A stretch of DNA of 64,000 bases. Origin: Anagrus nilaparvatae (lineage: Eukaryota > Arthropoda > Insecta > Hymenoptera > Mymaridae). The stretch covers positions 806,001-870,000 of the forward strand of contig JAKSXM010000142.1 in assembly GCA_022575985.1 (NCBI GenBank), given 5' to 3'. The position numbers were made by a program, and so were the translations under genes. Below are positions 1 through 64,000 of this stretch, one piece after another; within the stretch, counting starts at the first letter, position 1, and every line of letters starts with the position of its first letter. The notes below the pieces were generated by a model that was given only the letters and a program-made list of their open reading frames with translations, was not told the origin of the DNA and ran no database searches.

Positions 1-138
1 ATAAACAATCGAATTCTAGAAGCTCTGTTCCATACAGAAGTGTTATACAAAGCTATTAATTTACAGTAATTAATTTAATAATATATACTTGGTAAAAATT
101 TTAGAGTTTTAATTAGCTAAAGTTTCTACTCAGATACT

Positions 139-173
139 TATATAATATCAAAAAGCCATTTCGCTTGCGAGAA
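139..173 (-). promoter_or_regulatory. U6-type PSEA + TATA promoter-like element A
   Basis: On the minus strand, TTCTCGCAAGCGAAATG (173 to 157) is followed after 12 bp by TATATA (144 to 139). Motif, spacing and TATA box match seven other elements in this window. The spacing equals that known for insect U6-type RNA polymerase III promoters. A start about 29 bp past the TATA box would be near position 115. A five-T run at 98-94 would end a Pol III transcript after only about 20 nt, so an RNA product is uncertain. Confidence 0.5.
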
Positions 174-3100
174 AAGCGACATCTCGACAAAGAATTTTAA
201 TTTTTGAATGTATATACTATCAGTCTTGACTTTTAACCGAAATAAAATGAAAAATATATTAATTTGCACTACTTTTGCTAAATCTATGTCGGTACCATAC
301 AAAAGAACTGAATTAAAAATAGATTTTAACACATTTTAGCCAAGAATTAAAACTGCAAATACGATTTCTTATTCACTCGGTAACCTTAAAACAAACTAAT
401 TTTTTAAAAACATTATTTAAGTAAAGAAAAAGGGATAAATATTTTAGAAAAAATAATGACAAATACAACCGCATACTTTTTATTAAGCATGAAAAAAAAC
501 TCACGGTCGCTTACTAACATATTTTAATTTTCTTGCAAAAAAAAAATATTTCAAGGAGATGCTTCTTAAGTAAAGTTGCGTATTGTATGCCATGGAAGCT
601 GCTAATTTTTTTTTTCATAAAATATTTATTCATTGTTTGATTTTACTTATGAATAAATTAGTAAGTTTTTACTGTGTAAAAAAGGCTTTTACATGTGATT
701 TTATGAACAGAATTTTTATATTTTTAAGTCAAAAAAATGTAAATTTTTTATGTTTACGATGATTAATGAATTTGTTTTTGGTATTTAATTTATTTCCAAT
801 AAAAAATAATATGAATTATTACCATCATTTTTGATAAATTTTTGTGTTGACGCTTTTAATTCAGTAGTTGAAAATTTTTTTTATTTATAGTAAATATAAT
901 AGACGTAAGATGGATTAATTTAATAAAAAAACACAAACACAAAAGAATAACAAAAAAAATTCTTATGAATTACAGAAAAATTTTTTTTTTATTCATCAAT
1001 TGAAATTTTCTTATAATAGAAAGATACAGTAGAAATTCGAAACCAACGAAATTTCGTTTAATACCTCATTGAGTCCAAATAAAAAGATAAATAATTTAAA
1101 AAAGATGAATCATTTTTTTTTTTAGAACTACAAAAATTCTTTTTTTTCATTAATAAAAATGCACAAGCGTCAAGATCCTGAACGTACACACACCAATTGT
1201 TAATTTTTCTGTATTATTATGGTTTTTTTTTGAGTATATTCAAAAAAGATCTTATGTGTAAGTGTATGACATTGCACAAAAAAAAAATTTCGAAAAAAAT
1301 GTCTATTATTACGCTTGTCGCTTGAAGCCTCTTTTTTGGGTATAAAACATATTGTACTTTTTGTACCTTTTTTTTTTATCTTTTTCTAACACACGAATAA
1401 AAAAAAAGGGAGAGCAATTACAATTTCAATAAATTGCCCTTTGAGCGAAGGTGTAGGGTTTCTTATTCTCTTATGTGAAGAATAATCAACTTGTTACGTA
1501 CTTTTTTTTTTCAAAATTTTTTTTTTTGATTAAACACAATTTTTTATTTATTTTATAATAATGTGTACTTTTCACCTGTCTGGGTAAACATACAACTCGT
1601 TTTACACATATATATTTTAAAAGTAAATATTTTTCAAAAATATATCAGGCAAAAATTTCTAAAATTTACAAAAAATTAAATCAAGGTTATTTCCTTTATG
1701 AGATTAAATACTTGCGGGAGGCTGTATTTTATAAAAGTTTGTTTCCTTTTTAAGAGCACACGAGAATATGTAACGGGAAAAATTTGTCTTTTTTTTTATT
1801 TTCCTCGCGTGATTCTCCTTAAGGGTAAAAAAAAGAGATGAGAAATAATTCATGAATTTAATAAAAATAAATAATTCAGAGTTAAAAACTTGATTTTTTT
1901 TCGATAATTTTTCTTCTTAAACTAAAAAAAATTATTACATGCTAAAAAATTTTTACAAAATATTAAATTACATTTTTTTTTTTAACTTGTTTTTATGAGT
2001 AATTAACAAATTATATCTACATAGTAATTTTTTTAAAAAAAATTCAGAATTTCAGGTTATAATTTTTGTAACTTAACTTAAAAAATATTTATATATATAT
2101 AATTAAATTAAAGATTTTACCATAAAACAAGATAAAATATCTTCTGGCATTTTTTTTCTGAAATTTGATGATCTTATTTGTAGGTACAATAATTGATAAA
2201 ATCAAAAAAAGTGCTTAAAAAATTCTTTTTAAAAAAATTTGTAATAGTTATGGAATTTCAGTAAGCTCTTTAGTAAAAAAAATATCTGTTATAGTATTGT
2301 AATAATTTTTTTTCTTTTTTTAAAGGTTAATTTCATGGAATATGTTTTAAGAATTTATATTATAATGATTTACTTAGTTATACTAGTCCACCTTGCTTCT
2401 GTTCGAATCAGATAGCACTGTATGTAATATGCACCTGTTTCTAATTAAATGTATTTCTTGACACTTTTCACCGTCTACTCATTCGTTTAGCTTATTTTAT
2501 GCTTGTTTTTCTATATGTACCATTAGCTACTTGTATTATTGTTATTATTATTTTTTTTTTAAAGTGTAATTCAGGTTTTTAGATTGTTAATTAGTATTTT
2601 GAAGAAGACATGTGTACGCTAATAAAATTTATGGGTAAATTTTAGAGTTGTATTAGTTAATTGAGGAATTAAAGCACGGATAATATTTTTCATCACATGC
2701 GTCAAAAATTACCACTTTGTATCCGGCGAACGCCCATTTTTATTGCTTTTGATATAAAAACTATGTATAAACTACGGGGCAAAATATAGGGCGAAATATA
2801 GGTTAAAAAATAAATATTTTTTAGATCTTACCGGACTATTTTATATAAACAATCAATTTTATCAATTTTAATATTTTATAATCTTGAGATCTGATTCCAA
2901 AAGAAAGGGACCGTTGAAACTTAAGTTTTTAATGCGCTGTTTATAAGTTTTTTGGTCCTTTTTCTAGAGAACAGTTACATTTTCCACTATAGGTCATTTT
3001 GGCCAATTTTCTAATGTTTGAGTACTTGTAAACGAATAAAATTATCCTGTCGCTAGTACTTATCGTAGTACTTATATTTTTTGGTGCATAGGTTACAATT

Positions 3101-3515
3101 ATGTTGGTGTAACTCATTTTAAGGAAATTTTGGCCATTTTTTTAATAATCCGAGGCCCTAAAACAATAAAATAATTATCCTAAACAACGTCAATTTTGTG
3201 TTTAGTATATTTTGATACAAAAACAGCCCATTTTAGAATATAATTATATTGTATTTCTAGTACTGGTATTTGGTCTTTTGACCGTTACTTTTTCCGCTAT
3301 TGCCGATTGTAGTACATTTTTAAACAATTTATTACATTTTCTCGAACAAAATGCCTTGAAAAGAGCGAAAAATGAACGAAAAAAAAAAGCCCCAACAGTG
3401 ATCATAATATTTAATAATAAACATAATATTTGTTTGCAGAGAAAACATTAAAAGAATTGCTAAAAATATCAATAAATCCATAAATACAAATTTTCGAGTC
3501 AAGTTACCTAATTCT

Positions 3516-3550
3516 TATATAACCTTTAGAACTCATTTCACTTGCGAGAA
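3516..3550 (-). promoter_or_regulatory. U6-type PSEA + TATA promoter-like element B
   Basis: On the minus strand, TTCTCGCAAGTGAAATG (3550 to 3534) is followed after 12 bp by TATATA (3521 to 3516). The first ten spacer bases are identical to those of element C, so the two may be related by duplication. A start near 3490 would meet a T5 run at 3466-3462. Confidence 0.5.
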
Positions 3551-5741
3551 TAATTATAATAAAAATTTTCATTAATATTCATAGAAAATAAAAAACCTCT
3601 CATAACCAATGCAATTTTCTAGAACAAGATTTGAAAAAAGAAAAACAGTTAAAAAAATTACCATACTTGTAAATAATATTTACATATTTAAAACTCAGCA
3701 AATCATGTAAAATCAATCATAAACATTCGTATATAATTAAAACATTATATAAATAAATAAAATACTGTTATAATTTAAATAATCATCAAAAATGTCAGAT
3801 TTTTCCACATAATAATCTAATAAACAAACAATTTCATAATACTTCGTGCAATTACTAAAAAATATGTCATTATTATTTTTTTTTTCCCATAAAATAATTG
3901 TCTTATTTGTATATAATTGATTTTTTAATAAAAAAAATATTTGCACGACATTTAGTTTTTTTTTGAAACTAAAAAATTCAATTTCGTGATCATAAGAATT
4001 TAAATTTATTCAAAAAAATGAATCAGAGATACTTAATAGTTTTTTGATGTTAGAGAGCTGAGGTTTTATTTTATTTCTGTTCCGATGAGAAAAATATGCA
4101 TCGATTAGAGATGTTTTTTTTTTGTCAGTTTTTTGATTTCTTTATTTTTTATTTAAACCTAAAAAAGGGAACCAAAAAGAACTGGAATTTTATATATTTT
4201 TTAACCTTCTTTTTTGAAGCGATTAATTTTTTTTTTTAATTGGTATGTGCCTTAAAAAGTAAGATTTTAGATAAATAAATAAAAAAAATTTTAATATATC
4301 ATTCTGAAATAAATAATTTGTATTATTTAATTCATATTTTATGCATCAAGATAAATTTCTTTTTAACAAAATTTTTAACAAAAAAAAAATGTCAAAAAAT
4401 AAAGTACGTAAAACAAATTTTATTAATAAAATATTACACACTAACACATTTGTATTTAAGCTTTTTGATGATTGACACCTTTTTTTTGTGTAATATAAAA
4501 GAAGATTAGTCTACTCTCATTTTTTAAAAAAGATGGACCGCCTAAGTTGAAATATTTTTTTTTAAATAAAGAACACCGTTGTTAATTTGACATATTATTA
4601 AGATTTATTTTTTAACTTAGAAATTATTATATAATACAAAAAAAATATTTCTTTTTTGCTAATTATTATTAAAAAAAAGCGTTTTTTATACAGTTAAAGG
4701 CGTGTGCGTTTCATGCCTTTTGAATATTTTTTGTTGCAAATAATGTATTCATAAATATTTAACACTTTTTGAGATGAAGAATAATATTATTTATGCTTTT
4801 TAGTATTATTGCAAAACTGTCTAAAGTAATATGTATGAGAGAATATTTTAAAGAAAATAAAAAAATATTTTTTACGAGAAAATTTTAAAAAAACGATCGT
4901 CTGTAATGATAAATGACAATAAGACATTTTTTTAATCATAAATTTTACACCTAAAAATTGAAAAATGATATTTTTTTAAGGATAATGGAAAAATAATACC
5001 ATTTTCTTTATTAAATCACAACCACTGTTTAATTTTCTGAGAATCTTTTGTAAATTTATATATATTATGAATTATTTTTTCTAACCGCCATAAAATACTA
5101 ACAGAAGTCCATAATAAAATAACACAACATCCTATAACGACACTTGATCTGATTTTTGTGGTAAGAAAATAAAAAAAAGTTTTTTTTAAGGTTTCTTTAT
5201 TTTTTCCTTTTACTTTTTTTTAATCAATCATATTATAACGTCTAATTAGAAAATATTTTTTTTATCAATTATTTTTATGTTATGTAAAATAGGACGTTAA
5301 TTATATGATATGGAGAAAGAAAAATAATTCAATAATAAGTATGTTTGCTTATATGTATTTGTAATTACGAAATTAAAAATTACACAATTATTTATTTTTT
5401 ATTTAATCAAACTGTATTTTTTTATTATTTTTTTCAAAGATTTTTTTTTTATTAGAATTTACAATGTTGTACATACAGCATGTTGAATATTTATGATACA
5501 TTGCTGTAGTGTAAATAAGAATTACAAATAGAAATACCATTTTTTTTTATATTTTAGTTGAGAAAATTAACCTTTTGGCTATGTTGAGTGTATTTGGACA
5601 TTTGTGACTTCATCGGATTCAAATTTCCTTAAAAACCATTGAGTCAAGGACATATCCCAAAGTCATAATGCTTTTAATTCTTTTCAAAGTCCTTAAATAT
5701 CATTTTGTGCTATATGGAAGCTCAGGGGGCTGATTATGTAA

Positions 5742-5981
5742 ATGTATCATGTTTGCCGTGTGGTGCGAGGACATTTTATCATTGATTTTATCGAACATTT
5801 AGCACTTATGCACATCCCTAATGCTATATCTATTGTTTTCAAGAATAAGTTAGGTCGCGCGACGAAAATAGCGATTAGGTTGCTGGCAGCAGCTTATAAA
5901 ACAATGAAGAACACAGTGAACAAATTATACAATAAAGAGCGCATTGCAGAATTCAAAAAATTTGACTGTTCACACGAGTAG
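5742..5981 (+). CDS. orphan 79-codon open frame, unrecognised
   Basis: An ATG-initiated frame of 79 codons lies in a patch (about 5570-5960) that is richer in GC than the surrounding intron. The product begins MYHVCRVVRGHFIIDF and has a basic, helix-prone second half (RATKIAIRLLAAAYKTM). I do not recognise a family and see no signal peptide. It lies inside a fat intron on the same strand. It may be a fragment of an inserted element or a chance frame rather than a gene. Confidence 0.15.
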   Translation: MYHVCRVVRGHFIIDFIEHLALMHIPNAISIVFKNKLGRATKIAIRLLAAAYKTMKNTVNKLYNKERIAEFKKFDCSHE

Positions 5982-6194
5982 TTTTGTATAAATAAGGCGA
6001 CCAAATTCTATATCATAAATGTGTACAATATCTCTATATAACAAGATGCATAGCAATTGAACGAACCCAAAAACCTTTAGTTAAATTTAATTTATCTTAA
6101 ATAACAAGCTCAATTTGTAAGCAATTTTAATTTGTATGTTAAATAATGTTTATTAATAATTTTAATTTTGATAGATAATACAGATTCGAACTCT

Positions 6195-6233
6195 TATATA
6201 TATAGTCTTTAGAACTCATTTCACTTTCGAGAA
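6195..6233 (-). promoter_or_regulatory. U6-type PSEA + TATA promoter-like element C
   Basis: On the minus strand, TTCTCGAAAGTGAAATG (6233 to 6217) is followed after 12 bp by an alternating TA run (6204 to 6195). A start near 6175 would give a transcript of about 105 nt before the first T5 run at 6073-6069. This is one of the three elements with room for a sizeable Pol III RNA. The predicted RNA matches no family I recognise. Confidence 0.55.
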
Positions 6234-7123
6234 AAAATATAACATATAATTTTGAAGTACTTTTAAAAACTAAATCATTCGAAAATCTAAAAAAATATTC
6301 GGTAAATATCTGTTTTCAAACTTTTTTAATATTTTCACTGATTACTAATTCTGGCAGAATGTATTCAACTAAACAATAAAAAATTGAATATGAATTAAAA
6401 AAATACAAATTTAAAATATAATAATTAAAAAAAATTGCATTTCACAAATATTTCTTTCCTTACTCTTACTTCTCATTCTGCATACGAAAAAAAATCGTTT
6501 TAGAAAAACATTTTAAAGCTTCACATGATTACTTTTTCGTTTTTAATAAAAAAATATAATTGGTTATTTTTTATCAAAGAAAAAATTCAATATAAATAAA
6601 AGAAAGAAAAAAAAATAAGCAACCACACACAAATAATATAAAAGAAAACAAATTTTATATATTTAAAATTGCTTATATAAAAATATCTTTGCAAAATGAA
6701 TTATGTAAATTTTTTTTTTGGGTGACTTTTTTCTCTTACTTCTTTTTTTTTTTTTAATGCGACCGATAAATAATCGGTATATAAGAGAGAAATTTATATA
6801 AAATAAAAAAAATCTCTGCGTGTGTTCGTTTGTTTTTGAATTAATCTTTATAATAAAATATATAAAAAAAGCCCTTTTTTTAGGGGGGGGGAAGAACCAA
6901 ATATAAATAAGAGAATTTTTCTTTCCTCTAGAGAAATGTGCGACTTCATTAGTGGTATTATCGTTTCAATAATATTCAAAAAAAACAGGGGGGATTTTTT
7001 TTTTAATTTAACAGAAAAAGAATTTTATGCATTTGAAAAATATTATATTTTGACATTTACAAATAAGAATATAAAACTGTCTTAAATAAATAATTAATAA
7101 CAAATTTTTTGAATTTATTTCAG

Positions 7124-10100
7124 GTTTATGTAAATATAATAGATAAAAATGACGTTGCACCAAATTGGGGTCCAGGGCCATTTAAGTACGAAATATCAGA
7201 AGAATCACCAGCAAATAGTATAATAACGATATTGAAGGCATATGATCCAGATACTGTTGGTAACATTAAATATTCGATTTTACCAAATCATTCAAAAGAA
7301 TTACCTCAAGATTACGAAGAAAATGTTATCGATGGTTCAAGGTAAATAATTTTATAATATTATCTAAGTAATTCAGTCAAATCACGGGGGTAGAAAAAGG
7401 AGAGGGTTTGGAAAGACAAGAGAAAAGATCCACAAATATTTTTTTGAGTTCCTGATTCCGAAAATTTTCAAACTGCCCTAAATTATCAAAAAACACCCAT
7501 TTTCAATGTAGTTTTGATAATTTAGGGGGTTTTGACAAATATCGTATGAGAAAAACCTGGATTTTTGGAATCAGTGACCCAAAAAAACCCTTCTTTCTCA
7601 TCTTGGTTGCCTAAAAACCGTGATATGACAAGAGTAAAATGTTGAGCTGCTTTTAAGTAGTGTATGGTTGACCGAAATTTGGGGCACCCAAGCCAAAAAT
7701 CGTACTTTTTTTGGCTTTTACAAATTTGTAGCCAGGTAAATTTTCAATTCCCTCTGTGCCTGCAGCCTTTTTTCGAAAAAGTTTCCGTCTTTACCTGAAA
7801 CTTGATCCGAGATTAATAAAAGTTTAGTTTTTGGTAAGGGTATCTCAAATTTCGGGAATCCATACACCCAAGTTGTTTAAACTTTTATTTGTTTTGTGTG
7901 AAATTACCTAGTACAATTTATGTATGTTTTTTGTATTTTATTTTCAGATCAACTGTAACAAGTAACCCATTTAATATCGACGAATCAACTGGTGTATTAA
8001 GAATTTCTGAAGCACTCGATAGAGAAACTAAAGAAACTTACAATTTAAAAGTTAGAGCAGACGATGGTTTTCAACATTCTGATGTGACATTAACAATCAC
8101 GGTATGTAATTTTAATTATTTACATAAATCTTCAGCTACTCTTTATAAAACTAAATTTCAAAATATTTTTTACCCCTATAAACCCGAATAAAAAAAATTT
8201 AAGCAATCAAGTATCGAAAGTAAAAGTTTCAGTTACATCAGTTCCGCAGGTACAATTAATGTTAACATAAACCTGTATCAACTACTTGCTCTTGACACCT
8301 TAATTTTTTACATACTAAAAAAAAAGGTGTATAAAAGGAAGCATATAATGTAACAGCTTTGCAATGGCTTCGATCAATAAACAAATGGTTATAAACATAT
8401 GGTTTAAAAATTATATACGGGTCTTTATTTTAAGCAACCTGCTCAAAACAGATTCTAATATCAAGTTGTTATCTTAAGACAGACTGAAAAATGTTAAGAT
8501 AACACAAACCGCTATATGAGTGAAATAAAGACGTGTAAAATAAAGCTTATTTACTTTTTTTTTAAAGTGTCTTAAGCTCGGTGAGAATAAATTGACCGTG
8601 ATCATTCAATCTTATAAGACATGTTCTTATCTCTAATTGAAAAAAGATATCAATCACCTAGTAAGAATAAAATATTTTAAGCTCTTTTTATGCATAAAAA
8701 GTGACTTAGCTGTTTTATTAATTGACTGCTTTCTAAAAATTGTAAATTCATCTTAATTTTCTGAAAGTTACTCAAATATTTTTTTTACAAAAAATATATG
8801 AGATCATACGTTATCTCATTGCAATTAAAAAAAAAAGTTATCCAATCAAAGAAAGATACGAGGTGGCTAAAGTATTTATATCATCCTACGCCTTTTTATA
8901 TAAAAAGGATGAAATGGGCCGTCAAATAATTACAAGCATTAAATATCTCGATAACGAAGTGGTTTTCCTTGAAAAACTAAAGAAAATGATTGAATACCAT
9001 CTATCATTGTTTTTTTTATTATTGTTTGAATTTATAATTGCAATCACAAATGAAAGTATCACTAACGAGAGATATTTAAAAAATTTTTATTGATTGATAT
9101 CTTTTAAACGAGTTGTTTTAATGCTGATAATTTGTTTATGAGATTTAAATTTGTAATCAGTCATTTTTGGAGGATAATGAGAATTTATGACATGGTTTTA
9201 TTGAAATTTTCTTTAGTAATTAGATCAATTTTTGTACTAGATTTTTGATTTATTGTTAGGTTTTTTTTGTTTCTCGAAAGTGAAATGACTTTGAGTTATT
9301 ATATAACTGGGTCAGGTTCATTCATAAATTTACCATTATAAACTTATAGCACAATATTTAAAATTAACTATTACGAATTAAATATGTCTAGTATTTTTGG
9401 ACAAAAAAAAAATAAATTCCATTAGAGAATTGAATTAATTTTTAATTAATTATAATAATACTGTATATAAAATTCCCTAGCGGATCAACGAAATAAATTC
9501 TTTTTCTTCTTTACATTACCAGTTCGAAAGCCAAAGCTAACATTAAAAACTACACCATATATAGAAAAAACCAAAGATTAAACAAGTACAAACAAAAATA
9601 ATAGCAACTTTCAAAAAAAAAAAATCTTATTTTCTATTTTATATATCAAGAAAAAAGAAAAGAAAACTAAACGTTGCCATAATATAAAAATTGCTTATAG
9701 ATAAGCGAAAAAAACTGCATTACAGTTCGTGAATGACCCCTAAGGATCTCTCACGACCTTTTTTTTTTGTATATTATCCTATACTATTAAATATTTTTTT
9801 TTATTATAACAAAATATATAACATGGATATCAAAACTAATGAACTATATAATATATTGTGTATTATAAAATCCTTTTCTTCTTCTCTTTTAGTATTTCTT
9901 TTATTGTGTATCGAAAAATTAAACAGGTTTTTTTTTTTATTTCAAAATTTATATCTCTGAGAATCATCGTCATTGATTGACTAGACGTCCTTATGGTGTA
10001 TGAAAAAAAATTATTAAAATGCTCGTCATATTATGGATATACGTAATATTATAAATTGAAAATAAAAATATGAGAGATTTCGAATGGATTATTATTATGG

Positions 10101-13100
10101 TATCATTCTTAAAAAATTTTTTTGATGCTGATGGGTTGTTAATAAAAAAGCTACTTTTTTTGTTGTTGTTGAATGTACTTTGATATTTTTTATTTCATAC
10201 GAATCAATCATTATTTCAATCGTTTTTCATAATTATTGGGGTTTGTTATGGATGATGGTTGGACTTGGTGTTGATACACACATTTTTTGGGCACTGAAAA
10301 TTAACCATTTTGTGGGAAATTAAGGTCCTTAAACTTTCAGAGTTCTTTATAATATTTTTAGATAATTCTTTTATTTGTATATTATTACCCTGAAGGTTAC
10401 ACTGAAAAAAAATGTCGTTTGCCAGTACCAGAAACATTCCTGAATTCTTCTCGATTCCTGAATTTCAGTTGTGGCAGTTAGATTTTTTTTTAATTATTTC
10501 AAATAGCTTAAAACTTAATAAAAATTAAAAATAAAAGGAGTTTTACTTACTTTACCAATGCGAGAACCGCGGCATGGTGGTAATTGAAATATAAAATTAG
10601 GAACCAAAAAAATTTTTTCTAACTTTTCTTTAGGTCTTATGCAATTTCCAAGTATCAAAAAGAAAAAATAATTTTCGGCTGCCACAATCGGAATTCCGGT
10701 AACTGCAAACGAGAAACTGCTAGCACTGACCGGAAATCCGGTAACGGCAACCGGATTTTTTTTCAGTGTATTAAGTACAAAGGGCATAAGAGCTTCGGTT
10801 CGGCGTGGTCACTAGCACGAGTTTCTCGATGAGTGCTCAGTGAAGCTGGAGATGCATGTTCACGCTATAGAAATATTATCCCCATAATGCTTAAGATACT
10901 TTTGCTTGCCTAAGCTTAGTAAAAATGCCGTAAAGTTTTAAACCTGGGAGGGCAAAACTAAATTTTGTTTAACTATCGTATTAGTTAGCACCAAAAATTA
11001 CACAGTTTTTATGAAATTAAGACCTTGGAAAATTCAAAGCAAAAAAATTTTTGCTAACCTAGATGACAAAAATTTTTTTGTTATTTTATTACATGAGACT
11101 AGACATAAGAATTTAAGCGTATTCTCCAAAGTTTCATATTTCTTCTAACTCTTAGTTCAGTTTCTCAAGCCCTTTTTCTCATAATTTTGTGTCAATCAGA
11201 AAATAGTTTCTAATTTTACAAGAAATTGCAGATATATCCGAGTTATTTAAAAAATTCAAATCCACGATACCAAAAACCAATTCATTTCGCCTCAATATGC
11301 AACATAAAAAATCTTTAAAATGTTATAGTTAACAAAACAATTTCCAAATAGTCCTAATTTTACAAAGAACCACCAATTCTATGAAATTATTAGTATCAAA
11401 CATTTATTCCTAAGTTCCAGGTGGTATCATTTAAAAGGAATTTTACATTTCTTCGTTAGCCATCAAAAATCCGAAAAATAAAGCAAATTTTTAAAATAAC
11501 TCCAATTCCATCTCCTACCCATTAAAAAGCGTCATTTTAATCATTTACCAAAAATAAAAAATCTACATTAATAACAAAAACTTGCATATTAAACATAAAT
11601 TTAAATAAACAAATACATTAAAAAACTCCTACTATAAACGATACATAAATTCGACAAGTAAAAAAGACTGATAAATAAAAAAAAAAATGCATCTTTCGAA
11701 CTTCAAAGTCGTCTCCCGTCTATATACCATCAGTCGTCTTTCTAAAACCCTTTTTTTTAAAAGAAAGAAAAGGAAAAAAAAAGGACACGCGAAATAAAAA
11801 AAAAAGGAATATAAAAATCTGCGCGCGAGAAAGGAGGCCGACTCGTAAAAGTTTTGATTTACCGCGAGAGTTTTTTAAAAAAATATGTCGATATATTTCT
11901 TTTTTCTTTGTTATATTTATTTATTTTTGGTATACAAATTTTGTTATTATTATTATTATAAATAATAATAATAATTAAGGCTAATCGAATTAATTACTTA
12001 TTTTTGTTTTAAAAAATGACAGAAAAGGAATTTTTAATAAATTAATGTGTCTCTTTATACGTGTCTGTCGCAAAAAAATTCCTTCTTTTCAAGAGAGACG
12101 TTTTTTTTTGTCTCTTCCTTTAAAAATCTTCTACCTTTATACTGTTATATTATTGCTACTTTTACTGATATATATTTCTATCTCTCTTTTGATATTTGGT
12201 TTCTCGAATGCCAAACTCCGATCAAAATCGTTTCCCGCTGAGACACATTATGGCTTTAGCAAAACAGAAAAACGTCAACCCTTAAAATTTCGTGAGAAAG
12301 CCCAGTTAAAAAATTTTTTAAACATAAATAAATTTTTTGATCGGTTATAAAATAAATATTTTTTTTTTTAGGTAACTGACGCAAATGACAACGCACCAAG
12401 TTTTCAATCAAACGTATATTCGTTTGATATATTTGAAAATTTAACAAGAGGCAAGAGTATTGGCAAAGTATCAGCAATAGACGTGGATTCTGATGGACCT
12501 AATAGCCAACTAAGTTATACACTGATATCTGATTGGGCAAATGATGTATTTTCCCTTAATCCAAGTACCGGCGTCTTTACTCTTACCGCTGCTTTAGATT
12601 ATGAACAGGTAAAAAAAAAAAGCCAAGTTTTTATTTTTTATTATCTTTATTTAAACGATCAAAATGAATAATTACGAGTTTTGTTTAAACTGACATGTAT
12701 AATTTAATATCAGTTAAGATATTTTATTATAATAAAGTCGCGATTGTCTCTCAGTTCCCCCCCTTTTTTTTTTATACTTTTTTAAACGTCAATAAACTCT
12801 CATTAATTATTTTTTTCTTGTACTTTAACAATAATAATAATAATTTTTCTTTAACACACAAGAGTTAAAAATTAACTTCTTTTCAAAATAACCTAAACTA
12901 TTGTCACTCATTTATTTTTTTTTTCTTTACCGACAAGAAAAAAAAAAGAGCGTAAAAGTCAAAATGAAAAGGATTGTATTCATTTATTTAACACTTTTTT
13001 ATGAATGAACGTGTGACTAATACACAAACGTATCTTATATTTTTTTGAAAAGACTTTTTATGACTTTTTAGAAATTGTTAAAGAGAGAGAGAAAAATATT

Positions 13101-16100
13101 TTTTTTCCGTAAAATTAGTTTTAAAAAAGTAATTTATTACAAATAAATTTCTATGAATTTTTACTGTAATTCGAATAAATTAATTATTTAAGACTGTCAA
13201 TAGATGGCACTTAAACTCGCAATTAAAATGTCAGATGAAAAATTCACATAAAATATTTCTTTATTTCACAATAAAATAAAGATAATAATAAAGATCAATT
13301 TTATTTACTGCACACTACTAAAAATATATAAATTATTGATAATAATCAACTTACACATACATCCAAGGACTTTATTTAATACAATAAAGAAATGATTTGT
13401 AACATAAATTTAATATTCTTATAATCTAATATATTTTATTACGATTGTGTGGGTGTACATGTCATGATATTTCGATTATTAAATTATGAGAAAAAATATA
13501 AGTAAATATTTTTATATAGCGTGTTTTGTTATATTTATAAATATGAAGCTGCATAATTTTATACCCCCACTATTAAAGGGTCCTCAAGCATGTATTAAAA
13601 AAATAAATCTTTACTTTTTTATTTTCATTCTAAAAAAGATATTTGAATTTCAAATTTCCGTGAGAAAGTACTTAAATAATATACAGAGAGCGAATAAGTA
13701 GTGAATTTTTCTTATAATATTTTAAAATTATAAAAAACTGTCGAAAGTTCAAAAAACGATTTTTCTTGATCGACACGCTTAGATTAAAAAGTTTCACGTG
13801 AATTCTCTCCTTATTAAATGTTGTTATTAAGGACATTTGACTGATCTGAAATAAAAGATATCTAATATTTTATCTATATTTTAATGACATTAAAAGTAAT
13901 AGTTTATGTAGTAAAGTACATAAATTCCGTTATTATTTAAATAATATATCGTGCATTTAAACAATAGCTTGCAGAAAAATACAAACATTTTTTATTTAAT
14001 ACGATATACTTTCAAATATAAATTATATGTGTAATTGTAATGTTAAAAAATCAATTAATTTAATCACTTGATGTGTTAGTAAGTTAAGATATTTGTATTA
14101 ATGTTTTAATTAGGATTTAAGTGATTAAATTATCAGTTTTTTATCTGTTTTAAATTTTAAGTGATGAATTGATTTGTTGGCTGATTAAATGTAATTTTGG
14201 ATTGATCTATTTAAATTAAAGATGTAAAGATTAAATCGTAAAATTAACAGAATTGTCGGTTTTAGTTGTTGTCAAAATTACAATTTTTCAGACTTAGTTA
14301 TATACGGAAACTATATAATAATACATATGTATAATTTTTATTTTTCTCGAAAGAGAAATGGATTTTCTGTTCTATATATAGGAGTTGAAGTACAAGCTTA
14401 TAATAAATTATAAATAACATGTCTTGCATATAGGCTTATACTCACTGATTGATATTGATATTCTCTTAACTTTTTTGAATTGTTGTTTCGGAATTAAGTA
14501 TTAATAATTTATTATTACCTTTTTTCTTTTGTATTGAGGAATAATCGCAATAGGTTAGACTGTTTAAACCGTTTCATTTTAAAAATTACGCTTTTGTTAG
14601 CAATGAAAGAATTTCTCGTGACAGATCCAATTAACTGACACATTTAAAATTTTAAAATTTCTCGAAAGAGAAATGTATTTCCGAATATATAAAAGAGATG
14701 CTTGACAACTAATAAAATTCGAATTACATTTGCATACGTTTTTATCCTTACTTTTGCCTAAATTTATTATCTAAACTTTTTTGAATATTAAAAACTTACT
14801 TGCGTTGTAGTGTGATTCCATTGAAAGAACTCAGGGTTATTTGAAATTCAAAATTGTGATTCTGTTTATAGTATAAGTTAATACTTTCATTTTTTGAAAA
14901 TAGTTTTTATATACTCGGAATTTGTTAAATAGTTTTCTGGTCAGCGAACAAAAAGCAAGCATTTGTCGTCCACTGATGTTGAAAAGTCGTATTCGACCCT
15001 AGGCCATATAAAAAATATGACCCTAATCGCAGTTTGCAACTTTTATATAAACATTTTTCATGTTTTCGAGATATTTGAGTGTATCATTTAAAATAATTCA
15101 CTCTGTACAAAAAATATTCTGAAACTCGTGTTAGAAATATTTATTAAACCAAATGCGACTACAGTCCCTCCGTGCTAGGCGCCAAGGCGGCCCTATAATC
15201 CGCGTCGAATTTTCCAAAATAAACATTTTTAGGAATCGTTTAAGAATGTACAATAAATGAAGTTTAAGTTTAAATAATACCAAAAAATATATGTGTATAA
15301 TGTAGTAATATATTTTTTGATAATACAAACTACAATTCGTACGTTTAGAAGGACCAAATATTGAACATTAAAAAAAAAAATTTCTAGTAAAGTTACTTTA
15401 TTTCGCAAGTCACCCATGGATTAGTTGGTTCCTTTTGCTTTTTTACTACATGTAGTAAAAAAGTAATAGGAACCTTAACATTTCTGCAGAAGCTAAAAAA
15501 CTCATGTTAATCCAACAAAATTCCTATCAAATATCAAAGATCCATTCAAAGCAATAAACTCGCCAATTATGTGCGGTAAAATCACTATTTCAGTTATAAA
15601 ACGAGCATTTAAACAGTAAATTCACATATCAAGATATATAGTAATGCACATACAATTCTTAAATTAATTACATATATAAATTTAATTTAATATAATTTAT
15701 AACCTCAAAATATTTTTAAAACTTTAATTAACTGTATATTATTTTAAAAAATATTTCGTTTACAAAAAAAAAATTATTTCTGAATGCGCTTATTAAAAAA
15801 AAAGCAGTAAGTAAGTAAGGACATATATGAAACATAATATATAAAGAAAAACTTTCAAAAGTCAAAAAAAAAAAAAAAATTCCACATACGATTATTTATT
15901 ACGCGTATTATTTCGGACTTATAAGTTATATTAAGATTGATATATGTCGCGAATGACCAGAGAATATAAAAAGAATTAAAAATTGCAACAAGTAAAAAAA
16001 ATTTTTTTATATATAAATGTCTCGTACAAAAAAAGAGTTTGATTATAATTCGCGAACGTATATTATTTTGTAATGTGTGTTGTAGTAGTACCAAATGTTG

Positions 16101-19100
16101 TACTTGAAAAAGAGAGCAAAAAAATTTTTTATAAATGAAAGAAGACAGAAAATTTGAAAAAAAAAAAATGTTTTTAAACTCATTAATGTCTTTTCTTATA
16201 TATTTTGATATGATGTGATTAAAAGAAATTTATTTCAATTATAATTTACACAACAACAACAAAAAGATTATTATTATTATTACCACAGGTCATTTAATCA
16301 TTTATAATTTAATGTGTGGTCTAAATTGTTATATTTTTATAAAAGAAAGATATAAATTTTTTAAAATGATGGAAAGACAATGTGATGAATTTTTTATTTA
16401 ACAATAGAGAAAATAACGGAGTTAATAATTTTAAACTAAAATTATTAGGTTAGACTAAAAATTCTGGTTCTTATAGAACCCCTCATTTCGATAAATGCCT
16501 TCTCGCGATTTTAACGTTGTGATTACTACTCTCTTTCTTTTTTTAAACTTTTGCGTGAGTTTCGTGACGATCTTTCTAAAAAATAAGTGGAGAGAAGTCT
16601 ATATTTCTTTCTGAAAAAAAAAATAAATCGGATGCAGTCGATAATATTTTAAAACCTTCGAACAAAATAAAAAAACTAGTATTTAAAAAAATATAAAAAT
16701 AATTGAGTAGCTTTTATATACTTAAAAAAAGTTTTTTTTTTATTTTCGAACCAAGAAGGAACCAAAAAATCGCATATGTGTGTTTTTTAGTAGATGCATG
16801 CTCTTATTATTATTATATAAAATAAAAAAGTATCGATGTTTTTAAAAAAATACCACAGTGTAGTAAAAAATATTTTTTTTAAATATACAAAAACCAAATA
16901 AAAACCTCCCGGCTTTTGGCTGCTGTGTGTGTATTACTAATACTTTTTTTTAGCGATGTTGGTATAATTATATTCAGGGTATAAAAATGGTATTTTGTTT
17001 TAAAACAAAATATATATGTTCCACCTGCTTTTTTTGTAAAAATCAAGTTATATTAAAAGAATCCACAGGGCAAATATTTTTATTAAAGTAATATTATGCA
17101 TATAATAATATTTTTAAAGATAACAAAAATTATCATTTTTTTAAGTATGCAGCTGTCAAATTTTTATTTTAAGAAAAATATTTTCATTACTGAAAGGTTT
17201 TTTTGCAGGTTTTGGGGGTGTGGGAAATTTTTGAAATTTAGTGGTTATTAGGTTTTGATTCGTTGTTTTTGATTTATTTGCGAAAAAATTAGGAAATATT
17301 GGATACAAATCGTAGTTTTAATAAATTTTTAGTAAGCTTATAAAAAAGCCCAAAATCTAATTTTTTTTTTAGGTATCCCCAAAAAATAATTTGAAATTTA
17401 CAATAATTTTTCGTAAATTACTATTTTTTTTCTAGATACTCCCAAAAAATAGTTTTGAATCCAAAAATTTTTTAGTAAATTTACAGCTAAAGATTGAGAA
17501 TTTTTTATTCCTATCGAAAATCCCCTAATTTTTCGTACATAGCAGAAATATTTTTTTATTCCATAAAAAAGCTTGATAAGTGACCATTCGCTTACATCTC
17601 AGTAAAAAACTGTATATTTTAAATAAAAAATAAATAAACTCTTAATTTTTCAAAAACCAACTTTCCCATTAACCGACAACACACCAATAAATTAACATAT
17701 TAAACGTTAAATACATGGCGCTATAATAAAATTATGGCATAAATATTTCTAAATACTTTAACGTATTAATAAAAAAATCATATTATTATAATTATTATTA
17801 TATTTTAACACATATATTAAACGTTTATTAAATAACATTTTAAATATGTTTATATATATTAAGTTAAAAAACCAGTTACACATACATTCAAAGAAAAAAT
17901 AATAATCGTGACGATGTAGTTGCAATAAATTATATTTTTATTTAAAAAAAAAAAAACTAAGGTGTGTATATTTTATAAAAATGTCAATAACAATTTTCTA
18001 TATTTTATAGGTTCAGCATTACATATTAGTTGTACAAGCAACAGATTCTGGTATACCAAATTTATCAACGACAGTAACAGTTTATTGTAATATCATTGAT
18101 TTGAATGATAACAAGCCAATATTTAATAATTTCAAAAAAATAATCGATATTTATGAAAATTTAACAATTGGAGAAAGTATCATTAATTTAACAGCATATG
18201 ATTTGGATTCAAATGATAATTCGAAATTGACGTATTCTATTATCAATGGTGATGATAATAATGATTTTTTAATAATGCCTGATAATGGCAATTTATTAGT
18301 CAATAAAAATTTGGATAGAGAAATTAAATCACAATATAATTTGGTTATACAAGCTAATGATAATCCGGAATCTGAATCTGATAGGCTTAGTTCTACTGCT
18401 CAGGTATGATAATTTATTTTTTTGATTTAAATACTGTAGATTTTGGGCAAATTGATAAAATTATTAATTGTTTTACAGATAACGATAAATTTATTGGATG
18501 TTAATGACGAATCACCAGAATTTATAACAAGCAATGAAACTTGGATATTAGAAAATTCACCAATCAATACATTGATAACAACGATAAAAGCTATTGATAA
18601 AGATGAAGGTAGAAATGGTTACGTTGAATATTACATCGAAAACTTAAATAACGATTACTTACCATTCACCATTGGTAATATCGATGGTTTATTACGTGTT
18701 AATGATAAATTAGATCGTGAATTATCATCAAATTACACAATAAATATCATAGCTAAAGATCGTGGCGAACCACATCCACAATATACAAAACAATCATTAA
18801 AAATCTATTTAATTGATGAAAATGATAATTCACCAATATTTTATCCAAGACAATATTCATCAAATATTGCTGAAAATGCAAGTATTGGTGCTAATATACT
18901 GCAAGTTAAAGCAACTGATCGTGACGAAGGTGAAAATGGACGTATCCGTTATAGTATTATCAATGGTGATGATAATCTTGAATTTATAATATCTGAAGAT
19001 ACTGGAATTATCAGAGTATCAAAAAATTTAAATTACGAAAGAAAATCACGTTATAATTTGATAATCAAAGCTGAAGATTCATCCGATGATAATAATAAAT

Positions 19101-22100
19101 ATGATAACGCTGAAGTTATTATCAATGTTATTGATATTAATGATAACCCACCAGTATTTCAAGATTCACCATATTTTGTTTATGTTATGGAAAATATGAT
19201 ACCACCTAAAAATGGATTTATCAAGCAGGTAATTTGTTTTTTCTCACAATTATAATTGCATAACTTGCTGTAGTATTTAATTATACACGCAAACGAAAAA
19301 TTCCTTATTTTTTCTGGCAAAACTAATTGTCTAACTTTTTTGCATTCAATTCAAAATTATACCCACAAGAATTGCTTACAACAGACCGGAAATGCTTCCA
19401 GGCTCTTTGCTACTTCTTTATAAAACGAGATAAAAAGATAAATATAAAATCGACCACTGATAAATTATTTGCATGAAAAGAAATTTGCCCTTTACATAAC
19501 CTAAAAAAATTTAAATTTTGACTAAAACTAAAATATTCATAAAAATAGCTCGAAGAATTAAAACCTCAAGTATTTTTAAGAATCTTGATTTAAAACTTGA
19601 TATGAAAATCAAAAAGGGTGCATGAACCGATTAATTTTTAAAAAATCGACGGGTTTATATTTATGTACTTCAGGCGCTGTACTTAAATTTTAACTGTAAT
19701 ATAATAAAACTTCTTTTTTTTTCGGTTCAAAAAAATTAAATTACTTACGAAGTTATTTAAAAAGAAAAAGAACTGAAAAAAACTACACGTAAAATTTTGT
19801 ATTATAAGAGCTTGTTACATTTTTTAAAAAATTTTTTATTAATAATTATATTTATTAAAAATACGTTAATATTTAAAATATAATTTAATGCGTTATATAG
19901 ATAAAGATAACATTTTTTGTTGCCTATAGGGCTAAAAATATGCAAATTTTACATGCATATTACGATGTTTCAAAATAATATTATGAGAAAAAATATATTT
20001 TGTGAGATAAATAAACTACTTTTATTTTTGGTAATTATGTATTTGTATTTGATAATAAATTTTGTACAGAAACTACAGTTACACGTTTACTATATTGTTA
20101 CATTTATCTTTAATATGCAAATTACTTTTTTTACGCCTGTAGGTTTAAAATTGTAGTTTTTGGTTACGCATTAGTGAGTAATAATTTTTTTTTGAAACTG
20201 TTTTCAATTTTTAATCTCATAATAGATCTAAAACTTATTACTCGAAGCTATTCACTGTTAATTTTTTTATCTTAGTTTTATTTTCAATAAATACCTTCAA
20301 CTAATTTTTGAATACTAAAATTACAATTTTAATAATAAAAATCTATAACCTTTAGATTGGTAAATTTACATAAATGCTCTTCGTTTATATCAAAAAATGT
20401 TAATCAAAAAGAATAATTCAAAAAAATTTTTGTATTCTCGAAAGCGAAATGTATTTCCAATACTATATATTCAAGATTGCAGTTGATTTACTTGCTTATG
20501 TCATTTTATTAAATATATTAAACACTTCTAATAATTTTATTGTATAGTTTTCCTATGAGTTTATGACATGTGACAAACATCAATTATATAGTATAGATAA
20601 TACATTTCTCTTTCGAGAATAAAAAAGGTTTTAGTTTTTCGGCTTCTTAACTTATTATTGTAGTTTTGACCATTTACTCGATTTGGCTTTCAAATAGTTG
20701 CTTAAAATATAAAAGCAATGGGTAAAATATCTCATTTATAATTTCAATACCAATGATAATTCAAACGAAGAATTATTTAAAATGCCAAAATACCCAAAAA
20801 ATCATTTTCTCACAATATAAAACAACCAAAAAAAACCTCAATATTCAGCCTTCAGCCAAATAAAATATTATTTGCATAAAGAAAAATATGTACATTTGAA
20901 TAACTGTATTTCTCAAAAAAAAGCTAATTTATAATTATTATTATTATACCAAAAATAACCAAAAAAAAAGAGAAAAGTAGTTTAATATAATAAATGTGTG
21001 TAAATTTAAAAAAAAATATTAAAATATTTTTCACATCATTTTTTTAAAAACATTGTAATACATAAAATTAACATATTTTTTAGGGCCCTTTAGCTATATC
21101 AAATAAAAAAATAATTCTTTATCTATACATATTACCCATTAAAATTTTAAATATTCATGAATTTGTAAAAAATAATTAGTCCAAAAATATTTTACTCAAA
21201 AATATACAACAAGCCATATAATAATGAAACAACATTTTTATTTCGTGTAGTTTTTTATATAAATATGAATGCACTTCTTTTTTTTTCTTTAATTTTTGCA
21301 AGCATGTACTTTAATGAAAAGGAAGTCAAGTAAAAAAGAAGTTCTATATAGACAGATATATTACAGTTAAATTTTTTCAACTGATCATGATACAGTAAAA
21401 AAAAAACTGGTTTCTCTGTTTAAAAAAAAAAAAGTTCTAAATTTTTGGGCTTCGTACCAAAAAAAAAAAAGCGAATTTTTTTACAGAATTTATAAGTTTA
21501 CTATCCGGATATATTAAATTACAAAAATATTTTTTATAGGTAAAAGCATTCGATGCAGATAGTCCACCATACAACGACCAAGTACGTTATTTTATAAAAG
21601 AAGGTGATACTGATTTATTTAAAATAAATGCAAGTACTGGTGACATTTATTTATTAAGATCATTAGATAGAGAATCTGTTTCTGAATATGTTTTAACACT
21701 CGTTGCTATGGATACTGGTAAGTTTATTTATTATTAATTATCAAAAAATTTTTATTATGGAATTTTAATTAAGGAAATATAAATTCAATTGTATATTTTT
21801 TTCAAGTATTTATAATTAACATAAAAATATTTCACATATAATTGTCGTGAAAATACAAGGGAAAAAATTATTGCCAATTTAAAAAAAAAACTTTTTTTAT
21901 ATTCTCTAATGGAAATCAATCTTTAAAAAAAAAATTAACATTGATATCTTTTACTCTCTTAAAAAAAAAGGTTGAAATTGGGCAGTCACCCGCACATGCA
22001 TATTCATAATATATCCTCTCCTGAGAGATAATTCGTCTGCGTCCAATATCTCATACAAGAAATTTTTATGGGACTCTTTTTTTCTTATTTCTCATTCTCA

Positions 22101-25100
22101 AAAAAAAAAAAAAAACGTTCGTATGAGAAAGATTGTTGCGGTATTTTAGAGTAAGACAGAGATGATATTTATTTATTTGGATGCAACCATCTTTTTGATC
22201 ATCATCACTGTGCGTGCAATGTTACAATTTAAAAAAAAATAATTTTAAATACTCGAAGTAAATAATTTTTAGATCCAAAAGATTTGAAAATTTTTTTTTA
22301 ATTTAGGGTATCGATTACATAGACTCAAAAAAATGCATGTTAATTTTTTAATTATCTAATTTTATTGAATTATATACCTGTGTGAAGGAATTGTTTTTTT
22401 AACATGCAAGTTTACAGGCTTCATTTAACGAAACCCTTCTTTACTTCTTTCTTCTTGATCTTCTTGAATAAAAAAAATTTATAACCTTTTTTTGAAAATA
22501 ATCTGACAAATTTTTTGGTGTTCATATGCAAAAGTATAAAACGACAATATGACTTTTTATTTACAAGCTTAATAATTGATCTAAATTCTTAAGACACACA
22601 CAGAGAAAGAGACTAATAAGCAAGCGAGTAATTTTTTCTACACACATAAGTAGAGAGTCCGGTTTCTTCTCATACATCCATACTTATAATGCAATACATA
22701 GCCTAAAGCGAACAAAATATGTGAACATGAATATAACGCTTCGAGACAAAGTGTATGAGAGAGTCTCTCTTATTTTATTTTTGCAATATACGAGGCGTGA
22801 TTATCATAATCGTTTTCTTTTTTTTTTTTCATATACCCTTTTTTTTTAAAAAAAGATTTTTAGGATTAATATCTTGAAAAATATTAAAAATTGATCTTGT
22901 CGCATGAACATTTTTCTGATTAGAATAAAATATTTTTTAACGGTAAATCCAGAGAGATGAAAGCTCGTGTATAGGAAATTATATAAATTTTCTATCTCTT
23001 TTTAATATAGTTTATTAAGGATAATAAAAGTATATTTTAAAATGACAAGAAATTATTTTTCTTGTTTAATATGTAGCTCGCTGACTGTTGTACAAGAAAT
23101 TAAAAAAAGGGATTGGTGCAGTTTTTTTTTGCTTTATGTTTTATATTAAATACAAAAGAAATTTATTTTATTGTTGTATTGTAAGACACACACGCTATAA
23201 TTTTCTATTAATTAAATTTTTTTTGAATTGTGGTTTTAAATTTCTATAAGAATGTAATTTTTTGATGAAATTCGAAGATTATTGCTTGTGAAAAATTATA
23301 CTTTTTCTTGGGAATTTTTTTTGAAATTTTCATTCAGGTTGGGTTCTGTTTATGTGCACGCTATTTGGAGATTTTAATGATTTGGGTTAGATGATTTTTC
23401 TTGGAAATTTTAGTATCTAATTTTATAGGATTTCATATCGCTTAAGTGCTTTAGGTATTTTGTTCAAAGGATACGATGAACGAAAAATTCGGTTGTCAGT
23501 GCCGGAATTTCGGTAGTGGCAGCTAGAATTTTTATTTCTTTTAAGTGGATTTTCAATTTGGGTAACTGAAATTTTTCTGGTGACGCAGCCGGAATTTTTT
23601 TCCAATGCAGTCTTATTATCAGATGCATCTAGAATTATACACAAATTAGTAAAAGTTTTTACTTAAATTAAAAAAAAAAATTAATAACCAAACTTTAAAA
23701 ATTTGCCTTACTTCTTGAAGTAAATTTTGACGGTTTTTATAGCAAAATTGTTCTCCAGCTAAAAGAAGTTAAAAATTATTGTTCATTTAGCAAGCCTAAA
23801 TTTAGATTAAAATTTCACCCAAAAACTAAAATTTAATTACCCAACCAAAACCCCTTAATAATTATCACTGTAATTTATTAAAAACAACGCCAAAATAAAT
23901 TGAATTACTTTAATATCTCAAATAAAACACTTGTTTTAAAAATAAAAAATAATTTTCCTTACCCAAAAAACTACATAAACACAATCATTAAAAAATAAAA
24001 GTGAAAGCTCGTATAAATTATTTCAAATTGTTTATTTCATTTAAACAGGGAAGAGACCACCTTGAATTTATAACTTTCAAAATAAAAAACTTAATGCTGC
24101 CCAAATTTATTATTACATAATTTCACTAAATTATGCTTTTTTAATTTCTTAATCGTTTCAAAAAAAAATGACATCTGTTTTAATAAAATTCACGCACTTA
24201 ATTAATCAATTACGTTCTAAAATAATTATTTATAAAGTTCGGTGCTGTAAAATGTTGTTATATAAAATATGTAATCAGGCGTGTGTTAGATTACAATATT
24301 AAAACCACAAAAGATTTTCTTCTCAGTCCATAAACATTCCAGAAGTCAAATACGTTTATGTAATAAAACGCATATTTGTGATAAATCAGTAGAGTAAGTT
24401 TTTAAAATAAAAGGAAAAATCTATATCGATCTTATAAAAAACGATCAAATGACTTTTATAAAATAAGAGAAGCTTGCGGCATTTTTCTCTCATATATTGA
24501 CCTTGTCCTGTCTTTTTATAAACTTATAGAGAAAGACATTTAAAAAAAAAGCCTTTTTAGTTTGAAAGATTTTTATCTATTAATCGCACACTTGTCTATT
24601 TTACAGAAAGAATCCTTTTATTTAAAAAATTCGCTTCGTTTTATGTTCGTAAGCAAAATTTTTTTACTAATCGATTTTTTTTAAAAATTGTAACAACTTT
24701 TTAAAACTTGTTATAAATCTTGATTTATTTACCAGGCTTATCCATAAACGTACTGCGTTATTGTTGTTAAAATATAATGAAAAAACTTTCACTTTTTATG
24801 CGTTTTTGGTACATTTTTAATAAATTTTTTTTGGATTAAATTGACATTTTTATTTATTTATAAAAAAAGGATTATTTAAACGAGTGTGTCATTTATTTCC
24901 ACACACACAGAGACGATTTTTAATGTTTTCATTAATGAAGAGAAGCTTTTAAATAAAAAAAGATAAATATTTTTTGACATTTCTATTTCTCTCGTACACA
25001 AAGAATTTTTTTTAAAGAAATCGGCGAATTCTTATTTGATGCATAAAATATTTCAACATAATAGATACTAAAAAATTGAATTGACGTGTGTGGGCGCGCT

Positions 25101-28100
25101 TGATTTTTTAAAAAAAGAGTTTAAAAGTTCAACTTTTTGTTTTGTAATAAAAAAAATTGCATAAATAAATATTTCTTATTGGTCAAAAAAAAAACAAATA
25201 ATATTCTCTCTGTTTAAAAAAAGTATTATAAATAACATTTTTATGCTGCTGTGACAGAAGAAATAATTTTTCTTTCTTAAATAATAAATATTAAAATAAA
25301 AAGAGCATGTCATCTTTTTTACTTAATATTTTTTTTTGTTATAATAAAGTGATTCATCATATTTTTGAATACACAAAACGATTATAATAATTTTTATTTT
25401 TTAAAGGTTCGCCACCATTGACCGGCACTGGAATAGTAAATGTCATTGTATTAGACGTTAACGATCATAATCCAGAATTTACAAGACAAGAATACAAAGC
25501 TTACGTTGATGAAAATTCACCAAATGGTACATTTATCGGTAATCCAATTGCCACTGATATGGACGAAGGACTCTCGGCTAAAATACGGTAAGAAAAATCA
25601 AATATTTCGAATATTTTTTTCTATGCCTTTTTTTCTCTAAGTGTTTATGTTTCTTGTATGCATCAACGTAAAAAATTTCGATTTTTTTTCTCGAAGCTTG
25701 TTATAACTTGTTTTATTCTTTTGATTTTTACTTCTTACATTCGTTTCATTTGAGCCTTTTATATGTGTGTTTGCAAAAAATATTTTGTTATATGAAAGTT
25801 TTTACTTGTTCCCACACAAGATATAATTATTTGCACGCGGGTGACAAAAAGATATGAAAACGTGATATGCGCGATATTTTAAGCTCTTTTTTTGCTTCAT
25901 TCTTCATTGAACAGAAAAAAAAATTTATTTAAAAAATATTTTGTTTTTTAATAAGGTATAAATACTAAAGAGAAAAAATTAGAAGTCTTATAATAAATTT
26001 AAAAGAAAAACATAAATTTTGTACTTAATTACAGTTATAGTTTGTTGGGTGACAAGGCTGAAAGATTTCAAGTAAATCCGACAACTGGTGAGATTGTCAC
26101 AACAGAAATTTTGGACAGAGAACAAAATGCTTTTTATTATTTGACATTAGTTGCTCAAGATTCAAGTCCAACCGAACCAAAAGCATCGGCGGTTAAGTTA
26201 ACCGTTATTGTTAATGATGTTAATGATAATGCACCAAGATTTACAAGTCCGCGTTATACGGCTTATGTTCCTGATTCGACTAAAACAGGTCAATAAATAT
26301 TTTTTTTTAATTAATTTTTTTTTTTCAATTATTTTTATTAAAAATTATATATATTTATTTGTTTTGAATTTATAGGTGATTTTGTATTTGGTGCCAAAGC
26401 TGTAGATGACGATGAAGGAAAAAATTCTCGTATAATCTATCGACTTCACGGAAAAGATTCTCATCGTTTTGTAATAGATACAAATAACGGTGTAATTCGT
26501 GCAAAAGAGGATTTAATAAATGGTCAAAGTACTTATCAATTACAAATTGAAGCATCAGATTGTGGTGATGAGCCAAAGTCAGTTACATCTGATCTCGTCA
26601 TTCATTTATGGGAACGTCAATTATTTCCAACTTTTCATTCTACAATAATAACAAATTTTACATTAAAAGAAGATGTACCTGAAGGCAAAGTTATTACAAC
26701 GCTTAGCGCAACTACTCCAAAATCTGGACCTGCCAGTAATTTAATATTTGCTATGGCTGGGGGTAACGTTGGAGATGCGCTAAGAATAGACCCACATACT
26801 GGAGAGGTAACATTTTTTTGCTATAGATTATATTTTTAACTATAATTTTATTTAAATATTCATGCATGCATTAAACAATTTTCAGGTAATTATAGCCTCT
26901 GGATTTGATTTTGAATCTGATCCTCATTATGAAGCTTGGGTTGAAGTTAGGGATTCAGGGAATCCTTCGCTAAGGAGTGTTGTTCAATTACTAGTCAATG
27001 TTACTGATGCAAATGATAATGCCCCTATTATTGACTTACCTGTTTATAATGCTTCTGTACCAGAAGAAGAGTATCCACCTTTATTCGTTACTAAAGTATC
27101 AGCTAAAGATGCTGATTCAGGTATAAATGGCGAAGTTACGTATCATTTAATGAATAATTTGGACGAAATATTTATTATTGACGAAGAAACTGGAGAAATT
27201 AGTACCAATGCCAAATTAGATAGGGAAGAAATATCTAATTATGAACTTATCGTGCAAGCTCGGGATCGCGGTACGCCGCAATTGACCGGTAGTTCGACTA
27301 TTATTGTTTCAGTTCTAGATAAAAACGATAATCCGCCTCGTTTTACTAGACTTTTTAGTGTTAATGTTACCGAAAATTCTGATATTGGTGCATTTGTTAT
27401 TCGAATTACAAGCAGTGATAAAGATATTGATCAAAACGCAAATGTTACTTATAGCTTTACCGAAAATCCTGGTTATAAATTTACCATAGATCCGCTAAGC
27501 GGTAATGTGACCGTCGCTGGTCATTTAGATCGCGAAGCACAAGATGAATATTTATTAAAAGTTCAAGCAGCCGATGGAGCCTGGGTTTCTGAAACTGCAT
27601 TAACTATAACTATACAAGACCAAAATGATAACGCTCCTGAATTCGAAGAAGAAAATTATCATTTTCACTTTCTTGAAAATCAAAGATCTATGGCGCATGT
27701 TGGACAGGTAGTGGCTATTGATCGTGATAAGCAAGGCCCAAATTCGGTGATTTCATATAGTTTAATGCAACCATCTGACTTGTTTACTGTTGACCCAGCT
27801 ACAGGTGATGTCTTTAGTAAGCGCACTTTACGATATAAACATTCGAAACGACCAATGTCACCTGAAAATCTCCACAGTTTGACAATAATTGCCACAGACA
27901 ATGGTAGACCACCATTGTCTACCAAAGTACAAGTTCATATTAATGTGGTTGATGCTAATAATAATGCCCCGAAATTCGAACAAAAAAGTTACTTATCACC
28001 TGTCCCTGAAGGGTTCTCGGCCAATAAGAAAATTGTTCAAGTTGTAGCTACCGACGATCAAGACTATGGATTGAATGCTGAAATTGAATATTCTATAGTA

Positions 28101-31100
28101 TCTGGTAATGGAAGCGAACACTTCTTTATCGAGAAAAAATCTGGTTTAATTTATTTGAAGAAAAAACTCACTGAATTCACGATCGGCAATATTTTGAAAC
28201 TGAAAGTTCAAGCAAAAGATAAAGGAGTTCCTCCTCAAAAAGACGAAGTTTGGGTTACTCTTGTAATAACTGGTGAAAATCACCATTCGCCATCTTTTGC
28301 AGCTGTTAGCTATCAAGTTCGAGTCCCCGAAAATGAACCAGTTAATACGACTATCTTGTCAGTTAATGCTGCCGATCCTGACGATGGACCTAACGGTATG
28401 GTTAGATACAAAATTTCTGCTGGCAACGAACGAAATCAATTCTCTATCCATCCAATTACTGGTGCTGTAACTCTTTTAGAAGCTTTGGATTACGATTCAG
28501 TTCAAGAATACAAACTTAATATAACGGCTATTGATCTTGGATTTGAATCCAAATATGCGATAGCTACATTAACGGTCAATGTTTCTGACGTTAACGATAA
28601 CCCACCTCAATTTAATCAAAGTCAATACGAAGCATATTTACCCGAAAATTCGCCTAAAAATAATTTTGTTTATAAAGTTGTTGCTAAAGACATTGATTCT
28701 CCAAAATATGCAATTATTCAGTACGGAATCCTTGGTGGTACTGGAAAAGAACATTTTCAAATTGAACCAAATTCTGGAATTATAACATCCAAAATGAGTT
28801 TTGACTTTGAAGAGGCAAATGAATATACTTTAGATATTGTTGCTGCCAATCCCGACACAACTCCTAAAATGGTTGGTTTTACAACCGTTTTAATTCATAT
28901 TACTGGAATAAATGAATTCTACCCGAAATTTGTACAACCCGTATTTCATATGGATGTATCAGAAAGTGCCGAAGTTGGAACATCTGTTGGAATCGTTCAA
29001 GCCACTGATCAAGATGCAGGTACAGATGGAAAAGTTTATTACTTGTTTGTGGGCTCATCGAACGATCGAGGTTTTTCAATCGGACCAGAAACAGGGATCA
29101 TTACAGTTTCAAGAAGGTAATATAATAAAAAAATAGAAATATTTTTTAGAATTTGCAACTTTTAATGTAATTGGGTATTATCTATTTTATGTAATTATTA
29201 ATTTTTTGTTATTCATATTTAGGCTTGATCGTGAAACTCAAAACCGAGCGATTCTAACAGTAATGGCGAAAAATTCAGGAGGTATTAGAGGAAATGACAC
29301 AGACGAAGCACAAGTAATAATTTCAATTCAAGATGGTAATGATCCTCCTGAATTTTTGCAGTCTTTGTACCAAGCAAGAATTTCTGAAGGGGAAAATATA
29401 GGAGTCAGAGTAGCAACGGTTCGAGCAGTTGATAAGGATGTTAGACCCCAGAATAACCAATTTTCTTATTCTATTATTGGTGGAAACATTGATCAGGCAT
29501 TTAAAATTGATCCACAATCTGGAGAAATTGATACAGCTAAAATTTTAGATAGAGAAAGTGTTCCAAGTTACGAATTAATCATTGGCGCAATCGATGTTGG
29601 CACTCCGCCTCAAACCGGAAGTTCCACGGTACAAATTGAGGTCTTAGATATAAACGATAACGGTCCAACATTTGAAACAAAAGATCTTACGGGGTATGTA
29701 AGTGAAAATGAACCAGCTGGAACAAGTATTATGACACTTAATGCTATTGATCCTGATTTACCACCAAATGGAGCACCGTTTACTTACAAACTAATTGGAG
29801 GAAAGCAAATGGATTTAGTCAGCTTAGACAAGCATTCAGGCGTTTTAAGAACAACAAGAAGTTTGGATAGAGAAGTTTTGCCTCAATTAGAACTATTGGT
29901 AAGTAGTGAAGGGGAAAAAGTCTTTAAAAACTTATTTGAATTTAAAATGAATTCAAATTTGCATATAATAACGTAATTATTACTATTATTAATTTCACGA
30001 AAAATATTTTTGACATAGATCGAAGTAGAAGATTCAGGAACGCCAAAAATGAGAAGTGAGCACGCGATCACTATTATAGTTCTTGATCAAAATGATAGTC
30101 CATCTAGTCCACGCTCTGTTCATGTTATTGTTCATACATTTAATAATTTAACACCTGTCGGAAAAGTAGCTGATGTCCATCCAAATGATCCGGATACTTC
30201 TGGTGATTATTCTTGCAAAATTTTGCAAGGTTTAAATAATGAGGCATTGAGAATCCCAAAAGCTTGTGATTTACATGTAAACAAAATTACTCCAGGTTAG
30301 TATAAAATAAATTGCTTCAATCATTTTTAAATTGCAGATTAATTATGAAGCCTTTCAAATTTTTCTTTTTATATAATCAGATTTATAACAATAGTTTTAT
30401 TTTTTTTTTTAGGAACAGGATATTCTTTAAGTGTTAGTGGTAACGACGGTAAACACTCGGATGTTGTTTCAAAAGTTACAGTAGAATTCGTAACTATTGG
30501 TAATTCAACTGTTGAAAATAGTGTAACAGTACAGATATCGAAAATTAAATCAAACGAGTTTTTGAACAAGTATTATAAAGCTCTGTTAGAATTGTTGCAA
30601 GAAGAATTGGAAGCTGGCGATAATTTGATTATTTACAGTATTGATGAGAAAGATGGCTTTACTGAGATTTACATTGCTATCTCTACTAAACAAGGATATA
30701 GAACGAAATATGAAGTTAAAGAATTTTTGAATCGTAGACGAAGACGAATGGAATCTTTAATAGAAGGATCTTTCATAACGATTGGTAACTCACCTTGTAA
30801 AAATACGGCTTGTGATAACGGTGGAATTTGCAGCGATCAATTGGTGATACATGATGATGCTAGAATTAGTCAAAGCTCTTCGCTAATTTTGACATCGCCG
30901 CGGGTGATGCATGAAATGAATTGCAGATGTAGAGATGGATTCATGGGTGAACGCTGTGAAAAGAAGCAAGATCCTTGTGCACCGAACCCTTGTTTATCCG
31001 TAAGTAACAGCGTTATTAAATTTTCGAACTTATTGTACAATACCATAACTATAATCTACCATAATTTTTTTAGGGTGGTCAATGTAGACGTTCAGGCTTT

Positions 31101-34100
31101 GATTTTCACTGTAGCTGCCCTCCGGATCGGGAAGGAAAGCTTTGTGAACTTGAGAGAGGAAACATCTGCTCTAGCAATCCATGTAAAAATGGAGGTTCTT
31201 GTAAAGAAAGTCCTGATGGATCAAACTTTTTCTGCTTATGTCGTATTGGGTACCGCGGAAATAATTGCGAACTTCTTACTGACGCTTGCAGACCTAATCC
31301 ATGTCTTCATGGAGGACTTTGCGTTGGAGAAAACCCAGGGTAATTATAATTATCAAAGAATGATTTCAATTTGTTTCAAAGAATATATTAAATTTTACAA
31401 TGGTCCTTACAGGTATCGATGCAGTTGCCCGCAAGGACGTTATGGTCGTCATTGTGAGCGATCAACTTTTGGTTTTGAAGAGCTGTCCTACATGACTTTC
31501 CCTGCCTTAGATTCTAATACAAATGATATCACCATGATATTTGCAACTACAAAGCGAAATGCTCTACTGCTTTATAATTATGGTCCTCAAAGTGGCGGCA
31601 GATCGGATTTCTTAGTTTTGGAACTAGTAAACGGAAAACTTGTATTTTCTTGCGGAGGTGCCAGAAGCGCAATTACATCTTTATCAATCAAATCTAACTT
31701 GTCTTTAGCTGATGGTAACTGGAATAAGATTATTGCTACTAGAAACGGAAGAGTTGTTTCTTTGAGCGTATCTAAATGTAAAGAGAATGGAGATGTATGC
31801 GATGAATGCAAGCCTGGAGATCGTTCATGTTACGTAGATGACGTCGGAACCATTGGGTAATTAGATTATCAAATTTTTAAAATAAATCGTTTTCAAGTTT
31901 TTGAAATTTATTAACAAATATAATTTTTGCATTACAGTACTTTGAATTTTAATAATAATCATTTAATACTTGGTGGTTTGGTGAACGCTGATCCTGTGTT
32001 AGAACGTCCTGGTCAAGTTCATTCTGACGATTTTGTTGGTTGTATTCACTCAGTTTCGGTAAATGGTCGGGCTTTGAACTTAACTAATCCATCAACGTCG
32101 TATGGAATAAAACCTACTTGTCCGAGATCGGAAAATGGTCCGTGTTCACAATCTAGTTCAAATAAACAAGCTGGATCTTGCGGAATCGGAAAATGTTTTG
32201 ATAAATGGAGCAAGCCAAATTGTCAATGCGGTTTGATTTATGCTCCAAATTGTCAAGGTTCGGTCGAACCAATCACATTGAGTGAAGGAGCCTATATCGA
32301 ATACAAGGTAAATTTAATATTTTTAAAATTAAAAGTATTAAAAATAAAAATTGCTAGGAAATTTTTAAATACAATTATTTATTTTAGGTTTCTGAACAAC
32401 ATCGCAGAATGCAGTTACTTGAAAACATTTACGGTGGTACAACTCTTTGGAATACCGAAATAAGCTCACGTTTTACAAAAGAACAAAACAGTGGTACAAC
32501 AACAATAGAAAAAAGTGTTCATTTAATGTTTCGGACGGTAAAACCAGATGGAATTCTATTTTATTCAGCCACAAACAAATACTTTACTTCTGTTGAACTA
32601 CGAAATGGACAAATAAGTTATGCCTCTTTGCTAAATTCGCCAGTAAATATGAGTGGAACATCTGATCATAGTTTAGCTGATGGGCGCTGGCATAATTTAA
32701 CTATTCTTACTCATGCCAGAGGCCTTAGATTATATATTGACGGTTCTCCAACAGGCGAAGAATTAGATACTGCTGGTGTTCATGATTTTCTTGATCCATA
32801 TTTAACTTTAATTACTATCGGGGGAGTTCGGAGAGACTTTTATTTGGCTTATGATGGGCTACCCAAACATTTTGAAGGATGCTTGGCCAACTTTACCGTT
32901 AATGGTGAAGTCCAACCTTTCAATGGCACGGGTTCTATCTTCAAAGATGTTATGTATTTTGGAAAAATCCATCACGGATGCCGAGGTCCAATAGGTATTG
33001 CCGCAGCGACCGCGGCTGATCCATTAAGCATTGGAATAACTTTAGTCGTTGTATTTTTTGTTACTTTACTGTTAGGGATACTTGCAAGCTATGCTTATTA
33101 TCATTTAACACGGGAAAATAAAGAAAAATCTGCTACTACAGTAATTAACAAAAATACAAATGCTATTTTAACTGGTGGTTCATTAGTTGGATCTCCCGGC
33201 GATAATTTAATGTCGAGGCACGAAAACACTTATATACCTGATGCATCCGACTTAAGAAATATTGGTCATTTGGGGCCTGAAAATTTGATTTCTAAAAAAT
33301 TCAAAGAACGTGAAATAACATCTATAGAACATAGGCCTCAAAGACCAGACATTATTGAAAGAGAAATAAGTAAATCAACGCCTGTTAGAGATGATCACCA
33401 TACCGTATTATTACCACCGCCACCAAATTCTCTTCGATCCCACGATCATAGTCAAGAGCATGATTTAGCTGAACATTATGACCTTGAAAATGCTAGTTCA
33501 ATCGCACCGAGTGATATCGACATAATTTATCACTATAAAGGTTATCGAGATGGAATGCGAAAATACACGCCTACCGCTCCTCAAATGAATAATTATTCCA
33601 ATATTCATAAACATAATGGTCAACAGCATAGACATTCAGGACCATTTCCACCAAGATCTTTACCACCATCTTCGATTAGAGAATCACCTGGACCAGCACC
33701 GAAATTGCTTCAAAGTACTCCTTTAGCAAGGCTGTCCCCTAGTAGTGAGTTATCATCTCAACAGCCAAGAATTTTAACATTATCAGACATTAGTGGAAAA
33801 CCGCTACAAAGTGCTTTATTAGCGACAACTTCGTCGTCAGGAGGAGTTGGTAAGGATGCAATGAATTCGAATAGTGAAAGAAGTTTGAATTCACCTATCA
33901 TGAGCCAATTGTCAGGATCGTCAGCAAGCAGAAAAGTTCAACAGGCTAATAATAAAATAGTTAGTAACGTAACATCAAGTCCGATGGGTTTAACAGCCGA
34001 AGATATTGACAGGCTTAATTCAAGACCGAGAACGTCCAGTTTGGTTTCAACCTTGGATGCTGTTAGCTCATCAAGTGAAGCGCGAGGTCCTACTGCTCAC

Positions 34101-34628
34101 GGTGGCTTACATCTTCATAGAAGGCACACACCTCAATCTGACAGACTTAAAAGAAGGAATTCGTCTACCACAGATGAAAGTGGAAATGATAGTTTTACTT
34201 GTTCAGAAATTGAGTATGATACTGCTTCACTTGTAGGGGACAAGAGATCCGAGCACATATACAGTAAACCAGATGATATAGATGTTGGGGGCAGAGTGAA
34301 TGAATCATCACAAGCTTCAAAACCACCTTTACCACCAAATATAAACTATGATGGTTTCGATAGTTCATTTAGAGGATCGTTAAGTACGTTAGTGGCTTCT
34401 GATGATGATATGTCACCACACATGAGTGGTTTATATAGAACAAATAATGAATCTCATTTAACAAATACAGCATTAAGTTGGGATTATTTATTAAATTGGG
34501 GTCCTAATTTCGGAAGTTTAGTTGGTGTATTTAATGACATCGCTGAATTACCCGATGTTTCCAATAGGATTTCAAATAACTTAAGACTGTCAAATAACAT
34601 TCCTAAGCCTTCAGAAGAGTACGTTTAG
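7124..34628 (+). CDS. ft: Fat protocadherin (Fat/FAT4 type), 3' part of gene, 17 exons
   Basis: Fat is a giant cell-surface cadherin, the receptor for Dachsous in planar cell polarity and Hippo growth control. Exons: 7124-7341, 7948-8101, 12372-12608, 18011-18403, 18479-19228, 21540-21717, 25407-25587, 26035-26288, 26376-26806, 26886-29116, 29223-29898, 30019-30295, 30413-30999, 31074-31339, 31413-31856, 31938-32307 and 32388-34628. All join in frame with GT-AG borders, giving 3,295 codons plus stop. About eighteen cadherin repeats (DxNDN and LDRE motifs) run to about 30.3 kb. EGF modules follow (first Cys at 30796), then laminin-G 1 (about 31463-32110), a Cys-rich EGF-like module, laminin-G 2 (about 32470-32980), a membrane helix (about 33030-33100) and a tail of about 510 residues containing SWDYLLNWGPNFGSL and ending EYV. 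EGF plus laminin-G modules exclude Dachsous, and the long tail disfavours Kugelei. Fly Fat has about 5,150 residues, so roughly 1,850 N-terminal residues lie upstream. Confidence 0.95.
7377..7628. repeat. foldback/MITE-like element in fat intron
   Basis: Outer ends TCAAATCACGG and CCGTGATATGA are imperfect inverted copies. Inside, about 7447-7490 and 7513-7580 form a second inverted pair around a short loop, including TAAATTATCAAAA against TTTTGATAATTTA. The phrase atcagtgacccaaaaaaacc resembles the core of the ~143-bp repeat family near 36.6-37.4, 48.7, 52 and 54.5 kb, so this may be a distant member. Confidence 0.45.
7661..7866. mobile_element. small MITE with ~28-bp inverted ends
   Basis: The left end TGTATGGTTGACCGAAATTT is an imperfect inverted copy of the right end, which closes with AAATTTCGGGAATCCATACA. 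The element is about 205 bp, has no coding capacity and lies in the 606-bp intron between the first two fat exons in the window. The superfamily cannot be assigned. Confidence 0.5.
9271..9305 (+). promoter_or_regulatory. U6-type PSEA + TATA promoter-like element D
   Basis: TTCTCGAAAGTGAAATG (9271-9287) is followed after 12 bp by TATATA (9300-9305). A start near 9329 would give an RNA of about 65-70 nt ending at the T5 run 9394-9398. This is the first of the plus-strand copies. Confidence 0.55.
10398..10770. mobile_element. MITE with TACACTGAAAAAAAAT inverted ends
   Basis: Terminal repeats TACACTGAAAAAAAAT and ATTTTTTTTCAGTGTA enclose 373 bp in a fat intron. The subterminal right half contains several copies of a motif like CCGGTAACNGC/GGAATTCCGGT. 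Related phrases (ttgtcagtgccggaatttcggtagtgg) occur near 23.5 kb and 52.6 kb, so this is a dispersed family. No transposase is encoded. Confidence 0.55.
14344..14380 (+). promoter_or_regulatory. U6-type PSEA + TATA promoter-like element E
   Basis: TTCTCGAAAGAGAAATG (14344-14360) is followed after 12 bp by TATATATA (14373-14380). A start near 14402 would give about 70-75 nt ending at the T6 run 14471-14476. In this copy the motif can fold as a six-base-pair stem closed by a GAAA loop. Confidence 0.55.
14659..14695 (+). promoter_or_regulatory. U6-type PSEA + TATA promoter-like element F
   Basis: TTCTCGAAAGAGAAATG (14659-14675) is followed after 12 bp by TATAAAAG (14688-14695). It lies only 315 bp downstream of element E on the same strand. 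A T5 run at 14739-14743 would stop a transcript starting near 14717 after about 25 nt. The first spacer bases (tatttcc) are shared with element G. Confidence 0.5.
14990..15045. repeat. dispersed repeat fragment, also near 41.95 kb
   Basis: The phrase gaccctaggccatataaaaa and the following gaccctaatcgcagttt closely resemble gaccctcggccataaacaaa and gacccaaatcgcagttt at 41.94-41.99 kb. It is a fragment of a dispersed element in a fat intron. Confidence 0.4.
15427..15474. repeat. 48-bp palindrome
   Basis: GGTTCC and GGAACC close a near-perfect hairpin whose centre is TACTACATGTAGTA flanked by T6/A6 runs. It lies in a fat intron. It may be a tiny foldback element or a recombination-derived palindrome; no function is assigned. 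Confidence 0.6.
20435..20470 (+). promoter_or_regulatory. U6-type PSEA + TATA promoter-like element G
   Basis: TTCTCGAAAGCGAAATG (20435-20451) is followed after 12 bp by TATATAT (20464-20470). It faces element H, which reads toward it from 168 bp away. A T4 run at 20503-20506 lies close to the expected start. Confidence 0.5.
20585..20619 (-). promoter_or_regulatory. U6-type PSEA + TATA promoter-like element H
   Basis: On the minus strand, TTCTCGAAAGAGAAATG (20619 to 20603) is followed after 12 bp by TATATA (20590 to 20585). A start near 20561 has no T4 run until 20430-20424, giving room for an RNA of about 130 nt that would be antisense across element G. With G it forms inverted ends of about 23 bp, so a MITE is the alternative reading of the pair. 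Confidence 0.5.
21718..25406 (+). other. ft: fat intron, 3.7 kb
   Basis: Bounded by donor gtaagt and acceptor tttttaaag; the flanking exons share a split Gly codon. It contains a repeat fragment near 23.5 kb. No copy of the promoter-like motif was found here. The rest is A/T-rich with homopolymer runs and short direct words; I see no exon or RNA gene. Confidence 0.7.
23478..23625. repeat. fragment of the CCGGAATT repeat family
   Basis: Words such as cggttgtcagtgccggaatt and cggtagtggcagc resemble the subterminal part of the element at 10.4-10.8 kb and a fragment at 52.61-52.66 kb. No clear terminal repeats remain. The overlapping minus-strand frame (23423-23644) is composed of this repeat and is not treated as a gene. 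Confidence 0.35.
30733..30747 (+). other. ft: Arg5 basic cluster in Fat, possible furin-type site
   Basis: Five consecutive Arg codons (NRRRRRM) lie in the juxta-EGF region of Fat, after the last cadherin repeat and before the first EGF module. Fly Fat is known to be proteolytically processed into associated fragments. This cluster fits a proprotein-convertase site, but cleavage here is inference. Confidence 0.35.
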
Positions 34629-35340
34629 TTTACTTTTAAAAATGCATCCTTGTTAAATTAATAATTTAATAGTTTACTTTATAGACCAAAAATGAGATTT
34701 AAAAAATTTGATATATAAAGAAGAAGGTTTAAATAACGAGTGTCTTGCCATAAAATGTGTTGTAATAATTTAGTAATATATTAAAATGTATTTGAATCTA
34801 CAAATTGTTTATATCAAATATTTAATAATTAAAAATATAGTTTTTTAATTTCATTAATCATCTTGTATCAAGATGTTTTAATGAACATGTACATATAAAT
34901 ATTAATTTTACTAACTAAGCCATGGTGCAATGTTTTATTTTTGTCAAATATATTACTATTTATATATATAAAAACCTATTTAGATATTCATGACTAAGTC
35001 ATAATTGTATAAAATAATTAATAAATTTTTTAGTTAATTAAATAAAGCCATATTTTGTAATTACAATTTAGTAAAATTTAATAAGTAAACATTAAATGTT
35101 TCTATTTTTTTAGACTGATTTCTTATATTATTTAGTATAGGCTATTTATAAATATATAATTTAAGAGATTATACAAAGTTTGTAAATTATTTATATAAAA
35201 ATTATTATATGTACATAAAAAAATTATTTTGTAAATAAAAAATTTATATATATATATATATATGATTGAATTCATATTGTAAAAATGTGCTATCTTTTAT
35301 AATAAAATATAGAATTAATAAATATTGTTTATATAAAAAT
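34629..35340 (+). other. ft: fat 3' UTR and downstream flank
   Basis: A/T-rich sequence follows the fat stop codon (TAG, 34626-34628). AATAAA hexamers at about 35040 and 35302 are the plausible polyadenylation signals, giving a 3' UTR of roughly 430 or 700 bases. A short TA microsatellite lies at about 35248-35264. Confidence 0.5.
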
Positions 35341-36039
35341 AATTTTTTCTTGTTTTTATTATTTTGTCTTATTGTTTGCCTCACCTGAATGGGTATTTCT
35401 TAGTATCTCCTTAATAAATGTTGTAATTTTTAATCAAAAAATTTCTGATCTGGTTGATATGATTTTTTGGCTGATGGTCTATTTTTAATTCAACTATTTA
35501 ATAAAAAAATATTTCAAAAATAATTCCAAAAATCGAGGATTGGACCTGTAAGGATTTTTGGACTCTTTTTTTTCAACTCGAAAAGACGGTGTCTTATCAT
35601 ATACAGAATTTTACGAAAAAAAAAAGGTTTTTAATATTTATTTCGAATTAATAAAGATTTTCTAAGGAATGTAAAATAGACAGATTTTTATCCATATATA
35701 ATTTGGATTAGTATTACTTCAGTAGATCTCAGAAGACCTTTATCAATTTCCATATATATTTTATAAATGTGTGTTAGTTTTTATGATATATAGTGAATCG
35801 GCCCACGAAAGATATTTAAAAACTAATTGTATTAGTTCAAAGTAGACCTAAAAAAACTTGGATCCTGAGGTTTATAGATCTCCAGGTGCCTTCGGTTCTG
35901 ATTGGCAGCCTATTAATGACAAAAAAAAAGATAAAGGTAAAGCTAGCCTCGAAACAAAAAATCGACAAGCTGTGAAAAGTGGGGCTGCTAACCAAAGTCA
36001 AAAAATATGTTATTTTTATTTATTCATGATAAAAATTGA

Positions 36040-36330
36040 TATCTGGGGTTTTTTTGGGTCGCTAAATTGATATTTTATGTCAGAAAATCGAAAATAACAT
36101 AACCTTTACCGGAAAAATCGGAAAATAACTGTTTTTCTTAACTGAAAAATCAAAATGAATAAAATTTATTATTTTTCATTAAAAATCGGTATCGGGGGGT
36201 TTATCAGGCCACTAAATCGGTATTTTTTGTCAGAAAATTGAAAATAACATAACCTTCACCGGAAAAATCGGAAAATAACTGTTTATTACTTAACTGAAAA
36301 ATCAAAATCAATAAATTTTATTATTTTTCA
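36040..36330 (+). repeat. two-copy tandem duplication, ~145 bp
   Basis: Two successive copies share aaaataacataacctt, accggaaaaatcggaaaata and actgttt...ttaactgaaaaatcaaaat. The second copy starts near 36187. The block lies inside the 2.06-kb inverted-end element. Confidence 0.65.
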
Positions 36331-36529
36331 TTAAAAAACTTATCTGGAGGTTTTTCAAAAATTCTAGTTTACATTCAACTTTTTTTATAAAAATCTCTAA
36401 AAACATTATTATATTCAAGTGGCTGGTCATTCTGGTGGCCTTCTAGTAATTTCTAACTAGATTGAGAACACTTCTTATCCATCACCATCGTTTATGCGAC
36501 TACACCTACCCAGAAACCTGAATGGACCT

Positions 36530-37430
36530 AATCTGGACGCTCAAATTGCGAAAATAACAAAAACACCCCTTTTAAGGGTATTTTTAGCTAATGTAGGAGT
36601 ATAATATTAATAATATAGCGGCCCAAAAAATCTATATAGGTATATCCTAGATTCTCAAAGTGCGAAAATAGCAAAAACACCCTCTTTTCGGGTTTCTTTT
36701 CTTTTTTGTAGTGTTAGCCAATTTAGGGGTGAAATTTTAATTATTTATAAAAAAGAAGTCGGACTTCTTGAATAGCGACCCAAAAAACCTGTATGGGCAT
36801 ATCCTGGACGCTCAAAGTGCGGAAATAGCAAAACACACTCTTCGGGAGTAGTTTTAACCAATTTAGGGGTGAAATTTTAATTATTTATGAAAAATAACTT
36901 GAAATTCTTGATCAGCGACCTAAAAAACCTATATGAGCATATCCTGGATGCTAAAAGTACGAAAATAGCAATTACACTCTCTTTTTGGGGGTAGTGTTAG
37001 CCAATTTAGGGGTAAAATTTTAATCATTTATGAAAAAGAAGTCGGAATTCTTGAATAGCGGCCAAAAAACCTATATGGGCATATACTGGACGCTCTAAGT
37101 GCGAAAATAGCAAAAACACACTCTTTGGGGGTAGTTTTAACCAATTTAGGGGTGAAATTTTAATTATTATTTATGAAAAAGAAGTAGAAATTCTTGATCA
37201 GCGACCCGAAAAACTCGTATGGTGCAAATCTGAGCGCTAAAAGTGCGAATATCTAAAAAAAACCCTCTTTTGGGGGTAGTTTTTGCAAATTTAAGGGTGA
37301 AGCCCCAATTCTTCTGCCAAATGATCCCAATTTTCGTGTTCAGCGACCCAAAAAACTTATAGTACAGCAAATCTGGTGTTCGCCAGTGATTATACAACCA
37401 AACTCGTATTTTGACTTGAGTATATTATCA
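36530..37430 (+). repeat. tandem array of ~143-bp units (AGCGACCC family)
   Basis: Six units are marked by the phrase agcg(a/g)cc(c)aaaaaa at 36617, 36773, 36914, 37057, 37200 and 37342, spacing 141-157 bp. Each unit also carries a phrase like gtgcgaaaatagcaaaaaca and one like aatttaggggtgaaatttta. The array ends in a word like gtattttgacttgagtatat. Its inverted form (tatactccagtcaaaatacg) starts a related array at 54.4 kb, so this is probably the family's terminus. Confidence 0.7.
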
Positions 37431-37899
37431 CAAAATCGAAGAAAATGAAAAAAAAGTAAATTTAGTTTTTTGAATTTTTAAGCATGTCGCCCCATAAGAC
37501 TCTTAGCTTGGGTGGGTGCAAATGAATACTTAGGCTTCTGGTCAAAAATTAAAAAATAAAAAAAATGTGCATATCCCCCAATTTTTATTAAACCGCTGCC
37601 AAAGTTCAAATTGTCAAAAAAAAAATTTCTATTTTGGGTGGTTTCTGGCCAGCCATCCAAAAGTTTATTGTATAACGCTTCGAACGAGAGGTCGCAAGAA
37701 TATTTTGACAGATTCGTTTTACCACAGGAGTGTCTGGAAGTTGACTAAAAAGTCGTTAAAAATGTACTTTTTTTGGTCATTAATAGGCTGCCAATCAGAG
37801 CCGAAGGCACCTGGAGATCTATAAACCTCAGGAACCAATTTTTTTTAGGTCTACTTTGACCTAATACAATCAGTTTTTACATGGAATATGTTTATAGGG

Positions 37900-38160
37900 A
37901 GGGGGTATTTCAGAACTTGAAAATTAAGGGGGGGGGGGTCAAATGAAACTTAGAATAATTTCAATTTTTAGGGACTTTGAAAAATCTGGGGTTAGGGATT
38001 TAAAATAATACAGGCTTATGGACTTAAAATAATATTGATTTAGGTACTTAGAATAATTCAGGTTTATGGACTTCAAATAATTTTTATTTAGGGACCTAGA
38101 GTAATACACGTTTAGGGAATCAGAATAGATGGGTTTAGAATCTTAACGTCTAGTAAGGTG
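37900..38160 (+). repeat. G-run and degenerate ~30-bp repeats
   Basis: A G10 run near 37930 is followed by several loose copies of a phrase like agggacttaaaataatacagg (words at 37973, 38010, 38060 and 38110). Copies are too diverged for a firm period. Confidence 0.4.
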
Positions 38161-38616
38161 GAAAGTTGTTATAGCTGAAAAATATTCATTTTTTTATATT
38201 ACTAAACGTGGTATATACCTTTAAATACTCACATCGTAAATATCAGCATTATTGATAGAAAATTATTGAAAAATTTTTTATCAATTTTCCAAGAATTTTT
38301 TTATCAGAATATTTTTGGACAGGGGGGGTGGCCGGGTTGAGAAATAATCGCCCATATATACAAAGAAAAATCATCATTAATTTATTATAATTTTTGTTAT
38401 TAAAAATTTTTTACCTAACACTTCTTTTGCATCATTGGCCGATAGGTCAATGCTTGCCACATAGACAGGTAAAAAATATCGTAAGGCTAATACCAAAACT
38501 TTTGCACCTTTGATATTTAATACGATCAGGCAGCTTCAGAGCATTCGACCATTCAAACTGCATATACCGCCAATTTACTTGAAAAATAATGATTCTTACA
38601 AAAAAAATTTTACAGA

Positions 38617-38738
38617 TTTAAGCCCTTTCCCCACTCTTAAAAACAATTAATATACACGTTTGCTTTGACTATATCAAATGCTACAGTCAAAGCACACGTG
38701 TATTAATTTTTATTTAATCAGTGGAGAAAGGACTTAAA
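38617..38738. mobile_element. 122-bp hairpin MITE
   Basis: Two arms of about 54 bp are inverted copies: the left begins TTTAAGCCCTTTCCCCACT and the right ends AGTGGAGAAAGGACTTAAA. They enclose a 14-base loop (38671-38684). The inner arms share a TGCTTTGACT word. This is a compact foldback element about 360 bp upstream of the F-box gene. Confidence 0.65.
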
Positions 38739-39100
38739 CTTTCCTGATAAGTTTGATGACAATTTATTTAAATGTTTAAATGTTGTCAAAACAAAAGTTG
38801 ATTTGAACTTACCAATGACTGAATTATAACTTCCTACCTTAGCGATGTAAAAAATATTTACAAATTGGAGATTTCTCGGAGTTAGTTTTATTTTCAGTTA
38901 TATTAAGTTTATAAAAATCTAACTATTGTCAAAAAAGTGTAATTATTCGATTTAAGGTGATAAAAATTATACATTAATTGATAAATCAATTTACAATTAT
39001 TTTTACAAAATTTAATGCATATTAGTAAATAAATATCAATAATATATTGGTTTTGGAGGAATAAACTGATTATACAGATTTTAATAATCTAAAGAAGTAT

Positions 39101-40745
39101 ATGAGCATGGCTTCGTCGGGTAAAATTTATAAATCAAAAATAAATTTCTTTACTTTTTTGTAATAAATAAAATATCTTTTTTGTCTTTTCAGATATTCAA
39201 AATCTTTCTCGAGATTTAGATAAAACAAATTATCAAAGCATAATTAATGACACTTTAAATGATGACTGCTTGATCAATATTTTCCAACATTTGTCTAATG
39301 CAGACAGAATCAGGATTGAGCTTGTTTGTAAACAATGGAATGTATTAAGCAAACTTTCCTGGAATAATATTATATTTCTCGATACAAATCCTAAAAATTT
39401 TTATGCCGATGGATTTTCAAGTATTGCAGAAAAAACCAAGTTTATTATAACATGTGTGAAAAGATGCGGCAATTATTTGAATAAAATAGTCATAAAACAT
39501 AATCCATATTTAAGCAGCTTGCTTATATTAAACGAAATACTAAAAAATTGCCAAAATGTCGAAGATTTGACAGTAATTGATAAAAGAGGATCAGAACAAA
39601 ACAATAATTTTAATGGTATTCTTAAATCAGTTTTTAAGAAAAATGTAAAACTGCAGAATGTTTGTTTAAAAAATTTAAATTTAGAAGGTGACTGTTTCTC
39701 AAGTTTGCTTCCAAATAAAATTAAAAAATTATCTCTTGTGTGGTGTTACATAAAAAATGTCAGCTGTTTTTATGACCTTCTTTCCAAAGTGAAAAATTTA
39801 AATATTTTTAAAATTGTTCTTTCAGAATCATCAAATATTAATGTTATGACAGTAGCTTCTGCTTTGTTTGAGAGCGAATGTGAAAATTTAATTGAATTTT
39901 CCGTTAAATTAGAAATGTTAGTTCTACCATCGATTACTGCAAGTAGTTTTTCTACTTTTCTAAAAAGGCAAAAAAATCTGTCTTTATTAGATTTACAAAA
40001 CTTTGATGTTATTGATCAAGAACTTACTGAAAGTGTATCAGCAGAATCTCTTGAAATTTTAATTATCAGTTATTCTGATGGATTATTGTTAGAAAATATT
40101 AATCGATTTAAAAATTTGAAATCTGTTTATTTACAACTCGATGAATTAACTGATAAATTTACACGTTCATTGTCCGAGTGCTTAAATATAAAAGACATTT
40201 TTGTGTCAATGAATGATTATTTATTGACATCTGTTGGAGAAGATAGTTTTAAAAATCTTCATAAACTTACAAGATTTTCAATACTTATGGAATATGTAAC
40301 TGAAAACACAAAAGCTTGCAAAGATAATTTAATAAAAGCATTAACAGAATGTAAAAGCTTAAAAGTCCTTATAATAGACAAATATGCTGGTATTAACTTT
40401 ACAAAAGCTGGATTATCACACATTAGTTTACTTCCGAATTTAGAAACTTTAGAAATCTCGGGCAGTGAATTTTCCGATAGTGATTTAATTGATTTAATAA
40501 ACGATTCATTAAATTTAAAAGAGATTTACATTGAGGGATGTTGCAATGTCACTGAGAACTTCATTATCAAGGTAAATGATTTAAAAACTAAACGAGGGGA
40601 TACTGATGTTTTGAAAATACATTGCTATGGGGTGGATATAAAAGGTGAATTTGATGAAACAGATTTACCATTAGTATTATTGAACAAAAAAGAATGTTTC
40701 AATGATGTCTTTTGTTCGCCAGATTTTTTGAGATACAATACCTAA
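39101..40745 (+). CDS. F-box/leucine-rich-repeat-like protein
   Basis: Two exons, 39101-39119 and 39193-40745, join in frame across a 73-bp GT-AG intron and give 523 residues. An in-frame second ATG lies at 39107. An F-box lies near residues 28-70 (LNDDCLINIFQHLSNADRIR, then LVCKQWNVLS), the fold that binds Skp1 in SCF ubiquitin ligases. The rest is a divergent leucine-rich region with repeated phrases such as LKNLNLEGDCFSSL, LLPNLETLEISGSEF and LNLKEIYIEGCCNVTENFI, the last resembling FBXL-type repeats. No signal peptide or membrane segment is seen, so it should be cytosolic or nuclear. The substrate is unknown and no one-to-one ortholog is recognised. Leucine-rich proteins are also known from parasitoid venoms, but this one lacks a secretion signal. 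Confidence 0.8.
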
Positions 40746-40795
40746 CTAATTTTAAGTTTCGAAATATTATTATAAATATTTATTATAAATATTTC

Positions 40796-40839
40796 GATCA
40801 CTCGATACTTTTTTAAATATAAAAAAGTATCGAGTGATC
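40796..40839. repeat. perfect 44-bp hairpin after the F-box gene
   Basis: Nineteen-base arms GATCACTCGATACTTTTTT and AAAAAAGTATCGAGTGATC enclose a six-base loop, 51 bp after the stop codon. It would fall in the 3' UTR and could fold in the mRNA, or it may be a minimal foldback insertion. Confidence 0.7.
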
Positions 40840-41231
40840 CACCTAGAAAAGGATCTTGGAATTATCTGGTTTTATCTGCTTTTATCTGCGGAAAAACGCA
40901 GTAATTAAGTCAAATACTAAAAAATATTTATTCGTGTTAATTCTAAACAGAAAATTAAAGCTATAAAAATTCATGTTTTCAAGAGACCGCTATTTTCGGA
41001 GATCAATGTTTAAAAGTGAAAATTAAAACTCAAATAGTTAGAAAAATTATGATTGTATAAAAACAATTAGAATCATTTGTGAAAATTTCAACTAAAAATC
41101 GATATAAAAAATGTAATTTCTAAGTTATAAGTTATGGTTAATTTTTCGTTTATACTTATTTCTAGAAGAAATATCTTTAGAAAATAATTTAATTTGGATT
41201 GATTATGTTGTCAAGCAAAATGATGATTACC

Positions 41232-41643
41232 TACACTGTAAAAAGCAACTTTCTTATATTAACAAAAAAATTAGAAAATTTTCGAAAAAATTTGTAAATA
41301 TTTGAAAAAAATCGTATATTTACTAAATTTAGTATATTAACAAAAAATTCTAGTATTCTCGACTTTTTTTGTGAATTCGTAAGAAAAATTGATAATTTAC
41401 AAATTTTTTTCGAAAATTTTCAAAAAATAGTTGCAAATTTACGAAAAATAGTTGTGAATTTACAATTATTTTCGTAAATTCACAAAAAAAAAATTGAGAA
41501 TTCTCGACTTTTTCGATAATATACTAAATTCAGTAAATTTACGATTTTTATCGAATATTTTCAAATTTTTTTTAAAATTCACTAATTTTTCGAAAAAATT
41601 CTATTTTTTTTGTAAATCTAAGAAAGTTACTTTTTACAGTGTA
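41232..41643. mobile_element. MITE with TACACTGTAAAAAG inverted ends
   Basis: The ends TACACTGTAAAAAGCAACTT and AAGTTACTTTTTACAGTGTA are inverted copies, and inversion continues for more than 100 bp inward (ACTAAATTTAGTATATT against AATATACTAAATTCAGT). A TA dinucleotide flanks both CACTG ends, which would fit a TA target-site duplication. There is no coding capacity. A half copy lies at 49053-49220. Confidence 0.65.
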
Positions 41644-41859
41644 ATCATAAACAATATATCAGTAGATTATCAGTAAACCATTAGAAAATAAAACGAGACC
41701 ATCCGGAAGTTATTTGGATGACTTGGTAGATGGTAGTGTTATTTAGAAAATAATGTTGAGTATGAAATCAGTTTAGTAAATAGAATTCTACTACTTAATA
41801 ACATTGCACATGAATTTTAAAAAATCTTAAAATTTAAAATTAATGATTTTTTGGACTGC

Positions 41860-42075
41860 GGCCCGAAAGTACGTATTTCCCGGACGCTGCGCATCCGTCA
41901 AAGACGTATTTTCTTGCCACAGCCACAAAAAAATTTTATGCGACCCTCGGCCATAAACAAAGAATGACCCAAATCGCAGTTTACCATCCTCGGCCTCGCC
42001 TCAGAAGGTAATTTACATGCGATTTGGGCCATCCTTTATTTTTCTGGCCTAGGATCGTAATATACTATTTTTGAA
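41860..42075. repeat. GC-richer foldback repeat
   Basis: The stretch gaccctcggccataaacaaa at 41.94 kb is roughly inverted by the sequence ending in tttttctggcctaggatcg at 42.06 kb. The inner words gacccaaatcgcagtttac and catgcgatttgggccatcc pair. A related fragment is at 14.99-15.05 kb. Its base composition stands out from the A/T-rich surroundings. Confidence 0.5.
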
Positions 42076-43425
42076 ACCCAAAAGTATAAGAATAATAACT
42101 ATAACTTTTTTTATCAACATTTAACTCGCCTTATTTACAAAAAATATAACAAAAATAACACAATCTAAATAAAAAATTTTAGGCTGGTCCAATGAATATA
42201 TTGGCTGGTTTAAAAAAAAAATTAACATTTGAAATTTAGTAATTCAAATTAAATTATATTTATTTCTTGCTGTTGTAAGAGAACAAAATTATTCTATTTC
42301 AAAGATAAAATTTAGTTAAATATTGAACTATTTTATTTATTAGATATGATTGATTTGAAATATTTATCAGGCTAAAAAATCAGAAAACGTAAAATAATTA
42401 AAATTGAAAAGTAAAAAATTTATACTCTGATGGCCATATCTTATACTGAAAAATTTAAGCAAAAAAATTTTATTTGAGTATAAAAAATTTATATAAAAAA
42501 TTTATAGATTTCACTTTGTAATTCATTAATTATAATAAATAATTGTAAACTACCAAATTATATAAAGTTCACAATTAACTTTGAACTACAAAAACACTCA
42601 ATAAAACTTATATGTATAAACTGAATAATAATAATAATAATAAGAATAATAATATATAAAAATTTTATTATTGTTTTTTTTTATTAAAAATTATAAATTA
42701 AAATTAGCTTATAACAATTCTATTACAATAAAATTTATTTAAAAAAAAGAAAGAAAGAAAATTATTTATTTTTAATACAATATTGGTTCTTTTATTAAAT
42801 TTTTTTTTTTAAAGAAAGTCTATAAATAGTAGGCTAAATTCAAGGCTTTATTTATTATAATATATGCTTATCAATAATAACACAAAAAAAAAGTATTTTG
42901 ATACTAAATAAAATTAAATGTCACCCACATGCATTTGAGTGCAAATAATTATTTGCTATTATTTTTAGAGGTAATTTAGAGAATTTAAAAAAATTTGATT
43001 AATTAAGTCTGAAATAAATTATAAACAGTTTTAATTTTGATATATATTTTTACATTTATTTTAAAAAAACGTATACACAATGGGTATTATAAGTATACAA
43101 AATGTTTAAAGCTACAAAAATACACAATGGTTTGCTTAATATATTTTACATGGAAGTTTTTTTTTGCAGTCTTAATTTATATTAAGGTCTTTTTTAACAG
43201 TCTCTAATTTTTTCTTTTATGTATATGATTAGATACATACTTTCAAAAATTTTCTATTAATTGATAAAAATTTACTAAAAAATTCATGTTTTTTTTTGTT
43301 CTTGTAAAATTTTTATAAATTAGATACCTATATAATTTTTTATATGTAATACAAAATTACATAAATAATACAAATACTTAATATTAAACTACAATTATCT
43401 TATAATTAAATAGTTTACAAAAAAA

Positions 43426-44381
43426 TTACCAATTATCCAAAAATTCAAACCCTGTTTTTGGTATATCTGGTTCCAAATTTAAATGTGATGACTGATAGCT
43501 GCTGAAAGAACTAGGAGTATCAAGTAATGCTGTTGATTCTGTATCTGTAGATTTTTGGTGTCCATTAAAACTAATATTTAGTTGATTTTTTAAGGAGCTA
43601 TTTTTACTTAAAACTTTATTATTTTTTTGAGGCATTAAACTTTCCATATCATCATCAGAGTTACTTTGTAATTTTAGTAATGATGTTTTATTAATTATTT
43701 TTGAAAATATCCCATCTGTATTATCATTATCAATACCACTACTGACTAAAGTACTGCAGTCTTCTGTAGAGAATACTGTATCGGAGCAATTTTCTGACTG
43801 ATAAAAACTTATTGGGCTTGATGTATGACTATAATTATCATCTAATGAATCATTAATACATATAAATTTGTTCGAAGATATGAAATGGGATTTATCTAAA
43901 ATATAGGAACTCAGCTCTTTTGAGTTAGTTTCATTTGAAGGTTCTAAGCAATCAAGATTCATCTGTGATTGTGTCATGAATGAAAATGGAGCTGAATGCT
44001 CATCTTTCCAACGCAAAGTCTGAAAAATAGTGAATAACTTTATTATTTTACTGTTGAAAAAACAAAAATTTTTTTATTAACTGATATACTTACTTTTCCA
44101 GTATCATCTACAATATACTTCATTCCAGTTTGAAATTTTAACTTTGGATAGTAGCCATCTAATTGTTTGTATGAATTTAATTTTTTTGATGTATATTTTA
44201 ATGCAACTTCAGGCTGAATTATTGTTTCATCTACAGCTTGATTCTTTTCATTTAAACTTAAAGTATTCCATAATCCTTCATAAGCATCTTTTACAGCAGC
44301 TACATCATCACCTATCCTTTTTGCTAATGGATTCAAACTATAAAAGTAATCATCTGCAATGGAGCTTATTTCGATGCTCAT
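43426..44381 (-). CDS. C1orf198 homolog (DUF4706 protein)
   Basis: Two exons, 44381-44094 and 44019-43426, join across a 74-bp GT-AG intron and give 293 residues. The N-terminal half matches the vertebrate C1orf198 family: a YFYSLNPLAKRIGDDVAAVK segment (residues 12-31), then a W-containing helix. The junction produces LRWKDEHSAPFSFMTQSQM, very like the family's LTWQDEHSAPFSWETKSQM. The second half is Ser/Asn-rich and probably disordered, closing with GFEFLDNW. No signal peptide or membrane helix is present. The family has no established biochemical function; a cytosolic protein is likely. The gene converges on the F-box gene and runs in the same direction as the ankyrin gene next to it. Identification rests on recognised motifs and is fairly secure. 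Confidence 0.85.
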
Positions 44382-45169
44382 TTTTTATACCTTTAATAAA
44401 TAGAAATCCATGTAGTCTAATAAAAAATTATTTGATAAAGAAAGTATTTAGCTTTTAAAATGTACAAACAAAATACTATAAAAAAAAATCTTAAGTATCC
44501 TAAACATTGTATGTATAATCTTTAATAAAGTAAATAAATTTCCTGGCAAAAATTAAGTATGTAAATAAATATTAAATAATTTATTTAATAAGTTAATATT
44601 TGATTATAATTAAACCATTAATCAAAAGTTGAATTATTATCAAACAATTATCAGTGATTGATTTAAATATAAATTAATTAACATAAAAATTACAAAAAAA
44701 TTAATCTATATCTTATGTAAATAAATGGAGCGAACAAAAGAAATCATTATATTTGTTTTATTAATAATATAAATTATTTTGGTATTTTTAAAGATATGTT
44801 AATTAGAGATAATTAAATTACCTTTATCAATCAACTTATAATTATAAGTTTCACTTCAATGCTTATTGTCATTTTAATTAATAGATAAAACTCTTGTTCA
44901 ATTATTTTGTTTGTTTCATTGATTTCATAATATTTCTATCCTTTTTTACTTGAACAAAGAAAGAAACCATATGAATGTAGTTTCACATTTTTCGAGATGT
45001 CGCGGTAAATTGGCGAGATATCGATTTTGACTTTTTGGCAGATTATTTAAATTTTAACTCTAAAGTGCAATTTTTAAAAAAATCTAATAAAAATTAACTT
45101 TCAATTAATGTTAAATAATAAATTAATTTTTTTTTTTAAATAAAAAATTTTTGATTCTTTTTCTTTTTT
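44382..45169. other. intergenic spacer between two minus-strand genes
   Basis: A/T-rich sequence between the C1orf198-like start codon and the ankyrin gene's stop codon. It should hold the promoter of the former and the 3' UTR of the latter. A GC-richer patch (tcgagatgtcgcggtaaatt) near 44993-45012 is the only distinctive word. No ORF or repeat is supported. Confidence 0.5.
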
Positions 45170-48100
45170 TTACTGTGTCACTACTTCAATTATTTTAACA
45201 AAGTTTATTATATCTCTATTACTTAAATATTTAAAAATAATACTTAAACATAAATCAGGTAAATTTGTTTTTATCAAAAATCTGAAATCTTTCATAGCTA
45301 ACTCGATCAATTTTTTCCTGTAAATTCCTTTTCTATATTGTGACATTAATAAATAACCATAATTTTTAAATTCTTTTTTTAAACTATTTGAATGTATTAT
45401 TTCATTTAATTTAGGATTATTTATGTATGCTGTAAGACTAGATTTTTTTGTTGCAATATCAAGTAATGTACAAGATTCATTTAAATGTATATCTTTCATT
45501 CTACTTATTTCTTGATTACATTCTTCATATAAATCAATAAAGATTGGTTTTTTATGATATAATTCTATAAATACTTCATCTTTCTGTAACAATTTTAACT
45601 TATCAACAAAGAAATAAAAAATCATAAGTAGCTTATAAATTAAACTAGCATTTTTCCTAAAATTACGTTGCTCAACTTTTTTTATTAACAGAGTAATAGG
45701 ACTATCACCTTCATTATTTTGAATACATGGATCAGCACCACAAGAAAGTAAAGTAAAAATAGCTTTTTTAGTATTCTGAGTTAATTGATCTAAGCATAAA
45801 TTATGCAAAGGCGTATTTCCTTGATTATCTATACTATCTACATCACAGCCATTTATCACAAGTAGTTTTATAAGATTATCTATGTTACTATAGTTTTCTG
45901 ATGATTTACAAGCAACATGTAAAATACTTTGTCCTAGTTCATCAGTGAAAAAAACATCAGCTTTATTCTTTAAAAGTAAATCTGTAATTTCTAATTGCTT
46001 GCTTGAAGCAGCTAAATAAAGAGGGCTAAATGATTTATAGCTTGTAGAATTTATATTAATATTAACTTTATTTTCAATAAGTTTTTTAATTAAATTAATA
46101 TTTCCATTTTTACAAGCTATATGGATTGGAGTCTCTCCGCTAACTGTTACAGCATTAATATTTATATTAGTTTTTAAAACTAATTCAAGTAAACTATTAT
46201 AACTAGTCAATTTATCACTTGCACTTGCTATAAAATGCAAAATATTTCTGCCTTTATCATCTGTTGCATTAATATTTACATTATTTTTTATTAATAATTC
46301 AGTTAATAATATATTTTTATTTAAAAATGATATTATTAAAAGTGGAATATCATTATTTGCTTTACTTTTAATACAAGCATTGACATCAAGTCCATTTAAT
46401 ATTAAAAGTTTTTCTATTTCAAAATCATTACAACTTGAATTATTATTACTTATAATTTCAAGAATGATTTTATTCTGAGATTCAAATTTTGCTTTATGTT
46501 TTAAAAGAGTTTTGATGACTTGCTTGAACATTTTTTGACACTTTTCTAGCAAATTTTTTCTTGAAATTTTTTTAAAATTTTCAGAATATAGTTTTCTGAC
46601 TTTAGAATAAGTACAATAAGCTGTAATTAATGGTTCAGCTTCAAAAACATCTTTTAGACTTAAATCAGTCTTATATTCTAAAAGTAATTCTACGATATTT
46701 AATAAATTATTAGGTAATGTTATATTATCTAAGTCTTGAATCACAAAATTTCCCAAACATAATATATGTAATGCAGTACGACCTTCTTTGTCAATAGAAT
46801 TAACATTTATATTATTTTCTAAAAGTATTTCAACAATATTTAAATTATCATATTTTACTGCCAAATGTAATGGTAAAAAATTTATATCATTATTAAATTT
46901 ACAGTAATTATTAAAATAATCAGGCAGCAAACATTCAACGATACTTGCATTACCTCCCATACAAGCAATGTGAAAAAAAGATATGCCATTATCATCAGAT
47001 AAATTATCTAATTTATTTTTGTGGTACAAAAATAATAAGTCAATGATTTCTTGATCTTCATTATAATAAGCAATATGTATAGGAGTTCTACCTTTTGTAT
47101 CTTTTATGTAATTATTTACTCCACCATCAAGTAAGAGCTTGACAATATCAGCAGAACTAGAAATTACAGCAAAATGTAAAGCTGAAAATCCAGGGAAATC
47201 TTTAGAATTCAATTTCACTTGACTATTAATATATTTTTTATCCTCCAATGTTTTTTTAATAATATAACTAGCCTTCTCATAGCATTTTTTTGAGAAAAAC
47301 TCTTGGTTTACAGCAGAAGCAATGTGAAAATACGATAAACCATCTTTTTCCTTTTTATTAGAATAAGTACCTTCAGTATCAAGAGCTGACAAAATATAAT
47401 CAAAAATTTTTAGATACTTTATAGTATAAAATTTATTATTTGTTTTGTAATCCTTTTGACATAACTTTTTAAAAGCTGTATGCAATACGGTTGAACCAAA
47501 TTTATTTTCAACTGATATGTCTGCATTATGTTTAAGAAGTAATTGAATAACTTCTTTTGAATTGTATTCAACTGCAAAGTGAAGACCAGTAAAACCAGGG
47601 TAATAATTTGAGTCTCTACTTATGGCGCTATTAATGTCAACATTCTTTAACAATAACTTTTGTACAAAATTTACATTATTAACTATACAAGCAATATGAA
47701 ATAAAGAAAAATTATTACTGTCAACAACATTATCTGCACCATTAACTTTTTTTAAAATAAAATTTATAAAATCAAAATATTTCTTTTTTGCAGCTATGTG
47801 AAGAGGCGTATCACCATTAAAATTTTTTGCTGATATCGATGCTTTCATATTTAAAAGAATCTTCATTAAATTAATATCATTTAATTCAGCTGCTATATGG
47901 AGTAAAGTATTTTTATCTGATGAATGAGATGAATCATTTATATAAGAATCTGTTATTATCATTTTTTCAAGCTCAGGTGATTTTAAAGGTTGCAATTTCA
48001 AATGAATAGCTTCGATATCATCATATTTATAATAATAGGATATTTCTTTCTCACTAAAATTTAAAAGTTTTTTATTTAATAAATATTTTGAACTTGTTAT

Positions 48101-48374
48101 ATAAATAAAACTAAAATAAGATACTAAAAATATTTATATATTTTGTAGATGCTAAGTAGTTCTATGTATGAAATTAATCAGAAAAATAAAAAAAATTAGA
48201 ATAATTAAAAGTTTCTAACCTTTGAAAACTATTGAAGAAATCAAAAACATAATCAAAATCTTCAACATTTTTGTAGGATGATCCATCATTTCTTTTTTTT
48301 CTTTTGTTTTTATTAATGGTCGCAAAACACGAATTACTGTTCACATGGTAATCTGTATTACTGTGTTTAGACAT
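45170..48374 (-). CDS. ankyrin-repeat protein with PRANC/F-box-like C-terminus
   Basis: Two exons, 48374-48220 and 48053-45170, join in frame across a 166-bp intron and give 1,012 residues. Exon 1 encodes a polar start with a basic cluster (NKNKRKKRN, about residues 22-30), a possible nuclear signal. From about residue 85 to 800 there are roughly eighteen ankyrin repeats (for example NGDTPLHIAAKKK, GRTPIHIAYYNED, GNTPLHNLCLDQL) with longer insertions between some. The last ~120 residues are not ankyrin. They contain LAMKDFRFLIKTNLPDLCLS followed by IIFKYLSNRDIINFV, the pattern of PRANC domains, which resemble F-boxes and recruit SCF ligases. PRANC-ankyrin proteins are known from poxviruses, Wolbachia and parasitoid wasps. 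The host-type intron and A/T-rich codons indicate a resident insect gene. The substrate is unknown. Confidence 0.8.
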
Positions 48375-48649
48375 ATTTTCTTTTCACAATTTCTAAAATA
48401 ATAAAGGTAAGTTGACTAAATTTTTAATAACAGTGTAAAATTTAAAAAGCACAATTTAAAAAGATTGAAAAACAAAAACATTTAATATGCGCATGTGTAA
48501 ACTGTAAAACAAAACTCCCCAAAGAAAATTATAATGCGTCTGTCTTGCGGCCCCTGATGGGTGGCACTGATCAAACTTGGACCGCAGTTGGCACTGTTCA
48601 TTTCCAGGAGTCTGGTCTCTGGATGACATAAATTATAAACATCAAGTTT

Positions 48650-49030
48650 CCAGCTACCACAGATTTCTTTCTAATATGGGTTTTTTGAGTCGTTGATCAC
48701 AAATTTCGGGGTCTTTTTTATGAGAAATGTGCGGAATAACCTAATATTTCCAAAAAATCAAATTTAAATTTAAAAAATCAAAATTTCCTAAAATACCTAA
48801 AAAGGGGTATTTTTGATTTTTAATGTATTCGAGCTTTAAGTCTCTAAATATGGTCCATATGGGTTTTTTGGTTCGCTGATCACGAAATTCGGGGTCCTGT
48901 CTACTGAAAATTGGCGCTTTGTCCTTATATTAGCAAAAACTACCCCTATAGGAATTTATAAAAGAGATATTTTTTATGCATTTCATGTTTTTGCAAATTT
49001 AAGGGTGCAGGTCTAATTTTTAGCATACGA
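48650..49030 (-). repeat. two AGCGACCC-family units, minus orientation
   Basis: The phrases gagtcgttgatcacaaattt (48.69 kb) and ggttcgctgatcacgaaatt (48.87 kb) are the reverse complement of the core of the array at 36.5-37.4 kb. They are about 180 bp apart. Confidence 0.6.
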
Positions 49031-49052
49031 AAACCTGAAAAATGTTGTAAAT

Positions 49053-49220
49053 TCCCAAAAAAAAGTCGAGAATACTCGAATTTTTTGATAATATACTAAA
49101 TTTAGTAAATTTACGATTTTTATTGAATACATATTTACAAAAATTTTTGAAAATTTACTAATTTTTCGAAAAAAATTCTATTTTTTTTGTAAATTTAAGA
49201 AAGTTACTTTTTACAATGTA
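49053..49220. mobile_element. truncated copy of the TACACTGTAAAAAG element
   Basis: It matches the right half of the element at 41232-41643, including a tcgagaatactcga-like centre, aatatactaaatttagtaaa and the end aagaaagttactttttaca. The left half is missing. It abuts the AGCGACCC-family units. Confidence 0.6.
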
Positions 49221-50802
49221 TATAAATTTATACGAGGAAAAATTTTATTTCAGAGCTTTTAATACTTCAGCCTTTAAATTAAATATTCTCTTACAAATAG
49301 ATAAATGTAGCGCTATCATTAAACTTATTATGTTTAAAAATACTACTTTACTTAGAATTTAAAGTAGGTACACAGCTTTTGATTTAGATATTATTTTTTT
49401 TACTGGAAATCTAAGTCTTGTATATTAAAGAAAAATGGAAAATTAATTTTGTTTTTCTACATAAATGCATTTTATTTAAAATTTAATACTATATGCATTA
49501 CAATTGTAAATTATTAATTATTTTTTAAAAATAGAATAAATGGAAAAAATTCTAAAAACTTTTGCATAGATTAGTTTCTTATAATTATATATAATTACTC
49601 CTACAATTTTCAATCAATGAAATTAATGCTTTTTTTAAGTAAAATATTTTAGATTTTATTATTAAATAGGATTTTCTTTTTTAAGATTCATTAGTCTAGC
49701 GTGGCAGCCCTAAAGTTTTTTTTTTTGGTATGCTCATCGCAAATTTTTTGGTTCTTTTTTGGGGGAGTGATCATATTTTTCAATACAGCCCATCCTTAAA
49801 CATTCTTATCCATTTTTGAATGCTTTTTTTTAAGTTTTGGGTTAGATCTTATAAAAAACTTTGTTTCATTATAGTGATCCGGTTGTTATTTTTGTTCTGA
49901 TAACAAATATTCGGTCCTTTATTAAAAAATTGATTATAGCCCTGTTACCAATTGCTGGTATCACGCCCACGAATTCAATTCATAACAATGGAAAAAATGG
50001 ATGGTATTTATGTTTTTCGACCCACTGAATACGAACCGGGGATCCATTTTTGAAAATTCCTGGTCATTTTTTGTTATTAATTAATTATTGCAAATTTATG
50101 GACGTGATTCCTACTTATCCCACTGTATTTCAAAAATTCACCATGCTTCTCACTGCATCCCATTTTTTTTCGACTTTCTGAGCTTTTGGTCAAAATACCC
50201 TTCTTTAAATATGGAGCTTCAAATTTATAATGCTGGCCTGATTCTACAATCGACTCATAAAAATGAGCCGAATAAAAAATCTTTAAAACTATAAAACCCA
50301 TTCACTTTAAAAATTGTGATTTTGGCAATTATTTAAAAATTTTTCATTTTTCAATAAATAATCCACCCTGAAAGTATAAAGCAATGTGGACTCAGAAAGA
50401 TCGTGGAATCTCCTTGAAGTTATAAATAAATAATATCCATATACTTTTATGTTAAGTATTAAAAATTTAAATTTTACTAAAATTATTTATAATTGCTTAA
50501 TTTTCACCTACAATTTATCAGTTTAAACATAGTTTTCTACAAGAAGGGGAAGGTGACCGATTGAAAAGCATGGCTTTTTAATATTTAAATCCTTCATAAA
50601 AAAAATGCAATTTTCTTATAAACTTTTTGTTCGTTCAATAATATTTAATGTTAGGTAAAAAAAGGGGGATAATATGAATATCATTGAAAATAAGGTGGGA
50701 GTTTTATTTTCTAAGTTAGTCAAATTAAATTATTTGATCTGCAAGCACAGGCAGTGAAATGAAATTTGATTTTTTAAAAATTATAAGAAAAAACAAATAA
50801 AA

Positions 50803-53490
50803 ATGAGCGTATTATTAAAAGTGCCTTTAAAAATATTAAGATTTTATGGTTTAGTTGATGATAATTCAAAATATAAAAAAATTCAAATTTTTATCTCAAT
50901 TTTATTTATTTTATCAGAACATTTATTATTTATTACGGGAACTATGTATATGACAAAAATAACTGATTTAAAGGAATTTTATGATTGTCTTTACTATCAA
51001 ATAGGAATATTTATTGTTTGTTGTAAGATGATTAATTTGGCATATAATCGTAAAAAAATTAATAAATTAGCTGAAAGTTTGCTAAATTCTTATTTTGAAA
51101 CAAAAAATTCTTCTGAATCTCAAATTCGCGATAAGTTTGATTTTGTAATCAGGTATAACTCAATATTTTAATATCATTTAAAAAATATTTAAACTAAATT
51201 TTGAAATTGTGATTTAGAATACTTACGATAACGTGCAATGTACTTGGAGTTTCAACAGGATTATTTGCATGCGCGGTACCTATTTCAATGGGAATTAAAG
51301 TGCTACCAATAAAATTATCATTACCATTTAATTTAGATGGTTACAGTTATTGGTTACTTTATGCAATTGAAGTTATTATAATATCAATTACTGCCAGTTG
51401 TAATATAACACATGATTGTTTGTTAGTTGGTTTTATTTATCAGGGATGTGCTCAATTAGAAATTATTTTTCATCGGTTTGAAGAAGAAATTGGAAAAAAT
51501 CATCCGAATAAAAATAAAATAGAAAAAAAAACTGAAGAGAAACAATTATTTGAAAAATTTATTCAACATCATGAACAAATATACAAGTAAGCTAAGAAAA
51601 ATATAATTTTGCACGGTTTATTTTAAAAAGGGAGTGTTTTTACTATTTTGGCATTTTAAGTGTTCATAAACGGTTTTAATAGGTTTTTTGGGTCGCTGAA
51701 CAAGAATTTCGGGGAATTTTTTGTTAAAAATTAGTTTCTCACCGTTAGCTTATCAGAAACTTTCGCATTGAGAAAATAGCAAAAACACCCCTTTTAGGAG
51801 TAGTTTCTGTTAATTGAACCGAATCTAAGCGCTGAAAGAGCAAAAGTAGCAAAAACAACTTTTTAGGGGTAGTTTTACTAATTTAGGGGGAAGAAATTAA
51901 TTGTTAATAAAAAATTCCCGGAAATTCGTGATTAGCAACCAAAAAAACTTATATAAACTGAATCTTAACACTGACAATGCGAAAATAGTAAATACACCCC
52001 TTTTAGGGGTAGCCTCTGTTAATTTAAGGGTGAGAAATTAATTTTTAATAAAAAATTCCCCATATTTTTTTTCAGTGACCCAAAAAACCCATTAAATCCG
52101 TTTTTGAACGCTTGCAGTTCCAAAATAGCAAAAACACCACCTTTTTAGGGGTATTTTTTGCTAATTAAGGGGTGAAATATTAACTATTCATAAAAAAGTC
52201 CTGGAAATCAGCGACCCAAAAAATCTTTATGAACCAATTCTGACCGCCCGAAATTCGAATACATTAAAAATTTCCTTTTTACGGGAAGTTTTTGAAAATT
52301 TAAGGATGTTCCACAAATTTCTCATAGAAAAGACCTCGAAATTCGTGATTAGCGACCCAAAAAACCTATAGTAGACCAAGTCTGGTGGTGGTAGGTGATT
52401 ATAGCCCCAAAACCGTATATATTGACTGGAGTATTTCCCGAAGGATATTTTAGCGTAGACTATAAATAAATTAAAAACACTCTAAAAAGAACCCGCTTTT
52501 AAAATAAATGTAGCAAGTTATGAAAAATTTTTTAAAAAAGAAAATAAAATTTTCTTTTAATGTTCTTACTTTAAAAAAGAAAATAAAATTTTCTTTTAAT
52601 GTTCTTACGGAATTCCGTTTGTCGGTAGTGGGATAATGCCGCCTGTAGTGAGATTTTTTTCCGTTTTATTTTATTCTATAATAGTGCACAATAAACTATT
52701 ATAAGAATCTTATAAATCTTATATTTTTTAGATATGCAGAAGAAATTGTTGAAACTTACGAAATAATTATATTTGTGCAGTTTACTGTCACCACTATAAT
52801 GATATCTTTTGGTATTTATCATTTATCACTTGTAGCAAATAACTTTTTTGATATACTATTTGATTTAACGTTTTTAAATTGTCTACTAATACAACTATTT
52901 ATATTCTGTTTTTTTGGAAGCGAAATAACTGCTTATGTGAGTACCTCATTTTATTTTTTATTAATAAATTTTTTAAATCATTTAAATAAAAAAAAAGAAC
53001 ATTGTATTTTTTTATTGGTTATTTTGACATTTTTTGGCTGATTCCAGACTTTTCAAAATTTTTTATACTTCTCGCCTGATTTCCTCTAATTATTTTATAA
53101 TTATCAGTATACTTTTATTTAAATGTTTAACCATTTGTTAAGTCTAGAATCAGCTGAAAACGCTTTAAAAATATTTTTTAAATTCTCCTGTTTATTAATT
53201 TATTTATTATTATTCAGAGTGATAATTTAAGTACGAAACTTTATTTATTGAATTGGGATAATTTAAATGTTGGATCAAGAAAAGATTTACTGTTAATTAT
53301 GAAACGTTTATCAAAACCAATTTACATAACTGGAGGATTTTTTATAACTTTATCATTAAAGTTATTTGTAGTTGTGAGTATAAAAAATTTTAAAATATTA
53401 TAAATTTCAATTATTTATTTCCATATTTTATTCTAGATTTTAAAAACTTCATATTCAGCTTTTAATTTATTAGAAATGACAGCAAAATAA
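50803..53490 (+). CDS. insect odorant receptor (7tm_6 family)
   Basis: Five exons, 50803-51152, 51218-51586, 52732-52936, 53218-53373 and 53437-53490, join in frame with GT-AG borders and give 377 residues, the usual receptor length. Insect odorant receptors are multi-pass membrane proteins with the N-terminus inside. They form ligand-gated cation channels with Orco in sensory neuron dendrites. The N-terminal part (LRFYGLVDDNSKYKK) and several hydrophobic segments fit the family. The last two exons carry the diagnostic end: KPIYITGGFFITLSLKLF, then a split at ILKTSYSAFNLLEM before the stop. That short last exon with an SYS-F-LL motif is typical. The second intron (1.15 kb) has been enlarged by a repeat array. 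Nothing is broken. The ligand cannot be inferred. Confidence 0.9.
51640..52445 (+). repeat. AGCGACCC-family array inside the odorant-receptor intron
   Basis: The block begins with an inverted unit (gggtcgctgaacaagaattt at 51.69 kb) and continues with direct units marked at about 51.93, 52.07, 52.20 and 52.36 kb (agcgacccaaaaaacctata). The right end runs into ccgtatatattgactggagt, the same terminal word as in the arrays at 37.4 and 54.4 kb. An inverted first unit facing direct units suggests a complete element. Confidence 0.65.
52530..52608 (+). repeat. 39-bp tandem duplication
   Basis: Two adjacent copies of a block beginning tttaaaaaagaaaataaaat and ending ttaatgttctta lie in the second odorant-receptor intron. 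A short CCGGAATT-family fragment (ttgtcggtagtgggataatg) follows. Confidence 0.7.
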
Positions 53491-54410
53491 GACCAATCGT
53501 ATAAATTGTAGTAACAGTTAAGATATTATAGCAAATAGAATACCTTGTACTGTATTAGTTTTTTAATTTCTTTATTAGTTAGTATTTAAAAGCAAATACA
53601 TAGACACTTTTAGTATAGAATAAACTAATTTTTAAATTTGCTGTACCAATTTTTTAGAGTTTTTCTGCAAGATTGTAATTTTTTGAAATACTGATTTTAA
53701 ATTTGTTAATTTTTACTCTAAAAATTGCTTACCAATATCGATTTACTTAAATAATTTATGATTTTGTTTTTATTACAAATGTTATTAATATTAATTATTG
53801 TAAAACTATATGAGCATTTTACACAAAGTAAACTGTAACTAAAAGTAATTGTTTAAATTATTGTTCAATAGAATAAAGTGGTTTAAATTTCTTTAAGTAA
53901 TCTTAAAACTCAATAAACCGTCTCGGTGATGAAAAATAGTCAATCGATAAAAAATTTTAACATAGGTTGCCACCTTCGATGAATATATAACTATTATTTG
54001 ACTGTTTTTCATCGTCGGGTTCCTTTTTAGGCTTATCATATTTTGAAATTGAGATATTTAAACCATATTATTTTTACTTTTAATAATTCTTTAATGAAAA
54101 ATTCAATGCTTTTTAGTATTCAGTACAAGAATGTAAAAAAAAAAGAAAAATTAAAAATTATTATTTGTTTAAACATATACAAGTTAATTTTTTGTAATTT
54201 TTGACTCATAAAAGCCTGAGTTTCCAGATCTGTGCAACTTTGATGAAAAGTCTGTCTGCCTCATATTGAAGATCATTTAATTTTAAGGAAAGGTCTCTTG
54301 GGAAATTTTTCTATAACCTTTTCAGTAATGAGTTACAGACAATTTTTTATGCAAGCAAACAAGTTTCAAAATGTGCTGCATTGGCGGATAGAGTGAACTT
54401 AAATTTCAAA
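53491..54410. other. intergenic, no gene seen
   Basis: This is A/T-rich sequence downstream of the odorant receptor. AATAAA-type words near 53620 and 53870 could serve as polyadenylation signals. A pair of words, aaaccgtctcggtgatgaaaa near 53.92 kb and ttttcatcgtcgggttcctt near 54.01 kb, is roughly inverted and may be a decayed foldback. Confidence 0.45.
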
Positions 54411-54414
54411 AAAA

Positions 54415-54830
54415 ATTTTTTATTGTATACTCCAGTCAAAATACGGGGAGGGTGGGGTTGTATTTATTACTGGCAACCACCATATTTGGTCTAATAAGGT
54501 TTTTCGAGTCGCTGATCACAAATTTCGAGACCATTTTGTAATAAAATGTGTGGAACACCCTTAAATTTGCAAAAACTACATCCAAAATGGGGCATTTTTT
54601 ATATACTCAATCTTTTAGTGCCTAGATTCGGCCCATATGGGTTTCTTGGGTCGCTGTTTAAAAATTTTGGTGATTTATTTATGTAAAATTAATATTATAC
54701 CCTTAAATTAACTTAAATTGCAAAAATAGCAGAAATAGACCTTTTAAGGGTAGTTTTTGTTAATTTAAGGGTGTTCCACACATTGCTTTACAAAATGACC
54801 CCGAAATTCGTAATCAGCACGTTCTGCACG
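54415..54830 (-). repeat. AGCGACCC-family element with TATACTCCAGTCAAAATACG end
   Basis: It starts with tatactccagtcaaaatacg, the inverted form of the ends seen at 37.4 and 52.4 kb. Units marked by gagtcgctgatcacaaattt (54.51 kb) and gggtcgctgtttaaaaattt (54.65 kb) follow, and a direct-orientation stretch closes it (cgaaattcgtaatcagcacg, 54.82 kb). Confidence 0.65.
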
Positions 54831-54874
54831 ATCCTCCCTTATTTCGTTTCATTTTTCGGGAAACCCGATTTTCT

Positions 54875-55191
54875 TTATCTTTTTTCTTTTATAACATTCT
54901 CTTTAGTACTATTCAGTTCCTGAATAATACTAAGATAAGTAGGCTCTTTATTAGGAACGTCAATATTTTCAAAATTTCGAACAATTTCAACATCCGTCGG
55001 ATACACAGAAATTTCAACATTTTGATCTATATTAACTAATTTATTATGACTGAATAATTACGATTATTTAATGGATTTTCAACTTCTGATAGACTGCTGA
55101 GGCTGTCTTCACTACCGTAAGCCAAAATTAAATCCATATTCAACAACGAAAAGATAAAAACTATAAATGCAAAAATTTTTTTGTACAGCAT
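54875..55191 (-). pseudogene. small secreted-peptide gene broken by one frameshift
   Basis: On the minus strand, an ATG at 55191 opens a 51-codon frame ending at 55036. It starts with a classic signal peptide: MLYKK, then a long hydrophobic stretch (IFAFIVFIFSLL), with likely cleavage after a LILAYG-like end. An overlapping frame shifted by one base (55057-54875, 60 codons plus stop) continues with acidic, non-repetitive sequence (phrases VEISVYPTDVEIV and YLSIIQELNSTKENV) and a basic C-terminus. The two frames look like one product of about 105 residues interrupted near 55040-55060. No intron fits the break. It may be a recent pseudogene, a sequencing error or an unrecognised splice. Each frame falls below the usual length cut-off. 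The family is not recognised. Confidence 0.5.
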
Positions 55192-55620
55192 TTTTCAGGT
55201 CAGAAAATTTTTGAATGATAAGGTGTATTTTTTAATCTTTTAACTGGAAAATACAGAGATAAAAATATTTAATTAAAATATAATTAATTAGATAAAATTT
55301 CATTGGGAAAAAATCATAATTAAGATACTAATTTTATCAAAATCTTAAAATAATAAGAAAAAGATTTAATTTATTCAGTGTGGAATAATATTTCAAATAA
55401 AAAAAATCCAGTTTAATAATATGAAAAAGTAAATAAATTTATCAACAATGAAAACTAAAAAAAATTATTTCTTATAATTTTTTATGGAATTATGAAAAAA
55501 TATTTTTTGAAAATTTTAAAAAATTTATTGAATTTTTTGATTGAATTAAAGAAAACACCACAGCAATGATAGTTAAAATTGAATTTACTATACTTTAAAA
55601 TAAATTTGTTTATATTAATA

Positions 55621-56021
55621 CACTGTTAAAAATACCCTATGGTAAATATACAAAATTATCGTAAAGTCAAGAATTTGTCATAATTTTACTAAAAAAATTG
55701 TATAATTACTAAAAAAATTGTAAATTTACAATCATTAGTAAATTTACAACAAATTCGTGATTTTACGTTTTTTTTCCTTAATATATATGAGAGGATCGTG
55801 AATTTACGAATTTTCGTAGTATATTTACATCTAAAAAATTGTAAATTTACAACAAAAAATTGTAAATTTACTAAAAAAATCGTAAATTATTAAAAATATT
55901 GTAAAATTACAAAAAAATCGTAAATTTACGATCGATCGTAAAATGATGATTTCTTTAGTAAATTTTTTTTCGTTAATTTACGAAAATTTTGTATAATTAC
56001 CATAGGGCATTTTTAACAGTG
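55621..56021. mobile_element. MITE with CACTGTTAAAAATACCCTAT inverted ends
   Basis: Left end CACTGTTAAAAATACCCTAT and right end ATAGGGCATTTTTAACAGTG are inverted copies that continue into ggtaaatataca / tgtataattacc. The interior is made of short palindromic words around taaatttacga / tcgtaaattta. It is 401 bp long without coding capacity. It shares the CACTG start and interior style with the element at 41.2 kb but has different subterminal sequence. Confidence 0.7.
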
Positions 56022-58260
56022 AAAATTTAAAAAAAGTATAATTTATAAATGTGTACAATTTTTTTGAATAGTGTCTAGTTTAATTTATTATTATAATTTT
56101 GTAGGTAAATTTTTAATTTTTTAAAATAATTTAAACATTTAAGAAATTTAAAAATAAATGTTTATTTTTTTAAAATTTACTTAACCATAATTTATTCAAA
56201 ATACTCAAAAAAAGAGGTAAATTTATCTATAAAGAAAACAAGATTAAAAATTACTATAATAATAGAAGGATTTTAATACAATAAGATAAAATAAGATATT
56301 CTATTATAAGTTACAGACAGTCTGTCTCGCACTACAAAGTACACTGGAGTTGTTGGATTATTCCCTGAAGAAAATTAAAAATCCTATATATTTTATAAAT
56401 AAATAAACATTTTTTTTTTTTAAATATACAGGTGTTAATAAAAAATAATATTTATTCAAGATAGTAAAAAAAAAATTTTAATTTATTTGTTTTTTAGGTT
56501 TTTTAAAAAATAATTTTTTAAAACTTTGAAGGCTTTTTTCTCAATACCTACGTGTTACTTGTTGGTTTTTTCCCGGGCGCCACAGATATAATATATTACT
56601 ATTCCGAAGGCCTCCGAGAGCGCCCGATTTGGTACGAGCAATCCTGATACGAACTTCACCCCGCAGTGAATTTCATTGTTTTCAAATTAAACCTCGAAGA
56701 ATCTTTTGTAATTTACAAAAGTGCACCTGAATAAAGGTTCGTATCTTTTTCAAACCGATAGTATACATATATTATATGATTAATCCAGCCTATTGTTCCT
56801 TTATTTCTCAAGTAAGATCTTGAGGATTATCAAAGAGACTACAAAAAGAGGCTATTATTATACAAGAACTAGTTTCTATGAATTTATGCCATTATCTTTG
56901 ACCAATAATAATCACTGTCGAAATTCATACTGGGTAAATACATTTTCTGAATTTTTCATGTTAGTTGTTTTTGATCTTTGAAGCAAAGCAGTACATTTTT
57001 AAATTGTTTCTTAAAATTTTAAATAATAATCTCGGACTGAATGATTTTTTCAAATACATAAAAAATATTTGGTTGTTTGATAAGCTTAAAATTTTAGTTA
57101 TTGAGCAATCATCTTCAATTTCGGACATCTGCTAGCTGGTAAGAATTTTTTATTTTTGTTTGAAAAAAATTTCAATTGAGAATTTTTTTTTCTGAAAAAA
57201 AATCAGCTTGGATACTTTCTAGGACTTACCTGTTTATTTAAAATATTTAAATTCTAAATTTTTAATCTAATTTTCAAGACTAGATTTAAATTTTTAGTAA
57301 TTAAATATTCCGGGTATTATAAAAACATGTCTAAGATGTACCTAAAATATTTTGAACCGCTTATATTAAACATTTGAAAAGGCCCGATATATTTCGACAA
57401 AATCCACTCTGTTTCGACTCTAATTTAAAAAATATTCTGTTTTTTTTAAGTTTGAAAATCAAATATTAAAATTGTACACAGAAAATACCAGATTGTATTT
57501 TTGAATTAATTTTCGCATGCACTGAGTGAAACCCATGATTCACATAGTGCGAGTCGATAAACTTATTATACCCTATGGCAGTACCCAGAATTGGACGTTC
57601 TCAGCACGCAGCGTGAACGTAACGTATAGTGCCACCAACTCAAAACAAAAAAATGTTAAATTATTGATATTTATTATTATTTATGCAAAAAAATAGCAAA
57701 ATAATAAATAGCATAATTATTTTAAATTAATTTCGAACAAAATATTAATAAAAAATAATATAAACCTAAAAAATTATAACTATATAATAATCTAAAAATA
57801 ATGTAAGTAATAATTATTACTTTAGAAAATTAGTTTTTATTTGCTTGAATTGTTTATTAGCTTTTATTTTTTGATAATGAAATTTCTTCTTCTTAGATTA
57901 AATAATTTATCTTTTGACATAATTTAGTAAATAACTAGGTCTGTAAATAACAATACCGAAGCAATATTTTTTAACTTATTAGTAAAAAACTAAACTAATA
58001 AGAATAAGAACATTATTTTTGGTTTTTCTTCTTCTTTAGCCAATGATTAGAATATTATATCTGATATAATTTTAATTTTTTATGACTGCTAGGAGAAAAA
58101 ATTCACAGTTGCATCTTCCCAGTTAGCGGTAGAAAAGAACTGTTTTTCAAGACACTATCTGAGATAGTGAAAAACTAAACTAATAAAAATTAGAAAATCA
58201 TTCTTGATTCCTCATCTTCAACTCGATGATTAGAATTACTCCTGATAATTTCAATATTCC
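56022..58260. other. intergenic, no gene supported
   Basis: Mostly A/T-rich. A GC-richer island at about 56560-56720 (cccgggcgccacagatataa, then ggcctccgagagcgcccgat) has no open frame or RNA fold I can name. Its flank holds the inverted words gatacgaac / gttcgtatc. A short imperfect palindrome lies at 57519-57550 (gcactgagtgaa / ttcacatagtgc). Blocks at about 57990-58050 and 58170-58250 (aaactaataa... ttcttcttta-like words) look like diverged duplicates. Confidence 0.4.
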
Positions 58261-58264
58261 CCGT

Positions 58265-58690
58265 ATCGAAATAGTCGATCGACTTTCCGATCGGATTTCC
58301 GATCGGATTTCCGATCGGAATTTGATCGACTTTCCGATCGAACTTTCGATCGGAATTCCGATCGAAACCCCGATCGAAATTTTCGCCGATCGAGTTTCCG
58401 ATCAAAAATCAAAATTCCGATCAACTTTCCGATAAAAAAATTTCGATCGAAAATCCGATGAAAAATCAAAATTCCGATCGACTTTCCGATCGACTTTCCG
58501 ATCGAAAATCCGATGAAAAATCAAAATTCCGATCGACTTTCCGATCGAAAAATTCCGATCGAAAATCCGATGAAAAATCAAAATTCCGATCGACTTTCCG
58601 ATGAAAAAATTTCGATCGAAATTCTGATCAAAAATTACAATTCCGATCGAGTTTCCGATAAAAAAATTTTTATCAAAGTCCCGATTGAGG
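58265..58690. repeat. GATC-rich minisatellite (TTCCGATCGA-type, ~10-bp steps)
   Basis: The sequence is built from words like ttccgatcgactttccgatc and ccgatgaaaaatcaaaattc, with higher-order steps of about 50 bp in its right half. Because the unit is nearly palindromic, several frames on both strands stay open and give SDRKSDRK or RSEFRSEF-like strings. These are artefacts of the repeat, not genes. Confidence 0.75.
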
Positions 58691-58719
58691 CATAATTTTT
58701 AAATTTTCATATAAAACAA

Positions 58720-58975
58720 TTTTCCGATTCTCCAAAAAATATGAAAAGAGGAACTTGCCTGGGGATTTTCGAGGTTGAAAAAAACATTTTAATAAATAAA
58801 ATTTTTCATTTTTTTATCCCAAAATATTTTCAAATTTCCCAATAAGGCGGAACAAAAAAAATAAAATGTAGAAATATCTATGTTACTAATGGTGGTTTTC
58901 AAAATTCAGAAAAACGTTTTCATTTATGAAAATTTTCCGATTTTCCAAGATGACAGATAAAAAAAAAACGTCAGA
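58720..58975 (+). repeat. ~125-bp repeat family, first block
   Basis: Phrases ttgcctggggattttcgagg, aaaacattttaataaataaa and cccaataaggcggaacaaaa recur as a set at 59.70-60.12 kb. Here one full unit and a partial second are seen. Confidence 0.6.
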
Positions 58976-59694
58976 ATAAGATTTTAATTGAATGAAAAAT
59001 ATCATTTTATCTTACTTACTAAAACAAACAAGGTTACAAAAATTGGTCTAAAGTTGATGAAATAATTATTTAGCTAATTAATTAATCTTTAAAAATATTT
59101 TACATTTTGGATTTATTATTTTATAATTTCATCTACTAAGCATTTATAAAAAATTGCAGTTATTTGAAAAATGTATAATTTATTTTATTTATTATTTTAT
59201 TTTATTTCAAAATTAAGAAATATATTGATAAATAATTTCACAAAGAAATCGAGTTTTGGTGAAATTATTTTCAAACTTTAAAAAATTTATAAAAGTATAT
59301 ATAGGTATTTATTTTTTGTCATGCATTTGTCTTTTTTTAACAATAAATTTTGTATACTTATATCATATTTGTTAAGTCAAAATAATAATAAACAAAATAA
59401 AACTTAACTGTCAGGCTATTTGTAAAATAAACACAAAAAAAACTATTTTTTTTTTTTAAACCGATATTAGTTTATTTCTTTTTTAATTAAATTTTTTTCC
59501 AAGTTTTTAAATAAAGTTGTAAAATGAATAATAGAAGTAAGTCACAAAAGCGATTACGTTCATAAAAGTTTATTAATAAAAAATATTTTAAAAAAAATCA
59601 ATTTTCAGATTTTAAAAATCATTAGAAACGTTTAAAATTCATGATTAAGTTCAAAATGCAAATATTATTGATAATGAAATAAATATTCATTCAA

Positions 59695-60122
59695 GTTTTT
59701 TACCTTTCCTGGGGGTTTTCGAGGTTGAAAAAAGCATTTCAATGAATAAAATTATTCATTTTTTTATCCTAAAATATTTTTAAATTTCCCAATGTGGCGG
59801 AACAAAAAACATGTTCGAATAAGCTTTTTACATTGCCTGGGGGTTTTCGAGGTTAAAAAAAACGTTTTCATTGATGAAAATTTTTATATTTTCACCCAAG
59901 AATATTTTTCGATTCTCCAAGATGGAGGATCGAGAAAACGTGTCAAAATAAAGCTTTTTATATTGCTTGGGGGTTATTAAGGTTGATAGAATATCAGAGG
60001 TCATTTTTTGGACCCAATCTATTTTCCAATTTTCCAAGGTGGCGGAACAAAAAATATGAAAAATAGAACTAATGAACCAAAGCATATTTTCCGATTTTTC
60101 TAGACGGCGGAAAAAATTCATA
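59695..60122 (+). repeat. ~125-bp repeat family, second block of 3-4 units
   Basis: Units are marked by ctgggggttttcgaggttga (59.70 kb), ctgggggttttcgaggttaa (59.83 kb) and ttgggggttattaaggttga (59.97 kb). Each ends in a phrase like ttccaaggtggcggaacaaa. The minus-strand 97-codon frame here (59828-60121) lies across the repeat and is not treated as a gene. Confidence 0.6.
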
Positions 60123-60512
60123 AATTAAAAAAAAATATCTTTCTTGCATTGGTAAATTCGCTTACTAAATGTTTATTGAAGTTAAAGTCATGAATAAGTA
60201 TGTACATACATGCATATATCAATTGTATATACTATTTTTTAAAAAAACAATTTATGCAAAATTGTAACTCTCCTATTAAAAACTATTAATAATACCAATT
60301 AGGAACTTTTATGATAAATGTATAAACAGTATTTCTTATATTATCAAATATACCACATATATGCTTATTAGACTGTGTCTTATTTTTTTTTTTTTTTCGA
60401 TATTTTTTGGCTCCCCCCATTTTTTTCGAATCTTTTGGTCATAAAAAACACCCAACTCCAAGGATTTTGATTTTCGATTTTTTTAACCCGTGCCGCCGAG
60501 CACTTGAAGTTT

Positions 60513-61632
60513 CCCATTTAAATAACATGGGAATTTCGATGTATTAGCTTTGTAAATTTTTATTAATTTTGTTTTAAGAAGCTAGTTATTGCTGGAAAAC
60601 ATACTTTCATATGTTGGAAAGACATGCAAACAGCCCTGCATTCATTCCAAAGGGAATTCTGGGCCTAAATCGCAAATTTACATGTTGGCTAAATCATATA
60701 AAACAGGGTTTTTCGGTGATTTTCGATAAAACGTTGCAACCTCAAAAATTGACCAAAACACTTCTGGTTGGTCTCATTTTTTTGGTATAAGTGTCACCTT
60801 TTAAACGCCGCAAACCGCGTTCTTTTAAAATTGATTTTCTCATCACTATAGCCAATTAACCTAACGGTAATTTTCGACTAAAAATGACCAATTTTTTAAT
60901 TTTTTTAAATTGCTGTCAAAATTGTAACTTTTGACAAAATCGAGCTTTATAGGTCTTAAAAATTGTCTGCAAGTTTCAAATTTCCAAAAATTCTTTACTC
61001 ACCGCTTTTCAATAAGCTATTAACCAGAGATGAAAATTTAAAGTTAGAGTCCCAATTTTAGGATTTAAAGAAAAAGTCAATTTTTATAATTATCTTTGAA
61101 AAGCGATATCTTAAAAACTATTTGAAGAAAACAGACGATTAAAGAATTTTTGAAAACTTGAAGCTTGTAGAAAATTTTTTAGGCCTGTGAAACTTAATTT
61201 TGTCAAAAATTACAATTTTGGCAGCAGTTTAAACAAATTTAAAAATTGGTCATTTAGGGTCAAAAATTACCAGTAGGTTAACTGACTATAGTGCTGAGAA
61301 AATCAGTGATAAAAATATACGGTTTTCGACGTTTGAAAGGTGATACTTAGAGAAAAAAAAGAAGCCCTACCAGAAGTGTTTTGATCAATTTTTGAGGTTG
61401 CAGCTTTTTATCCAAAACTACCGAAAAACCCTGTTTTATAAGATTTAGCCAACATGTTAATTTGCGATTTAGGCCCAGAAGTCCCATTGGAATGAATGGA
61501 GGGTGGTTTTCATGTCTTTACAACATATGAAAGTATGTTTTCCAGCAATAACTAGCTTCTTAAAACATATTGCGGCCTCTGTAAAAAATTATAAAGCTTA
61601 AACCTCGAAATTCCCATGTTAAATAATATGGG
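60513..61632. repeat. 1.1-kb foldback with ~500-bp inverted arms
   Basis: The left arm (60513 to about 61010) and right arm (about 61100 to 61632) are inverted copies, well conserved at the outer ends. Paired words include aagaagctagttattgctgg, ggcctaaatcgcaaattta and ataaaacagggtttttcgg. A spacer of about 80 bases lies between aaccgcttttcaa-like and ttgaaaagcg words. No open frame is present. It may be a foldback transposon or a palindromic duplication, and could yield double-stranded RNA if transcribed. Confidence 0.75.
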
Positions 61633-62004
61633 AAAAATAAATAATATGAAAATATTCTCTTTCCATGTTTTAAATAATGGAATTTCATTGCTTGTTTATT
61701 GGAAGCATAATTCCTAGATTTAAAACCATCGATTTATTTCTATTTTACAATTTAGAAAAACGATCAAGTTACCCTCAATAGGCATCTTTTGATTGATTTT
61801 AGCAATCTTGTGGGGATTTTTATTAAATATTTAAAATTTCATGGTCAATTAACATATAAAATATTTCGTTTATCCACAATAGACAAATTTTAGTAACTTC
61901 TAACAGTTTATTCGGAATTCTCCTTGATTATATGTTCTTAGGCTCACTTAACACTAACATGATATCCAGTTTTACCAGATATGGACCAATCACCCACAAT
62001 ATAA

Positions 62005-63793
62005 AAAAATGACACGACAAGCCTTACAGTATAGTAACCTTAGGAAGTAGGCTATAATAAAAAACGACACGTTAAGCCTTACAGTAGCGTAACCTAAGGA
62101 AGTAGGCTATAATAAAAAACGACACGTCGAGCCTTACAGTAGCGTAACCTAAGGAAGTAGGCTATAATAAAAAACGACACGTCAAGCCTTACAGTAGCGT
62201 AACCTAAGGAAGTAGGCTATAATAAAAAACGACACGCCAAGACTTACAGTAACGTAACCTAAGGAAGTAGGCTATAATAAAATAACAACACGTCAAGCCT
62301 TACAGTAGCGTAACCTAAGGAAGTAGGCTATAATAAAAAACGACACGTTAAGCTTTACAGTAGCGTAACCTAAGGAAGTAGGCTATAATAAAAAACGACA
62401 CGTCGAGCCTTACAGTAGCGTAACCTAAGGAAGTAGGCTATAATAAAAAACGACACGTCAAGCCTTACAGTAGCGTAACCTAAGGAAGTAGGCTATAATA
62501 AAAAACGACACGCCAAGACTTACAGTAACGTAACCTAAGGAAGTAGGCTTTAATAAAATAACAACACGTCAAGCCTTACAGTAGCGTAACCTAAGGAAGT
62601 AGGCTATAATAAAAAATGACATGTCAAGCCTTACAGTAACATAACCTAAGGAAGTAGGCTATAATAAAATAACGACACGTCAAGCCTTACAGTAACGTAA
62701 CCTAAGGAAGTAGGTTATAATAAAAAACGAAACGCTAAGCCTTACAGTAGCGTAACCTAAGGAAGTAGGCTATAATAAAAAACACGTTAAGCCTTACAGT
62801 AGCGGAACCTAAGGAAGTAGGCTATAATAAAAAACGACACGCCAAGCCTTACAGTAACGTAACCTAAGGAAGTAGGCTATAAGAAAAAATACGTTAAGCC
62901 TTACAGTAGCGTAACCTAAGGAAGTAGGCTATAATAAAAAACGACACGTCAAGCCTTACAGTAACGTAACCTAAGGAAGTAGGCTATAATAAAAAACACG
63001 TTAAGCCTTACAGTAGCGTAACCTAAGGAAGTAGGGTATAATAAAAAACGACACGCCAAGCCTTACAGTAACGTAACCTAAGGAAGTAGGCTATAATAAA
63101 AAACACGTTAAGCCTTACAGTAGCGTAACCTTAGGAAGTAGGCTATAATAAAAAACGACACGCCAAGCCTTACAGTAACGTAACCTAAGGAAGTAGGCTA
63201 TAATAAAATAACGGCATGTCAAGCCTTACAGTAACGTAACCTAAGGTAAGTAGGCTATAATAAAAAACGACACGTTAAGCCTTACAGTAGCGTAACCTAA
63301 GGAAGTAGGCTATAATAAAAAATGACATGTCAAGCCTTACAGTAACATAACCTAAGGAAGTAGGCTATAATAAAATAACGACACGTCAAGCCTTACAGTA
63401 ACGTAACCTAAGGAAGTAGGTTATAATAAAAAACGAAACGCTAAGCCTTACAGTAGCGTAACCTAAGGTAGTAGGCTATAATAAAAAACACGTTAAGCCT
63501 TACAGTAGCGGAACCTAAGGAAGTAGGCTATAATAAAAAACGACACGCCAAGCCTTACAGTAACGTAACCTAAGGAAGTAGGCTATAGTAAAAAACGACA
63601 CGTCAAGCCTTACAGTAGCGTAACCTAAGGAAATAGGCTATAATAATATAACGACACGTCAAGCCATACAGTAGTGTAACCTAAGGAAATAGGCTATAAT
63701 AAAATAACGACACGTCAAGCCTTACACTAACATAACCTAAGGAAAAAGACTATAATAAAAAAGTGACAAGTTAAGCCTTACACCAACACAACG
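62005..63793 (+). repeat. satellite array of ~55-bp units with higher-order repeats
   Basis: About 33 units, mostly 55 bp and some about 48 bp, share gccttacagtagcgtaacct and aaggaagtaggctataataa. Variants recur in order. A five-unit block (62.05-62.33 kb) is followed by a near-identical one (62.33-62.60 kb). A second series, marked by aatgacatgtc, aataacgacacgtc, acgaaacgcta and gcggaacc variants, appears at 62.61-62.87 kb and again at 63.31-63.56 kb. Each unit has an imperfect dyad (AGCCTTAC / GTAGGCT). Outer units at both edges are the most diverged. Confidence 0.9.
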
Positions 63794-64000
63794 TAAAATT
63801 TGGAGACAAAAATTTTCAAATAATTAAGTATCAGGTCAGTTTTTTTCTCGATTTTTTTTGAGTTTTTTTTGGTGACAAAAACTTTAATAAAAAATTTTTC
63901 AAATCATTAATTATCAGATCCAATAAATCTATTAAATCCGAGTTTTCTAAAATTATTACTTTCATTGAAAAGTATTATTAGGTATTACGTCCAAAAATAA
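63794..64000. other. flank of the satellite with a short direct repeat
   Basis: Two loose direct copies of a phrase like gacaaaaa...ttttcaaat...attaagtatcaggtc (63.81 and 63.88 kb) follow the array. No gene is seen before the window ends. Confidence 0.4.

Follow-up and report, generated by a model that had tools for sequence, protein, structure and literature searches.

More than 2000 snRNA-like promoter elements, a candidate promoter class of short non-coding RNA genes in the genome of Anagrus nilaparvatae

The window, i.e. the whole 64-kb stretch of DNA that was analysed, contains eight elements of a 17-mer and a TATA box which probably belong to a distinct class of SNAPc-type promoters, in which each element would serve as core promoter for a gene of one short non-coding RNA. 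The 17-mer occurs in 2355 exact copies in the 488.7 Mb genome, compared to 1 copy for the reversed control. No description of a promoter class of this kind was found in the literature searched. If transcribed, the elements would represent an insect small-RNA gene family of more than 2000 loci with an apparently undescribed promoter class, and the snRNA promoter machinery would have been co-opted outside nematodes for the mass output of diverse RNAs. Multiplication of the loci, polymerase choice and the upkeep of varied bodies would then become directly testable.

Elements in the window

An earlier note, made from the letters of the window, had listed eight copies of the 17-mer with 15 of 17 positions invariant, each followed by a TATA box after exactly 12 bp. 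All eight were recovered as exact 17-mers by direct motif matching (Table 1), and mean and largest number of matches were 0 in 100 shuffles of the window. The invariance of 15/17 positions was confirmed across the eight copies, and the TATA box starts exactly 12 bp past the 17-mer in 8/8. The note was also right that the remaining window is free of copies and that conservation ends after the TATA box. A search with up to 3 mismatches gave only four further matches, all of them with 3 mismatches, and the eight elements score 42-51 bits with a weight matrix vs. 10.6 bits for the next-best window site. Pairwise identity is 0.93 within the motif vs. 0.29-0.33 past the TATA box, the latter being close to the random expectation of 0.305. 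Although all eight window elements share a T at offset -6, this base was rejected as a further motif position, the wider set showing no conservation of it.

The elements belong to the region of a Fat-like gene, lying upstream of its cadherin exons or between them. The proposed intronic location of all elements fits the cadherin exon positions; for elements 1-3, whose upstream exon lies outside the window, it is presumed because the exon near 7.1 kb begins mid-protein. Clustering inside the window gave p ~0.002 for the range occupied, this range having been picked post hoc.

Table 1. Promoter-like elements of the window and regions predicted to be transcribed.
Feature	Position	Strand	17-mer	Spacer	Sequence after spacer	Remark
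Element 1	137..173	-	157-173 (PSEA-like)	12 bp	TATATAAG	
Element 2	3514..3550	-	3534-3550	12 bp	TATATAAG	
Element 3	6197..6233	-	6217-6233	12 bp	TATATATA	
Element 4	9271..9307	+	9271-9287	12 bp	TATATAAC	
Element 5	14344..14380	+	14344-14360	12 bp	TATATATA	tandem with element 6
Predicted transcribed zone, element 5	14403..14476	+				predicted from ~60 nt past motif start to end of first T-run ≥ 5
Element 6	14659..14695	+	14659-14675	12 bp	TATAAAAG	
Element 7	20435..20471	+	20435-20451	12 bp	TATATATT	convergent with element 8
Element 8	20583..20619	-	20603-20619	12 bp	TATATAAT	
Head-on overlap of predicted transcripts, elements 7 and 8	20494..20560	.				predicted from positions

Number and clustering in the genome

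The genome scan for the 17-mer, which returned the 2355 exact copies, also revealed clustering among the first 100 copies listed on contig C1. Of these, 16 lie in the first 21.13 Mb, 60 between 21.13 and 23.94 Mb and the remaining 24 between 24.77 and 27.42 Mb, the end of the listed part; their index of dispersion is 14.7 vs. ≤ 2.3 in 5000 simulations. The elements form Mb-scale clusters on the listed part of this contig. The former picture of elements scattered in the introns of one gene holds for clustering and for the use of both strands, but was too narrow given the number of copies across the genome.

In sampled DNA, the TATA box was found at the identical offset in 93/99 exact copies, and it is in place in 7/10 copies with 1-2 mismatches. 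Twenty 10-kb loci contained 33 exact copies and 10 with 1-2 mismatches. Motif plus TATA box was absent from viral contigs, as was the U6 core, and gave one match in bacterial and archaeal genomes (Bacteroidales record L001), which was taken as chance.

Comparison with U1 and U6 genes of the same genome

The elements were compared to the best-scoring 9 of 12 U1 genes found and to 10 U6 genes, a caveat being that the U1 copies are mutually paralogous, and likewise the U6 copies. The 17-mer itself is present in 0/10 U6 and 0/9 U1 genes. When the U1 genes were scored with the matrix for the 3' half of the elements, the best fit lay at a constant distance in 9/9 genes with an implied motif start at -59, exceeding the 95% null in 8/9 and the 99% null in 1/9. 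For the 5' half, only 1/9 U1 genes gave -59 as the optimal position, under the 95% null, and 3/9 pass this null in a different register, -66. In U6, the 5' half is best placed at -64 in 9/10 genes (over the 95% null in 5/10 and over the 99% null in 1/10), and the 3' half reaches the 95% null in 1/10.

The distance from CG to TATAA is 31 bp in 9/10 U6 genes, the tenth being without CG there, and the distance from CG or CA to TATAA is 27 bp in 7/9 U1 genes, of which 8/9 also have a TATAA in this genome. For the elements, 27 bp were found in 50/92 and 25 bp in 27/92. Judged by these matches, an element appears to be composed of a U1-like 3' half and spacing and a U6-like 5' half. Transcription of U6 starts 30-31 nt past the TATA start, and T6-T7 follows the gene. 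Unlike the U1 and U6 genes, which carry TAGRTGG within 110 bases upstream in 8/9 and 8/10 cases, respectively, the elements are mostly without it (2/44 within 160 bases upstream).

The designation as snRNA-type promoter elements is supported, whereas the narrower term 'U6-type' is not: the species' own U6 PSEA differs in 10/10 genes, and its CG lies 31 bp from TATAA in 9/10 vs. 27 bp in 50/92 elements. The agreement with the 12-bp rule for insect U6 came about because the 17-mer, rather than the 21-bp PSEA, was taken as the starting point of the count. According to the part of PMC4227766 considered here, U1-type promoters of insects consist of PSEA and PSEB and U6-type promoters of PSEA and TATA, PSEA positions 5-8 are most conserved across insects, and 3'-half bases depend on whether a gene is of the Pol II or the Pol III kind. 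The elements resemble such promoters in their two halves, in the spacing and in an equal predicted start distance, but differ in that the halves are combined, no snRNA follows downstream and more than 2000 copies exist.

Downstream sequences and T-runs

For the downstream analysis, 92 elements were used, 85 of which are from one contig and most of which were chosen for carrying the exact motif; element 1 was excluded from the genome profile, having fewer than 240 bases downstream. After removal of 8 near-copies, downstream bodies were alike in only 7/4186 pairs (E<1e-5) and upstream flanks in 7 pairs (E<1e-4), in accordance with the claim that each element precedes a different sequence. One of the seven body pairs is the convergent pair of the window, in which the alike stretches include each other's promoter.

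The numbers of T5 and A5 runs were 24 and 47 at offset 60-120 vs. 65 and 25 at 120-180 (Fisher 1.4e-6), and T5 runs per element per 20 nt amounted to 0.087 (0.058-0.123) at 60-120 and 0.304 (0.196-0.402) at 120-140, with bins set after the profile had been viewed. Sense-strand depletion of T5 over ~60 nt past the predicted start, followed by a jump, would be expected of short transcripts. The asymmetry is reversed at offset 300-400 (T5 41, A5 77), which counts against the explanation preferred below and for which we offer no explanation. For the window's eight elements alone, the first T5 past the predicted start is located as by chance, and several of them contain T4 or T5 within the predicted body.

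No favoured start base was detected at offsets 52-69 of the 92 aligned elements and no initiator either, and a set of 57 of these elements had likewise shown none. Past the TATA box, base composition changes from a GC-richer to an AT-rich stretch, the GC-richer part preceding the predicted start. The 101-nt bodies of the window's eight elements showed no unusual folding compared to shuffles (z -1.36 to +1.58). Neither a tRNA nor an Rfam match above the gathering score was found in the window, and two weak matches to miRNA models in window positions 1-22000 (E 0.91 and 4.5) were taken as chance.

Proposed explanation and choice of polymerase

We infer SNAPc binding, transcription, RNA length, selection and the polymerase as follows. 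SNAPc would bind the 17-mer as PSEA and, together with TBP at the TATA box, would initiate transcription ~59-60 bp from the motif start. The short RNA would end in T-rich DNA ~60-80 nt past the start. Selection would keep the promoter and the transcribed part may vary freely; therefore, more than 2000 loci would yield mostly different RNAs. The genes would be arranged in Mb-scale clusters and introns, and would have spread at least partly by duplication of ~110-330 bp units. RNA polymerase II is slightly favoured over III because the 3' half and the spacing copy U1, the U1-like geometry and the Pol III-like T-run pattern giving opposite hints. Besides these opposite hints and the reversed asymmetry at offset 300-400, the missing start base, the ordinary folding of the window's bodies, the missing Rfam match in the window and the rarity of TAGRTGG count against this explanation.

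Alternatively, the elements could be U6-type genes of RNA polymerase III, each driving a short RNA which ends at a T-run. The TATA box of almost all exact copies, the 5' half common to U6, the T5 runs scarce for ~60 nt past the predicted start and enriched beyond, and the similar start distance and terminal T-run of the U6 genes would all suit such genes. Yet the 3' half of the species' own U6 is different, the CG-TATAA distance of U6 is 4 bp longer, TATAA is found in U1 as well, and T4 or T5 interrupts the predicted body in several window elements. Moreover, the polymerase is set in flies by the PSEA and not by the TATA box, as stated in the part of PMC4227766 considered. We regard this reading as doubtful.

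Similarity to piRNA loci and other known systems

The analogy to nematode 21U-RNAs drawn in the earlier note is fair with respect to organisation. As described in the part of PMC6436959 available, nematode loci likewise number thousands, lie in Mb clusters or introns, and combine unique downstream sequence with a motif that goes back to the core promoter of snRNA genes. The elements, whose small RNAs are predicted, differ by a TATA box at fixed spacing, a stricter motif, the insect host and the lack of a fixed 5' T or YRNT start at offsets 52-69. A true 21U-like piRNA system, in which short capped Pol II precursors are trimmed to Piwi-bound RNAs, would account for the shared organisation and for a GC-richer stretch followed by an AT-rich one, but is unlikely: neither T nor any other start base is fixed in the 92 elements, the GC-richer stretch precedes the predicted start instead of following it, and piRNA loci of P. 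sambesii are described in the same part of PMC6436959 as being without a TATA box.

An independently built 21U-like system of the insect, with a promoter made from snRNA promoters by joining a U6-like 5' and a U1-like 3' half, thousands of loci in Mb clusters and introns, a different short RNA from each locus and RNA diversity as the product, is conceivable, albeit speculative. Its bodies would evolve faster than promoter and upstream flank; a faster divergence of the body than of the upstream sequence was seen in 7/8 pairs on C1 but in only 2/3 window pairs, with values near null, and was not retained as a result. As a guess by analogy to nematode 21U-RNAs, the function might be a diverse repertoire of guide or silencing RNAs.

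The mammalian 38A/38B PSE/TATA Pol III units are comparable in being intronic, in part antisense to the host gene, and in producing unrelated RNAs; the accounts of PMC3509611 and PMC3472747, as far as available, give a loose consensus with a 10-base PSE and a spacer of 35 +/- 25 nt, compared to the motif with 15/17 invariant positions, the exact spacing and the clusters of the elements. Hymenopteran telomerase RNA has a type 3 snRNA promoter likewise driving a non-spliceosomal RNA (PMC9841428). Most insect genomes are reported to contain thousands of PSE-plus-template-like sequences; these are computed telomerase RNA candidates and are not called a gene family in the available part of PMC9841428.

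Possible duplication of elements

The elements could also be a dispersed repeat, i.e. mobile or duplicating units of ~110-330 bp which carry an snRNA-like promoter by chance, spread without function and decay. Seven paralogue pairs align across the promoter, starting at -25 to -290 and ending at +35 to +162, C1 harbours, at places far apart, three near-identical divergent pairs whose bodies are conserved, and adjacent window elements resemble each other more at variable promoter positions (permutation p 0.013). Weakened copies occur as well (the 10 vs. 33 exact copies in twenty 10-kb loci). Against a decaying repeat, decay is uneven, as sampled copies are alike in the promoter and mostly not in bodies or flanks, the TATA box is retained in 7/10 weakened copies, and weakened copies are absent from the window. 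Alignable sequence beyond the promoter, as expected of a mobile element, was limited to the seven body pairs and seven upstream-flank pairs given above. A flanking repeat as origin of the window's eight copies was rejected, since conservation stops after the TATA box and the bodies are unlike. Overall, a functionless repeat seems rather improbable. Transcript-free binding sites of SNAPc or another factor, serving as chromatin marks or boundaries, would agree with the lack of an RNA family match and of a conserved body, but are very improbable, as the fixed TATA box and the strand-asymmetric T-runs from near the predicted start would be unexpected.

Individual loci in the window

For the preferred reading as promoters of short RNA genes, the predicted start of element 5 was set by analogy to U1 and U6 of the same genome, and its first T5 is at +68. 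The body of element 5 is alignable to that of element 6 up to a common AACTTTTTTGAAT; this likeness (p 0.002 per pair, ~0.056 after 28 pairs) is only suggestive. The head-on overlap of elements 7 and 8 might, judged by the positions, possibly give rise to double-stranded RNA. The spacer of element 3 resembles that of element 2.

Number and distribution of the elements

The 17-mer TTCTCG(A/C)AAG(A/C/T)GAAATG, which forms the element together with a 12-bp spacer and a TATA box, was found 2355 times (1149 + 1206) in the 488,676,385-base assembly, and the control pattern, read backwards, once. The mean density over the genome is 4.8 copies per Mb; with eight copies against 0.31 expected per 64 kb from this mean, the window itself, at 806001-870000 of contig C295, is therefore a dense spot. 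Places were listed for the first 100 of the 2355 copies, all on contig C1 (40.5 Mb) and reaching as far as 27.41 Mb. Of these copies, the first 21.13 Mb hold 16, the stretch 21.13-23.94 Mb holds 60, 23.94-24.77 Mb holds none and 24.77-27.42 Mb holds 24. Their index of dispersion is 14.7, versus a simulated maximum of 2.3.

An earlier note had placed the eight 17-mers and TATA boxes of the window, and all positions proved exact. It had also stated that likeness ends past the TATA box, which agrees with an identity of 0.29-0.33 beyond the box among these eight (0.305 expected); outside the 17-mer and TATA box, the copies are unrelated to one another. No 17-mer occurred in any of 100 shuffles of the window (GC 26.5%). 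The eight elements score 42-51 bits with the weight matrix and the next-best site only 10.6, hence weakened copies are absent from the window.

Constancy of the promoter and of the bodies

C1 loci fetched by place and the window gave 109 candidates that had ≤ 2 mismatches, with two positions left free, and a downstream stretch of 240 bases or more. The TATA box is at the identical place in 100 of these, i.e., in 93/99 exact, 5/6 one-mismatch and 2/4 two-mismatch copies, whereby the sampled loci were mostly picked for holding the exact motif. Within the twenty 10-kb loci alone, TATA is present in 30 of 33 exact copies and in 7 of 10 weakened ones. Of the six exact copies that lack TATA, three read TATT or TACT at that place. 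After removal of eight near-copies, 92 elements remained: 85 from C1 and seven of the window's eight, element 1 being left out because its downstream sequence was too short. The box reads TATATA in 65 and TATAAA in 26 of the 92. Within the spacer, T is preferred at offsets 19-21 (counted from the 17-mer start) and A at 25 (57 elements), and these preferences are present in U1 genes, too. The bodies, i.e., the stretches downstream of the promoter, are alike at E<1e-5 in 7 of 4186 pairs; one of these is the convergent window pair, in which each stretch includes the other's promoter.

Comparison with U1 and U6 genes

All ten U6 genes found in the same genome and nine of 12 U1 genes were compared; the three lowest-scoring U1 genes, whose start was not located, were left out. 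The U1 copies are paralogous among themselves, as are the U6 copies, thus neither set is independent. The 17-mer was not found within 110 bases upstream of any of the 19 genes. The element matrix was split into a 5' half (offsets 0-10) and a 3' half (offsets 11-22). The best place of the 3' half implies a motif start of -59 in 9/9 U1 genes (above the 95% null in eight, above the 99% null in one), and the 95% null was reached in 1/10 U6 genes. The 5' half has its best place at -64 in 9/10 U6 genes (above the 95% null in five, above the 99% null in one); in U1 it falls at -59 in 1/9, below the null, and 3/9 surpass the null in a different register, -66. The distance between the CG place and TATAA is 27 bp in 7/9 U1 genes (25 bp in one, one without TATAA) and 31 bp in 9/10 U6 genes, the tenth having no CG there and being one base off. 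The elements have 27 bp in 50/92 and 25 bp in 27/92.

The designation "U6-type" therefore failed the very comparison with U6 genes which the earlier note had named as its test, since the 17-mer is found in 0/10 and both 3' half and spacing differ. Judged by sequence, the 5' half of the elements is U6-like, and their 3' half and spacing are U1-like; we hold this combination to represent a distinct putative promoter class.

The motif TAGRTGG lies within 110 bases upstream of 8/9 U1 and 8/10 U6 genes (loci L042-L051 and L098-L106) and is perhaps a candidate distal promoter element.

Downstream signature and predicted transcripts

Runs of five T (T5) or five A (A5) on the sense strand were counted for the 92 elements in bins fixed after the profile was viewed: T5 24 versus A5 47 at offsets 60-120, and T5 65 versus A5 25 at 120-180 (Fisher 1.4e-6 against 60-120). 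Shuffled bodies have a T5 mean of 35, the observed 22 being below all 500 shuffles, and A5 runs exceed shuffles (47 versus 37). T5 density per element per 20 nt goes from 0.087 up to 0.304 at 120-140. The T-excess persists to about 280 (T5 79 versus A5 48 at 200-280) and flips at 300-400 (41 versus 77), for which we have no explanation. GC is minimal (0.16-0.20) at 60-120. This profile fits predicted transcripts whose start lies near offset 60 and whose ends lie from about +60 onward. We hold that the elements are putative promoters of a large predicted family of short-RNA genes under SNAPc.

Two known systems come closest: the 21U loci of nematodes (PMC6436959), to which the earlier note had likened the clusters, and the intronic PSE/TATA units of mammals (PMC3509611). 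The 21U loci resemble the putative promoters in their number, in the origin of the motif, in being clustered and in having unique bodies; they differ in that the TATA box and the free start base belong to the insect elements. No start base is favoured among the 92 elements, which counts against a 21U-like reading.

Paralogue pairs

Alignment limits were counted in seven of eight C1 pairs. On its upstream side, the alignment over the promoter reaches to between -25 and -290; downstream, it stops at +35 to +58 (four pairs) or at +123 to +170 (three pairs). The L093/L094 and L017 pairs have further repeats in common farther out. For L015/L092, identity is 0.90-0.93 upstream, 0.94 in the promoter, 0.69 in the body and at null past +140. 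In 7/8 C1 pairs, likeness is lower in the body than in the 60 bp upstream, a result favoured by the choice of pairs mostly by upstream likeness; L016/L097 is the exception, and the L011 and L013 pairs are nearly equal. The same was found in 2/3 window pairs, with values near null. Neighbours within the window are more alike at variable promoter positions (p 0.013), their bodies no more alike (p 0.69).

Host gene and further features

The elements of the window lie between cadherin exons of a Fat-like gene or upstream of such exons. Among the matches listed, the best named relative of the Fat-like protein, not the top-scoring match, is from a stingless bee (73%), and those of the F-box protein are from bumblebee and sweat bee. 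The window also carries, besides the F-box gene, an ankyrin and an odorant-receptor gene. All best named relatives among the matches listed are hymenopteran, the ankyrin protein's being chalcid wasps, and the source is accordingly taken to be a hymenopteran, perhaps a parasitoid wasp.

Coordinates of additional features
Contig	Position	Feature	Remarks
Window	20435-20619	Convergent elements	Facing, 185 bp apart; 48-nt arms 85% complementary; predicted transcripts overlap
Window	36708-37301; 51817-52208	Two tandem arrays, 140-bp period	Units have stretches alike
Window	45170-48133 (-)	Ankyrin-repeat protein, 987 aa	Best named relatives among matches listed: chalcid wasps
Window	62004-63782	55-bp satellite	~32 copies, 90% matches
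C1	5.39, 12.14, 13.87 Mb	L018, L019, L020: near-identical divergent element pairs, far apart	142 bp between listed match starts; bodies conserved; multicopy unit, unlike most other elements
C195	6.94-7.00 Mb	L045-L050: six of ten U6 genes	Packed in ~61 kb, both strands
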